Shown here in pieces: positions 1 through 54,742 of a DNA stretch of 54,742 nucleotides (position 1 is the first letter of the stretch; each line of letters opens with the position of its first letter). This DNA is from a virus. A model generated the notes under the pieces. That model saw only the letters and a program-made list of their open reading frames with translations, was not told the DNA's origin and did not search any database. A program made the position numbers and the translations under genes. Location of the stretch: the IMG/VR virus record IMGVR_UViG_3300021961_000129, positions 1 to 54,742 of that record; one strand, written 5' to 3'.

Positions 1-1716
1 AACTACTATTGGTTTAGATGGATCAGTAGGACTTGGATACCACTGCATTATAACTGCGCCTGGATAGAACTTCTCAATTTCCGCTTTTACTTCATCTCTT
101 GATGGTTTTTTCATTGATGGGAAGAAAAGTTGAAGACTCATCATTGGTCTACCTCTCCATGAGAAGAGTATAGTATAAACATTACCAGTAGATTGTAGTC
201 TTTGATAGTCTTCGGTTCTCAATTGTCCAGGTTGGATGACAGAATCAGCAAGTGGTGAAGATGGGCCACTTAACTTCTTCATTGCAGCAGCCTTTTCTCC
301 TGCATTAGTTGTGCCCTTTGCAAGGTTTCTAATCTTTGCAGTTCTTTGTGCCTGTCTGTGGCCACCACCAATCTCAAAACTCACATTTTCATTTGCTGGA
401 TGAATCTCATTTGGATCATAAGGATTCGGATCTAATGATGCAGGTATTGAGAACATCTTCCAATAACCTTCACCATATTTGCATTCTTTTGCAGTTTGTT
501 TTTTCTTACACTTTGGACAATATCTTACAACCTCTCCCATTTCTTGGATTTGTTGTTTGGTTGTTCCCGTTACAATTGGATCTGGTTTGATGATATCTAC
601 AAACTCATACTCAGTTGCTTTAAAGTCATCTCTCCAATTGGAGAACTCATAACCTTCTTTCTGAGTCTTGTTGCCCCAGTTCTTTGCACCAACTTTACGG
701 CACTTAACTAATGCACCAGATGCATATGCAGAAGGCCAAACCTTATAACGAGATTTTACCTTTGAGTAACATGCGTCTTTCTCTTCAGTCGCAACCATCT
801 TAGCCTTACCCTCTCTGTCGGGATTTGGGTCTTCTTCATTTTTGCGACGGAATGCTTTTTCCTCTTCCTTATCGGAGAGAGCTGCCTTCATTTTGCTGGA
901 ACCACACTTTGGTTTTGTGGTTTGTCCTGGTTGTTTTGCACAGGGTTTTCCTGCGTATTTACCGCCCAGTTGAACCCAACCAGGGGTGCCATCAGAAGCG
1001 CGACTCTTAGTAAACCAGTCACGCAAAGAATTATCACCACTTTTGTTTTCATTAATAGACTCCTCCTTCACACAATTGGGAACTACTTTTTTTCCCTTCT
1101 TTTTCATTCCAAGTTGTTTATATCCATCCCAACATTTTTCTTCAATTTTTTTCTTACGGCCTTGACAATGAGCTTTCTGAGAAAATCCTTTTGGATTATC
1201 GCAATCAATTGACTTCTTATATTTCTCAGACCAATCTTCCTTTACTTTTTCCACCTTTTTTAATTTGGAGTAATAGTTTGGAAGTTCGTCAAGATGTTGG
1301 AGTGCAATCTCTTTTGCTACTTGATTATCAGTAGTATGTTCATGTTCAACTTTCATCCCCATCTCAAGCTGTTTTTCAATTACTGATGGAGATACTTTAT
1401 GCTTTTTTGCGATTTCTTCTACCGACTTATACGACTTGAATGATTCTTTTACTTCCTTCTTTTTCTCAGTATCATCTTCGCCACCATCCATGTGGTCAGC
1501 TACTGTATCAAGATACTCAGATGCCTTAGTGATCTTGGATTGAACCCATGCTTCAAGATCACCCTCACCTTTGAGGTGACGCATCAATCTTTCAATCGCA
1601 GATTTTGCAGTCTTAAGTTCTCCACGAGCCATGGAAAACTCAAAGTCTTCTCCGAGAGGTGCGATAGTTTCTAGGTCTGAGAGAATAGACCATTCCTTAA
1701 AGGTGAGTTTATCCAT
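1..1716 (-). CDS. Partial cyanophage structural-type protein with Cys-rich modules (3' end outside window)
   Basis: The frame opens with ATG at 1716 and runs without a stop for 572 codons to the window edge, so the C-terminus is missing. It starts MDKLTFKEW. Residues 1-150 are charged and probably helical. A basic Cys/Lys/Gly-rich region follows, with DNPKGFSQKAHC, then LRDWFTKSRASDGTPGW, then GGKYAGKPCAKQPGQ, then KVWPSAYASGALVKC. These resemble small phage domains of unknown function (DUF5872/DUF6321-like, from memory). A CPKCKKKQTAKEC cluster may bind zinc. The last visible part contains FFPSMKKPSRDEVKAEIEKF. It starts 4 nt after the stop of the 141-residue gene and is probably co-transcribed with it. 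The position next to gp16 suggests a virion or packaging role; that is inference. Confidence 0.75.
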   Translation of the reverse strand, partial: MDKLTFKEWSILSDLETIAPLGEDFEFSMARGELKTAKSAIERLMRHLKGEGDLEAWVQSKITKASEYLDTVADHMDGGEDDTEKKKEVKESFKSYKSVEEIAKKHKVSPSVIEKQLEMGMKVEHEHTTDNQVAKEIALQHLDELPNYYSKLKKVEKVKEDWSEKYKKSIDCDNPKGFSQKAHCQGRKKKIEEKCWDGYKQLGMKKKGKKVVPNCVKEESINENKSGDNSLRDWFTKSRASDGTPGWVQLGGKYAGKPCAKQPGQTTKPKCGSSKMKAALSDKEEEKAFRRKNEEDPNPDREGKAKMVATEEKDACYSKVKSRYKVWPSAYASGALVKCRKVGAKNWGNKTQKEGYEFSNWRDDFKATEYEFVDIIKPDPIVTGTTKQQIQEMGEVVRYCPKCKKKQTAKECKYGEGYWKMFSIPASLDPNPYDPNEIHPANENVSFEIGGGHRQAQRTAKIRNLAKGTTNAGEKAAAMKKLSGPSSPLADSVIQPGQLRTEDYQRLQSTGNVYTILFSWRGRPMMSLQLFFPSMKKPSRDEVKAEIEKFYPGAVIMQWYPSPTDPSKPIVV

Positions 1717-1720
1717 TTTA

Positions 1721-2146
1721 CTATTGATTGGTTAAGTTTTTCTTACCTTGTGCAATTACCTGGTCTCTAGTCATACCAGTCTTCTTCATTTTTGCCTCGC
1801 CACCACCGGCAGCAAAGTCATCCATTGGTTTCTTTGCTGGTGCAGCTGCTGCAGGTTTATTCAATCTATTAGCAAAGTCTTGCTTTGCCTTTGCATCCAT
1901 TGCTCTCCTACCTGCGTGAAGAACATCACTCACACTACTTCCAGACCTCAACGCTGATTTACCACCACCAGCTTTGAGTGCAGCGTGACCACCTCTATCG
2001 GAGAACGCTTTTGAACCAATTTTATTAGCTTCTTTTTCTCTATTCAGTCTAGCTTGATTGGCAATTACGGATTTGGGAACTTGACTTTGTTTCCAAGCCT
2101 CATCAATAGAATACGCTTCCGCACAGAACTCTTTGAAGGATTTCAT
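1721..2146 (-). CDS. Small structural-type protein, 141 aa, N-terminal FKEFCAEAY motif
   Basis: The protein begins MKSFKEFCAEAYSIDEAW. The short FxEFxxEA start is recurrent in small cyanophage proteins, many of them virion-associated. The rest is rich in Ala, Gly, Lys and Arg with low complexity (an AAAAPAKK run near residue 98) and no transmembrane segment or catalytic motif. It may be partly disordered. The gene follows gp16 after 22 nt and has its own late-promoter-like CTAAATA element at the gp16 stop codon. A 4-nt gap separates it from the next gene. Function unknown; a head or packaging accessory role is inferred from position only. Confidence 0.7.
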   Translation of the reverse strand: MKSFKEFCAEAYSIDEAWKQSQVPKSVIANQARLNREKEANKIGSKAFSDRGGHAALKAGGGKSALRSGSSVSDVLHAGRRAMDAKAKQDFANRLNKPAAAAPAKKPMDDFAAGGGEAKMKKTGMTRDQVIAQGKKNLTNQ

Positions 2147-2168
2147 ATTACTTTTAGTGGTCTATATT

Positions 2169-2600
2169 TTATTTAGGGAGATCCCCACCCATAGACCCTT
2201 TGAGGAACTTTTGTAGTTCTGCGGTAGATCCTAAGAACACTGCGTTGTTAGTAACACTAGTTGGCGCAGAAGACTTCTGTTCCTGGTTAATATCTTTCAT
2301 TTTCTTTTGAAGATCAACCAATTTATCTGTAACATCTCCAACATTCTTAATCAGTTGTCCTGCAACTTCATACGCTCTTGGAGAATCAGATTCTTGTGCA
2401 AGTTCTAGAATACCATTAATGGCTTCTTGACCTTTCTCAATAATTGAGTAGAGTTGTCCTCTAGAATACTCATAGTCTTTTTGGAGTTGATCTACAGTCT
2501 CTGTAGGTTTTTTTATTTCAGCAGGCTCCGTCTTGACAATCTCTGATTTGATCGGAGTTGTCTCAATATCTAAAGCTTTATCAATGTCTTCAAAACTCAT
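2169..2600 (-). CDS. gp16: Small terminase subunit gp16
   Basis: At 143 residues it is close to T4 gp16 (164). An acidic N-terminus (MSFEDIDKALDIE) is followed by a helical, coiled-coil-prone centre around residues 40-115 (DYEYSRGQLYSIIEKGQEAI, then ELAQESDSPRAYEVAGQLIK), typical of T4-type small terminases from cyanophages. These proteins form a ring that regulates the large terminase gp17 during headful packaging. gp17 is not in the window and probably lies to the left. The start overlaps the end of gp15 by 4 nt (ATGA), indicating translational coupling. Confidence 0.85.
   Translation of the reverse strand: MSFEDIDKALDIETTPIKSEIVKTEPAEIKKPTETVDQLQKDYEYSRGQLYSIIEKGQEAINGILELAQESDSPRAYEVAGQLIKNVGDVTDKLVDLQKKMKDINQEQKSSAPTSVTNNAVFLGSTAELQKFLKGSMGGDLPK
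2170..2176 (-). promoter_or_regulatory. Late promoter core CTAAATA
   Basis: The minus strand reads CCTAAATAA. The core overlaps the last codon and TAA stop of gp16 and lies about 24 nt before the ATG of the 141-residue gene. It matches the NATAAATA/CTAAATA core described for T4-like cyanophage late promoters. Spacing agrees with the other sites in this window. No transcript data. Confidence 0.55.
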
Positions 2601-3649
2601 ACATCAGTTCCCTTAGTGGTACTATAAATTTTACCGTCACCAAAATCATAACGAGACTCACTAAATCCAAAGTCATCGTCAAGATCAATCAATTCATCAT
2701 CAGCATCATTAATTACATTGATTGCAGTTCCTGATGCATGTGTGGTGACAACAGTATTGTCTTGACCTCTGTTTACAAGTAGAGTGTTGCCTGTAATCTT
2801 ACGAATAAACATCGACTCTTCATCAATCTGTATATATGAATTGATGATTAATGCTGTTGCGTCAGAAACATTAAACTGTGTTTTTTCATCGTCAAGATCT
2901 TCAGCAATTACCGTAATTTCGTCATTATTATAATCTTTAATTGCTCTAGGCTCCGCAACATACCTTAGTTGTCTAGAAGCATTAACTCTGTTAGTATCTG
3001 AATAATAATCTACTTGCACTTGTTTAATCAGAGCTTCATTTCCATTTCCAACTGGCCCAAATAGATGCGTTTTTGCAGTAAAATCTAATGTATAAATTAA
3101 TATTCTTCTAGTCGTAAAGTCCCCTTCATACTGATCATCCATTGATATTCTTTCAAGGATCATTGGAATATCTCTTTTTTCTCCAATACTCGATACCAAA
3201 TCTACTGTTAAATTCAAGTGCGGTTGAAAATACGGTAAAATCTGTTCTACAACTTGTAACGCATCTTCATTTAATTTGGACATTATTGAAAGTCTAAAGT
3301 TTACATTATATGGAACAGGCATGAATACCTTAGTTAATTCATCATTATTTGTTTTATCAATAGTTTTGAAAGTTTGCATCGTTGATGACTTTCTTGAAGA
3401 ATCATACTGAATTCCCGTCATTTCAAATGACATTCTTGGAAGAGTAATTGCAACTCTTTTCTTTAAATCTGGAACTTGTTCAATTCTTGCTAGAAACTTC
3501 TGAACCGGTCCATAAGCAATCGGAACAGTAATGATACTAAAATCATCTCCTGCATTATCTTTATGTTTTATTTTAATATCATTAAAAAGTGTTCCGAAAG
3601 CAACAATAGTCTTTCTCAATATTTCGTGATAAAAATAATTTGATATCAT
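2597..3649 (-). CDS. gp15: Tail sheath stabilizer and completion protein gp15
   Basis: The 350-residue protein starts MISNYFYHEILRKTIVAFG, a signature of T4-like gp15. It also contains IITVPIAYGPVQKFLAR near residue 40 and FNVNFR-like PVPYNVNFRLSIMSK near 130. In T4, gp15 forms a hexameric ring capping the tail tube and sheath and joining the tail to the neck. It is longer than T4 gp15 (272). The extra part is an acidic C-terminal segment with an Ig-like stretch around residues 245-330. The gene lies between gp14 and gp16, the T4 order, and is preceded by a CTAAATA element. Confidence 0.9.
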   Translation of the reverse strand: MISNYFYHEILRKTIVAFGTLFNDIKIKHKDNAGDDFSIITVPIAYGPVQKFLARIEQVPDLKKRVAITLPRMSFEMTGIQYDSSRKSSTMQTFKTIDKTNNDELTKVFMPVPYNVNFRLSIMSKLNEDALQVVEQILPYFQPHLNLTVDLVSSIGEKRDIPMILERISMDDQYEGDFTTRRILIYTLDFTAKTHLFGPVGNGNEALIKQVQVDYYSDTNRVNASRQLRYVAEPRAIKDYNNDEITVIAEDLDDEKTQFNVSDATALIINSYIQIDEESMFIRKITGNTLLVNRGQDNTVVTTHASGTAINVINDADDELIDLDDDFGFSESRYDFGDGKIYSTTKGTDV

Positions 3650-3674
3650 TACAAGTTTCTTAAAATGTATTAAC

Positions 3675-3681
3675 TATTTAG
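3675..3681 (-). promoter_or_regulatory. Late promoter core CTAAATA fused to the gp14 stop
   Basis: The minus strand reads TTCTAAATAG. The TAA inside CTAAATA is the stop codon of gp14. The gp15 ATG is 26 nt downstream. Same arrangement as the sites at 22324, 23357 and 32735. Confidence 0.6.
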
Positions 3682-5108
3682 AATTCTCCAAATGGGTTCT
3701 TCTGACTAAAATCAAGAATTTGGTCAGCAGCCATTTCTATTTCAATATTTTCTGCATAGAGATCTAAGAATTCATTTGTTTGGACTGTTGAAACTTTATA
3801 ACTTCCTGCTGCACCAACGATAGACTCTCCTCTTGCAAAATTGCCGTCTACAACAGCAACTTTAAGAACCCTGTTTACATAATCCCAACTCTTAACATAT
3901 CCAGTAGTTCCCGTTCTAGTTCCAGTAACAACTTCATTATAATCATAATCTCCAAATGTAGTCGCAGTAGGATCTGTGAAGGATATTGTTGGGGTAAATG
4001 TATAACCAGCACCAGCATTAGAATAACGAACAGAAACTACCTGTCCATTGGAGTTTACAACTACTTCCGCCTGGGCATTATTGATATTAGAAGATATTCC
4101 AGTACTTGTTGGAATAAAGATTCTTTGGATAGTTACTTGTGGTGTTGTAGTGTATCCAACCCCACCAGAAGATAGTCCGATTGTTCCAAGAACTCTCGTA
4201 TTAATAACAGCAGTTGCAATTCCCCCACTTCCTCCACCTCCAGAAATAGTTACGATGGGGGGTTCCGTATATCCAAATCCAGGATTTGTGATAAGGATTC
4301 TATCAATAGATAATTTTTGGTTAGATGATCTACTAGTCATAATCGCAACAGCTGTTGCAGTCAATCCGCCAACTGGTGCAGTAGAAATTGAAACTATAGG
4401 TGCCGAGGTATATCCATAACCATCATTGATTAAATCTAAGTATTGAACTGATTTGGAAGATGGATCTGTTGTTGCAAATCCTACGGAAGCTACTGCAGTT
4501 GTTGCACCAGAACCAACCATTTGGATAGTGTAAACATTTCCAAGATCCTTAATAGATTCATTAATTTCAATTCCTGCAGAATCAACTTCTGGGACATCAA
4601 TAATTTCATCTTCGTATTCAAATCTTTCACATCTCAGTTCATAAACGTATAAATTATTGAGTTGATAAAATGGTTTCTTACCCTCAACATATTTAATTTC
4701 AAATAAAGACTCATCAAGAGGAAACCAAATCAAATCTCCTTCTTGAGGTCTATAAGCAACTTTTCTTTCATCTTCTGGCCATAATTTTAATAAAGGTGAA
4801 ATGAAATCGTCATATCTTTCCTTTGAAATCACGAGATTGATTTCATCGTTACTTCTAACACCAAACTTTGTAAGAAGATCTCCATTACCACTGAATCCTT
4901 CAAAGTTCATTAAATAAGCTTCAATACGAAAACTATCATCAAACTTTGATGCAGTGACTTCTTTGATGACCGTATTTTCCCCAATAATCCTTCTAGGCAT
5001 GTATAGAACATCTTGTCCATACATTTTGAGTTGTTCGTTAATTAAATCTTGAATAAGTCTCTGTTCACTGGGAGACCCCTGAAGAAAATAAGAATTGAGT
5101 GGTGACAT
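3678..5108 (-). CDS. gp14: Neck protein gp14 with inserted GxGY beta repeats
   Basis: The N-terminal 165 residues are gp14-like: NSYFLQGSPSEQRLIQDLIN, VLYMPRRIIGENTVIKEV, LWPEDERKVAYRPQEGDLIW. In T4, gp14 with gp13 forms the neck joining head and tail. This protein has 476 residues against about 256 in T4. The excess is a central insertion (about residues 195-385) of four repeats with the pattern GxGYTxxPxVxI, for example DGYGYTSAPIVSI, NPGFGYTEPPIVTI, SGGVGYTTTPQVTI and NAGAGYTFTPTISF. The C-terminus (FSQKNPFGEF) returns to a family-like end. The repeats probably form surface-exposed beta modules. The ATG follows the gp13 stop almost directly. Confidence 0.88.
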   Translation of the reverse strand: MSPLNSYFLQGSPSEQRLIQDLINEQLKMYGQDVLYMPRRIIGENTVIKEVTASKFDDSFRIEAYLMNFEGFSGNGDLLTKFGVRSNDEINLVISKERYDDFISPLLKLWPEDERKVAYRPQEGDLIWFPLDESLFEIKYVEGKKPFYQLNNLYVYELRCERFEYEDEIIDVPEVDSAGIEINESIKDLGNVYTIQMVGSGATTAVASVGFATTDPSSKSVQYLDLINDGYGYTSAPIVSISTAPVGGLTATAVAIMTSRSSNQKLSIDRILITNPGFGYTEPPIVTISGGGGSGGIATAVINTRVLGTIGLSSGGVGYTTTPQVTIQRIFIPTSTGISSNINNAQAEVVVNSNGQVVSVRYSNAGAGYTFTPTISFTDPTATTFGDYDYNEVVTGTRTGTTGYVKSWDYVNRVLKVAVVDGNFARGESIVGAAGSYKVSTVQTNEFLDLYAENIEIEMAADQILDFSQKNPFGEF

Positions 5109-5109
5109 A

Positions 5110-5940
5110 TTAACCTATGAGATCAAGTGGTGGTAGTTCGTACTCGTCCTTAAGTTGTTGTTCCAATTTTTCTACTTCCGCAACACCATCGTCATAAATT
5201 TGTCTTCCATTCAACTGAACTCCACCTGGAAGTAAGACTCCATTGAATTTAATCATGTTCTGTCCCCACTGTTTCTTAATCAGAGCCGTGAGGTATTTCT
5301 TCAACCACCAATCGTTGTAGAGTTTTGGTGCATCTGAAGGATCCACAATTCTATAACAATCAATAATTACATATTCATTTTCACCTACTTCAGACCAATC
5401 AATATCTAGATATAACTTGTGATTTTTCTTGTTAAAACGAATCTGTGCATGAGGATTTAAGAGGAAATCTAGATCCTCCAAATATCTCTTAACCATTGCG
5501 TAATTGAGAAGATCCAATGCACCATAATAATAAACATCATTCAAGAATAATTGATATTTAATATTAAATAAACCATCTGAAACTGTACTTGAATTTATCT
5601 TAAGAATATTATTAACACCAATGATTGAATCTGGAAGTGGAAGATAATTGACTCCTTCCACATAAGTAAGAGAAGTTAGTCCAGCTCCAACGACACTACC
5701 TGAAGTAGATGCAGAACCTACTGGACCTGGTTGAGCTAAGGTTGTTTTAGTTGCTGGAGTAAGTTTATGTTTTAGAAATACTCTGTCTATCCCATCATAA
5801 TGACGTTCATGATAATATTGAATTGCATCATCTATCAAGTTGTCAATCTGATCATCGTCTACATTTATTTCTAAAACCGGCTTACCTAGTTGTTTGAGGC
5901 AGTAATCTTTCAATTCCGCTCTACTAGATGGCTGCGCCAT
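5110..5940 (-). CDS. gp13: Neck protein gp13
   Basis: The 276-residue protein (T4 gp13: 309) starts MAQPSSRAELKDYCLKQLGK and continues with an acidic helix VDDDQIDNLIDDAIQYYHER. Both are characteristic of gp13 in T4-like cyanophages. Towards the C-terminus it has YNDWWLKKYLTALIKKQWGQN and PGGVQLNGRQIYDDG, also family hallmarks. With gp14 it seals the filled head and makes the tail docking site. The start ATG directly abuts a terminator T-tract. AGGGG about 10 nt upstream, in the terminator's 3' arm, is the only Shine-Dalgarno candidate. Confidence 0.9.
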   Translation of the reverse strand: MAQPSSRAELKDYCLKQLGKPVLEINVDDDQIDNLIDDAIQYYHERHYDGIDRVFLKHKLTPATKTTLAQPGPVGSASTSGSVVGAGLTSLTYVEGVNYLPLPDSIIGVNNILKINSSTVSDGLFNIKYQLFLNDVYYYGALDLLNYAMVKRYLEDLDFLLNPHAQIRFNKKNHKLYLDIDWSEVGENEYVIIDCYRIVDPSDAPKLYNDWWLKKYLTALIKKQWGQNMIKFNGVLLPGGVQLNGRQIYDDGVAEVEKLEQQLKDEYELPPLDLIG

Positions 5941-5972
5941 AAAAAAATACCCCTAGTTTCCTAGAGGTATTT
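5941..5972 (-). terminator. Intrinsic terminator between tail fibre and gp13
   Basis: On the minus strand a 12-bp stem, AAATACCTCTAG with CTAGGGGTATTT (one G-U pair), closes a GAAA tetraloop and is followed by a run of T directly before the gp13 ATG. It would stop transcripts coming from the fibre gene. The 5' arm contains the late promoter core that serves gp13. Confidence 0.75.
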
Positions 5973-5975
5973 ATA
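5968..5975 (-). promoter_or_regulatory. Late promoter TATAAATA for the neck genes
   Basis: Perfect T4 late consensus TATAAATA on the minus strand, about 28 nt before the gp13 ATG. It overlaps the outer 5' part of the terminator stem, so a transcript starting here would lack most of that arm and could not form the full hairpin. Confidence 0.7.
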
Positions 5976-5992
5976 ATTTATGGGTCGAGTTT

Positions 5993-8900
5993 TCACTCTC
6001 CCTTTAGTTTTTTAATTTCATCACGAAGTTCGTTGATTTGAACTTGTTGTTCTTTAATTGCTTCAATTAGTAATGCAGTTATATTTGAATATGCAACTGA
6101 TTTATGACCATTTCCGTCCGTTGTGACGAGTTCTGGTACAACTTCTTCAACTTCTTGTGCGATGACACCAATTTCAGTTCCGGGGGTCTCAAGTCTTTCA
6201 AACGTTACGCCACGCATGTTGAGAACCTTATCAAGAGCATCTTGAATGGTTTCAATATTCTTCTTGAATCTTACGTCAGAAGAAGCAGTTACGGTTCCTC
6301 CAACCGTCATATTGTTATTTGAAAGATCAATTTGCATGGGCCATACGGAGTTGACCTGTGCAGGAGTTAATGTATCGTTTCCACCACGTTTTACATAGAA
6401 TATACCAGCGTTGTTCTCAATCATTGCTGAGGCACTTGCAGTTGCTCTCAGATAATAGATTGGAGCAGAAGCTCTTAGTTCTACTAAACCTTGTGCAAGT
6501 CTGTTATTTGTGTCAGCAGTAATATCATGAGTAGCTGCTCTGTGAGTTGTTGCGTCAACTCTTGCACCAGTAATGTTACCAGAAGCATCTCTAGCGACAA
6601 TTGTGTTCGCTGTTGCGGCAGTTGCAGAATTTAATCCATCAAGTAAATCAGCACTTAAATTGGTTACGGTAGTTGTTGAAGTAACTGTTAGTGGAGCAGT
6701 TCCAGTTGCAACCGTAGATGTTAAAGTTGTTGCCGAAAGAGCACCAACAAGGGTTAGCGCGCCTGCGCCCGTGAGAGTTGCAGCAAGAGTTGTTCCACCA
6801 TACCACTTAAATGATTGTGTAGTAGTTGGAACTCCAGACCATAAACTACCACTTTCAATACCAAAAGCATAATCCGCAGCAGAAGCGGTAATCGCATTAT
6901 TGAGAACAATCTTAGCGCCAGCACTTCTATTGGTGAATGCAGGTGCAGCCGAACCAGTTGTTCCAAAATCAATCCAGTTACTTGTGGCTCCAGAGAATGT
7001 CAAATCTCCAACTGTTGTTGATCCAGCGGCATTAAGGGTTATTTTACCTGCAGTAAAGTTTCCTGAAGTATCTCTGGCAACAATATTCGCGGTTCCGTTT
7101 GTATAAGTTGAAGAGGATAATAAACCATTATGTAACTGTGCATTTAAATTTGTAACCTCAGTAGTTGAAGTGATTGATAATGGAGCAGTACCTGAAGCAA
7201 TGTTAGAAATTAATCTAGTACCAGTTACTGTGCCTGTAAATGAAGCATTTCCAGAATTTCCGAGAGTAAATACATCAGTTCCACTTGCGTTTCTACCAAT
7301 TAAACTGGTCGTAAACTGTAAATATAGGTTATTTGAAGAGAATTGAATCTTACCAGCCTTTTCTCCAGTCCAAGTTCCAGTAGTGAAAGAGATATCATGA
7401 TTTGCAGCGACTGCTATTGACTGTGTGGTTAATAGTCCCTCTAAAACTGGTGTAGTTGTAAGTGTATATGCAGAACCATTGCCAATAAGTACGGCTCCAG
7501 CAGATGGAGCAGCTGCCAATCCAGTTCCACCTCTTGTTACAGGAATTGTTCCTTGGTGATTAGTAACATCTAAATGATAAGCGGAGTTATTTCCACCCAA
7601 TGTAGCAGCGTCAACATCACCACCAGCAGTAGAAGTTTTAATTTGAATTTGGCCATCACTTCCCACATTAAATGTAGATGTCTTAAATTGAGCAACACCT
7701 AAGGTTGAATATGCATCAATTGTGGGTAGACATCTGTTAAGTCTAATTTCAACATTACCATAATAAGTATTAATTCCAACTCCAAAAGGAGCATTATCTA
7801 CAGAAGTCGCAAAAACTTGAACTGGTTGTGTAGTACCAAATCCAACCGATCCAACTGCCTTAGCCCACTTAGAATCACCTCTTAGATAAGTTTCATTGTT
7901 TGCACTTCCACTACCAGCAAGTCTTGTTGTATTAACAACACCGGATATGATGTTAGAAGCATCAATATCACCACCACCAACTGCTGCCCAGTTTGTAGAC
8001 TCTTGTCCAGATGTATTAACAACATCTGTGAAACTTATATTTTGTTTTGTATAAGAAACAATACCAGTTCCATTGGTTCCCAATGAGATTGGGTCTAAAA
8101 TTAGACCATTAATAGAAGCAAGAGCAGCATTTCTACTTGGATGTAGTGTAAAACTATTTGTGGTTGCAGAACCTACAAAGTAGTAATATCCAGTAGTGAG
8201 TCCAGTTGGTAGTGATCCCACTCCAGCAGCCGCATTAATTTGAACAGGATCTCCCTGCGTAAATCCATGATTAACAAGAATAAGTTGTTGCGTGTTGGTA
8301 ACAACACCAACTCTTGTAAAGGACTGAACACCGGTTCCAGAAGCCGTTAAATCAATTTTAGAATCAGCGCCGACGGCATAGTTTGAGTGAATAGTATAAG
8401 AACCAATTCCGACTTTTTTAACATAATAGATTGTATCTGCAATAAGAGGAGATATTACAGTACCAGTAGTAGTGTATTTAACCGGATCGCCATCACCAAA
8501 TGGTTGGAATGTACTTGTAATTCTATCATTAGTAAAGTCTACATTACCACCGACATCAATACCAGTACCAGTGAAGGAGAAACTGGTACTAATTCCAAGA
8601 TCAGTGGAAATAGCAACTGCATTTCTATCTACAATATAGTCTGGAAGTGCCGTTGTTGGAGCAAATTTTACACCGTTTAAAAGATTAATATAAAGTCTAG
8701 TTTCTACGCTAGCAATTTGAACTGTAAAGTTTGATCCACCAGTTCTACCTCCAATTGGTGTGGGATCATTAACTGTTAATACATCATTAACAGCAAAATA
8801 ACGTCCTCCAGTATTAATAGCAACTGCTTGAACTGTTCCAGCAGCACTAACTGTAATTGTACCAGTAATTCCTGTACCAATACCACTAGCAGTATCAAAT

Positions 8901-11900
8901 CTTACTCCAGTATAAATTCCTGCCTGAGTATATCCAGATCCACCAGTAATATTCTTAAGTGTTAGTGCAACACCTCTAACAAGACCTGTAGTACCATATC
9001 CAACATTAGCAAATGTTAATCCAGTATTTGTTGCAATACCAAGATTGGTATTGACTCCAATATAAGGAGGTCTTGTAACAATACCGGTAACTTCTCCTTG
9101 GTTTAGAACACTCTTAACTACATCACCATCTTCGAAATTATATACAGTATTATTATTTAAAATTAAATATTGAGAATATGTGTCACTAACAAGTACATAT
9201 GGGGATTGTGGTTCAACAACGGTATCACCATTTCCCAGTTTTGTAACTGGAACTTGGTTATGTAGTTGTAGTCTACCAAAGTTATATGGAGTTCTATAAT
9301 AGTTGGAAACTTTTGGTGGAATGAGGTCAGAGTTAATTTGTCCAATTGCATTTAATTGAACAATCGCGTTTGGAATTGCGTTGGTTGATACTGATTTATC
9401 AATAAATCCACCAAGTCTATTATTTAAGAATGTTCTAATAGCTAACTGAGTGGAAACTCTCTTATTAAGTGGTCCTCCTAGTTCATTATCACCCATTCCT
9501 CCATCTGCGGAGAATTCTTCGATCGCAATACCACCAGAAAGTGATAATCTAATAGAATCAAGAGTACCAATGGTTACGGTATTATTAAAGATAATGTTAC
9601 CAGTTCTATTGAATGCAGTAATAAAATCACCAATCTTAAAGTCTCCAAGTTCGTTAGTACCAGATGAGTAAACACGGCCACCTCTTTCACTAACTTGTTC
9701 AGACTTCGTTACTGTTCTACCTCCATTTTGTGGAAGAGCATTATAGTCAATACCTGAACCAGAATATTCCCATGTATGAGAAGAAGAGTTAATAATAGAT
9801 GGTCTGTGCCAGTGTAACTTATAAGTTTCTGGTAGATTTTGAATACCCTGGATTGATTGTCCAGGTAAAGTGGAATCAATCTTGGAATTAGTTGTCCAAT
9901 AACTGGTAATTCCAGCTACAACTGTTACTCCAACTCCAATCGGTGTCTCACTGTGATCTTCTAAATCAAGTACGGTCAATCCATTTGAAACCGCAAAGTT
10001 TCTTCTAGTTCCCTGAGAAAGTTCAACAGAAACGAGTAATTTTCTAGTGGTTTGACTATAAGTAACGGCAATACCGAGGGCTGTTCCGCCGACAACTGTT
10101 TGTGTAATTTCTCTACCAGATACAAAGTTGCAGGTAGTTCCAATACCAGCTGCAAGAGTTAACTCTTGATATGTATTATGTCTATCAATAACGGAAGATG
10201 CGAAGAACTCAAAAGTACTCTTCTGAATAGTATGAATACCAGTAGAAGCAGAAGTTAAATCAACAATTCTTGTTAAACTATCATCTTCAGCAAGTCGGAA
10301 ACTATTAGAATCCACGTAAATAACATAATATTGGTTACCATTAACAAGACCTCCAATAATTCTATTTGGAATTACTTGTTCATCACCAAAGTAAACTACT
10401 GTATCTCCATTACTAAATGGATGACTATTGATATTAATAGTATCCGCAGAAATATTAACTACTCCACCAGCAGTAACTGCAGTTCCAACAAATTCGGAAG
10501 TTACTGGAGATGCCTTAAAGTTTGAAGTTACATCTTGGTTTGCATTGTTAAAGATTCTTGCAACATATAAATCTTGATCAGATCTACCCAAACCAACAAT
10601 CTTCAGAGTAGTTAATCCACCTGAAGTACCAGTTGCAGCAATTCTTCCTCTATCAAAAGCAAATGAATTTGGACTGAATCCAGTAGATCTTAGAGCATAT
10701 AGTCCAAAGTTTGTTGCAGAGTTTGTAATGGATAGATATCCACCAGACTGCGTTAGTGAACCATATCTGCAGAAGATTTGGAAACAAGAAACAACCTGTG
10801 CATAACCATCATTGATAGTTCTCCATCCAATACCACCAAAGGAAACCATGGTAAATGCAGCAGCAACCATGGACTTACCTTGTTCTGGTTGATCGCCAAC
10901 TAGAGGGGTTTCAGCTTCCTGTTTAATTAGAGGAGTGTTGGGTGATTGTACTTTAGAACCATCAACAAGAATACCATTTGCACCTAAGAAAGATAGAATA
11001 GAACAGTTCTGGATATATGGCGATCTTGTAATGAGTGGTTTGTCACTCTTAGTTGCATATCCAATTCTAGAAGTTAGAGAATCATTTGGATCATCAAATG
11101 CTATCGCATAATTCCAAGTACTTAATGGCACACCTGCGGCATCAATACGATCCTTCATTGCAAAACCAGTTACATATACACCATTTCTTACACGGAATAA
11201 ATCTTTGCCGTTATTTAATGGCCTAATAATCGTATTTCTTAAGTTATCGCCAACAATTGCAACGTCATCATATAGAAGAATTGGGTTGTCTTCTATATAT
11301 TCACCAGCTTCAACGATGATGCAAACTGGTTTGGATTGTGTTTGTGGGAATACTTTAGTTGGTGAAGCGGTTGTTCCAAATCCTACGATTGTAGTGATAA
11401 TTCCAACATAGTTAACAATCGCACTTCTTACATCTGCACAATCAGTAAGACCCAAATTAACTGAAGTAATTCCTGACAAACTTCCACTTAATACTGCACC
11501 CGTCAAAATTCCTACCAGAGAATCAATAGTAGAACGAGTGTTTGCACAAACATTTACATTCTTGTTTGTTGATCCAACAGAAACATCATTTTGAATTGTT
11601 AGATCTTGATAATTTAGCCAGTTAACTACTGCACGTTTTGCATATTTTCCTAGACTTGTAAATGCATATGCAGAGGCAACTTCTTCACCTAGTAATCCGT
11701 TTGTCTTTGCAGCACCTGCACCATCAAAGTATCTCTTAGTTGCATAAACAGTATGTTGATTTGTACCATAAGCAACGTCCTGTGCAATAGCATCAACAAT
11801 ATATCCAAGATCTCTAGCACACTTTCTACCGCCAACAACGTTAGTTGATCCAATGCCAACTTCAAATCCAGAAACATTTTTAACATTATATGTTGAATTA

Positions 11901-14900
11901 ACAACAAAATAACCATAATTTGTTGTTGTACCTATTCCAGCAGTACTACCTGAACCGATTGCTGTTGTAACAATTCCGGTAAGAGTAGTAATAGTGGATT
12001 GAACATTAGAACAAGAAGAAGGATCAGTGTTAAATCCTGTTACTGCATCAGCAGTAATGGTTAAATCTCTTTGATTGAGTTGGTTTGTTATAGCCAACTT
12101 CATGTAATCCCTTGCCTTTTCAAATGCATAATTTGATTCTGTTGTCTCACCTACTAGTCCGTTGGTAATTGGTTGACCTAATACGTTAAAATAGAATCCA
12201 GTGAAGGAACGAACGTAGTTATTACCACCGGTAAATACGTCAGTAGCGACTGCCTCAATAAAGAGACTTAGATCTCTTGCACACTTAGTAGATCCAGGAG
12301 AAGATGTGGATCCAATTCCAGAAGTTGCAATTGCGCCTGCAGAACCACTAATTAATAAATTATCAATGTTATAGTAACCAGTGTTTATACCTGTTATTCC
12401 ATTAGAAGTACCGGCACCAATAGTTACTGTAACGATTCCTACGAGAGAATCGATATTAGATCTTACATTTGCACAAGAAAGGGTACTTCTATTATAATTT
12501 GTAAGTGGATCTGGAGTTAAATATAGATTCTGATAATTTAGGTTATTTGTAATTGCCATCTGCATGTATCCAGATGCAGACTTGAATGCATATACGGACT
12601 CGTCTCTTTCTGTGGATCCAATTCCTGTTGGATTTCCGTTACTATAGTAGTAAAGAGCAAACTCTCTAGAATACTTATTACCTCCAGTAAATACGTCAGT
12701 TGCAACAGCATCTACTAAGTATCCTAAATCTCTAGCGCACTTACGTCCTCCTGAAGATCCGGTACTTCCAACGCCAACAGAAGCAAAATATCCATAATTA
12801 GCTGCCGGTAAGGATGAAGTATTTCCTGCTCCAATAGATACTGTTACAATACCTACAAGAGTGGTTACGTTATTTTGAACATCAGTACATGCAATTGTAC
12901 TGGTAACTCCAATAGTCGCACCTCCACTATTGTATAGTGCAGGTCCAGTAGTAATTCCACGGTCTTGGTAATTTAATTGGTTAGATACTGCACCTCTCAT
13001 CAAGGTCATTGCAGATCTAAATGCATAGATTGATTGCGATTCTTCACCTATTAAACTGGTTGTTCCGATACCGGCAAAATAAAATCCGGTAAATTCTCTA
13101 GAGTAACTATTACCTCCAGTAAATATGTCAGCAGAAATAGCATCAACAAAATACCCAAGATCTCTAGCACATTTTTTGAGTCCAACTGGATTTGTTGTTC
13201 CTACACCAACACTAGAACCAACTTCCCATAAATCATAAAGACCTAGATTTATAGCTGGGAAGGTACTAGTATTTCCTGCACCAATTGCAACAGTAGCTAT
13301 ACCAGTTAGAGTTGCGATGGTATTTTGAACATCTGTACATGAAGAAGGACTGGTATTGGAAACATTAGTACCTCCTCCATAAACAGTTGGTCCAGCAGTT
13401 ACTGTTAAATCTTGGATTGTGAGTTGGTTTGAAACTGCGGACTGCATTCCAACTCTTGCTTGATCGAAAGCAAATCTCGTTTGAACTTCTTCACCAGCTA
13501 AACTTGTAGAACCTACACCAACAAAATAGAATCCAGTGAATTCTCTAACGTAGTTGTTGCCTCCTGTAAATACGTCAGCAGAGATAGCATCGACAAAATA
13601 TCCAAGATCCCTCTTACACTTATCTTGTGTAGAAGTTACTTCTGGATATTGATAAACCGTGGCTTCCCAAGCATTATCAATGATTTGTTGTTTGTTTTGT
13701 TGGATTAAACGGTATGCATCTGCATAACGAGATCTTTCCGTTGTTTGAGCTTCTCCTGGTACATAGAAATCGGAATATCCAACGGCTACAGAAGCAAGAG
13801 CCTTATCTACAATTTCTTGTTTGTTCTTCTGAATTAATCTATATCCATCATAATATCTAGATCTAGCATTTGTTTCTGGATCACCTGGGAAATAGAATGG
13901 ATTTGAAGAATCAACATAAACTGCAACAGAAGCAAGAGACTTATCTACAATTTCTCTCTTATTTTCGACAATTAAACGATATGAATCGTAATATCTAGAT
14001 CTTCCGTTTGATGCTGCATCTCCGGGGAAATACCAACTTGAGGGGAAACCTACAGCAACAGATGCAAGAGACTTATCTAAAATTTCTTGATTATTAACTG
14101 TAATTAATTTATGTGCATCGTAATATCTCGACCTTTCATTACTTTCAGTTTCTCCTGGGAAGAAGAATGTTGATCCTACCCCGACAGCAACAGAAGCTAA
14201 AGATTTATCAATAATTTCTTGTCTATTTCTAACTATTAAATTTCTAGCATCTTTTGATCTATGGAAATAATTTGCATTGTTGTTAAGTGGATCGGAAACT
14301 TGGTCATAGTCAAATGATTGAGATACTGTAGTTTGATATAATGTTGGAGGAGTTTGATTGTTAATACAGTATTGAGCAATAAATTTTAAATAGTCTAACG
14401 CAAATATTACTAACTCTTCTTCACCATCAACGTAAGATTCATCTGGATCTGCAACGATATTCCAATAATCAAATCCATTTTCAACTGATTTAGAGTTTCC
14501 ACCAAATCTAACATCATATGCTAGAGCATCAATAGCATTTCCTATTCTCGTTCTAAACGTGGATTGCTCATAATCTGGATAATCTGTAGCAATATTTTCA
14601 AAATTAAATTCTAAGTATGATATTACTTCCTCTTGCATGAAGGTCTTATTGGCATCCAATAAGTCTCCAGCATCAAGATATCTTTGTCCTGGAATTACAA
14701 AACTATCAAAAGAAGCTAACTGAGCAGCTCTCTTAATTGTTCTAACTGGTAGAGATTTGCCATTATAGGCATCATCACCATTTTGTGCGGAAACATAATA
14801 TCTATTTTCAAAAAGACCCGCACCATTAGTAGTAAATCCTAATGTACCATCCGGATTCAATCCTAACAATTGTCCAGCAGTACCTTTAGTTGCTGGTAGA

Positions 14901-16834
14901 GTTAACGTATAGTTAGTTGCAACTCCAGAATTTGAAAGTTCAATTTTTACGGATTTGTCCTGATCATCCAACTGTGTATTAATTCCAACAAAGGTAAGAG
15001 TACTTACACCTACCCTATTAAATGTAGTTATACCTGTATATCTTACATTGGATCCAACTAGATTTGTAATTGTACCAGTATCTGAAATAAAGGTTGAAAC
15101 ACCAGTAATTGTAGCATCATCACCAGAAATACGAATCGATGCACTTCCTACAGTAAGAACACCAGTAATTCTTGCGTCACCTTCAATGATTACGTCAGTA
15201 TTTCCAATACCAACAGTCATACTGCCGATAGTTGCAATACCACTATAATTGATGTCAGAACCATTCAAGTAAGTTATTACACCAACAAATGATTCTAATC
15301 TTTGTATAGTGCCAACTCCAGTTGCATTAAAATAGGTCGCAAAACCAGTATTTGTATATGATGTACTAATAAATGCTGTACCTAATGTTGAGAATCCTAC
15401 TCTAGATGTTGTGGTAACTCCAGAATTTATATAAGCATCACCAATCCAAACTTCATCGATATTACCTACAGTACCAACTCCAGTCGAATAATACAAGTCA
15501 TTAACATAAGCAACACTAGAAACGCCTATAGTAGTAACAACTCCCGAATTTATTCTAGCATTATTAATCCATGCAGTGTCTTGAATATGGACTTCCGTAG
15601 TAACACCTACGTTAATATATGCATTAGTAATTGAGCTTGTCTGGGAGTTGAAACTTGTAGCTATACCCGCGTTTACATTAAGATCGTTTACATTCGCAGT
15701 TTCTATATTGACATCAGTAACGATACCAGAACTTATATAAGCCTGATCTACATGCAAATTTGTTACATTTAAATCAGTTATTATACCAGAAGCAGAATAT
15801 AAATTAGAAACTGATAAATTTGTTGTATATAAATCTGTAATTATACCGGAAGCAGAATATAAATCAGAAACTGATAAATTTGTTGTATATAAATCTGTAA
15901 TTATACCTGAAGATATGAAGGCATTTGTCGAAAGTAAAGTATCCGCTGTCAATCCTGTAATAATGCCAGTAGTAACATATAGATCATCAATATATGCACT
16001 TGAAATTCCTGCTGTTGTTAAAACTCCAACATTTATGTATACATTATCTATAGAAGCTGTTGAAATTCCGGCAGAAGTTATGATTCCAGAATTGACAAAT
16101 AATTCAGCAATATTTGCACTTGAGATTCCAACAGTTGTTAAAATACCAACATTTATGTATACATTATCTATAGAAGCTGTTGAAATTCCGGCAGAAGTTA
16201 TGATTCCGGAATTAATAAAAGCATCTTGTGTGTAAGAAGTTAAAATTCCAGCTTCGCCAATTACAGCTCTAACCGAGTCTAAGAAAGGAGCTATTACCTC
16301 CCCGGCAAGTGTGTCGGTAAAGACAATATCAGCGGTAATTATTCCAACAACATTGTTATGTGGTGATGATACTTCAATGCTGCCGATACCAACTGATAGT
16401 ACTGTTGCACCTACACCGATATAGTCGGAAATTGGTTCAGTAACAAGATAACCTGGTCTAATATTATTTGTAGCAATTCCAGTAATAACATATGGATCAA
16501 GTTCATCCAGAGTACCCTGTCTTACAACTTCTGGATCATAAAATATATTTAAACTTCTTGCCGCTATATTACCCTCAAGAAGAGAGTTACCTACTACTAC
16601 TAATTTATAGTCATTGGTTGTAGTTGTACCAATTCCGATAAAAGCCTTATTTACAATTCCTTGTTCAACAGTTGAGCCAAATCCAGATCCAACTAAATAG
16701 TGACCGCCTGGGTTTACCCCATCATGAACAACCGCTACATCATATGTAGTATCAATAGTTAATTCGCCAACCGCTCCTGTAAAAACCTGATGTTCTGCTG
16801 TGGTTCCTCTTCTAAGCTGTACCTGCTTGGTCAT
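5993..16834 (-). CDS. Giant tail fibre, 3613 aa, Mtd-like N-terminus and S74 chaperone C-terminus
   Basis: The N-terminus (TKQVQLRRGTTAEHQVF, then GELTIDTTYDVAVVHDGV) matches the major-tropism-determinant N-terminal family, which attaches fibres to the baseplate. Residues 190-420 form a 20-residue periodic region (SGIITDLYTTNLSV-type), probably a beta-solenoid. Residues about 850-1060 hold five 44-residue repeats with LASVAVG. Residues about 1065-1730 hold five modules with CARDLGYFVDA and FTGGN. Later parts are beta-rich, with fibre repeats such as NIVARDTSGNF. From residue 3518, SSDVRFKKNI to the end is a peptidase-S74 intramolecular chaperone that trimerises and autocleaves at the Ser. It ends in a coiled coil (EQQVQINELRDEIKKL). 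This is probably the host-recognition fibre. GATAAATA lies 37 nt upstream. Confidence 0.85.
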   Translation of the reverse strand: MTKQVQLRRGTTAEHQVFTGAVGELTIDTTYDVAVVHDGVNPGGHYLVGSGFGSTVEQGIVNKAFIGIGTTTTNDYKLVVVGNSLLEGNIAARSLNIFYDPEVVRQGTLDELDPYVITGIATNNIRPGYLVTEPISDYIGVGATVLSVGIGSIEVSSPHNNVVGIITADIVFTDTLAGEVIAPFLDSVRAVIGEAGILTSYTQDAFINSGIITSAGISTASIDNVYINVGILTTVGISSANIAELFVNSGIITSAGISTASIDNVYINVGVLTTAGISSAYIDDLYVTTGIITGLTADTLLSTNAFISSGIITDLYTTNLSVSDLYSASGIITDLYTTNLSVSNLYSASGIITDLNVTNLHVDQAYISSGIVTDVNIETANVNDLNVNAGIATSFNSQTSSITNAYINVGVTTEVHIQDTAWINNARINSGVVTTIGVSSVAYVNDLYYSTGVGTVGNIDEVWIGDAYINSGVTTTSRVGFSTLGTAFISTSYTNTGFATYFNATGVGTIQRLESFVGVITYLNGSDINYSGIATIGSMTVGIGNTDVIIEGDARITGVLTVGSASIRISGDDATITGVSTFISDTGTITNLVGSNVRYTGITTFNRVGVSTLTFVGINTQLDDQDKSVKIELSNSGVATNYTLTLPATKGTAGQLLGLNPDGTLGFTTNGAGLFENRYYVSAQNGDDAYNGKSLPVRTIKRAAQLASFDSFVIPGQRYLDAGDLLDANKTFMQEEVISYLEFNFENIATDYPDYEQSTFRTRIGNAIDALAYDVRFGGNSKSVENGFDYWNIVADPDESYVDGEEELVIFALDYLKFIAQYCINNQTPPTLYQTTVSQSFDYDQVSDPLNNNANYFHRSKDARNLIVRNRQEIIDKSLASVAVGVGSTFFFPGETESNERSRYYDAHKLITVNNQEILDKSLASVAVGFPSSWYFPGDAASNGRSRYYDSYRLIVENKREIVDKSLASVAVYVDSSNPFYFPGDPETNARSRYYDGYRLIQKNKQEIVDKALASVAVGYSDFYVPGEAQTTERSRYADAYRLIQQNKQQIIDNAWEATVYQYPEVTSTQDKCKRDLGYFVDAISADVFTGGNNYVREFTGFYFVGVGSTSLAGEEVQTRFAFDQARVGMQSAVSNQLTIQDLTVTAGPTVYGGGTNVSNTSPSSCTDVQNTIATLTGIATVAIGAGNTSTFPAINLGLYDLWEVGSSVGVGTTNPVGLKKCARDLGYFVDAISADIFTGGNSYSREFTGFYFAGIGTTSLIGEESQSIYAFRSAMTLMRGAVSNQLNYQDRGITTGPALYNSGGATIGVTSTIACTDVQNNVTTLVGIVTVSIGAGNTSSLPAANYGYFASVGVGSTGSSGGRKCARDLGYLVDAVATDVFTGGNKYSREFALYYYSNGNPTGIGSTERDESVYAFKSASGYMQMAITNNLNYQNLYLTPDPLTNYNRSTLSCANVRSNIDSLVGIVTVTIGAGTSNGITGINTGYYNIDNLLISGSAGAIATSGIGSTSSPGSTKCARDLSLFIEAVATDVFTGGNNYVRSFTGFYFNVLGQPITNGLVGETTESNYAFEKARDYMKLAITNQLNQRDLTITADAVTGFNTDPSSCSNVQSTITTLTGIVTTAIGSGSTAGIGTTTNYGYFVVNSTYNVKNVSGFEVGIGSTNVVGGRKCARDLGYIVDAIAQDVAYGTNQHTVYATKRYFDGAGAAKTNGLLGEEVASAYAFTSLGKYAKRAVVNWLNYQDLTIQNDVSVGSTNKNVNVCANTRSTIDSLVGILTGAVLSGSLSGITSVNLGLTDCADVRSAIVNYVGIITTIVGFGTTASPTKVFPQTQSKPVCIIVEAGEYIEDNPILLYDDVAIVGDNLRNTIIRPLNNGKDLFRVRNGVYVTGFAMKDRIDAAGVPLSTWNYAIAFDDPNDSLTSRIGYATKSDKPLITRSPYIQNCSILSFLGANGILVDGSKVQSPNTPLIKQEAETPLVGDQPEQGKSMVAAAFTMVSFGGIGWRTINDGYAQVVSCFQIFCRYGSLTQSGGYLSITNSATNFGLYALRSTGFSPNSFAFDRGRIAATGTSGGLTTLKIVGLGRSDQDLYVARIFNNANQDVTSNFKASPVTSEFVGTAVTAGGVVNISADTININSHPFSNGDTVVYFGDEQVIPNRIIGGLVNGNQYYVIYVDSNSFRLAEDDSLTRIVDLTSASTGIHTIQKSTFEFFASSVIDRHNTYQELTLAAGIGTTCNFVSGREITQTVVGGTALGIAVTYSQTTRKLLVSVELSQGTRRNFAVSNGLTVLDLEDHSETPIGVGVTVVAGITSYWTTNSKIDSTLPGQSIQGIQNLPETYKLHWHRPSIINSSSHTWEYSGSGIDYNALPQNGGRTVTKSEQVSERGGRVYSSGTNELGDFKIGDFITAFNRTGNIIFNNTVTIGTLDSIRLSLSGGIAIEEFSADGGMGDNELGGPLNKRVSTQLAIRTFLNNRLGGFIDKSVSTNAIPNAIVQLNAIGQINSDLIPPKVSNYYRTPYNFGRLQLHNQVPVTKLGNGDTVVEPQSPYVLVSDTYSQYLILNNNTVYNFEDGDVVKSVLNQGEVTGIVTRPPYIGVNTNLGIATNTGLTFANVGYGTTGLVRGVALTLKNITGGSGYTQAGIYTGVRFDTASGIGTGITGTITVSAAGTVQAVAINTGGRYFAVNDVLTVNDPTPIGGRTGGSNFTVQIASVETRLYINLLNGVKFAPTTALPDYIVDRNAVAISTDLGISTSFSFTGTGIDVGGNVDFTNDRITSTFQPFGDGDPVKYTTTGTVISPLIADTIYYVKKVGIGSYTIHSNYAVGADSKIDLTASGTGVQSFTRVGVVTNTQQLILVNHGFTQGDPVQINAAAGVGSLPTGLTTGYYYFVGSATTNSFTLHPSRNAALASINGLILDPISLGTNGTGIVSYTKQNISFTDVVNTSGQESTNWAAVGGGDIDASNIISGVVNTTRLAGSGSANNETYLRGDSKWAKAVGSVGFGTTQPVQVFATSVDNAPFGVGINTYYGNVEIRLNRCLPTIDAYSTLGVAQFKTSTFNVGSDGQIQIKTSTAGGDVDAATLGGNNSAYHLDVTNHQGTIPVTRGGTGLAAAPSAGAVLIGNGSAYTLTTTPVLEGLLTTQSIAVAANHDISFTTGTWTGEKAGKIQFSSNNLYLQFTTSLIGRNASGTDVFTLGNSGNASFTGTVTGTRLISNIASGTAPLSITSTTEVTNLNAQLHNGLLSSSTYTNGTANIVARDTSGNFTAGKITLNAAGSTTVGDLTFSGATSNWIDFGTTGSAAPAFTNRSAGAKIVLNNAITASAADYAFGIESGSLWSGVPTTTQSFKWYGGTTLAATLTGAGALTLVGALSATTLTSTVATGTAPLTVTSTTTVTNLSADLLDGLNSATAATANTIVARDASGNITGARVDATTHRAATHDITADTNNRLAQGLVELRASAPIYYLRATASASAMIENNAGIFYVKRGGNDTLTPAQVNSVWPMQIDLSNNNMTVGGTVTASSDVRFKKNIETIQDALDKVLNMRGVTFERLETPGTEIGVIAQEVEEVVPELVTTDGNGHKSVAYSNITALLIEAIKEQQVQINELRDEIKKLKGE
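11660..13640 (-). repeat. Five-copy CARDLGY/FTGGN module array inside the fibre
   Basis: Five modules of roughly 450 nt repeat at protein level: KCARDLGYFVDAISADVF, a FTGGNxYxREFTGFYF stretch, a GEExxxxYAF helix, NQLNxxDLT, SCxxVQxxIxTLxGI and a Gly-rich linker. The most degenerate copy is the most downstream (about 11.8 kb), where FTGGN becomes AYGTN. A further related unit lies near 14.5 kb (AIDALAYDVRFGGNSKSVE). Confidence 0.75.
13668..14290 (-). repeat. Five-copy 44-residue LASVAVG repeat inside the fibre
   Basis: Consecutive units of about 130 nt encode RSRYYDxYRLIxxNKQEIVD, then KSLASVAVG, a short variable stretch and FPGDxxTN. The last unit diverges (DNAWEATVYQY). The copies are not identical in DNA, so this is an older expansion than the 60-nt repeats near 15.8 kb. 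Confidence 0.75.
15781..15900 (-). repeat. 60-nt tandem repeat in the fibre N-terminal solenoid
   Basis: Positions 15781-15840 and 15841-15900 differ at only two bases. The unit encodes 20 residues containing ASGIITDLYTTNLSV. Flanking 60-nt units are recognisable but more diverged. Confidence 0.9.
16021..16213 (-). repeat. 120-nt higher-order repeat in the fibre N-terminal solenoid
   Basis: Positions 16021-16080 and 16141-16200 are the same except for two bases, and similarity continues for about 13 nt beyond each. The diverged 60-nt unit at 16081-16140 lies between them, so two 20-residue rungs were copied together. Encoded motif: STASIDNVYINVGILTT. Confidence 0.9.
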
Positions 16835-16864
16835 AGTACTATACGACTCAAATTACTATTTCTT

Positions 16865-16880
16865 CTGATATATTTATCAG
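16865..16880 (-). promoter_or_regulatory. Palindrome containing late promoter GATAAATA
   Basis: The minus strand reads CTGATAAATATATCAG, a 6-bp stem with a 4-nt loop. GATAAATA (16878 to 16871) is embedded in it. The fibre ATG is 37 nt downstream and the stop of the preceding frame is 9 nt upstream. Probably the fibre late promoter. Confidence 0.6.
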
Positions 16881-16888
16881 ATAAAAAA

Positions 16889-19800
16889 TTAAATGATAAC
16901 TACATAAGTTCTTGGAATTTGGAATGGATTATTAATGATAGATGCAGAAATTTCCTGTATATAAATTGTACCAATTCCAATATAAGTAGATTTCGATAAG
17001 GATTCGAATCCTGAAGAGAAGGTGAAGAGACTTCCCGTTGTATCATCATATATTCTTGAAACAGATTCATTAGAAGATCCAAGAACATTAATTGTACCAA
17101 ACCCATCTGGAGCCGGAATAAAGATAATATCTGGATATACAAGTTGTCCAGAAAGTGTTATGACTCCAGATCCAACTTGAGAGTATGTTGCAATTTCCGA
17201 GGTAATTGCAGTTCCATCTAACGTAAATAGTCCAATACCAACAACTGGATAATCAGATTCTATAGAAGTTGTTGCAGATCCATAGATTTGCAGAATAATC
17301 GTGGATTCTGGAGTTTGTGCTGAATAAGACTCGGATTTACCAGATAAAGCAAATAGACTTCCAGATCCACTATAAACATTCGACTCACTTTCAAGAGTAG
17401 TACTGGTAACAAATATTGTTCCTATTCCAGACTCGGAATGGGTCAGTTTAATATTTTGATATGTTCCAGATAATGTATAGAGTCCAAATCCAACATATTC
17501 ATGTAAATCGGACTCTGCAGTTATAGCACTTCCATTAAATTCAAATAGGATTGTATTTTCTTCAGGATTTGCAATAAAGGATACATATGCAGAATCTTGA
17601 CTATCGGATGTAATTTCTTCACTATCACATGTATCATAATCGTTATCTACATTATGTTGTACAAATCTAAATAGTCCTCTTGCCGGATAATTTGGAATAA
17701 AGAATGTGCTTGAATTTCCACTAAGATTTGTAGATCCAGATCCTTCGTAACTATTAGTGATCGATTCTTTAATGAATCCATTGATAACATAAAGTACTTC
17801 TGTTTCTGGAGTTTGTGCGGAGTATACTTCAAAACTCGTTCCAGAAATACTAAAGAGTTGAATATTTTCTGGATCTTGTAACGAGAAACTTTCCTGTGCA
17901 GACGCCGATATCGTTAAAGTTCCAGATCCAAAATATGCATCCGTTTCGGAGTAAGAACCTTCACTAATTTCAAATCCGATTATAATAGATCCATTATTAT
18001 CGAAAGTTATATCAGTTTCATCAAATGTATCAGACTCTGAATCAAATGTACCTAGAATCTGACGTTTTCCAAGATAAACTGTTCCAGATCCAACATAACT
18101 ATCAATTTCAATCTCAATAATAGGTGAAGTTTGTTGAGATATGAATATAGTTCCCGATGTTCCTGGATTTACATCATTGCCATAATATCCATAAACCGCG
18201 ATTTCTCTTGTAGAGGCAATTCCAGAAATTGTTGTAATACCGGAAGAAATATAACCCTTTCTAGTATAGCTCCAAGACTTACCAATTCCAAGGGGAGCAT
18301 AAGGATATTGAACTTGTGGACTAAATCCGGTAATTACATTAAATAATCCAGTTCCAGTATATGGAGTTAATGGGCTATACTTAGCAAGATTATTAGTTTG
18401 ATCAAATTTAAATGTACCAATACCAGAACCAGAGTTGAAATCACCAATTCTAAATCCATATCTATTGGAATATGTTTTAGCGTCACGAGGATTTCCATCT
18501 CCATCTGGGAAGGTTCCAACTCCAACTCCAAACTGAATTCCAGTTGTCCCGATACCAATATTCTTTTCAATACCATAATGAGGTATTAATCTTACTTCTG
18601 GATGTACTAGAGGAGTATTACTAAAGGTAAGTGGAGGTGGATCTACCGTTACATATTCCGAATTTCTATTGTATAATGCACGTTTGTCTTCATCAAACGC
18701 AAATAGTACAGTATCCTCTGGAGTTTGTGCAGAATAAGCTTCTAGTCCAGTTCCAGAAATGTTAATAGAACCAGAAGCATTCCAGGAATCTATATCAGAC
18801 TCTAAAAGTGTTGAAGAAAGGGTAAGAGTTCCAATACCAACTTCTGAGTAAGTAGCCTTAAGATCACTGGATCTTACATCTGAAGTGGATATGAATAATC
18901 CAGAAGTATAAACAAATAATTGTGTATTTACTAGCGGTTCCGCAATAAATTTCTCTATTGCAGTGGAACTTCCAGTTATCTGAATTCCGGTTGTTCCAAT
19001 GCCAATGTTTTCTTCAATACCATAGTGTGGAGTAAAATCAATATTTGGATGTATAAGATTTCCGGATATTGTAAAGAGTCCTGAAGTTCCTGGATCTCTA
19101 TCATCTCCATAATAACCATAAACAGCAATTTCTCTATTAGAAGAAATTCCAGATAAAGTATAAATTGGTCTATCACCATTATATCCCTTTCTAGTATAGC
19201 TCCAAGACTTACCAATTCCAAGAGGAGCATAATCATATGCAACTTGTGGACTAAATCCATTAACAACATTAATGGATCCGAATGGTTTGAGTCCACTACC
19301 AACATTCAGTTGACCATAGTTTTCAAAATTATTAGCAATATTAGATATGAACTGATTATCAGAGAAATCAGTTGCAATGCCTGTTATTAGTTGATAATCT
19401 TCTGCATCAATATCAACAAATTCATTATATACATAAGTTCTACTTTCTCTACCAAAATCTTGTCCAAATAGAGTTCCAGTACCAAGCCAAGAAAATGCAA
19501 ATTGTTCGTTTGTTATAGATCCGGTAAATACAAATGCATAAGTTCCTATGCCAATATTTTGATCTATACCATAATGTGGCGTAAGATCAACTTCTGGGAA
19601 TTGTAGAGGTGTTCCAGAAAGGAATATGGTTCCACTACTAGTATCTGCTGGTTGTGGGTATAGGTGGTCTCCTGGATTCAAGCCATAGACTTGAATCTCT
19701 CTTGTTTCAGCAAATGAAGTCGTAATGAAAAGAGATCCAAATGGATTAATTCCACCAGGTATAAGTGGAGTTGATACAAATCCATTATCTAATCCTGCAG

Positions 19801-20428
19801 CCTGTCCTCCCAATGAGGAGTAATCATCACCAAACAGAGCCTGTTGAGAAATAAATCCATAATCATCAAAATTGGGGTAAATACTTGTATCATCCCAAAC
19901 ATAAGTTCTAGACTCTTTACCTAATCCTAGAATTTCGGAAATGAGTACAAATTGTGTCTCTTCTGGTGTTTGGGCAATATATGATTCATTTGCAGAACCA
20001 GATACAGTTATTGTTCCAGAACCATCTGGGGATGGAGTGTAATCTACATCTGGATAAACTAAATTACCAGATAGAGTGATAGTACCCGAAGTTACATAAT
20101 CTACACCATATACTTGTATTTCTCTGTCCGAAGAGAAAGATGAAATATAAATTGAACCAAAAGGAAAATCTGCAGAAGCCGCAGGTAATGGAAAACTAAC
20201 TAAACCATAATCCGTAAATGGACTGTATATCTGACCAACACTTCCAAATTCTTCATTATCTGTAGTTGGACTCAGTGAAACTAATCCATAATCATCAAAG
20301 GTATCGTAAATACTTGTATCGTCATAAACATAAGTTCTAGATTCTCTACCAAAGTCTGCAAACGTTATTGTTCCAACGGAGACTTCGTTGTAAATGACTT
20401 TTACTACTGCTTGTCCATCTAGATACAA
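16889..20428 (-). CDS. 3' part of a split repeat-rich structural protein (1179 residues, no methionine)
   Basis: The frame has 1179 residues and I find no Met codon in it. The only nominal start is TTG at 20428, with a stop 30 nt upstream in the same frame. It therefore reads as the 3' part of the preceding 251-residue gene, joined by a -1 shift in the 20421-20450 overlap. It is made of beta-rich repeats: FGRESRTYVYDDTSIY, DDYGLVS, NPFGSLFI, REIQVYGYYG, PHYGIEENIGIGTTGIQITG and SAQTPE. The same elements (FDYNESSIVFDNTQDYGLI, TPFGKLSVSG) occur in the 251-residue frame. Probably a tail-fibre or decoration protein; no enzyme motif seen. Start and expression mode are uncertain. Confidence 0.65.
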   Translation of the reverse strand: MYLDGQAVVKVIYNEVSVGTITFADFGRESRTYVYDDTSIYDTFDDYGLVSLSPTTDNEEFGSVGQIYSPFTDYGLVSFPLPAASADFPFGSIYISSFSSDREIQVYGVDYVTSGTITLSGNLVYPDVDYTPSPDGSGTITVSGSANESYIAQTPEETQFVLISEILGLGKESRTYVWDDTSIYPNFDDYGFISQQALFGDDYSSLGGQAAGLDNGFVSTPLIPGGINPFGSLFITTSFAETREIQVYGLNPGDHLYPQPADTSSGTIFLSGTPLQFPEVDLTPHYGIDQNIGIGTYAFVFTGSITNEQFAFSWLGTGTLFGQDFGRESRTYVYNEFVDIDAEDYQLITGIATDFSDNQFISNIANNFENYGQLNVGSGLKPFGSINVVNGFSPQVAYDYAPLGIGKSWSYTRKGYNGDRPIYTLSGISSNREIAVYGYYGDDRDPGTSGLFTISGNLIHPNIDFTPHYGIEENIGIGTTGIQITGSSTAIEKFIAEPLVNTQLFVYTSGLFISTSDVRSSDLKATYSEVGIGTLTLSSTLLESDIDSWNASGSINISGTGLEAYSAQTPEDTVLFAFDEDKRALYNRNSEYVTVDPPPLTFSNTPLVHPEVRLIPHYGIEKNIGIGTTGIQFGVGVGTFPDGDGNPRDAKTYSNRYGFRIGDFNSGSGIGTFKFDQTNNLAKYSPLTPYTGTGLFNVITGFSPQVQYPYAPLGIGKSWSYTRKGYISSGITTISGIASTREIAVYGYYGNDVNPGTSGTIFISQQTSPIIEIEIDSYVGSGTVYLGKRQILGTFDSESDTFDETDITFDNNGSIIIGFEISEGSYSETDAYFGSGTLTISASAQESFSLQDPENIQLFSISGTSFEVYSAQTPETEVLYVINGFIKESITNSYEGSGSTNLSGNSSTFFIPNYPARGLFRFVQHNVDNDYDTCDSEEITSDSQDSAYVSFIANPEENTILFEFNGSAITAESDLHEYVGFGLYTLSGTYQNIKLTHSESGIGTIFVTSTTLESESNVYSGSGSLFALSGKSESYSAQTPESTIILQIYGSATTSIESDYPVVGIGLFTLDGTAITSEIATYSQVGSGVITLSGQLVYPDIIFIPAPDGFGTINVLGSSNESVSRIYDDTTGSLFTFSSGFESLSKSTYIGIGTIYIQEISASIINNPFQIPRTYVVII
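18255..18331 (-). repeat. Long near-identical repeat, second copy at 19185-19258
   Basis: The two copies, about 930 nt apart, share more than 40 consecutive nearly identical bases and a further conserved block. They encode SPQVxYxYAPLGIGKSWSYT followed by RKGY. This points to segmental duplication inside the gene. Confidence 0.85.
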
Positions 20429-21174
20429 TCTATAATTTGGATAAACTCTGCAGATCCGCTAACAGATAGTTTTCCAAATGGAGTATCTAAGGCTATTACA
20501 TTATCTTGTATAAATTGATAATCAATTACGGAAGTACCGGCATCTTGTGATACCTGTCCAAAATCAAGAGGACCATTAGTACTAATACCAGCAATTAAAC
20601 CATAATCCTGAGTATTATCAAATACTATTGATGATTCGTTATAATCAAACGTTACTCTTTCTAAAGCCGTCTCAGCGACGGTCTGATCGATTCGCAGTGT
20701 ACCTGAAGCTACATAAGGTCTAATAGTTCTTTCTAATCCACTACCTATTTCAAATAGAGTTCCATTTCCTGCCCAAATAAATTTGACATTAATTATTGAT
20801 GTTCCGGACAGAACTAATGGAACGGGAGTAAATGACTCCAAATAAGTTACTGATTGTCCACCTAGACCATCATTATTTGATATACTTCCGAATGGAGTTA
20901 TTGTTCCAGAATTTGATATATAACTATAATCTTCCCTAGGCGTAAAACTATTATCAAATGTTTCTGGCCCAGAGTTATCGTCAAAAGTTAGTAAAGATGA
21001 TGAAAAATTATTTGGATTATTAGGAAAGTCTCCATATGGAATTTCTGATGATGATTGTACAGGTATTTGGGAATAATCTTCGGACGCAGAAATATTTCCC
21101 GAAGTTATGCTGCCATAATCTTCGGTAGAAAAAGAATTTATTCCATCAATAGTGTTATACGTGAATACCCGCAT
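20419..21174 (-). CDS. 5' part of the split repeat-rich structural protein (251 aa)
   Basis: ATG at 21174 starts MRVFTYNTIDGINSF. The 251 residues are Ser/Asn/Gly-rich with repeated DYG units (EDYGSITSG, EDYSYISNSG, QDYGLIAGIS, LDFGQVS) that continue in the next frame. It stops at TAG (20419-20421) after SVSGSAEFIQIIDCI. Shifting frame by one base in GAGTTTATCC would give SAE(F/V)YPNYRLYLDGQ and continue for 1170 more residues. I see no canonical heptanucleotide slippery site, so a natural frameshift mutation or a one-base assembly error in TTT or AAA is as likely as programmed frameshifting. No late-promoter core precedes it, so it is probably read through from 22.3 kb. Confidence 0.7.
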   Translation of the reverse strand: MRVFTYNTIDGINSFSTEDYGSITSGNISASEDYSQIPVQSSSEIPYGDFPNNPNNFSSSLLTFDDNSGPETFDNSFTPREDYSYISNSGTITPFGSISNNDGLGGQSVTYLESFTPVPLVLSGTSIINVKFIWAGNGTLFEIGSGLERTIRPYVASGTLRIDQTVAETALERVTFDYNESSIVFDNTQDYGLIAGISTNGPLDFGQVSQDAGTSVIDYQFIQDNVIALDTPFGKLSVSGSAEFIQIIDCI

Positions 21175-21273
21175 TTAGACTTACCCACAAATGTGAATAT
21201 TAATAAAAAGGAGGATCGCCATAAACAAGCAACCCCCCATATCCAAAATCAGAATATTTTTAAAAAAATAAAA

Positions 21274-22281
21274 TCAATCAAGAGCCACATTTAGAGTAAT
21301 CTTGATTTGGTCTCCATTATTTTGAATGGAATATGGTCCATTAGTAAATCTTTCAGCATACATAATAGAACTATAAAGAGTTGCCGTACTCAAACCTGCG
21401 ATTCCATTTGGAGTTGGACTTAGAGATGGAGTTGTATAGAACTCATTAGCATTAGGAACAGAGAAAACTGTATAAGTTCCGGAAGATAACGTAGTATTTC
21501 CAGTTCCGGCTGCAACATAAAGAATATCTCCAGCAACTAACTGGTGGCCAGTCATCTGAATTTTACCGTAACTAAATTCAACACTAGGATCTGTAGCGAC
21601 CTGAATGTTATCAATTAGGGCTTTATCCAAATAAACAACTTTTAATGCTCTATCAATACCAATTACTTTGGTTCCTGTTTGAATACCAGCATTTCCGCCA
21701 ACAACCATTCCAAGAGTAAGATCATCAACACTTTGATCTGGATCTACTGTAATATAAAGATTACCTACGACTCCAATTACTGGATCGGTATTATTACCTT
21801 TGGTGACAGTAGTTCCAACACCAACTGTTGCAGCATGTACAACTCCTTGTACAGCAACAGGCATATTATTTGCTCTTGTTACATAATAACCGTAAATATC
21901 ACCAGCATCTCCAGTAAATGTAAAGGTCTGTTCTGGGTAAGTTGCAGTAGTACCAGAACCTACCTGGTTAATTCTCCAACGTGATCCATTTAGGAGAATA
22001 CCTGTTTGTGAGGTATAAGTTTGATCTGTTCTATTATTTACACAGTATGGATAACCTGTATAAGGAGCATATCCATAAGCATTGGTATTTCCAATTCCAT
22101 ATGGTTCAAAATATGCAGTAGCGGAAGGAACATCAGACTCAGCCGGAGTCGTGTTACTTGTGAAAAGTTTTAAAACTAGGTTTCTGGGAGACTGGTCAGC
22201 AAGACTTGCGGTGTGGTTGTTCTGTGCAACCAAGTATCTGAGTGACTCAAGTTCTCCAATATTTGGAACTAATAGTGCCAT
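21274..22281 (-). CDS. Virion structural protein, 335 aa (function unknown)
   Basis: It begins MALLVPNIGELESLRYLV, a start I recognise from cyanophage virion proteins without assigned function. The body is Gly/Thr-rich and beta-rich with no transmembrane segment. Around residues 225-300 is a segment of the type HQLVAGDILYVAAGTGNTTL followed by TYTVFSVPNANEFYTTPS, resembling the HGF..GDxV / Y.V....F.L units in the two giant proteins. It follows a TATAAATA promoter at the stop of the previous gene, with GGGAG just before the ATG. Probably a baseplate or tail-fibre-associated protein. Confidence 0.7.
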   Translation of the reverse strand: MALLVPNIGELESLRYLVAQNNHTASLADQSPRNLVLKLFTSNTTPAESDVPSATAYFEPYGIGNTNAYGYAPYTGYPYCVNNRTDQTYTSQTGILLNGSRWRINQVGSGTTATYPEQTFTFTGDAGDIYGYYVTRANNMPVAVQGVVHAATVGVGTTVTKGNNTDPVIGVVGNLYITVDPDQSVDDLTLGMVVGGNAGIQTGTKVIGIDRALKVVYLDKALIDNIQVATDPSVEFSYGKIQMTGHQLVAGDILYVAAGTGNTTLSSGTYTVFSVPNANEFYTTPSLSPTPNGIAGLSTATLYSSIMYAERFTNGPYSIQNNGDQIKITLNVALD

Positions 22282-22323
22282 TTAAACAACTCCCTGCAGG
22301 TTACGATTTTTAATAACTATCTT

Positions 22324-22331
22324 TATTTATA
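22324..22331 (-). promoter_or_regulatory. Late promoter TATAAATA fused to the upstream stop codon
   Basis: Perfect TATAAATA on the minus strand. Its internal TAA (22329-22327) is the stop codon of the 225-residue gene. The next ATG is about 43 nt downstream. Confidence 0.7.
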
Positions 22332-23004
22332 ATTTTAATTTTAAAGAGACTAGAAAACGATTTATATTATTCACGGAAATAACATCAAAAGTCAAAATAT
22401 CTCCGGATACAATTGTAGTGTCCCAACCACTTAGATTATCATCACGAACTTTTCTTGAGTTGGTCATTTGTGGATAAACTCCACCAACTATGGAAGTAAA
22501 AGTTGGAAATGTCGAATAATTTGATTTTTTTATATCTAAAGTAAGATCCCCTTGTTGATCTGAAAGAATTACCAAAGATTCTATAAATCCACTTACATCT
22601 AAAGTAACAGAACCTTTATTTCCAGACAACATTGCAATTGAACCACTATCAATTACATAATTAATAGTTCTGGTCAAATCTGCGGTTGTAGCTAAAGCAA
22701 TAATAAAAACATCATCACCTGGGTTTGGAGCTACTGTAAAAATTATATTATCTGTTGAAGTTGTATAATCTTCAATTGGTTCTAAAACTAAATTATTTTT
22801 AACAACAATCAATTGTTGATCATTAATTGGTACGTAAGAATTTCCAGTTGAAGTTAATCCAAAAGTATGGGCTACTCCAGTAAATTGCGAATTAAGTTCA
22901 TCAAGAATTACGTTCCCATATTGAATAGATTTGGTTGGTATTTCATAATCTACACCAATTCTATATGGGCCAGGTTCATTAAGAGTTACTAAGTAATCTG
23001 TCAT
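22327..23004 (-). CDS. Virion structural protein, 225 aa (function unknown)
   Basis: Sequence features: MTDYLVTLNEPGPYRIGVDY at the N-terminus and a NGVxLEP-like motif (VVKNNLVLEPIEDYTTSTDN) near residue 90 that also recurs in the giant proteins (VNGVKQ, INDILQNP units). A TADLTRTINYVID segment follows. The C-terminal half resembles a carbohydrate-binding-like or fibre-tip beta domain (TNSRKVRDDNLSGWDT). No catalytic motif seen. The start overlaps the stop of the 110-residue gene, so the two are translationally coupled. Probably a baseplate or fibre-attachment protein. Confidence 0.65.
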   Translation of the reverse strand: MTDYLVTLNEPGPYRIGVDYEIPTKSIQYGNVILDELNSQFTGVAHTFGLTSTGNSYVPINDQQLIVVKNNLVLEPIEDYTTSTDNIIFTVAPNPGDDVFIIALATTADLTRTINYVIDSGSIAMLSGNKGSVTLDVSGFIESLVILSDQQGDLTLDIKKSNYSTFPTFTSIVGGVYPQMTNSRKVRDDNLSGWDTTIVSGDILTFDVISVNNINRFLVSLKLKL

Positions 23005-23336
23005 TATGATACTCCTGGAGTTACCAAAACATTTCCTTGAACAGCTCTGCTTCTATAAGAATTGGGAGAAATTAGAATAACATCATAAACATAACGACCA
23101 CCTTCAATTGCATCAGTTGCAGTATATCCCATTGAAACTGCAATTTTTCCATTCAATCTATCTACAAAAGAAAGAGTTAAAGGATATGCAGTTGAAGAAG
23201 TTGGATGTTTTCTTATTGAAGAAATTCCAGTATACCCTGTTAAATTTAATGGTGCATTATTTGTGTTCCTGATTGTAAAGGTGGCTTGAAAGTCAACCCC
23301 TTGTTCAAGAACTAAGTTTACATTCCTTGCCGCCAT
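23004..23336 (-). CDS. Small baseplate-type beta protein, 110 aa
   Basis: The protein has the pattern VNLVLEQGVDFQATFTIRNT followed by LNLTGYTGISSIRKHPTS and GRYVYDVIL. This resembles the N-terminal Ig-like domain of baseplate upper proteins (BppU_N-like), a small beta-sandwich used to attach receptor-binding proteins. The whole gene is one such domain. It overlaps the 225-residue gene and is preceded by CATAAATA at the stop of the 81-residue gene. Confidence 0.65.
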   Translation of the reverse strand: MAARNVNLVLEQGVDFQATFTIRNTNNAPLNLTGYTGISSIRKHPTSSTAYPLTLSFVDRLNGKIAVSMGYTATDAIEGGRYVYDVILISPNSYRSRAVQGNVLVTPGVS

Positions 23337-23356
23337 TATTAGAACCTGTTTTTAAG

Positions 23357-23364
23357 TATTTATG
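23357..23364 (-). promoter_or_regulatory. Late promoter CATAAATA fused to the upstream stop codon
   Basis: CATAAATA on the minus strand. The TAA at 23362-23360 is the stop codon of the 81-residue gene. The next ATG is 21 nt downstream. Confidence 0.6.
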
Positions 23365-23605
23365 AGTTACTGTCTAATTTTAATAAAAGAAGTTTCATCA
23401 TATCTTTTATATCATTCAACTCAGATTTAATTTCATCAATTTCATGCATCTTATTTTTTACAGATTCAAACTCTTGCATTTCTTCAATTTTTTTTCTTTT
23501 TAGTTCCAAATACGCATTAAATTCTGAATCGGAACAATTTAAGATTGCTCCAGAAGAAGAATCTCTATATAGTCCCGTACTACCTTCTACCGGAATTAAT
23601 TCCAT
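23360..23605 (-). CDS. Small coiled-coil protein, 81 aa
   Basis: I place the start at ATG 23605 (MELIPVEGSTGLYRDSSSGA), one base after the stop of the 2501-residue gene, rather than at the TTG 15 nt upstream. Residues 1-30 form a short globular head of the kind found in small cyanophage virion proteins (GLYRD, GAILNCSDSEF). Residues 35-78 are a charged heptad-like helix (EMQEFESVKNKMHEIDEIK, then LNDIKDMMKLLLLKL), probably an oligomerising coiled coil. It may be a connector or assembly factor for the neighbouring tail proteins. Function unproven. Confidence 0.7.
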   Translation of the reverse strand: MELIPVEGSTGLYRDSSSGAILNCSDSEFNAYLELKRKKIEEMQEFESVKNKMHEIDEIKSELNDIKDMMKLLLLKLDSNS

Positions 23606-23606
23606 A

Positions 23607-26600
23607 TTAAATTGAAGCAATGGCTCTTAGATCTTTTATTCTAGGAACAAATGATGAATTTGTTCCTGTCATTAAAATTTTGATTTGGAATCCAGAAAAT
23701 TGAGGTAATGATGTAGCAGTATATTCATATGATGAAAACTCATCTTCAGATGCAGCAGAAAGAACTTGTTTATCTGGCAATCCATTATTATCAGATGGAT
23801 TTATAACTTGTCCGTTTGCATCTAGATTTGTATAACCTGGGAATAATTCCCATAATGGTTCGGTAGTAGCATCAGATCTGAAAAGTCTGTAAAGAACTCT
23901 TATGTCACTTGTGCTATGTCTAAATGCATCAAATAGAACCTTAATATTATCCGCCACTTTTTCTAGAACAACAATTTTACTCAGATAAACAGCAGCAGTT
24001 GGATCTTCAAGGATAGAATTGACTCTAGAATCGGTTGCATAATTGGAAACTTTAGAATTTATCCTATTTGCAATAGTAATTAAATTTACTCTATCCAAAT
24101 CAATCATTGGGGAAACTTTACTTTCATCAGTAGTAAGTTCCAATTCAATTGTAAATGATTTATTACCAGGATAATCCGCTAATTTAGTAGTTTCATTTAT
24201 TCTTGAAGCAATAAGTCTTGGACTGTTAAAAGTATTCGTTTGATTGATAGTTATCTCTTGGAATCCTTGATCAACAAATGCATTCAAATTGCTGTCTGGA
24301 GTAGACGCGGAGAACGTTCTTGCTCTTGCAGAAATGGATGTGCCTTCTGGCAACATTACTTGGAAATTAGGAAGAATTGCATTGAATGGAATATTTTGAG
24401 TTGCCTTAGGGCCCTTAATTGATCCAGATGAAGGAACTATATCATAAGATCCGCAAGACTTATCCGAATTAAAATACAATTCTGGGAATGAATTTGTATT
24501 TCCAGAAGTCCTATCAGTTCCTCCGGTACTCATTCCTACTTTAATATAATAATAATCTAAATCTTGTGGGTACTTAGATAAATCAGTATCCGCTAAACTA
24601 TGAGTTTTATTAATTCTCCTCAATGAAACTCCATTTACTTCATACTTATAAACGGAATCTCCGGATGAATATGAACCGGCAATTGAAGAATCAATCTTTC
24701 TAGTTATTCCAGTAAGAGAGTTTGTTGAGGTAACCACTCCAGTATATTTTATAATCTCGGAATCAATAAGAATATATCCTGGATTTAATGAAGATACAGT
24801 TACATTTTCGAAACTTGTAAATATACCCACAGAACTTACAACTATATTTGAAGTTGAAGATGAAGAATATGAAGAGTTTAAAGTGGATGGTTTTAAATCG
24901 GGCTCTAGTCCAGATAATGTTACTCTATCATTAGTTGAATACATTCCATGATTATTATGAGAAACTCTAAAGTGCAAACCATCAGTAATTTCATTAATAT
25001 AAGTCACATTTGCATTAGGCAATGAACTCGTTCCAGAAGTACCAACATAGAATAAAGCGTCCGTTGTATTTTGTTGTGGTGTACCCTGAACTCTATCTAA
25101 CAATAAGGAATTGAATGCAGAAATAACTCCAACAGAATTTGGAATAGATAAGATCAAATTCTTACCTAAATTATCAGTTTGGGTATAATCAACTGTCAAA
25201 GCGTCTCCATAAACATATCCAGTACCACCTACTGATACTGTAGCTGCAATAGCAACTCCATTTTGTACGCTCAGATTAACTTTTGCTCCGAATCCTTTTC
25301 CAGTTAATGAAATAAGATTTACATTAGAATAAGTTTGGAATGAAGCTGTGAATGCAGATCCAACAGAAGTTAATGATAATGTACTCCCTATTCCTATTGA
25401 TCCAACAACACTTTTCAAGTTACCTCTGAAATTTCCATTATTATTTTGGAGAATTGTTACTCCACTGGTTAAGTTAGAAACCTCAGAGCTTGTTAAACTT
25501 TTTCCAAGTCCAACAATTAAAGATCTGGAAATACAATCCAGAGGATTTGCTTTCAAACTAGCTATTTGTTTGTTACCAATATCCAAAGTTGGATTATAGA
25601 ATCTTACAGTTGATGACCCTTTATAAAAATCTGCTCTGTAGATTGTCAGTTTTAAGTCTTCAAGTTGACTTGGATCCCAAGTTGCACCATTTTGGGATTT
25701 AAATAGTGATCCAAGAAGTGGTTGTTGAGAGACAATAATTTTTTCAGATTCTATTTTACTAATAGTGGTTACATCTTCTTCTCCCATTCTTGAAATGAAT
25801 ACGGTATATTCATCAGAAGCAGACAATAATACCACACAATATGATTTTCCAGTTTCACAATATACTGGGGAGGGAAAAGTAAATGTTGTTTTTTTAGAAC
25901 CATCATCAGAAAGATCAACTTCTGAAGGATCCAGAACAATTTCACCAAAAGGAAGGATTTCCTGAGTAGGAAGTCCGGTTTGCATAGTTCTTATCTGCAT
26001 TGTAATTGGCAGATTTTTAGTATCCTTAGTCTTAAAGAAAACATCAACTTTAGTTATAAAAATACCAGATTCATCAGGAACTTCGAAAGATTGAGCTAAA
26101 GGATCGACCCATCTAGTTTGTGTAGTCGATCTATTACTAAATGTAGTGCTTGCAACTGTCTCTGTTTTTTCTGATTTTATGGTTCTTTCATCAGTTTTTA
26201 CTAACCTTTCTACTTTTGCATTTCTAATTCTTAAAGTTGTTTCTTCAACATTATTAAGAGTTCCGGAGGATGTAAATCTGGTTTCTCCAGTACTATCTGT
26301 GGCTCCAGATATAGTAACATTGGTTGAACTGGTAGTTAATGTAAATGTTTTTGTTCCAGTTTCAAAACTAGGTGTAGAAGCCAAATTTGAATTAGGTATA
26401 AACAATGACCCGATCAAAGTACCTGCAGAATCTGTAACCAATCTAACATTTGTTATTTTTGCTATGGCTCCACTAACCTCACCTTTTAATTGCATTCCAG
26501 TTATTACATTTCCATAGTAACCAGAAGCAGATTGTAACTCTAGAGAAGCAGTATCTATATTTAATAGTGTTGAAGTACTTGAATATGAACTTGAAATAGT

Positions 26601-29600
26601 CTCCGTTGGTGTGTATGGATTTTCTGCATAAATTTGTGTAGCTTGATTATATGGACCGTACTTGTGATTAGGACTTGCCAGTCTTGATCTAAAAGAAGTG
26701 GTTCCAGAAGATCCCTGAATTGCTTCACCTACAGTAAATGTTCCACTGACCATTTGAATTTCGATTAGTTTTGGAACAATATATTTGTTCATATCTACAT
26801 TATCAAAAAATGCATATAATTGAGTTTTTGGTTTTAATCTTTTAGCTATAAATTCAATATTTCTGGATCTCATTACATGAATAACTTCAGTCGAAACAAC
26901 TTTAGATCCAAGATCCACAGTATCAAATTGTTCACTAACTTTATATTGAATTCCTTCTCTGCTTTGTTTTGTAGTTGTTAATGTAGTTACATTAGTAAAA
27001 GTTGTATATTGATCTCTATACTTAATATTTGTAGTAATGGGAATGCCTCTGCCATTTTGGAAACTGCCTCTAGATTCACTTCTACCAATTTCTTTGGATC
27101 CAATGAATATTGAACCCATATTTTTTCTACCGGTTTCGGTTGTTCCTGTCCAAGTAGTTTCCCAAGATCCCCAAGTAATTGGAGACAATCCAGTATTACT
27201 ATCAACACCTAATTGTTGTATAGTAGTATTATAACTACCCTCTTGGTCTACTGTTTTTTTAGATCCTTTTGTCTCTATCCATGTGTCTGTAGCCGGATTT
27301 AATTCTATAGCTCCGATCCAATTTACTACATTAAATGGATTTACATTTTCAACTCTTGTAGCAAATTTATTTTGAAGCCACTGAACATCAGTATATTTCA
27401 AACATACTACATCACCCACTTTGACTGTGTTTGGATTGCCCAAATCTTTAACAAATCGCAAATCTGCATCTGGATTAGAAGTATTTGCTACTCCAACAAC
27501 TGCTTCAGACCCCAAAAGAAGATCTATGGAAGTAGTATAATGTTGAGGTCTCAAATTACCTTCTTTGGTATCAATACTACACTTATGTGATGGATCACCT
27601 AAAGAACCAGAAAAATCAGATTTGAAGTTATCTACAAAAAATCCAGTTTTAAATCTATCCAGACCAGTTGTCGCGTCCTTGAGAGTTAAATTCTTAGTAT
27701 CAGATTCGAGTAATGATAAAGAAGTATAATATTCAACATTTTTTAAACGATCATCAATTCTTGTAATATCTTTCATTCTATAACGTTTGTGAGCTGTAAG
27801 TTGTACAGTCACATCATCTTTATTATAGATATATGGAGGTAATAGTATTGTCGCAATTTCCAATGAAGTTTCTACTTCTGGTGGAACTTGTGGATTCAAA
27901 GAAGGATTTCCTTGATTTAAGAAAAATTGACCATTCTTATTAACATAAAGTTTATCAATTCTGCCGAGATAGTACTCATAAGAAACTACTAAATTTTTAT
28001 CTTTTGCAAAGTTATAAGGTGTTGAATTAGTAGAAGAAGTAAAAGTTCTAGCCTTATGTTCAAAAGGAGAATATGTACTTGTTGAATCGTCATATGGTGA
28101 AACTCTTGGTCTTAAATCAATTATATCATTTGCTCTTATCGTTTCTATGAAAGGCAAATCTGTAGAAAATCTTTCTTTATCATAAGAACTAACTATTACT
28201 ACATCTCCATCATCCGAAGGATCAATATAATAACTATTATAAACAATTTTCAATTTTCTAGTTGGTGCAGTAACATTTTCTTTTCTTACGATATACGAAT
28301 AGTCAGCTATTTCTAGTTCCTGACCCGAAAATAGAATAAAATCGGTGACTATATTTCTATCTCCCTCAATCACTGAAGAAACATTGGCAGTTACATTCGA
28401 CTCTTCAAATACTACTTTTTCATCCTTAAGAAAAGTATTTTCATTGATATAAACAAATTCGACTTGATTTGTCCCGTTATTAGAAACTAAAGTTCCTATA
28501 GCGTTACTATTAAGTCCACGAATCAATTCCCCCTTTACAGAGTTCAAAACATTTACATTAAAATTCGTAAGTTCTAATTTTGGAAGATCTGGTTCATTTG
28601 AATCAGAAGACTCAAATATTCCAAGTAAAGAAACTACGTCAGGAACTCTTAGAGAAATATCATTATCTTGAACTCTAGTACCATAAACTGAGCTGTATGT
28701 TAATCCATCACCTAAAGTAGTACTTCCTACTCCAGAAGCAACATTTGAAGATCTGGTAACATTAAGAACTTCACCTCGATTGTATATTTTTTTTCTAGGT
28801 TTTAATTTTTTCTTTTTAAGGGTTGCTGTTAGTACAGCTGATCCATTTTGAGATAATCCGGTTAAAGTAATAGTTCTACCAGATACAGAAACCTGAGAAC
28901 TAGTAAGAGATTCTATATCTCCATTTGAAAAAACTAAATTATAATCTTCCTCATCAAATTCTTCCAGAGTAACATCTAAACCGGTTTCCAATGTTGCTGT
29001 TAGACTATTGGAAGATATAGTAACATCATATGATTTTCTGAACACAATATCTGCGTCATTTAAATTAACAGATGATATATCAGTATTTTCAAAAAGAGTA
29101 AATAAGAATGATTCTTTAGAATTTAGAAGTTCTGGAACAACTTTATATACATCTGACGATGTTATAGATGAAGTTGGCAATCCTCCACTAGAAACTCCAG
29201 CAACAGATGTTGTAGATTGAACAACTATAGATTTTGTTGTTGCATTAACTGAAGAAACTATGTTATATGTTGGAAGAGTCTGACCAGATTTTGTATATGT
29301 AATTATGTCTCCGGTATTAATTCCAACTCCAAAAGTTTTGTAAGAAGATGTTATTGTACTAATGCCACCGGAAGAAGTAGATATTGATAAAGACGATCCT
29401 TGTGGAGCTAATGCTATTGGTTGCGACAGAACAAGATCAGCAGTAAAGGAAGCACCACCATCCAAACTTACTACTTGTCTAGCATCACCAAGAGAATAAT
29501 CTCTAACAGAAGTAATAGTTCTGGAAACATCCTCGCCATTAATTTTTAAGGCCTCATCTACAAGAAATGTTCCTGCAATTTCATATAGAACCAATTGGTT

Positions 29601-31112
29601 GCTATTTGTTACGTTCTGAACCAAATATCCATATGCAGAACTATTTTTACCTTCAATAAAAGCAGGTGTATTTAATGTAATTGTTGAATTTAAGTTTAAA
29701 TATGTGTATGTCTGTATGTCATATAAAGAAATCTCAAACAAAGTAGAATTATCTTGATACTCTTGATTTTTTAATTTTAAATCATAAACTCTACCAACTC
29801 CGATAGGAATTCCAGAAGCTACTCCTTGAGTGGAAGTTCTATTCGAGTAAAAATTAACTTGACTTGTAGTTCCAAATCCAACTGACAATCCACCAAAAAC
29901 ATTATTCAATTCAAATTGATTTCCAAGACTAAATGGAATCGTTGCTGATTCCACTTTATCCGTTGTTCTTGGTTTATTTACGTCAAGATTAATAGTATTC
30001 AGAGTTTCTACTTCATATCCCCTAACATAAGCTTTTCCTGGAGATATTTGTAAAGTAAGGAGATCTTCAGATGGAGAATTTCCTTGTTTCGTTAGTTGAT
30101 TCCTATTATAGACACCATTATTACCTATGCCATTATTTAAAGTCTCTTTGGCAACTACATTAAAAGGCTTTACATAATAATCACCAGATTCGTCATAGGT
30201 TCTTCTGGCTAATTCTTGAGTTATTAAATTATTCGTATCTTCTTTTTTAGTGAATTTCTGGAGAACTCCGTTTTCAATTCTCATCAATTCAATAAAATTT
30301 TCATCATTAAAGTCGTTTAAACTCTTTTTACTGAGAACCGTAGTAATCTTTAATCTATCTGCACCTGGAGCCGCAAAGTTGGAAAATCCTCTTGCATTAT
30401 CATATAGATCTGAGTTATTCTGAGATGCAGAAGCTAATTCTTCAAGAATTGTCAGTCCTACTCTATAAGATGGTAAATTTGAATATTGATCTAGAATTAC
30501 AGTCTGAGGAAAAACATCAACAAAAAATCCCCTTACAAAATAAACACCCTGTTCAATTTTTGCAGCTGATCCAGTAGATGTAGAAGAAGATACAATTGAT
30601 GTAGCAAATGAAGTATTTTCTCTTATAATTGATATGCCATAATCAATATTCTCAAGAGAAAGTAAATTTTCACCATCCACAAATGTATTAGTATTGAAAT
30701 TTGTTTCACTTGAACTTTGATACTTTATATAAAGAGTATAATTTTCATTGTCAGATTGTACATCTGTAATATAACTTTCTACTTTTGCTGTTACTCCACT
30801 AACTTCTCCCTTAATGGTCTTTCCAATTAATTTATCAATATATAGAGATACCGAGATTCCCAAGTGTGTTGGGTCAATTTGTACACAAGTATATTCGGAA
30901 TCATAAGCAATGCTTCCTGGAATAACTACAGAACCTTCTTTGAAGAAATGTTTTCCAAATTTTTCTACTTGATTTTGTAGAATTGACTGAAGCGTAGTCA
31001 ATTCTCTCGCTTGTATTGGAGTTCCTGGTTTAAATAAAACCTTTTGATAGCCTTTTGTTACATCAAAATCATCAAAATATGGAGAAGCATTTAAATTAGT
31101 GTTTTGTGCCAT
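23607..31112 (-). CDS. Giant DUF4815-type virion structural protein, 2501 aa
   Basis: The N-terminal region matches the DUF4815 family of T4-like cyanophage virion proteins: NASPYFDDFDVTKGYQKVLF, PGTPIQARELTTLQSILQNQ, GKHFFKEGSVVIPGS, and GKAYVRGYEVETL near residue 375. A basic KKKKLKPRKKIYNRGE stretch is near residue 775. The middle contains HKRYRMKDITRIDDRLKNVE, a family signature. Towards the C-terminus there is a jelly-roll-like region (DPLAQSFEVPDESGIFITKV) also typical of this family, and a final domain with DFSSYEYT-like EDEFSSYEYTATSLPQFSGF. It probably forms part of the baseplate periphery where fibres attach. It ends one base before the 81-residue gene starts. Confidence 0.78.
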   Translation of the reverse strand: MAQNTNLNASPYFDDFDVTKGYQKVLFKPGTPIQARELTTLQSILQNQVEKFGKHFFKEGSVVIPGSIAYDSEYTCVQIDPTHLGISVSLYIDKLIGKTIKGEVSGVTAKVESYITDVQSDNENYTLYIKYQSSSETNFNTNTFVDGENLLSLENIDYGISIIRENTSFATSIVSSSTSTGSAAKIEQGVYFVRGFFVDVFPQTVILDQYSNLPSYRVGLTILEELASASQNNSDLYDNARGFSNFAAPGADRLKITTVLSKKSLNDFNDENFIELMRIENGVLQKFTKKEDTNNLITQELARRTYDESGDYYVKPFNVVAKETLNNGIGNNGVYNRNQLTKQGNSPSEDLLTLQISPGKAYVRGYEVETLNTINLDVNKPRTTDKVESATIPFSLGNQFELNNVFGGLSVGFGTTSQVNFYSNRTSTQGVASGIPIGVGRVYDLKLKNQEYQDNSTLFEISLYDIQTYTYLNLNSTITLNTPAFIEGKNSSAYGYLVQNVTNSNQLVLYEIAGTFLVDEALKINGEDVSRTITSVRDYSLGDARQVVSLDGGASFTADLVLSQPIALAPQGSSLSISTSSGGISTITSSYKTFGVGINTGDIITYTKSGQTLPTYNIVSSVNATTKSIVVQSTTSVAGVSSGGLPTSSITSSDVYKVVPELLNSKESFLFTLFENTDISSVNLNDADIVFRKSYDVTISSNSLTATLETGLDVTLEEFDEEDYNLVFSNGDIESLTSSQVSVSGRTITLTGLSQNGSAVLTATLKKKKLKPRKKIYNRGEVLNVTRSSNVASGVGSTTLGDGLTYSSVYGTRVQDNDISLRVPDVVSLLGIFESSDSNEPDLPKLELTNFNVNVLNSVKGELIRGLNSNAIGTLVSNNGTNQVEFVYINENTFLKDEKVVFEESNVTANVSSVIEGDRNIVTDFILFSGQELEIADYSYIVRKENVTAPTRKLKIVYNSYYIDPSDDGDVVIVSSYDKERFSTDLPFIETIRANDIIDLRPRVSPYDDSTSTYSPFEHKARTFTSSTNSTPYNFAKDKNLVVSYEYYLGRIDKLYVNKNGQFFLNQGNPSLNPQVPPEVETSLEIATILLPPYIYNKDDVTVQLTAHKRYRMKDITRIDDRLKNVEYYTSLSLLESDTKNLTLKDATTGLDRFKTGFFVDNFKSDFSGSLGDPSHKCSIDTKEGNLRPQHYTTSIDLLLGSEAVVGVANTSNPDADLRFVKDLGNPNTVKVGDVVCLKYTDVQWLQNKFATRVENVNPFNVVNWIGAIELNPATDTWIETKGSKKTVDQEGSYNTTIQQLGVDSNTGLSPITWGSWETTWTGTTETGRKNMGSIFIGSKEIGRSESRGSFQNGRGIPITTNIKYRDQYTTFTNVTTLTTTKQSREGIQYKVSEQFDTVDLGSKVVSTEVIHVMRSRNIEFIAKRLKPKTQLYAFFDNVDMNKYIVPKLIEIQMVSGTFTVGEAIQGSSGTTSFRSRLASPNHKYGPYNQATQIYAENPYTPTETISSSYSSTSTLLNIDTASLELQSASGYYGNVITGMQLKGEVSGAIAKITNVRLVTDSAGTLIGSLFIPNSNLASTPSFETGTKTFTLTTSSTNVTISGATDSTGETRFTSSGTLNNVEETTLRIRNAKVERLVKTDERTIKSEKTETVASTTFSNRSTTQTRWVDPLAQSFEVPDESGIFITKVDVFFKTKDTKNLPITMQIRTMQTGLPTQEILPFGEIVLDPSEVDLSDDGSKKTTFTFPSPVYCETGKSYCVVLLSASDEYTVFISRMGEEDVTTISKIESEKIIVSQQPLLGSLFKSQNGATWDPSQLEDLKLTIYRADFYKGSSTVRFYNPTLDIGNKQIASLKANPLDCISRSLIVGLGKSLTSSEVSNLTSGVTILQNNNGNFRGNLKSVVGSIGIGSTLSLTSVGSAFTASFQTYSNVNLISLTGKGFGAKVNLSVQNGVAIAATVSVGGTGYVYGDALTVDYTQTDNLGKNLILSIPNSVGVISAFNSLLLDRVQGTPQQNTTDALFYVGTSGTSSLPNANVTYINEITDGLHFRVSHNNHGMYSTNDRVTLSGLEPDLKPSTLNSSYSSSSTSNIVVSSVGIFTSFENVTVSSLNPGYILIDSEIIKYTGVVTSTNSLTGITRKIDSSIAGSYSSGDSVYKYEVNGVSLRRINKTHSLADTDLSKYPQDLDYYYIKVGMSTGGTDRTSGNTNSFPELYFNSDKSCGSYDIVPSSGSIKGPKATQNIPFNAILPNFQVMLPEGTSISARARTFSASTPDSNLNAFVDQGFQEITINQTNTFNSPRLIASRINETTKLADYPGNKSFTIELELTTDESKVSPMIDLDRVNLITIANRINSKVSNYATDSRVNSILEDPTAAVYLSKIVVLEKVADNIKVLFDAFRHSTSDIRVLYRLFRSDATTEPLWELFPGYTNLDANGQVINPSDNNGLPDKQVLSAASEDEFSSYEYTATSLPQFSGFQIKILMTGTNSSFVPRIKDLRAIASI

Positions 31113-31118
31113 GTTAAT

Positions 31119-32714
31119 TTAGAACTCCAGTATGACTTTAATATCTTCTTTTTGACTAGATGATCTTGGTATTGGTTGTCTATTATCTATGTAGATAATC
31201 TCACCAGATTTTTTGTTATACTCAGCTGAGGATATACCAGACACAAAATCAAGTCCTAACTGATATATTCTATTATTTATTGTTGTAGTAATACCATTAA
31301 AATTAGTATTAATAGAAAGAGCAGGTCCAATTATGGAAGAACAATTAATAGTTGTTCCATACCCAGGATCTGGATTTGAAGTAAATGGAATTATCTTATA
31401 TCCTGTCTCACTAGAAGCTAATCCCGTTGATTGATAATATTTCAATACTCCGCTAATTGGATCCCAAGAAGCAACAAAGCCAATAGCAGTTGATCCCAGA
31501 CCAACAGTTTGTTTAATTACAGAATCTACTCCATATGTTGTATTAGTTGTTACGCCAGAAAGTTTTAATGCTTGCAATCCACTAACCAGAGAAGTATTTA
31601 ATACTTCTGTAGAACTGCCAACAACTTTTGGATTTAACATAATTCCAACTCGGGCAAAATCATTTCCCAAAATAATATCAGGATTAGACTCCAAAGTTTC
31701 AAATCTAGAGTATAGAAGAACTCTATAAGAACCCAACTCTCTATAGATATCATAACCATGTCCACCTTTCGGCGGTATGATTACATTAAAAGAAGCAAAA
31801 GATGTTGTACCAATACCCACATTGGTTAATTGATTCAAAGGACCATTTGTTTCGGATCCTGGAGCTCCAGGTTTAAACTGAATTGTACCATAAGTATAAT
31901 TTTTGCCTCCGTCAGTAACAAAAATTTCCGAAACTTTTCCGAAAGAATCAATAGTTATTGTTGCTTTTCCTCCAGTACCATCACCAAGTATAGGTACATT
32001 TGAAAAAGATGTGGAGATTGGTTGGTAATTAGAACCTCTATTTGTAATTAAAACTACCTCTATTTTCCCATCAATAGAATTATTTTTTGTTGATATACTT
32101 TCTCCAGTAAGTCCCCATTGATCAGGAACTGGAATATATTCAATAGAATCGAATTTTACAATTTCTGAAGGTTTTATGGTATATAAGTATTTCCAGAGAT
32201 AACCATCCCCACTAGTTCCCGCTTCTCTTGGTTCTAGATCGATAAATGTTGGTTCGTCATAAGATGGTCTACCTTTAGGGTTTTCTGGATCAGTTCCATT
32301 CTGGAGACATATGTAGACTCTCAGATCCTGATTAATTACATAGTAATTAGATTCATAAAGAGATGATGAATTTGATACTGGAGAAGGATTATAGATGTTA
32401 TAGTCATGTCTATACATTTCATATGTAGTACCAACCGTCCAATTTACTTTTCTTACCAATCTCCTAACATCTTGATTGGTAATTTGTTTCATAGCTATAA
32501 TGCTTTCCTTTATTTGGTTTTCCTCTTGAAATCCGTCCAAAGGAGATGGAGTATTTGTAATCCAATTTGGAGAACCTCCAGAAGCAGGATTTGAAGAATT
32601 TGGCAAACCAATAAAAGTATAATACTTATTAGTAGTGTCTCCTACACCAGAAACACTTTTAATAAAGTTTTCCGCATTTAGTATTCTAAATTGGTCCGAT
32701 ATAATGGCAGGCAT
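31119..32714 (-). CDS. gp8: Baseplate wedge protein gp8
   Basis: Recognised by MPAIISDQFRILNAENFIKS, a YYTFIGLPNSS segment, MYRHDYNIYNPSP and SGDGYLWKYLYTIKPSEIVK with EYIPVPDQW. All are characteristic of gp8 in T4-like cyanophages. In T4, gp8 dimers sit in the baseplate wedge and contact gp10, gp7 and gp6. This protein has 531 residues against 334 in T4. Extra length includes GxGY-type units (ITNRGSNYQPIS, TDGGKNYTYGTIQF) around residues 225-285. It follows the giant protein after 23 nt with a CTAAATA element at that protein's stop. Confidence 0.85.
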   Translation of the reverse strand: MPAIISDQFRILNAENFIKSVSGVGDTTNKYYTFIGLPNSSNPASGGSPNWITNTPSPLDGFQEENQIKESIIAMKQITNQDVRRLVRKVNWTVGTTYEMYRHDYNIYNPSPVSNSSSLYESNYYVINQDLRVYICLQNGTDPENPKGRPSYDEPTFIDLEPREAGTSGDGYLWKYLYTIKPSEIVKFDSIEYIPVPDQWGLTGESISTKNNSIDGKIEVVLITNRGSNYQPISTSFSNVPILGDGTGGKATITIDSFGKVSEIFVTDGGKNYTYGTIQFKPGAPGSETNGPLNQLTNVGIGTTSFASFNVIIPPKGGHGYDIYRELGSYRVLLYSRFETLESNPDIILGNDFARVGIMLNPKVVGSSTEVLNTSLVSGLQALKLSGVTTNTTYGVDSVIKQTVGLGSTAIGFVASWDPISGVLKYYQSTGLASSETGYKIIPFTSNPDPGYGTTINCSSIIGPALSINTNFNGITTTINNRIYQLGLDFVSGISSAEYNKKSGEIIYIDNRQPIPRSSSQKEDIKVILEF

Positions 32715-32734
32715 TTTATAAATAGACTTTTCTT

Positions 32735-32741
32735 TATTTAG
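32735..32741 (-). promoter_or_regulatory. Late promoter core CTAAATA fused to the upstream stop codon
   Basis: The minus strand reads AACTAAATAAAG. The TAA (32740-32738) terminates the 4387-residue gene. The gp8 ATG is 21 nt downstream. Confidence 0.6.
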
Positions 32742-35700
32742 TTACTTAAAAGTCCCCTTGTTCTAATAACCTTAGGAGAAGTTGATAAACCACTTATTCC
32801 ATTAAGAGTTTCCGCAAAGAATTTAGCTGGCCCACCTTCAGATAAAGATCTATTTTGGAAATCATAAATTTTACCCCAACTATATCTACCATAAAAATCA
32901 TTTGTTCCAATTCCACTATTATTTTCACCCCTCTTATAAACTTTAATATAATTATCGGTCATTGGAGCAAAATGACAGGTAACTGTAACTATTCCAGAAT
33001 TTGGAGTAGTTACATCTTCAACTCTGTATACTCCATCAATAAAAGTCTTTGCAATTCCAATAATTGAATTTGGAAATTGTCCCATTCCTCCCAATAAAGT
33101 GCTTATTCCTATTAGACTTCCACCAGTTAGTACATTGCTGTCGGTAATCACAAAATAATCTCCTTTTTCCAATTGACTATTATTGATACCAAAAGAACTT
33201 AAAGCAGAATACCCTACTCCTAAAGTACTATTATCATAAGTTTCAGATTTTAAAACAAATTCTATCTTTGGTGATGTAGTTCCTATTCCAGGTGTTCCAG
33301 AAATAAAAGTGTTTATTCCAATAATAACTCCATGATCTCCTTTAACTTTTACCGATCTTATACGCTCAGACGAGAATCTGTCGGGTTCTATCATTACAGC
33401 AGGAGGTTCTGATTGCGAATATCCAAATCCTCCATCAATAATAGTTATTGAAGTTACTATTCCTGTAGTAGAGTTGACTCCAGAAACTGCAGTGGCTCCA
33501 TGGACAACTGGTTCTGAATATATCGCAGTGCCTGCGGATCCTACAGCAATGTATCTACCATTTATACCTAAAGAACTATCAAAAACTAAATCTACAATTG
33601 CATTAGGTTGTAATGTTGATCTTGGAACCCAATTCAATAAGTCAAAAGAATAGAATATATTCCCTAAACTGTTAACAACAACGTAAAAACCATAATTGTA
33701 TTTTATGTTGACCAAATCATCGGTTAAATTGGTAGATAAAACTTCATAAGAATCTCTAGTTATAGATCTCAAAATAACACCATTATTTCCAACAATAATA
33801 AATTTATTTTCCGCATATATAACCTTATTTAAATTAGTTACTACGGGACTTTGATTCAATTCCCAAATTAATCCAGTGTTTGAAGAAACTATAGTACCAT
33901 CATTTCCAATTGCTACAAAATAATCTACCCCAAAAGTAACACTATTGAGATCTCTAAGAGTTCTGGAGAACCTGTTTATAAATCTATCCGTATGTATTCC
34001 AGATCCAACAAATATTGATCCTGCAGCTCCAACAGTAACCCAAGTATTGGATGTTGAACTATAAACAATATCATTAAGAGTTCCAGAATAACCACTTATA
34101 CTTTGGCCAGCAACTCCAAAACCAGGAATAGAAATATCAACATATTTGTCTATCTCAGTCCAAGTAGAAATAGTATTCGAATATCCTACCGATTTTGCTA
34201 TTTTTCCAAAAGATCCTACAGAAATAATAATATCAGAGTTTCCAACTCCAACAGAATATAAAGACTTAAAGTTTGTTGTAGCGCCCAATCCGATATTTCC
34301 AGTTTGCCAATTTATACCATCTTCACTGTCTGCATACAAAGAACTATTACCAACAGCAATTACTCTCTTGCCAAAAATTATAGAATTAAATCTAGAAAAA
34401 GTAGTAATTCCGATAATATTGTCAGATCCTTTCCAGTTATAAATTGGATCTTTAATTTTTATAGCAGAGACTGATATGTTAACTACTGGAGAAAGAGAAA
34501 TTCCATATCCAACTCCAGGATATTCTATATTAATTGCAGAAACGGAAGAAGCAGAGGAAACCACGGAAGTTGCTTGAGCTGGTTCAATAACTTTACTATC
34601 AAAGATAACAACATCTCTCAAATCCTCCGACAAACTATCGGTTCCATCAAAGAATGGGAAAACATTATCGACATAAATTTGTGTATCTTCAAGTTCAACA
34701 TTTCTTATTAATGATGCATTTGGTTTTATTATACTCTGCAAACTTGGTCTTGCTTTTGAATATAATGTTCCATTAATTATCCTATCTTTTTTCTGTTTTC
34801 TCCAACGCAATGGTCTATTTTTAGTCGAATCTGTATCAATACCAACACTACTGTAAGTGAATGTATCTAATTGATCTGAAGAAGTTATTTTTTTAACAAC
34901 TCTTTCAAATTGTGTAATATCAAATAGATCATCTGCACTTTCCTCAATAATAATTTCATCTCCGATTTTAATTGTTTTTGGTGGATCCACTTCCTCAACA
35001 TCAATTGATGATCCTCTATAATATAATATGGTACATTTTGATCCTGGTTTTGGTGCCTCTTTAAATGAAACTCTACTTCCTTGGAATGTATAGGCGTCAA
35101 TGGGATTTTGTAATATATCATTAATAAAGATGAAAATATTATTTGTTATATCCAAATCAGACCCAGTAAGTGTTTTAAGACTTAGAATTTGTTTAACACC
35201 ATTTACTTCAACTACTAAACTAAATTTCTTTCGGAATCCATTGAAATTTGAAGAAATATCTTCGAATAGAATAAACTGACCAGGATAGAAGGAATGGAAT
35301 TTATCAGTTTCGACTTCTTCAACAGTAATTCTAAATTCACTAAACCCAACACCAACATTTGGATCTGTTGTTATTCCTGAGACTTTAAGAATATCGCCAA
35401 CTCGATATCCTTTGCCAACCTCATCAAATTTGAATGATATTATACTAGATCCCATACCAACTTCAACAGTAACCTTTGCATCCTGACCAACTCCAGAACT
35501 TCCAGTTATATAAGAAACCGGTAGATTACTATATCCAGTAGGTATACCAATGTTTATAATTGGTAAAGATGTTGATGTATATCCAGAACCAGCATTTACA
35601 ATTGTAAATCCAGTAATTGTACCACCAGAACCAACTGTTGCTGTAAAACTAGCTCCTGTACCAATGGTGGAAGCGATACTAATTGCAGGAGGATTTCGAT

Positions 35701-38700
35701 ATCCACTTCCATTTCCAATAAGTGTTATTGTGGAAATAGTTCCAGAAGCAGAAACAGATACAGTTGCAGCTGCCCCTATTCTTGGTTGATACCCAAATCC
35801 TGTGGTAATTGCAACTTTGGATATTCTTCCTGCAGATGGAGTACCAGATAAGAATCTTATTACATTATTCGGAGTTCCATCAATAGTAAAATCTGATTGA
35901 GGAACTTGGAAAACATTGTTTATAAAAACAAATGGATTATTGCTAATATTTGTTGCACTATTAACATCATTAAATAACACTTCAGTATTTTCACCACCAG
36001 ATTTTAAAGTAAATTCTGTGGCTGCTATTCCTGTAAAAGATAAAGATATATCATCAACTATAATATTTTTATTTTTCGGTTCCGAAGCATCAAAAGATCT
36101 AGAAAAAACTCTTCCCGCAAAAATTGACCCTGTTTGTAGTCCTATTGGTCCTATTTTACCATAAGGAGCTGTACTAAAGTGAATAATATCCTTGACAATA
36201 TTGAAATTACCAGTTAAAACTGTACCAGAAACTCCAACCGTATGAATTCCGGTGTTACTTCCTAAAAATCCTCTTTCAACTTCAACAAAATTGGAAGAAG
36301 TCACTCCAGAAGACTTTACTAACATATACTCTTCACTAAAATTCAAAATATCTCCTGTTTTTAATGAAGATATTCCTGAAGTTATTTCCAAAATTGTTGT
36401 TGATGAAGTAGAAACTGGAGATCCTAGATTTACAATTAAAGATTTTCTCGTTAAAGGGCTTTGAACTACACCATCAACAGATATTATTGAACTGCTGTTT
36501 GGATCTTTATAACTAAATATATGATTCCCTGTACCAAGTCCAGTAATATCTAGAGTTGTACCAGAAGTAGATAATCCAAAAAGTCTAAATTGATTATCAT
36601 TTAATTTAAAGACAAATAGTGACTTAGGAAGTACATTTGTTCCCAATTCTGAAGGACTGAAGGATACATAGTCATTTGTAGATCCCCCAAGATATGTACC
36701 AGCAACAGATATTATAGACGTATATGCATATCCAGAAGCTCCATATACTACTTTTACATCCGAAATATAACCAGAATTATTTCTAGTTATATTAAATAAA
36801 GATCCACTAAGATCTGTAGAAGGCACATTTGTATAAACTTCATTTGCTCTAGTTTGAATTCCTGTAGGTCCGACTTTCGAAACAACAAAACTGAGATCGT
36901 TTGTTGGTGAACTCCCTCCCAAATAAGTTCCGGCTACAGAAACTACATCACCAACAGAATATCCTTCACCACCAGAAACTAAAACTAAAGAAGTTGAAAT
37001 TGGTTGGCCGGTAGTAACATTATAAGAAATGAAAGCATTAAATTTAGCATCTGTACCTATTCCACTTGTGGCCAATCCAACAACTTGGAGATATTCTCTA
37101 AAACTTGGCCCAGCAGGAACAAGTACTGTAGATATTCCCGTTATAGATGTTTGTATAGCTACTGGATATCCTTGTTCCAATATTGCAGTTCCTGTTAAAT
37201 TGGAGTTATCGATATTCATTAAAACAGAAGTAATACCAATAACATATGAAGTTGTGGCGATTCCAATAGGACTTCCATCTGTTTCATATATTAATTCGTG
37301 ACCTGTTTGGAAATTGTGATTTGGAACAACAAAGGTATTTGTTTCTGATGATATTCCATTAACACCAGAATTAGAAGATTCGATAATATGGCTAAAGAGT
37401 GGAGTTCCTTTATTTTTTAATTTAAATGTACTTAGTCCAACTATTTGACCACCTCTGGTTAAAGATGGATAAATTATGGAACTTGGTGCTGCAGTAGTTC
37501 CAATTCCAATTATTGATGTTATTATTCCAACATAATTTCCTATTGCAGTCCAAACATCAGCACAACAATTTTCACTATACGTAGGACTACAAACTTCATC
37601 AGATAAAATTCTAGAATCTATATATTGTGTAGTTGAAATAAAAGCTCTTTGAATTGAACCGCCATTTACATAATTATGTGTTATAGTTGATGGTCCTGGA
37701 TTTATTCTAAATCTTGTGGAATCAATAATTTCAACTTCATAAACAAATCCTTTTGGAGACAATGGACCATTTCCATCTGGACCATTCCCCAAATTCGGGA
37801 AAATAGCTGTGTTTATTCCGCCGCCAGAATCACAAGAAAATACCAAATCTTTCAACACAACATAATTTTTTGTTGTAGTAGAAAGTCCATGACTAGTTGT
37901 GGTTCCTACAGTAGCGATACCAGTTATGTTATTATAAACAACAGAAGAAACTCCAACAGTATTTGCAAGTTGATATGATGTTTTCACACCAACGTTATTG
38001 ATAATATATTTCGATAAATCTACGATATATTTGAATCCAGATATAGTTTCTATAGTTTCTCCACTTACGTAATTTGTGCCAATTCCACTCCAATAAGCTA
38101 ATCCAGCTTCTATTGATTTATTGTTTGATTTATATTTAACATCATGAGAAACTGCATCGATAATATATCCAACATCCCTTTTACAAATACTTCTATCCCA
38201 GTCAATATTTGTAGTTATTCCTGGATAAGTAGCTGTGATAAATCCAACAACTTCTTCCATGATAAAATCTCTATTTGACTGAAGTAAATCGGAAGCATCA
38301 GCATATCTACCATCTACTTGCTGTAAAGAAGATCCATCAAATTGATCCGATATATCGTCAATTCTAAGAACTTTATTTGTTTTATTAAGAATAAATGGTC
38401 TTAGATTGATTCCATCATTAAAATAAACCGATTCTACGGAACCATCTTCTAAAGTAGTATCTTCATACACTCTAACAAAATTTGGCCTATCATACATAGA
38501 AATTTCATTATCAAGATTAATACTTAAAGAAGAATCAGTTTGTAATATCTTAGGCTTCATGTTAGTTGAATTGGAAGATCCAACAACTGTAGGTTCAGTA
38601 TAAATTACAAGATCGGAAAACTCTTTAAATCCTGAAGGGTGTACTGTAGATCTTACAGATTCTCTCCATATGTTATATGGAACATCGCTCTTTATAGAAT

Positions 38701-41700
38701 AAGAAAATTTCTGATAATAAAAATTATCGGAAATTCTTTGTTGATAATCATTCAAAATTCCAACAGCATTATCAACTGAAGAAACCTTGTCTCTAAATGG
38801 ACCTAAAGTTGATTTTAAATCAAATATATTGAAATATTCAACAACCCCTTCAATTTTTGAATTTTCCCCATAAATTTTATCACCAACACTTAATGCACCA
38901 AAACAATCATTCAACCTAAGTTGATTTAATTTGTTATCCCAACCGTTCTCCATTACAACGGCACTAAAAGTTCTGGAAGTAACTTTTTCTGTTGACTTAT
39001 AACTGGCCTCATCATTTAAAACCATTTCTAAAATAGGCATATCTTTTTTATTGATTACAATGCCTAAGTTTAGTTCATCATTATAAACTCCAAATGTTCC
39101 GGTGGATATTCCGGACATGTCATATGTCAAAGTATTATTTGATGTGTTTACACCTACAACAGGGAAAAATGCGTAATTATATGAAGATGAATTAAAATTG
39201 GCATCTGATTTAGTTTCAGAAGTTAATCTGCAATTTTCTATAAAAATTTCATCTCCAATTGAAAATGGAAATTTCACTTCAGTTGATCCATATCCAGTTG
39301 TTATCAATGGGTTAGATCCTGGAGTATTACTTAATTCTAAAGTAACTAATGAGGAAAGATATGTAATATTATCAATTTCATATCCGTTAGAATTTCTAAT
39401 TGAAATAATTTCCAGAGGTGACCCTAGAGATGTTGAATTTTGAACTATATCAACTTTAGAAACGGATCCATTGTTCAGATAAGATCTAAGTTTTATATTA
39501 GGATTATCCTTAACTAGTAATTCTGGTGGATTATTATATTTTACTCCCCCGGATATAATTTCAATTTTTTCAATAGTTCTAATATCTTTTATACCACAAA
39601 CTGTAGGAACACTAAGTCTTGGAGATAAAGTAGGATCTGTAGGATAATCAAATCCATCTTTAATTCTTTCATAGGAGGCTACTCTACCAATTTTTGGAGA
39701 TATTAACTGAATTACAGCATTGATTCCATTTGAAGTATTAATTTCTTTAATAAATGGAAGTTTTTTGTATCCTCTGCCTCCAAAATTAATTCTTAGATCA
39801 TGAATAGGACCGGAAGCAGATAGAGAATTTGTAGTATATGTATATTCGCTAGAATTTAAGCTCGTAAGTTCAAAGTAATCCAGTTCCTTGTTAATGTTAA
39901 AAGATAATTTTTTATTATCCACAACATTTATAATAAACTTGGAATTTAATGAGTGGTTTACTATTTTTACTTTATTATTTCCAAAAACAGTAGTATCAAA
40001 ACTTAATTGTTTTTTCGATTCTTCAACTGGATTTTTAGAAACTAAATTATAATAAAATACAGCAGGAAAATGTTTATTTGAAGTATCTAAAGTAACATAA
40101 GCCTGACTATTTCCAGGAGTTCCATTTCTAACTATAGCAAAAGTATCATCAACAGATCCAATGATATCTAGCCTTCTTGAACATTGAGAATCGGAATAAA
40201 AATTCAAATCCAAATCTAAAAGACTAGAATCGGATAAATCAAATTTAATAATACTGCCTTTGAAAAATTCTAATGGAGGATTAATAAAATAAAGTTGCTG
40301 AGAAGATGATCCAGTAGAAGAAAATATTATGTTATTGGATTTTTTAATATCACTTTCAAAAGCACATAACTTTATTTTATTAAAATCTTCCTTTAAAACA
40401 TAATAAATTCCTCCATTTAATAATCCATTTATTGGAGTAGATGCAAAGTAAACTACCTTATCACCTGTTTTTACTTTTATATTAGAAGAAGACAAGTCAA
40501 TTGTACTGTCTTGTCCATCCATTACGTCCGAGTTGGAAAAAATTATCTCATTTGCTAATAATTTTCTATTAATTGCATCATATTTTAATTTTACTTCATT
40601 GGTAGAAGTACTTAATATTTTAAAGTCAATAGAATCACCAGATGACAATTCATGATTTTCAGAAGTAGTTACTATTCCAGAAGATCTCTGTAGTATTCCT
40701 TTTATTTGTGGGTTTACTGTTGCGAGAGAATGAGCATATCCTATAACACCAAAAGCCTCGGTCAAATTCCAAAATTCCAAAGAATTAAAGTTTGTACCAA
40801 TTCCTGAAGAAGTTGTAAATCCTAATGTAGACAATCCGACATAATTTTTACCAAGATTTACAGCATAAACTTTCTGATTTTGTTCTAATTTAAAAGATAT
40901 TCCAGAACCAACATTGTTTACATATAAAGAAGTTCCTGCTATTCCTGGATGATAAATTAATTCTTGACCTGTAAAGAATTTATGTCCAGGTAAGTATATA
41001 CTTCTTTCAGGAATAAACCTGGATTCTATAGAAGAAGTACCTAATCCAACAATACTTCTTACTACGCCTGCAGTTCCTGTACCGACAGATTCTTTTGGAT
41101 CAAAAAATGTTACTTTATTTTCTAAACTAAGATCATTTGTTAAATTTTCTATTTTAAACTCAAATGTTTTTGGTAATAGTGTAACGCTTTCTATACCAAC
41201 AGTATGAACTCCTGTATTTTCTAATCTATTTACATAAAATCCAGATTTCTGAGATGATACTCTAGTAATTAATAATCTTTCTGTTCCTATTCCTATAAAA
41301 TCATTGTCATTAAATCCACTAACATCTTTTACTGATATAAATGTGGAAACTCCAGTATTGGCTTCAATATCAATATTTTCTAAAAGATCTACTGTTTTAT
41401 TAACAACTTTAATCTTTCTAAGACCCTCTAAAGAAGAAGCTGTAATTGTAGATATTCCAGAAATCAAAATAATTTCATCATTTACAAGACCATGAGGAGA
41501 ATCGCAAATTCCTGTAACTTTTGTACCTCTAACAATAAAAGATATATTTTCGATTTTCTCATTGTTAATAGAAAACTGAGAAACTTCCTTACCTTTAACT
41601 TCAGAAACTACAATATTAGCTCCTGTACCTTCAGTTTCAGTATTATCTAAAACTACAAAGTCATTAACTTTATATCCAGTCCCTGGTGAAAATATTGATA

Positions 41701-44700
41701 CGCCTTCGATATTAGAAGATTCAACATCATAAACTCTAAATTCCTGTTTATATACATCAGAAACCTTATCAATAAGTTCATAAGAAGAATTTGGATTTTC
41801 TAAGTAGTACGGAGCAATATTTCTACTTAAACTGGTACTGAAAATATTAAAATCTTGATTAAATTTTGGAATGAAATTATTTTCGACTGGAATATCATAA
41901 AACTTTGGTCCAACTACATATGGATAAACCGGGGTAGCAATATTGGTTGCATCTATGTTTACCGAATAAAAATAAGCGTATGTTCCGTTAGGATATTGTG
42001 GAGTTACACAAAATCTTCCATTATTTTCATCTAGATCATTTGAACCAGTGTATTCGTAATCATTTACAAAATAACCTGGTTCAAATGATTGTGGTCTCAA
42101 TTGTGGATTGGTTATTAAATTTAAAATATAACTAGATTTTATTTGTTTTACAGGCCCACCAAGAGTTTCACTAAAACCATATGGACCGTATATTGGATTT
42201 CCATCATATGCATATCCTAAAATGGGAGAATGGGATAATTTTCCAGAAACTTCTTTATTTGTCTCAGTAAAATTATCGGAAAGAGAATATCTTAATTTTT
42301 TAGGAATATAAAAATTTATATATTGTAATTCTAGATCTTTGTTTTTGTTAGGGTATATAAATCCGTCATCTTCGGGAAGTATTTGATTTTTTAATTTTAC
42401 AACTTGATTTATTTTCCACTCAGTAACATTTGCCAAAAATTTGGCATTAATTCCTCTATTAGTAAGAGTAAGTTGAGTATCAGAAGTTCCATATCCAATT
42501 CCACCTCTCAAAATATTAACAGATGTTAGTTTACCATCGGAATCCACAATCGGATCAATCTCAGCAAAAGATCCAGATCCTGAAATAACAATATCAGAAT
42601 CTTTTCTATATCCTCTGCCTTGATTTATTATTTTAACATCAACAATTGTTCCATTAATAACAATTGGTTTTAATATTGCTTGTGATTTTACACTAGAAAT
42701 ACCAACATTTGGCCTCTTATGGAAATTTATAATATCTGTACATCCATAGGAAACTCCACCATCTTCAAGATAAACATCTACAATTGAACCTAAAACAATT
42801 GGTTCTAAAATTGGTTCAATTATAGTTGTTGATCCAATTGCTGATGTACTTTCTATTTGTATTTTAATAGGAGGATATCCAACAATATGTGTACCCAATC
42901 CCAAACTATTAAATTTTGAATAATTTTTTTCAATAAAGTTTAAATTACTTAAAGTAGTACCAATACCAGCAGGAGCTAATTTAAATTTATTGGAATCTAT
43001 AACATCCACATAATAATATATTGAAGTTGATAATCCAGATATAGGAGTACCCGTGGTAGAATATTCTACCAAATCTCCATTACCAAATCCGTGATTTTTA
43101 GCAAAAAAGTAAGAATCAAAGGTATTAATTCCAATAGTATTATTATCAGCAGATAAAATAGAAGGAACTTTAATCTTCCTATTTGAATATCCTTGACCAG
43201 AATCTTTTACGTAAACTTCCGTAATGGTGTTTTTATTTTTTAATGAATTTAAATAATGAATTCCAGAACTAATTCCTGAAATATTAATTTCATTTTGTTT
43301 ACTTATAGAATCATTAAGATTATTATATAACTTAATAACATTATCAGTTAATATGCCGACATGATAATGTGCTCCATCCACAAATCCAGGAACTGGAGAA
43401 TTAGTGTTTGAATCATAAACTATTTCTTCCCCATCCTCAAAAAGAACTCTATTTAAAAATGTGATGGTATTATTTGCTATACTTACATCATTATCCGCTT
43501 TAAATCCAATTTGAATTCTAGATTTGACTAAATTAGATTCCAGAGAACATCCTCTGCCATTTCCCCCACTAATGGTAATTTTTGGTTTGGATTGATAACC
43601 TACTCCTGGAGAAACAATTTTTATTTTTTTAATACTTCCCGATAAATTCACATGGGCTTTTGATAATCTACCATTATCATCGATAATTTCTATTGGTGGT
43701 GGAGTAACGACATCGTAATTTTCGCCAGTATTAATTACTTCAATGGATTGCAAACTACCATAGTAAATATTTTCATCAAAAAGTGTTGGTGACAATAACT
43801 CAACTCCATTTGATAAAAGACCCAAAGCTCTGTCGTTAGTTGTTCTTTTATTTGGATCATCAAATAATCTAGAGTTTGAAAATAAAGGGAATTGTTTGAC
43901 GATTTTTTGATTCTTTAAAGTTTTATTTTCAAATCCGGCTTTCACAACTTGATCTGAGGTTATTCCGGATTTTACATTTATATATTTTTTAGAAAAAACA
44001 TCAGATTTACTATAAGATAATTTAAAATTATTTGCATCCACTCTCGTTACATAATAATAACCAGTTGAAATTCCGGAATCTGGATAATATGAGTTATAAT
44101 AGAGAACATCACCAGACACATAATTATGTGACGGAGTATTAAAAACTGTAGTAATTCCGGAACCTTGGGTACTTACTATTTTTTTATTATCTGTAACAAA
44201 AATTGTATAATTGGGAGTTCCGGTAGAAGTAACATAAAAATTAGATTGATCACTATCAATATAAGTATTTTGAACTCCTGACGGTATTATATTAGAATCC
44301 GGAAAATAATTTGAATAATGATTGGTTTTGTAAATTTTCTTTCTTAAATATTTTGCCTTGTTAATATCAAAATTTTCGTTTAAATTCTGTATTAAAACTC
44401 TATTTGAAAATCTTCTTATTCTATCTCCAGTTTCAAATTCTACAGTAACAATTTTTACTTCTACTTTATTACTATTTTCATCAATTAATTCAACAACCTC
44501 ATTTTGATAAAAAGCAACAGAATCATATAAAATGATTCTAAACTTATTTGTATCTACTTGAGAAGTTAGTTTGATGTTATGTGTTGTTGGTAGATTATAA
44601 ATCCAACTATTAAATTGAACAGAACTTACTAAATTTTTTCCAAATCCAGAAAGTTTAACCCTATCACCAACTCTCATACTAGAAGTAGAAGAGAAATCTA

Positions 44701-45901
44701 CAGTATCAATAACATTAATGATTCTAAAATTTACTGGAGTGGTATTTCCTATACCTACATAGCTAAAAGCAAATTTATTTTCAACAATATCCAATCCATA
44801 TTTAAGATCTTTAGTTATTCCACTGACATCTAAAAACTGATTTGTTGTTTTATCACCATATGTCAACTCAATAAAATCAGAATTTTCAGGTTTTACAAGT
44901 ATTTTTCCACTTTTTGAAAATCCAATAGTAGAATCAACTAAAATACTATTAGATCCAGAGGGAACTTCTTCTAAAATTTTAGTTTTGCCAGATACTTCAA
45001 AATTGCCTCTTAGAGACGTAGAATCTAATGATATCTCATAAAAAGATTTATTATCGACCGGTCTATATTCTACATTAAAAATAGATGCACTTACTGTACC
45101 CACACCGGAAATGTTTTGATATAAAAAATTACCTCTAATACTTATCGGATCTCCACCAGAAATCTTTTCTACAAGAATATTTTTTGTAGAGAAGAAAGAA
45201 TTTGAAGATGGAACTAAAGTATAATCTTGTGGTTTTATAATTTCAATATCTTTTCCATATAAAATTTTAAATAAAAGTTTATATGAAGAATCCGTACCCT
45301 TTGAAATATAAAAATCTTTAGCACTGGTTAATATATTTTCAATTGAAAGTCCTTCAGAAAAATCTCTATTTTCAAATCCAGGAAAAAATTCATTTTTAAA
45401 TTTTTCAAAAAAGTTAGTTAAGAATAAATTGCTTAAGTTTAAAACTGTAGAGTTGACGAAATGTTCTGAAGTTTGAGTTTCAGAAAAATTTAAAAATTCA
45501 GATTTTTCTAAAGATTCAATTCTGTCAATACCACTAAATCCTCTTACACAACCATTAAAACTATTTGTAGTTTTTGATGTATATGTAATAATTTCGTCAT
45601 CTATTTTAAACAATCCATATGAATCTGGCCAACCGCGTGTAGACTCAACGTATATAATATCATCAAATGCAAGAACGTCAGAAGTTAAAATTGTAGATTT
45701 CTGTAGGTCTATAGAATTGAATTTTTCTATATTTTTATATTTTTTGACATTGACAGCTAAGTCAATAGCACCAGACTGATGTTCTAATGACTTATAGTAT
45801 TGTCTCAAAAATTCAACAAATAATGGAGACTCTTGAGATAGAAATTCTGGAATCTGAGACTCCAGTATGGCATCGATTTTAACTCTTTTAATTTCTGACA
45901 T
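32738..45901 (-). CDS. Giant baseplate-associated protein, 4387 aa, with YHYH and beta-propeller-like regions
   Basis: The N-terminus (VKIDAILESQIPEFLSQESP, LFVEFLRQYYKSLEH) and residues 150-230 (FFEKFKNEFFPGF, YKLLFKILYGKDIEIIKP) resemble the conserved start of large cyanophage baseplate proteins, some labelled VrlC-like. Position between gp6 and gp8 is that of T4 gp7; homology to gp7 is not shown. Near residue 1230 is a YHYH-type core (GYAYDGNPIYGPYGFSE). Many GxGYxxxPxIxI units are scattered through the protein. Residues about 2555-2640 carry one CKRDVGYIIDAVSHDVKY module also found in the tail fibre. Residues about 3830-4130 repeat VGxxGxIxxS(x)GxxW, a YCF48/BNR-like propeller. The C-terminus contains YGRYSWGKIYDFQNR. 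Confidence 0.8.
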   Translation of the reverse strand: MSEIKRVKIDAILESQIPEFLSQESPLFVEFLRQYYKSLEHQSGAIDLAVNVKKYKNIEKFNSIDLQKSTILTSDVLAFDDIIYVESTRGWPDSYGLFKIDDEIITYTSKTTNSFNGCVRGFSGIDRIESLEKSEFLNFSETQTSEHFVNSTVLNLSNLFLTNFFEKFKNEFFPGFENRDFSEGLSIENILTSAKDFYISKGTDSSYKLLFKILYGKDIEIIKPQDYTLVPSSNSFFSTKNILVEKISGGDPISIRGNFLYQNISGVGTVSASIFNVEYRPVDNKSFYEISLDSTSLRGNFEVSGKTKILEEVPSGSNSILVDSTIGFSKSGKILVKPENSDFIELTYGDKTTNQFLDVSGITKDLKYGLDIVENKFAFSYVGIGNTTPVNFRIINVIDTVDFSSTSSMRVGDRVKLSGFGKNLVSSVQFNSWIYNLPTTHNIKLTSQVDTNKFRIILYDSVAFYQNEVVELIDENSNKVEVKIVTVEFETGDRIRRFSNRVLIQNLNENFDINKAKYLRKKIYKTNHYSNYFPDSNIIPSGVQNTYIDSDQSNFYVTSTGTPNYTIFVTDNKKIVSTQGSGITTVFNTPSHNYVSGDVLYYNSYYPDSGISTGYYYVTRVDANNFKLSYSKSDVFSKKYINVKSGITSDQVVKAGFENKTLKNQKIVKQFPLFSNSRLFDDPNKRTTNDRALGLLSNGVELLSPTLFDENIYYGSLQSIEVINTGENYDVVTPPPIEIIDDNGRLSKAHVNLSGSIKKIKIVSPGVGYQSKPKITISGGNGRGCSLESNLVKSRIQIGFKADNDVSIANNTITFLNRVLFEDGEEIVYDSNTNSPVPGFVDGAHYHVGILTDNVIKLYNNLNDSISKQNEINISGISSGIHYLNSLKNKNTITEVYVKDSGQGYSNRKIKVPSILSADNNTIGINTFDSYFFAKNHGFGNGDLVEYSTTGTPISGLSTSIYYYVDVIDSNKFKLAPAGIGTTLSNLNFIEKNYSKFNSLGLGTHIVGYPPIKIQIESTSAIGSTTIIEPILEPIVLGSIVDVYLEDGGVSYGCTDIINFHKRPNVGISSVKSQAILKPIVINGTIVDVKIINQGRGYRKDSDIVISGSGSFAEIDPIVDSDGKLTSVNILRGGIGYGTSDTQLTLTNRGINAKFLANVTEWKINQVVKLKNQILPEDDGFIYPNKNKDLELQYINFYIPKKLRYSLSDNFTETNKEVSGKLSHSPILGYAYDGNPIYGPYGFSETLGGPVKQIKSSYILNLITNPQLRPQSFEPGYFVNDYEYTGSNDLDENNGRFCVTPQYPNGTYAYFYSVNIDATNIATPVYPYVVGPKFYDIPVENNFIPKFNQDFNIFSTSLSRNIAPYYLENPNSSYELIDKVSDVYKQEFRVYDVESSNIEGVSIFSPGTGYKVNDFVVLDNTETEGTGANIVVSEVKGKEVSQFSINNEKIENISFIVRGTKVTGICDSPHGLVNDEIILISGISTITASSLEGLRKIKVVNKTVDLLENIDIEANTGVSTFISVKDVSGFNDNDFIGIGTERLLITRVSSQKSGFYVNRLENTGVHTVGIESVTLLPKTFEFKIENLTNDLSLENKVTFFDPKESVGTGTAGVVRSIVGLGTSSIESRFIPERSIYLPGHKFFTGQELIYHPGIAGTSLYVNNVGSGISFKLEQNQKVYAVNLGKNYVGLSTLGFTTSSGIGTNFNSLEFWNLTEAFGVIGYAHSLATVNPQIKGILQRSSGIVTTSENHELSSGDSIDFKILSTSTNEVKLKYDAINRKLLANEIIFSNSDVMDGQDSTIDLSSSNIKVKTGDKVVYFASTPINGLLNGGIYYVLKEDFNKIKLCAFESDIKKSNNIIFSSTGSSSQQLYFINPPLEFFKGSIIKFDLSDSSLLDLDLNFYSDSQCSRRLDIIGSVDDTFAIVRNGTPGNSQAYVTLDTSNKHFPAVFYYNLVSKNPVEESKKQLSFDTTVFGNNKVKIVNHSLNSKFIINVVDNKKLSFNINKELDYFELTSLNSSEYTYTTNSLSASGPIHDLRINFGGRGYKKLPFIKEINTSNGINAVIQLISPKIGRVASYERIKDGFDYPTDPTLSPRLSVPTVCGIKDIRTIEKIEIISGGVKYNNPPELLVKDNPNIKLRSYLNNGSVSKVDIVQNSTSLGSPLEIISIRNSNGYEIDNITYLSSLVTLELSNTPGSNPLITTGYGSTEVKFPFSIGDEIFIENCRLTSETKSDANFNSSSYNYAFFPVVGVNTSNNTLTYDMSGISTGTFGVYNDELNLGIVINKKDMPILEMVLNDEASYKSTEKVTSRTFSAVVMENGWDNKLNQLRLNDCFGALSVGDKIYGENSKIEGVVEYFNIFDLKSTLGPFRDKVSSVDNAVGILNDYQQRISDNFYYQKFSYSIKSDVPYNIWRESVRSTVHPSGFKEFSDLVIYTEPTVVGSSNSTNMKPKILQTDSSLSINLDNEISMYDRPNFVRVYEDTTLEDGSVESVYFNDGINLRPFILNKTNKVLRIDDISDQFDGSSLQQVDGRYADASDLLQSNRDFIMEEVVGFITATYPGITTNIDWDRSICKRDVGYIIDAVSHDVKYKSNNKSIEAGLAYWSGIGTNYVSGETIETISGFKYIVDLSKYIINNVGVKTSYQLANTVGVSSVVYNNITGIATVGTTTSHGLSTTTKNYVVLKDLVFSCDSGGGINTAIFPNLGNGPDGNGPLSPKGFVYEVEIIDSTRFRINPGPSTITHNYVNGGSIQRAFISTTQYIDSRILSDEVCSPTYSENCCADVWTAIGNYVGIITSIIGIGTTAAPSSIIYPSLTRGGQIVGLSTFKLKNKGTPLFSHIIESSNSGVNGISSETNTFVVPNHNFQTGHELIYETDGSPIGIATTSYVIGITSVLMNIDNSNLTGTAILEQGYPVAIQTSITGISTVLVPAGPSFREYLQVVGLATSGIGTDAKFNAFISYNVTTGQPISTSLVLVSGGEGYSVGDVVSVAGTYLGGSSPTNDLSFVVSKVGPTGIQTRANEVYTNVPSTDLSGSLFNITRNNSGYISDVKVVYGASGYAYTSIISVAGTYLGGSTNDYVSFSPSELGTNVLPKSLFVFKLNDNQFRLFGLSTSGTTLDITGLGTGNHIFSYKDPNSSSIISVDGVVQSPLTRKSLIVNLGSPVSTSSTTILEITSGISSLKTGDILNFSEEYMLVKSSGVTSSNFVEVERGFLGSNTGIHTVGVSGTVLTGNFNIVKDIIHFSTAPYGKIGPIGLQTGSIFAGRVFSRSFDASEPKNKNIIVDDISLSFTGIAATEFTLKSGGENTEVLFNDVNSATNISNNPFVFINNVFQVPQSDFTIDGTPNNVIRFLSGTPSAGRISKVAITTGFGYQPRIGAAATVSVSASGTISTITLIGNGSGYRNPPAISIASTIGTGASFTATVGSGGTITGFTIVNAGSGYTSTSLPIINIGIPTGYSNLPVSYITGSSGVGQDAKVTVEVGMGSSIISFKFDEVGKGYRVGDILKVSGITTDPNVGVGFSEFRITVEEVETDKFHSFYPGQFILFEDISSNFNGFRKKFSLVVEVNGVKQILSLKTLTGSDLDITNNIFIFINDILQNPIDAYTFQGSRVSFKEAPKPGSKCTILYYRGSSIDVEEVDPPKTIKIGDEIIIEESADDLFDITQFERVVKKITSSDQLDTFTYSSVGIDTDSTKNRPLRWRKQKKDRIINGTLYSKARPSLQSIIKPNASLIRNVELEDTQIYVDNVFPFFDGTDSLSEDLRDVVIFDSKVIEPAQATSVVSSASSVSAINIEYPGVGYGISLSPVVNISVSAIKIKDPIYNWKGSDNIIGITTFSRFNSIIFGKRVIAVGNSSLYADSEDGINWQTGNIGLGATTNFKSLYSVGVGNSDIIISVGSFGKIAKSVGYSNTISTWTEIDKYVDISIPGFGVAGQSISGYSGTLNDIVYSSTSNTWVTVGAAGSIFVGSGIHTDRFINRFSRTLRDLNSVTFGVDYFVAIGNDGTIVSSNTGLIWELNQSPVVTNLNKVIYAENKFIIVGNNGVILRSITRDSYEVLSTNLTDDLVNIKYNYGFYVVVNSLGNIFYSFDLLNWVPRSTLQPNAIVDLVFDSSLGINGRYIAVGSAGTAIYSEPVVHGATAVSGVNSTTGIVTSITIIDGGFGYSQSEPPAVMIEPDRFSSERIRSVKVKGDHGVIIGINTFISGTPGIGTTSPKIEFVLKSETYDNSTLGVGYSALSSFGINNSQLEKGDYFVITDSNVLTGGSLIGISTLLGGMGQFPNSIIGIAKTFIDGVYRVEDVTTPNSGIVTVTCHFAPMTDNYIKVYKRGENNSGIGTNDFYGRYSWGKIYDFQNRSLSEGGPAKFFAETLNGISGLSTSPKVIRTRGLLSN

Positions 45902-45902
45902 T

Positions 45903-47771
45903 TTATCTTACTTTCTTTCCGTTTAAATAACTTGATGTTGCAACATATTGTGTGGCAGAAATATTTTCACCAGAACTAATAGTATCTTCAATCATATTTA
46001 CCACAGAATTTTGAACGTCAACTTGTAAATACAAATCTTTTAATCCTATTACATCATTTGATTCTGGTATTGCTTGAATTTCAATAAAACCATTTGACAA
46101 AGAAGATGATGTAATGTTAACTACATCAAGAAGGATTTCTCCCCTTCCATAATCTACTGATCCTGCAGTATTCTTAACAAGAACAGGAATATTATTTTCT
46201 AATTTAAAGAAAAATATTTTTCCTGTATTTTCGGAAACTTGAACGTCAGCCATGTAAATGACTTCCGAAACTCCGTCAATGGTAAAACCAGTTGATTTAA
46301 TAGAATATCCATCTTTTTTAATATGAATTTTATTTCCAAAACATATTTCATAAGTTGCAAAAGTATTTAAGGCGGGAGTTAGATCCCTTCTCATTTTAAC
46401 TTTAGTTATATTAGATGTAATGGATTTATCCGAATTATCTATAAGTGAAACAACTTTACTATATTTGAATCTTCCTCCAAAATTATTCACATCAGATGAA
46501 CTTGAATATGTAGTTAATGTGTTTAAAACTTTTGAACGTACTAATTCGGGTCTTGTTGAAGCATTAACATTATAGTAAACAGTACTATCGACTTCAACAT
46601 AAAGATACGATAGATCTATAATTTCTGGTCTAATTCCCGCAATAGAGTATTGTTTTAACGATCTGATAATATCCTGTTTAGTAATCTCAGACAAAAAGTT
46701 ACCATTTCTTGGCTTAATAGATATAAAAACTTTACCATACTCTGGTGGATCTAATTCTTCTCCGCCATATGCAGTAACAGAATCAACATTTGGATAAATG
46801 TATGGGATTAAACCTTTATAATCATTTGATGTTACGGCTCTAAATTGTGAGGCGTAAATTCTTGGGGCTAAATATTTGATAGAATCTATACTTTCAATTT
46901 CATCCCCATTTTGTGATGGAGATTCCGTAATCAAAAGTGATATACCAGAAGTTACGTCAAATAAATTATTATCTACCAATCTTCCAGAAAAAGTAAAATT
47001 GCTAGCTCCATTTCCAGAAGTTCCATTAGTTACAATATAACTTACCTCAATTCTACTATTATTACTTGGACGTTTTCCTAAAATATTATCACCAAATAAA
47101 ATTTCATACTTTTGATCTGATATTTCTTGTATCAAAAATATTCTAGAACTGGAATTTACATTTAAAATATTATTATATGCGGTATAAATTTCTTCAACTT
47201 CATCAATAACCTTGACTCTTATTGTAGAAGTGTCTATATTGGCATTAGGTAATATAAATTTTTGATTTGGTTGTGAATAATTTACTATAAAAGTACTTGT
47301 TAAATATACTCCTTCATATATTTCTAAGTTGGAAAATAGAGCTTTGCCGTTTGAATCGACAGGAGTAGTAATATCTTCCGGTATAGAAAAAATATAATTA
47401 CCATTTGTTACAGCACCAAGAGCTACTTGGCCTGCAAATATTTTTACAGTTCTGGCATTAGTTTGACTCATGTCAATACTAAATGTTACTTTTGCTTTTG
47501 AAGATCTCTTTGATCTAGGAACATATCCAATATTACGTGCAAGGGAGACAACATTTTCTCTAAGAGATGCACTATCAAGAAAAACTTCATTAACTGCCAT
47601 GTTTGTGTTGTAGGCAGTCAAATAACTATTATATGCTAATAAATCAATCAACGTAGAAAAGTTAGAACCTTCAAAATCAAAATCAGTGAAATTGCTATTG
47701 GCACGCAAATAATCTTTGATTTGAGTTCTTAGATCCCCGAAGTCTAAATTTGTAAATTGATTGAATGACAT
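45903..47771 (-). CDS. gp6: Baseplate wedge protein gp6
   Basis: The 622-residue protein (T4 gp6: 660) starts MSFNQFTNLDFGDLRTQIKD and has the hallmark LIDLLAYNSYLTAYNTNMAV then NEVFLDSASLRENVVSLARN, GYVPRSKRSSKA. Further features: FGDNILGKRP near 230 and PRIYASQFRAVTSNDYKGLI near 310, typical of the gp6/J-like baseplate family. gp6 forms the ring joining wedges in the baseplate inner part. Its ATG overlaps the stop of gp25 (TAATG), showing tight coupling. It is followed after one base by the giant 4387-residue gene. Confidence 0.93.
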   Translation of the reverse strand: MSFNQFTNLDFGDLRTQIKDYLRANSNFTDFDFEGSNFSTLIDLLAYNSYLTAYNTNMAVNEVFLDSASLRENVVSLARNIGYVPRSKRSSKAKVTFSIDMSQTNARTVKIFAGQVALGAVTNGNYIFSIPEDITTPVDSNGKALFSNLEIYEGVYLTSTFIVNYSQPNQKFILPNANIDTSTIRVKVIDEVEEIYTAYNNILNVNSSSRIFLIQEISDQKYEILFGDNILGKRPSNNSRIEVSYIVTNGTSGNGASNFTFSGRLVDNNLFDVTSGISLLITESPSQNGDEIESIDSIKYLAPRIYASQFRAVTSNDYKGLIPYIYPNVDSVTAYGGEELDPPEYGKVFISIKPRNGNFLSEITKQDIIRSLKQYSIAGIRPEIIDLSYLYVEVDSTVYYNVNASTRPELVRSKVLNTLTTYSSSSDVNNFGGRFKYSKVVSLIDNSDKSITSNITKVKMRRDLTPALNTFATYEICFGNKIHIKKDGYSIKSTGFTIDGVSEVIYMADVQVSENTGKIFFFKLENNIPVLVKNTAGSVDYGRGEILLDVVNITSSSLSNGFIEIQAIPESNDVIGLKDLYLQVDVQNSVVNMIEDTISSGENISATQYVATSSYLNGKKVR

Positions 47772-48169
47772 TAGACTCTACTAGGTTGTAATACGAAATC
47801 TATAGTTTGGTTGGGAAATGGAAGCCCAACAATATTATATTTAATACTGACATTCAAATCATTAGAATCTTCAGGATAAGAAACTAATACTGACGATAAT
47901 TGAATTCTAGGTTCAAAATTTTTTAATAAAGTTTTGATTTCTAGTTCCAATGAACTCGCCAGTTCAGGTGTCTGAAGTTCGAAAACAGAGTCTTCTGTTT
48001 GCGTACCGATTAAATTATTAAAAAATCTTTCACCTACTCTCGTTTTAACTAAATTTATTACAGATTTTTTAATAGAATCCGCATCATTTAATGATAAAAT
48101 ATCGTTTGTGACAGGATTTCTCACAAATGACAGACTAATATCTTTAAATTTGCGAGAAATACTGACCAT
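47771..48169 (-). CDS. gp25: Baseplate wedge protein gp25
   Basis: 132 residues, the same length as T4 gp25. It has the gp25/gpW family pattern: FKDISLSFVRNPVTNDILSL, then SVINLVKTRVGERFFNNLIG, with ELxxxLExEIKTLLKNFEPR and a C-terminal LNVSIKYNIVGLPFP. Known role: a central wedge protein that with gp6 and gp53 holds the sheath-proximal baseplate. The lysozyme-like family name reflects a distant similarity, not activity. AATAAATA lies 16 nt upstream of its ATG. Confidence 0.93.
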   Translation of the reverse strand: MVSISRKFKDISLSFVRNPVTNDILSLNDADSIKKSVINLVKTRVGERFFNNLIGTQTEDSVFELQTPELASSLELEIKTLLKNFEPRIQLSSVLVSYPEDSNDLNVSIKYNIVGLPFPNQTIDFVLQPSRV

Positions 48170-48184
48170 TACTCAAACTAAGGG

Positions 48185-48192
48185 TATTTATT
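48185..48192 (-). promoter_or_regulatory. Putative late promoter AATAAATA before gp25
   Basis: AATAAATA on the minus strand starts the baseplate block. It is 16 nt from the gp25 ATG, closer than the other sites, leaving a very short leader. Confidence 0.45.
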
Positions 48193-48208
48193 ATATGTAT
48201 AATACATT

Positions 48209-48499
48209 TTACCACTTTTTACCGTATGTTGGCTCTGTGCCATACGACCAATCATCATAATCATCATCATTACGAATTTGTTCATGTAGTTTGGTTTGTT
48301 TTTTTGCTCTTTCCATGAAAAAACCATACCCATAAGTATAGTGACCGCTATACTCTTTCCCACTAAAACTTGCTGGTTTTGCCTCTAAATCTTCAATTTT
48401 TGTAAAAAATTCATCGGCCGCATAATCCGTAATTAATTTTGTGGTTCCCCACATTTTTTTCATATAATTTGAGTCTCTATCTACTGGTAAATTTGACAT
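48209..48499 (-). CDS. Hypothetical protein, 96 aa
   Basis: Not recognised. The protein MSNLPVDRDSNYMKKMWGTT is hydrophilic with an aromatic, Gly-rich centre (SGKEYSGHYTYGYGFFMER) and an acidic DNDDDYDDW-like stretch (NDDDYDDWSYGTEPTYGKKW) at the C-terminus. No membrane segment. AGGAGC lies just before the ATG and a 17-nt perfect palindrome touches it. The gene is A+T-rich like the virion genes and is transcribed towards gp25, so a late accessory role is likely. Confidence 0.65.
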   Translation of the reverse strand: MSNLPVDRDSNYMKKMWGTTKLITDYAADEFFTKIEDLEAKPASFSGKEYSGHYTYGYGFFMERAKKQTKLHEQIRNDDDYDDWSYGTEPTYGKKW

Positions 48500-48507
48500 T
48501 TTAGCTC

Positions 48508-48524
48508 CTGATTTATTAAATCAG
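48508..48524 (-). promoter_or_regulatory. Perfect 17-nt palindrome abutting the ribosome binding site
   Basis: CTGATTTAATAAATCAG on the minus strand is an 8-bp perfect inverted repeat around one base. Its 3' end runs into the AGGAG of the 96-residue gene. It could be a small hairpin occluding the ribosome site or an imperfect late promoter (TAATAAAT). It resembles the palindrome at 16865. Confidence 0.4.
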
Positions 48525-48541
48525 AACTTTTTACGGGGTTG

Positions 48542-49009
48542 CTATCCCGAAATTTCTTCTGTCATTACCGATTTATACTCATCACCAAGTATTTTTTTCA
48601 AATATTCTTCATTCCAATACGTGTAGTATTCAGTCTGACCTAATTTTTTACGAATTTTACTTAATTTTGACTTAGATTGACACAAAATTAGGTTAAATTT
48701 CTTATTATTTGTCTGAACTCCATTAATAAAAGTTGGTTGTGATGCACAATCTTCGAAAAATGTGTAATAGGGGAACTTTTCATTATAAACTTCGACCCAT
48801 TTTTTAACAACATCAAGCCTCCAAAAATCATCTACAATAAAAATGATGACATCATACCCAGATTCGGGTACAATTTCATCAATTGGGCACTCTACTATTT
48901 TTGTATTTGATTTAGAAGCATATGGGCAAACAGAAAAACCTCCGAGTTCTTCTCTTTCTTTGGCTACTTCGTTAGCCCATTCTTGAATATATGCTTCTTT
49001 TTCGTTCAT
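48542..49009 (-). CDS. Hypothetical protein, 155 aa, with CPYA motif
   Basis: Not firmly recognised. The N-terminal EWANEVAKEREELGGFSVCP followed by YA is faintly like the CPFA start of DUF1415 proteins, but the rest does not settle it. The middle alternates beta strands and helices (GYDVIIFIVDDFWRLDVVKK, FPYYTFFEDC, KFNLILCQSKSKL), compatible with a small alpha/beta fold. Three of its four Cys lie at residues 28, about 60 and 108. It follows the 54-residue gene by one base. Function unknown. Confidence 0.65.
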   Translation of the reverse strand: MNEKEAYIQEWANEVAKEREELGGFSVCPYASKSNTKIVECPIDEIVPESGYDVIIFIVDDFWRLDVVKKWVEVYNEKFPYYTFFEDCASQPTFINGVQTNNKKFNLILCQSKSKLSKIRKKLGQTEYYTYWNEEYLKKILGDEYKSVMTEEISG

Positions 49010-49010
49010 A

Positions 49011-49175
49011 TTAACCTGCTGCTAGTGGAGAATTTGGATTTGGTTTATTTGGATTTGAACCAACTCTTGCTTGGGAAGCAACATCATATCCAAATACATT
49101 TACTTCAGGATTTGTTGGGGATGCTGGAGAATCGGATGGATTTGGTCCAACTTTTGGTGTTAATTCTTCTGACAT
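49011..49175 (-). CDS. Small Pro/Asn-rich protein, 54 aa
   Basis: ATG at 49175 opens MSEELTPKVGPNPSDSPASP and the frame ends NKPNPNSPLAAG before TAA at 49011. It is low in hydrophobic residues, rich in Pro, Asn and Ser, and probably disordered apart from VNVFGYDVASQARVG. A CTAAATA late core lies 28 nt upstream and the next gene begins directly after it. The tight packing and promoter make it more credible than its length suggests. Function unknown. Confidence 0.6.
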   Translation of the reverse strand: MSEELTPKVGPNPSDSPASPTNPEVNVFGYDVASQARVGSNPNKPNPNSPLAAG

Positions 49176-49202
49176 TGTAATAAAAATATAATAGTTTAGA
49201 AT

Positions 49203-49209
49203 TATTTAG
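49203..49209 (-). promoter_or_regulatory. Late promoter core CTAAATA directly after a stop codon
   Basis: The minus strand reads AAATAACTAAATAATTC. The TAA stop of the 50-residue gene is immediately followed by CTAAATA, 28 nt before the ATG of the 54-residue gene. Confidence 0.55.
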
Positions 49210-49362
49210 TTATTTACCTTGACCTCTGTATGGCTTACGAGCCTTATTACGACTTGTTGCTGCATATTTGGTTCCTGCACCTTGACCTTGACGAGTCAAT
49301 TTCGGTTTCCCAGGCATATAACCAGTATTCTTATTCAATCCACCTTTTGCTTTTACTGCCAT
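49210..49362 (-). CDS. Very basic small protein, 50 aa
   Basis: ATG at 49362 with GAGGT upstream opens MAVKAKGGLNKNTGYMPGKP, followed by KLTRQGQGAGTKYAATSRNK and a terminal RKPYRGQG. About a quarter of residues are Lys or Arg with almost no acidic residues, suggesting nucleic acid or virion association. It lies between the glycosyltransferase and the 54-residue gene. I recall similar short basic proteins in cyanophage genomes without a defined function. Confidence 0.65.
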   Translation of the reverse strand: MAVKAKGGLNKNTGYMPGKPKLTRQGQGAGTKYAATSRNKARKPYRGQGK

Positions 49363-49431
49363 TTTTAATTACCTCACATATGGTTTTATTTTCGCGCCAG
49401 AATTGTTTTAAAACGCGCCGAGTATAAGTTT

Positions 49432-49459
49432 TCTAGGGGATTCAAAGAACCCCCTTAGA
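49432..49459 (-). terminator. Hairpin after the glycosyltransferase gene
   Basis: The minus strand forms a nearly perfect inverted repeat, TCTAAGGGG against CCCCTAGA, with an inner TTC/GAA pair. It begins 10 nt after the glycosyltransferase stop. There is no T-tract on either side in the sense direction, so it may be a weak terminator or an mRNA 3'-end stabiliser. Confidence 0.5.
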
Positions 49460-49469
49460 GACCCGTATA

Positions 49470-50222
49470 TCAAATGATACGAGTCTTTTCGTGACCCACA
49501 CGAATCTTCGGATCACACCAGATTTCAAATCCTGCCTCTTTAGCATCAAGACAGAACGAAACGTCTTCACCACACATATCTTGAACTTCCCCAGAGTCAA
49601 AGACTTGCATCTTAGGAGCGAACCAGGGATACTCTAGAGACTCGAAGACACCTTTCTTAATTAGAACCCAACCAAAACCAGTATAGTCTACAGTGAAAGG
49701 CTTACGGCGTTTCGTCATAGTCTCTCCGGTCTCATGATTCATGACTCCACCATTGTTTTTAAAGTCATCTTCTTCCAACCAGTGAGCAACTGAAGTAGTC
49801 TGGCCATCTTCGGTCATGTACCAACCAGCAGCAATGTCCTTATCCATTGCAACGAGACGATAAAACTTTTCAGTATCAAAGACAATATCGTTATCAATCC
49901 AGAGTTGGTAATCATAATTCAAACGACCATCCCAAGGAATCTGTTTTGGTCCACGAAGAACATTTGCACCCAAGACTTTGCAACGTGCAAAGTTAACCAT
50001 GGAAGAGTAATCCTGTGAAATTTGAATACTTGCACCGTTTTGCACAAGATCAAAACAAAGTTGAACAAAATTCTTCAGAAAGATATATGAACATCCTCGA
50101 CCTGGTAGACAAAAAACAATTGATTTGCCACGAATAGTTTCTTTAGCAGCTTGCAAATCAAAATCGTCTTCGTTTTTCTTTGGAGTTGGCGCTGTAGCTT
50201 TAATCGTAAATCCTTTAGACAT
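49470..50222 (-). CDS. Glycosyltransferase-like protein, 250 aa
   Basis: The fold pattern of a GT-A glycosyltransferase is visible: SIVFCLPGRGCSYIFLKNFV near residue 33, SMVNFARCKVLGANVL near 75, then the DxD-type metal site in YQLWIDNDIVFDTEKFYRLV near 105. A GFGWVLIKKGVFE region is near 185, and GEDVSFCLDAKEAGFEIWCD then KIRVGHEKT near the end. Such phage enzymes transfer sugars to virion proteins, DNA or host surface glycans; the acceptor cannot be told here. It sits among late genes, so modification of virion fibres is a reasonable inference. Confidence 0.75.
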   Translation of the reverse strand: MSKGFTIKATAPTPKKNEDDFDLQAAKETIRGKSIVFCLPGRGCSYIFLKNFVQLCFDLVQNGASIQISQDYSSMVNFARCKVLGANVLRGPKQIPWDGRLNYDYQLWIDNDIVFDTEKFYRLVAMDKDIAAGWYMTEDGQTTSVAHWLEEDDFKNNGGVMNHETGETMTKRRKPFTVDYTGFGWVLIKKGVFESLEYPWFAPKMQVFDSGEVQDMCGEDVSFCLDAKEAGFEIWCDPKIRVGHEKTRII

Positions 50223-50266
50223 AAAATCAGAATAGCAATGTAGTTATTTTACCACCACAAGTCAAT

Positions 50267-50434
50267 TTATGCAATGGTTTCTGTGTTATTTAGAACGTAT
50301 GTAATTTGAGAATTCCAAAGATCTTTCTCTAAAGAACAGTAAGCTCTAATGATTTCAATCTTATGATTCAAATCACATTGTTGAACATTTTTTGCTACAA
50401 TATGATTATCTACTAAAATGTTATAGACATTCAT
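50267..50434 (-). CDS. Hypothetical protein, 55 aa
   Basis: ATG at 50434 gives MNVYNILVDNHIVAKNVQQC, then DLNHKIEIIRAYCSLEKDLW. I prefer this start because it overlaps the end of the previous small gene by 14 nt, a usual arrangement here. A longer in-frame form beginning 33 nt upstream cannot be excluded. Predicted alpha/beta, soluble, no known motif. Confidence 0.55.
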   Translation of the reverse strand: MNVYNILVDNHIVAKNVQQCDLNHKIEIIRAYCSLEKDLWNSQITYVLNNTETIA

Positions 50435-50588
50435 CTTCAATCTTTTCCAATAAATCTTCAATTTCATTTTTCAATGATTCATTAATTACAAGAATTTTAT
50501 CAGTATAAAGACGATATTGAATACAATCAATTAGTAAATCTTTTTCCTCATAGTTCAATTTAAGTTCCATATATTCTTTTATGTTCAT
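50421..50588 (-). CDS. Hypothetical protein, 55 aa
   Basis: ATG at 50588 opens MNIKEYMELKLNYEEKDLLI, followed by DCIQYRLYTDKILVINESLK and NEIEDLLEKIEDECL. It is helical and acidic, of the type (DLLIDCIQYRLY) seen in small phage proteins that look like regulatory or binding proteins, but no function is known. It overlaps the next gene and follows the oxygenase-like gene after 24 nt. Confidence 0.6.
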   Translation of the reverse strand: MNIKEYMELKLNYEEKDLLIDCIQYRLYTDKILVINESLKNEIEDLLEKIEDECL

Positions 50589-50612
50589 TTCAAAAATTAT
50601 ATATGATTTTCT

Positions 50613-51125
50613 TTAGCCATATTTTACCATACTTCCAGTAATTTGCAATGCATATCGATCTACAAGACTCATATTATAAAAACTATGTGGTGTATCATTT
50701 TCCCAAGAAAAACAATCTCCAGACTTCCATCCAGAAAATGACTGATCTTTGATTAAAATAATTTGACCAGGTTCCCAATCTTCCAACATAATTACAGATC
50801 TTACAATAGTCTCTGTAGTAATATTGAAAAGTTCTTTATATCTTGTATATGAATCACTATGATATGGTAAGTAACTTGCAGGTTTAAAAAGATTCACTGC
50901 ACTTACCAAATTATTCAATTCAGAAAAAAATGAAAATACGTACTCATGAACACAAGAAGGCATTGGGTTTGGTTCAAGATACTTATAGATATTCAAATTT
51001 TCTCTATTGTGCCCTGATGAAGTATATTGATCAATCTTATAGTCATCATGAAATGGTGCTTCTGTATATGATAACTGTTTAAAATCTTCAATATTCCACT
51101 GAGGGTGTATATGAAATTGTTTCAT
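50613..51125 (-). CDS. 2OG-Fe(II) oxygenase-like protein, 170 aa
   Basis: It has the iron ligands of 2-oxoglutarate/Fe(II) dioxygenases in order: HxD in ASYLPYHSDSYTRYKELFNI (residue about 92), and a distal His in GDCFSWENDTPHSFYNMS (about 147) followed by RYALQITG, where the Arg would bind 2-oxoglutarate. Such small oxygenases are common in T4-like cyanophages and often sit among structural genes. Substrate unknown; protein or virion hydroxylation, or nucleic-acid modification, are possibilities. AATAAATA precedes it. It is the last A+T-rich gene before the different right-hand block. Confidence 0.72.
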   Translation of the reverse strand: MKQFHIHPQWNIEDFKQLSYTEAPFHDDYKIDQYTSSGHNRENLNIYKYLEPNPMPSCVHEYVFSFFSELNNLVSAVNLFKPASYLPYHSDSYTRYKELFNITTETIVRSVIMLEDWEPGQIILIKDQSFSGWKSGDCFSWENDTPHSFYNMSLVDRYALQITGSMVKYG

Positions 51126-51429
51126 TCATAATATCGTTTTGAATATTTATTGAAACCCTGTGGGAGTTTTGTGGCCGGCAAAAAAATTTTTGAATACTTA
51201 TGGCTTTTCGAGCGCTTTTTGGGGTCGTTATAGATTAGGGTAGTGAGCGTTTTTTATTTTAGGGGGCCACCGCGCCCCGCGCTATAACAAACCGCCCGCC
51301 AAATAACTGCTCAAACTGCACGAAGACAACGAGCATAAGAACGCAGAAGCTTTTCGTTGTCGTGTAACGAATAGCTGTGTCCCCTCCAAGTGCTCATAAG
51401 CCTCAGAGGGGACTGCTGCTCATAAGCCC
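51126..51429. other. Gene-free boundary segment with two hairpins
   Basis: No credible gene. It separates A+T-rich late genes from the G+C-richer right block. It contains a GGGGGCC/GCGCCCC patch (51269-51288), an inverted repeat GACAACGA/TCGTTGTC (51325-51332 and 51354-51361) that can extend with CACGA/TCGTG, and a second inverted repeat GTCCCCTC/GAGGGGAC (51379-51386 and 51406-51413). The loop of the second carries CTCATAAGCCTCA. The second hairpin lies just after the 81-residue gene in the sense of transcription and may act as its terminator, though no T-tract follows. Confidence 0.5.
51144..51151 (-). promoter_or_regulatory. Putative late promoter AATAAATA
   Basis: The minus strand reads TTTCAATAAATATTC, 19 nt before the ATG of the oxygenase-like gene. 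It is the most upstream late-type core in the window and marks the right edge of the late block. Confidence 0.45.
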
Positions 51430-51675
51430 TCAGCCACTGGTCTTGAAGTATGCTGCACCGTTGCCCTCAGTGACAGCATTCTGTGCATGTGTGGCATGCC
51501 CATTGTATGCCTGACCGCGACGGTTAGTGTTAGTCCGAGGGCCATTCGTGCGGCTCATGATCAGTTCAGACTTCTTAGCCTTACGGGTGGGGAGCACAGT
51601 GTACTTGAGCTGCCCTTGAGTGTCAGCAATCAGGAGATCCAGTTTGCTTGCCTTTGCGATGTCAATGTTGGTCAT
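51430..51675 (-). CDS. Hypothetical protein, 81 aa
   Basis: ATG at 51675 opens MTNIDIAKASKLDLLIADTQ, followed by GQLKYTVLPTRKAKKSELIM. The second half is Asn/Gly/Arg-rich and probably disordered. It lies 43 nt after the YNGWSNYETWN gene and is probably read from the same promoter near 52.2 kb. Not recognised; codon and base composition are richer in G+C than the virion genes. Confidence 0.6.
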   Translation of the reverse strand: MTNIDIAKASKLDLLIADTQGQLKYTVLPTRKAKKSELIMSRTNGPRTNTNRRGQAYNGHATHAQNAVTEGNGAAYFKTSG

Positions 51676-51718
51676 GATGTTGTTAACGAAAGTGTGTGTG
51701 GTTAGAATAGACGAATGA

Positions 51719-51997
51719 TCAGAGCTCTTGCATCATCTCAATCATTTCCTCCTCATTGATTGCTTCATCATCCCAACGAACACCGTCACGAGTCTGTACC
51801 AAATGACGACCAATCTGCCCATTCATCATACAACGAACAAACTTAGCCCAAGGGGTCTCGGTGTCACTGCAGAACTCAACACAAGCCTTTGCAGTGTTAT
51901 AGAGAAACTGATCATTTCCAATCCACAGAGCAGCATTCCAGGTCTCATAGTTGCTCCAGCCGTTGTAGGTCTCTTGGGTGGTTTGGGTGTTGGTCAT
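51719..51997 (-). CDS. YNGWSNYETWN-family small protein, 92 aa
   Basis: I start at ATG 51997 (MTNTQTTQETYNGWSNYETW), which has GAGAGGA upstream, rather than at the longer in-frame start 51 nt before. The motif YNGWSNYETWNAALWIGND defines a small family common in phages and cyanobacteria (DUF7249-like, from memory) with unknown function. Residues 30-55 have two Cys (KACVEFCSD), and the C-terminus is very acidic (EAINEEEMIEMMQEL). It is the first gene after the 670-bp control region. Confidence 0.72.
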   Translation of the reverse strand: MTNTQTTQETYNGWSNYETWNAALWIGNDQFLYNTAKACVEFCSDTETPWAKFVRCMMNGQIGRHLVQTRDGVRWDDEAINEEEMIEMMQEL

Positions 51998-52195
51998 GTG
52001 TGTTCCTCTCAACATGGCTAAGATACCAGGCCTGGCTCCCTCTGGCATCTTTTGTGGCCAGTTGTACGGCTGTCCATAATGTCTCGGATCTCAGCTAATC
52101 TATGGTATACTCATGATCCTCTGTGGCTTGAGCTTAACATAAGCACTCTAGCCTAAGCTTAAGCACTCAGCCCTTTTATGAAACTCCACAGAGTA

Positions 52196-52225
52196 ATTAT
52201 ACAAGCCTCAGAGGGCTTATGTCAA
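52196..52225 (-). promoter_or_regulatory. Consensus sigma70 promoter with palindrome in the spacer
   Basis: On the minus strand TTGACA (52225-52220), an 18-nt spacer and TATAAT (52201-52196). The spacer contains the near-palindrome AAGCCCTCTGAGGCTT, overlapping where an operator would be expected. It would drive the 92- and 81-residue genes about 200 nt downstream. Such host-RNA-polymerase promoters fit early phage genes. Confidence 0.7.
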
Positions 52226-52262
52226 GAGCTGAACTTCTGTTCTCTTGGAGTGCTCATGAGGC

Positions 52263-52581
52263 TGTGGAAAAAGTATAAAAGTTTTCCACAGATTCCTCAT
52301 AAGGCTGTGGAAAACTCCAAGGACTTATGTGTAGCAAATTGTCAAGGTTCTGGGAGTTACTTTGTGTGCGTCCGGAGACTTATGTCGGGGGTCTCTTGAC
52401 ATTTATGCGATCGTGTGATAGCCTGCCCGCTTAGATCACAAGGTCTCAGAGGCTTTTTCATAAGCTATCAGAGGGGCCACAGAGAGAACAACTAGAGAGA
52501 AAGCTTAAACACAGCTATGTTTTTTTAGCCATTTATTTTAAGCTTAATTTTCCACAGCTTTTTCAACAGCATTGTGGAAAA
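52263..52581. promoter_or_regulatory. Five cyanobacterial-type DnaA boxes (TTTTCCACA)
   Basis: Exact matches at 52263-52271 (minus), 52282-52290 (plus), 52306-52314 (minus), 52548-52556 (plus) and 52573-52581 (minus). Boxes 1 and 2 form a perfect 10-bp inverted repeat CTGTGGAAAA/TTTTCCACAG around a 10-nt spacer; boxes 4 and 5 also face each other. TTTTCCACA is the DnaA box described for cyanobacterial oriC. DnaA binding here is inference. Confidence 0.55.
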
Positions 52582-52666
52582 GCTTTCAAAACTCATTGTT
52601 AGCAACTCTTTGAGGACTAAGAGTATGTAACTCCACTCCTCTCTAGGTGTTGTTTCAGTGGAGAGC

Positions 52667-52795
52667 TTATGGGTCATAAGACTCAGCATCTACACTACCT
52701 TGAGAGCAATCATCATAGAACAGCTCTTCCTCTGTTTTATTCGCATAGTGATCCATGATCTCTTGCTCAAAGTCAAAGAAAGCTTCTTCGTTCAT
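52667..52795 (-). CDS. Acidic small protein, 42 aa
   Basis: ATG at 52795 overlaps the TGA of the 61-residue gene (ATGA). The protein MNEEAFFDFEQEIMDHYANK continues TEEELFYDDCSQGSVDAESY and ends DP. It has about 14 acidic residues in 42 and a single Cys, and may be a small inhibitor-like or DNA-mimic type protein, but that is speculation. It is the last gene before the control region. Confidence 0.55.
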   Translation of the reverse strand: MNEEAFFDFEQEIMDHYANKTEEELFYDDCSQGSVDAESYDP

Positions 52796-52977
52796 TTGTT
52801 CTTCCTCATGTTGTATTCTCCGAGATTCTCTACATAAACCTCGTTGACACTTTCGTTACCTTGGAGTTCTAGAAGTTCTCTCCAATTCCATTCATTAGGA
52901 CTCACACAGTTAGTAGCATCAACTGTGAAGTCTATAGTAACCCTGTACCGTGTAACTTTGTTGTTGATTGTTTGCAT
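52792..52977 (-). CDS. Hypothetical protein, 61 aa
   Basis: ATG at 52977 with AAAGGA upstream. The protein starts MQTINNKVTRYRVTIDFTVD and has beta-strand character, then a helix NEWNWRELLELQGNESVNEV and YVENLGEYN. This strand-helix-strand pattern is common among small phage early proteins. A probable promoter (53016-53044) precedes it and the 42-residue gene overlaps its end. Function unknown. Confidence 0.6.
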   Translation of the reverse strand: MQTINNKVTRYRVTIDFTVDATNCVSPNEWNWRELLELQGNESVNEVYVENLGEYNMRKNK

Positions 52978-53015
52978 TGAGTGTGTGTCCTTTAAGTGTA
53001 AGAAACTACATGAGT

Positions 53016-53044
53016 ATTTTATACAAGTTCAGTGTTAAAGTCAA
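53016..53044 (-). promoter_or_regulatory. Putative sigma70 promoter TTGACT-N17-TAAAAT
   Basis: On the minus strand TTGACT at 53044-53039, 17 nt, TAAAAT at 53021-53016. It lies in the 3' end of the 56-residue gene and is about 39 nt upstream of the 61-residue gene. Confidence 0.5.
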
Positions 53045-53189
53045 CTGTTTTGTTGTACTTTTCAAACACTTCTTTTGTTACTTCTTCTGTGAAGTAATCT
53101 ACGATCTGATTGTAGCAATCTTCTTGTTGTTTGAGTGTAAGATTGTTCACCCAATTACCAGAGATAAAAGTCACTTGTGCTGATGGCAT
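53019..53189 (-). CDS. Hypothetical protein, 56 aa
   Basis: ATG at 53189 gives MPSAQVTFISGNWVNNLTLK, then QQEDCYNQIVDYFTEEVTKE and VFEKYNKTVDFNTELV. Clear amphipathic helical pattern. It overlaps the end of the 43-residue gene by 19 nt in another frame. No known motif. The regular sequence and dense packing support a real gene. Confidence 0.55.
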   Translation of the reverse strand: MPSAQVTFISGNWVNNLTLKQQEDCYNQIVDYFTEEVTKEVFEKYNKTVDFNTELV

Positions 53190-53302
53190 TTTTCTTGGAA
53201 ATAGTTAGCATAACTGGGGTTCGCACAACTATCACGAACAGTGGCAAAGATGAACAGCGTCAGTGGGACGATTGCGATAGCAAAGAGTGTGGTTCGGTTC
53301 AT
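53171..53302 (-). CDS. Small membrane or secreted protein, 43 aa
   Basis: ATG at 53302 overlaps the stop of the 62-residue gene as ATGA. The protein MNRTTLFAIAIVPLTLFIFA then TVRDSCANPSYANYFQEKCH has one hydrophobic segment (residues 5-21) after a positive N-terminus, followed by a polar tail with two Cys. It looks like a single-pass inner-membrane protein or a cleaved signal peptide. Role unknown. Confidence 0.5.
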   Translation of the reverse strand: MNRTTLFAIAIVPLTLFIFATVRDSCANPSYANYFQEKCHQHK

Positions 53303-53487
53303 GCGTTGTTGATTAGATCTTGTTCAATCTGTTGGAGCATGTTTTCTGTCCAAGCTTGTGGATCTGCGAGACCTTTGTTTGCGTAGAGTTTGCTATACCT
53401 CAGACCATAAAGATCTGGATTCAGGTGTTGCAACTCTTCAAGAGTTTGAGCAATCCGAACGTTGAGATTGTGTTGATCAGTTGTCAT
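53299..53487 (-). CDS. Hypothetical protein, 62 aa
   Basis: Start taken at ATG 53487 (MTTDQHNLNVRIAQTLEELQ); a TTG one codon before is less likely. Helical, with HLNPDLYGLRYSKLYANKGL and a C-terminal QAWTENMLQQIEQDLINNA. A TTGAAC-N17-TATAAT promoter is directly upstream, so it heads an overlapping three-gene unit (62, 43 and 56 residues). Function unknown. Confidence 0.6.
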   Translation of the reverse strand: MTTDQHNLNVRIAQTLEELQHLNPDLYGLRYSKLYANKGLADPQAWTENMLQQIEQDLINNA

Positions 53488-53513
53488 CAATCTGTGAATC
53501 GTTGTGCGGTTTG

Positions 53514-53542
53514 ATTATACCATCAGAACTCAATCGGTTCAA
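53514..53542 (-). promoter_or_regulatory. Sigma70 promoter TTGAAC-N17-TATAAT
   Basis: On the minus strand TTGAAC at 53542-53537, 17-nt spacer, TATAAT at 53519-53514, ending about 27 nt before the ATG of the 62-residue gene and overlapping the 3' end of the 63-residue gene. Confidence 0.65.
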
Positions 53543-53714
53543 GCGTTGCTACTGCGGCAAGGTCACGATGAGCACCTTTGTATCCTACGAGAATCTGCTC
53601 AATCATAGGGCTTTCAACATACTCATAGCCCCCTGCGAGTGCATTGAGAACTTGTAGCATCTCATGTCCGTTGCGAGCAGCGCGAAGTTGGGCGATTGCG
53701 GTTTGACGAGTCAT
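53523..53714 (-). CDS. Hypothetical protein, 63 aa
   Basis: ATG at 53714 gives MTRQTAIAQLRAARNGHEML, then QVLNALAGGYEYVESPMIEQ. Mainly helical and soluble. The N-terminal helix-rich pattern is unspecific. It lies 43 nt after the 40-residue gene and carries a promoter for the following unit in its 3' end. Function unknown. Confidence 0.6.
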   Translation of the reverse strand: MTRQTAIAQLRAARNGHEMLQVLNALAGGYEYVESPMIEQILVGYKGAHRDLAAVATLEPIEF

Positions 53715-53757
53715 TGGAAGAATGTGGAGTTAGAGTAAAGAAAGAGGGATTACTTAA

Positions 53758-53880
53758 TCAGAGAATGAAACACTCAACTTCACCAGATTTAATGTCATCC
53801 AGAATCTGCAGCAGTTCGTTACCATTGGTAGCAAATTGATCCAGAACTTGAATAAAGAACTCTTTGCGGGTGGTGATCAT
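53758..53880 (-). CDS. Hypothetical protein, 40 aa
   Basis: ATG at 53880 gives MITTRKEFFIQVLDQFATNG, then NELLQILDDIKSGEVECFIL. It is helical with an amphipathic pattern. A 31-bp repeated element lies 22 nt upstream. Short, but the preserved frame and regular spacing support it. Function unknown. Confidence 0.5.
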   Translation of the reverse strand: MITTRKEFFIQVLDQFATNGNELLQILDDIKSGEVECFIL

Positions 53881-53902
53881 TTTAGGAAAAAAAGTGTGGT
53901 GA

Positions 53903-53933
53903 TTTGAGTGTCTTTAAAGCGCATCTCATTCTC
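53903..53933 (-). repeat. 31-bp repeated upstream element, copy 1
   Basis: The sequence beginning TTTGAGTGTCTTTAAAGCGC on the plus strand occurs again at 54143-54173 with one mismatch. This copy is just upstream of the 40-residue gene. It may be a promoter or operator; no canonical -10/-35 pair is clear. Confidence 0.65.
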
Positions 53934-53942
53934 AAAATAATG

Positions 53943-54119
53943 TTATGCGGATTGCATCAGCTGAGGATAGAAGTTCTTCACCTCTGCGATCAGGATGTCG
54001 TCACTGTGACGATCAAGATCTTTCTTGATGTACATAAACAACAACATAAGGGCTTCGTCTATCTCCATCTCATCAATGACTTCGTTGATGTAAGCAGTTT
54101 GAAGCTTTTGACGATCCAT
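53943..54119 (-). CDS. Hypothetical protein, 58 aa
   Basis: Start chosen at ATG 54119 (MDRQKLQTAYINEVIDEMEI) because the longer frame would run through the 31-bp repeated element, which looks regulatory. It is acidic and helical with DEALMLLFMYIKKDLDRHSD and a C-terminal VKNFYPQLMQSA. No known family. The next gene's copy of the repeat begins 10 nt after its stop in the sense of transcription. Confidence 0.55.
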   Translation of the reverse strand: MDRQKLQTAYINEVIDEMEIDEALMLLFMYIKKDLDRHSDDILIAEVKNFYPQLMQSA

Positions 54120-54142
54120 GATGTAAAGAATGGAGTGGGTAG

Positions 54143-54173
54143 TTTGAGTGTCTTTAGAGCGCATCTCATTCTC
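54143..54173 (-). repeat. 31-bp repeated upstream element, copy 2
   Basis: Same as 53903-53933 with G for A at one position. It lies 24 nt upstream of the ATG of the 58-residue gene. The two copies are 240 bp apart and each is placed just before a start codon. Confidence 0.65.
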
Positions 54174-54192
54174 TATTCGCAAATGACGAATG

Positions 54193-54411
54193 TTAGACGG
54201 TTTGAGTTACTTCCTCAACCATTTCTTGCAGTTCATCATCATCATAATAGTGCGAGAGTTCTTCCATCAATTCCGACTCATTGTAGTCGTCCATGTTATC
54301 AACAATCGTGTCAACGGCAAAAGCACACAAATCGCGGATGTCCATGTTATCAACAACTCGCTCGGCATACATGAGAACGAGTTTGGAAAGCTGGTCTTTG
54401 GAAAGTGTCAT
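54193..54411 (-). CDS. Acidic hypothetical protein, 72 aa
   Basis: Start at ATG 54411 (MTLSKDQLSKLVLMYAERVV); an upstream TTG is less likely. Contains DNMDIRDLCAFAVDTIVDNM and a strongly acidic end (DDYNESELMEELSHYYDDDE). This DLxxFAxDxI...DNM pattern followed by an acidic tail occurs in small cyanophage proteins of unknown role. It starts 5 nt after the stop of the 57-residue gene. Confidence 0.6.
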   Translation of the reverse strand: MTLSKDQLSKLVLMYAERVVDNMDIRDLCAFAVDTIVDNMDDYNESELMEELSHYYDDDELQEMVEEVTQTV

Positions 54412-54416
54412 TGTAG

Positions 54417-54590
54417 TCAAACAGTTGCAGGGGACAGAGATACTTCAACTCGTTTCAGATTCAGTCCAGCGAGTTGATCAAGAACGCGATTGTGAATCTT
54501 ATCACAAGCATTCTTTGCACGAGATTGTTCATACCAAATGGTACAACATCCGTCGTTGGTTTCTACTTGGATTCGGATCGTTTGCATCAT
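54417..54590 (-). CDS. Hypothetical protein, 57 aa
   Basis: ATG at 54590 (or the adjacent ATG at 54587) gives MMQTIRIQVETNDGCCTIWY, then EQSRAKNACDKIHNRVLDQL and AGLNLKRVEVSLSPATV. Beta-beta-alpha-beta pattern with three Cys. It directly follows the 49-residue gene. Function unknown. Confidence 0.55.
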   Translation of the reverse strand: MMQTIRIQVETNDGCCTIWYEQSRAKNACDKIHNRVLDQLAGLNLKRVEVSLSPATV

Positions 54591-54740
54591 TCAGAGTCGG
54601 ATGAATTGATCAGCGTGCTTATACTTTTTACGAAGAAACTTTACACCAGAGTGAAAAGAATAAGTCTTCGGCAAAAGTTCATAATTGACTGAAGGATAGC
54701 CGTGTTTGTTATGAATCTTGGAGATGACTTTGATCCACAT
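54591..54740 (-). CDS. Hypothetical protein, 49 aa (5' end at window edge)
   Basis: An ATG at 54740 gives MWIKVISKIHNKHGYPSVNY, then ELLPKTYSFHSGVKFLRKKY and KHADQFIRL. Only two bases lie beyond, so a longer N-terminus cannot be excluded. Basic, small and followed immediately by the 57-residue gene. Confidence 0.5.
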   Translation of the reverse strand: MWIKVISKIHNKHGYPSVNYELLPKTYSFHSGVKFLRKKYKHADQFIRL

Positions 54741-54742
54741 GG

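Follow-up and report, generated by a model that had tools for sequence, protein, structure and literature searches.

The window analysed here, a 54,742-base IMG/VR record of a T4-like cyanophage most closely related, among annotated phages, to myoviruses of Synechococcus and Prochlorococcus, raises the question of what a group of host-type DnaA boxes does in the genome of such a virus. T4-like cyanophages are among the most abundant viruses of the ocean, and the control of DnaA in cyanobacteria is linked to growth and to the day-night cycle. We know of no T4-like cyanophage in which a replication origin has been mapped, nor of a DnaA-dependent mode of initiation in the T4 family. Among open-licence papers, no report was found of DnaA boxes in T4-like cyanophages, nor of the second conserved element that is described below.

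As an earlier note on this DNA had claimed, five exact copies of TTTTCCACA lie within 319 bp of gene-free sequence (Table 1), all of them inside the intergenic gap 51998-52666. Boxes are not equally frequent elsewhere, the remainder of the 54.7-kb record containing zero further copies. About 1.2 copies per 54.7-kb window are expected by chance (dinucleotide shuffles), and five in the whole window were reached by 0 of 100 shuffles; together with the 9-mer ranking anchored on gp25 and the permuted 9-mers anchored on the second element, both given below, this rules out chance clustering. The array consists of a TGTGGAAAA-N10-TTTTCCACA pair, a third box 24 bp on, a gap of 242 bp and a TTTTCCACA-N16-TGTGGAAAA pair, and has no close same-strand pair of its own. 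A conserved block, TTGACATTTATGCGATCGTGTGATAGCCTGCCCGCTTAGATCACAAG, with GTGAT/ATCAC inverted arms, occupies 52395-52441 between the two halves and is also present in S-SCSM2R, a phage without boxes. No support was found for a 73-aa plus-strand ORF (52178-52399) that would run across the first boxes. Elsewhere in the window, gp6 is located at 45903-47771 on the minus strand, and the structural gene region includes three very long minus-strand ORFs (5993-16834, 23607-31112 and 32738-45901; 3613, 2501 and 4387 aa), which probably encode tail or fibre proteins.

Table 1. Positions of the box array and of neighbouring features in the window
Feature	Position	Strand	Remark
Baseplate wedge gene gp25 (positional anchor)	47771-48169	-	Pfam PF04965 E=7e-12; PHROG 261 E=1e-41
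Second conserved noncoding element; core CTACCCTAATCTA at 51231-51243	51185-51330	-	present in about 80 loci
DUF7249 gene, downstream of boxes and promoter	51719-~51997	-	Pfam PF23907 E=5e-35
Sigma-70 consensus promoter TTGACA-18-TATAAT, 12/12	52196-52225	-	38 bp from box 1
Boxes 1 and 2, CTGTGGAAAA-N10-TTTTCCACAG	52262-52291		palindromic pair
DnaA box 1, TTTTCCACA, arm of palindromic pair	52263-52271	-	exact match
DnaA box 2, TTTTCCACA	52282-52290	+	exact match
DnaA box 3, TTTTCCACA	52306-52314	-	exact match; 24 bp from box 2
A+T-rich stretch, possible unwinding element, statistically unremarkable	52517-52551		83% A+T
DnaA box 4, TTTTCCACA	52548-52556	+	exact match
DnaA box 5, TTTTCCACA	52573-52581	-	exact match
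42-aa gene, other border of intergenic region	52667-52795	-	homologue SSCSM2R_91 (S-SCSM2R_91)

The 9-mer is a documented cyanobacterial DnaA box (PMC4674748, PMC6323995), for which binding by DnaA domain IV has been shown in Cyanothece and which has been footprinted in the Cyanothece oriC (PMC4674748). When the palindromic pattern was searched in bacterial genomes, many phyla were matched, and 19 of the 22 cyanobacterial loci examined adjoined dnaN, i.e., oriC. Spacing is also similar: in phages, most neighbouring boxes on the same strand are separated by 11-12 or 21-22 bp, and in cyanobacterial clusters the usual distances are 9, 11 or 21 bp. A 19-bp divergent pair is found in both groups, whereas 13-bp divergent pairs and most convergent pairs are phage-specific. 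These spacing counts, which cover 74 distinct layouts, are inflated by near-identical relatives, so the pairs are not fully independent. The published box, the oriC-like spacing and the recovery of host origins beside dnaN by the same pattern strongly support the designation as cyanobacterial DnaA boxes. On the host side, tandem TTTTCCACA pairs at 11-12 bp are found in genomes of the family of a small picocyanobacterium, and the variant TTCTCCACA is mixed into some picocyanobacterial clusters. Several picocyanobacterial stretches (L575-L583, L568-L571) have 2-4 boxes including an 11-bp tandem pair, in a layout repeated in several genomes and with dnaN not found in the stretch; they may represent a displaced oriC or a DnaA-regulatory site of marine Synechococcus and Prochlorococcus.

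The array is not private to this contig, as matches in IMG/VR and in annotated phages demonstrate. Among 80 IMG/VR loci with the DUF7249 gene, those of the closest relatives that extend far enough upstream have 3-7 boxes located 240-740 bp upstream of that gene, which bears out the expectation that the cluster would be found at the same place in related phages. One relative (L009) is identical to the window at this locus. The distance between boxes 2 and 3 is 24 bp in both of these and 14 bp in L010-L012 and L014, a difference of about one helical turn, and the 19-bp divergent pair is preserved in most close relatives although box positions shift. More broadly, the pair CTGTGGAAAA-N4..20-TTTTCCACAG is present in 81 IMG/VR stretches, its spacer being nearly always 4 or 10, mostly within clusters of 3-12 boxes. 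Similarity searches of annotated phages with two such palindromes mainly returned Synechococcus phages and cyanophages, the matches often falling where no gene is annotated. Among named Kyanoviridae, 3-4 boxes are found about 4-8 kb upstream of gp25 in ACG-2014d, Syn1, S-CAM22, S-RIM44 and S-PM2, and the genera with boxes in this neighbourhood include Lowelvirus, Alisovirus, Vellamovirus and Nodensvirus; S-CAM4 has a single box there.

A survey that fetched IMG/VR loci by gp25 alone and ranked all 9-mers by the number of loci with at least 3 copies within 600 bp upstream placed TTTTCCACA first. It was clustered in 12 loci, all among the 39 with more than 3 kb of upstream sequence, and the runners-up were its own overlapping extensions. 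Seventy-six copies were counted in 285 kb upstream of gp25 versus 5 in 535 kb downstream, and the array keeps to one neighbourhood, 2-6 kb upstream of the gene. A second survey, anchored on the second element, found at least 2 boxes within 2 kb in 11 of 33 loci, compared with an average of 0.02 loci for 400 permuted 9-mers; it is less independent, the element having first been found in box-bearing phages.

Presence of the cluster is patchy even among relatives. No box cluster was found in P-SSM2, S-SCSM2R or S-CAM9, the S-PRM1 locus beside its DUF7249 gene is without boxes, host-type variant boxes near gp25 were looked for in P-SSM2 and not found, and S-SCSM2R is without boxes although it ranks among the isolates closest to the window at this locus. 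On a gp25 tree of 44 rows, cluster presence changes at least 11 times, 5 of these changes being forced by well-supported branches, and part of this patchiness may be due to variant boxes or to contigs whose upstream sequence is short. The changes on the tree imply that the cluster is dispensable, and its patchiness that it is not a universal origin. In one relative (L304), the five boxes at 3.0-3.1 kb upstream of gp25 all read TTCTCCACA in place of TTTTCCACA, and their layout resembles that of L302; such a concerted change is expected if a single protein reads all five boxes.

That protein would be the DnaA of the host, since the checked phages encode none: a search for the DnaA C-terminal domain (domain IV, PF08299) gave no match in nine phage genomes and a positive result in the cyanobacterial control, and a phage-encoded DnaA was thus rejected for these nine. 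Judging from box identity and spacing, host DnaA probably binds the boxes, and its binding would be co-operative, aided by spacings of about whole helical turns. What the bound protein would do is a separate matter. The explanation that we consider best, with a little over even confidence, is that this host-type array acts in the control of phage replication, most likely as an origin.

The most credible alternative, although an unlikely one, is that the array is no origin and that host DnaA bound to it would activate or repress the adjacent sigma-70 early promoter, in which case early gene expression would be coupled to the replication state of the host. The promoter matches the consensus perfectly at 38 bp from box 1, is conserved in six relatives (L010, L011, L014, L015, L018 and L060), and is oriented away from the array, reading into the DUF7249 gene. 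Consensus promoters also lie within 200 bp of 38 of the 57 distinct clusters, at a density of 1.66 per kb versus 0.43 per kb overall, a comparison confounded by the intergenic position of clusters against a mostly coding background. Against a transcriptional switch, the boxes of the window are situated more than 35 bp upstream of the -35 hexamer and extend over 320 bp, and clusters of up to 12 boxes are large for such a purpose. Near the promoter, repeated AAGCCTCAGAGGG / CATAAGCCCTC motifs (51398-51410, 52203-52215 and nearby) may form an operator, and one of them sits in the promoter spacer.

Titration of DnaA, in which the array would act as a sponge so that multiplying phage genomes pull DnaA off the host oriC and stop host replication, appears improbable. 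Large arrays of up to 12 boxes in a lytic phage would be in line with it, and patchy presence suits an accessory function. The lack of a distinct unwinding element also agrees with titration. The A+T-rich stretch that the earlier note placed next to the boxes does exist but is ordinary, with 3.3% of all 30-bp windows equally rich, and across cluster zones A+T richness was not above background (A+T maxima at mean percentile 0.42). A sponge, however, could sit anywhere, whereas the array is fixed 2-6 kb upstream of gp25 with phased spacing, and T4-like phages usually destroy the host DNA anyway.

A third possibility, which we regard as somewhat more remote than titration, is that the sites belong to a phage-encoded initiator or repressor and merely resemble DnaA boxes. 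Perfect palindromic pairs with a spacer of 4 or 10 do resemble dimer operators, and spacer 4 was unseen in cyanobacterial pairs. In addition, unrelated repeats occupy about the same place in other lineages: four box-less loci (L463, L503, L514 and L526) have a different repeat family 1.1-1.7 kb upstream of CTACCCTAAYCTA, the motif of the second element. These repeats in box-less relatives, including L483, are TTCTTTATACT-type sites in both orientations or AATTGTTTATA spaced at 35 bp, and another box-less relative has a 23-bp tandem repeat at its far contig end (L333:13872-14021). Yet the 9-mer is exactly the cyanobacterial box, single boxes and tandem boxes spaced as in the host occur as often as palindromes, and box-less phages belong to several lineages, so that a private protein would also need repeated loss or gain.

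Least probable of all are RNA hairpins or a DNA-packaging (pac) site, with the palindromes as stem-loops or marks for the start of packaging: the palindromes of the window do form good RNA folds (z about -4) and a rise in S-PM2 read density has been read as terminal redundancy, but boxes repeated on one strand at 11 or 21 bp, which is how phage boxes are most often arranged, cannot pair as hairpins and thus favour a protein array, a T-tract terminator at the array was looked for and not found, and the exact specificity for host DnaA would be left unexplained. In S-PM2 (AJ630128), the boxes lie at 19231-19264, which is 4 kb beyond the ORFanage, a deletable region (genes 017-050, about 5.8-15.4 kb). 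According to Puxty et al. 2015 (PMC4503421), read density is 2-3x higher starting directly downstream of the ORFanage, which its authors attribute to terminal redundancy. This rise, downstream of 15.4 kb and on the same side as the boxes, may mark a packaging end or an origin, and for virion DNA terminal redundancy is the more fitting reading of the two. The deletion mutant S-PM2d is uninformative as a natural knockout, its deletion sparing the boxes.

The second conserved noncoding element provides a further landmark. Its motif CTACCCTAAYCTA (51231-51243, minus strand) lies within a noncoding stretch, the core ACTACCCTAAYCTAYAA is nearly invariant, and copies occur at L289:7820, L372:9102 and L373:6980. 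Four complete isolates (ACG-2014d, S-CAM22, P-SSM2 and S-PRM1) each have one copy, a copy with one mismatch is similarly placed in Syn1 and S-RIM44, and no exact match was present in the other complete phage genomes checked. In cyanomyoviruses, the box-less P-SSM2 among them, the element lies upstream of gp25, and where both occur it is about 0.1-1.6 kb from the boxes on the gp25 side. A known RNA family was rejected because Rfam gave no match. The element may be a promoter, an origin or a packaging site.

Returning to the origin, it appears to be the best single function because of the constant neighbourhood, the size and phasing of the array, the conserved element nearby and the other repeats in four box-less loci. 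The array would belong to a region of replication control, next to a strong early promoter of host type, a setting to which the conserved noncoding element about 1 kb off on the gp25 side would also belong. Its most likely use would be to help open and load the phage origin early in infection, after which recombination-dependent replication would take over. DnaA binding, origin activity and this timing are what we infer from the sequence. Several observations count against an origin: in five complete phages whose genes lie mostly on one strand, GC skew displays a local dip at the cluster and no clean switch, A+T content is ordinary, the cluster is patchy, T4 is without it, and the promoter fits a transcriptional role equally well. 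The reading of the earlier note is supported in part: the identity of the boxes is strongly in its favour, whereas an origin that recruits or titrates DnaA is an inference, with the missing skew switch, the unremarkable A+T stretch and the patchiness on the other side.

As a more general and tentative proposal, which we think possible rather than probable, a large part of the T4-like cyanophages may initiate or license replication with host DnaA at a dedicated origin upstream of gp25, at a locus that swaps initiator-binding arrays between lineages (DnaA boxes or other repeats) while keeping the conserved noncoding element, the type of origin perhaps depending on the host. If this were true, part of the T4 family would depend on the host initiator, and phage replication would be tied to how much DnaA the host cell contains. 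In any case, the locus is a precise, testable origin candidate in the laboratory-grown isolates S-PM2, Syn1, ACG-2014d and S-CAM22.

Compared with cyanobacterial oriC (Synechococcus elongatus, Anabaena and Cyanothece), the phage clusters share the identical 9-mer, the grouping of several boxes, the 11 and 21 bp same-strand spacing and the 19-bp divergent pair. They differ in having no adjacent dnaN or dnaA and no enriched A+T-rich unwinding element, in the convergent pairs that are common in phages and rare in host oriC, and in the 13-bp divergent pair that is frequent in phages only. Bacterial loci of the datA type, which titrate DnaA, are similar as clusters of DnaA boxes away from oriC, whereas the cyanophage array is carried by a lytic phage and fixed at one gene neighbourhood.

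T4 itself initiates at several origins, some by R-loops, including the R-loop origins oriF/ori(uvsY) and oriG as well as oriE with 12-nt iterons of unknown function (PMC3016281). A promoter at the site, repeated sites like those of oriE and, for oriF, which is annotated beside gene 25, a position near the same gene as the cyanophage boxes are common to these members of one phage family. In contrast, oriF lies on the opposite side of gene 25, the oriE iterons have no known binding protein, and T4 origins are without a DnaA-box cluster; none was found in the T4 genome, and an equivalent with E. coli boxes was rejected, the genome having three scattered TTATCCACA only. Of what defines a T4 R-loop origin, a promoter with a transcript able to prime replication and an unwinding element downstream of it, the perfect sigma-70 promoter (52225-52196) is observed, and assignment of the array to a T4 origin class would be hypothetical. 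Pseudomonas phage 254 also has a region with predicted DnaA boxes, an origin predicted by Ori-Finder (PMC11512268); that case is a software prediction in a single genome, whereas the exact host-type boxes of cyanophages recur, helically phased, across many related phages.
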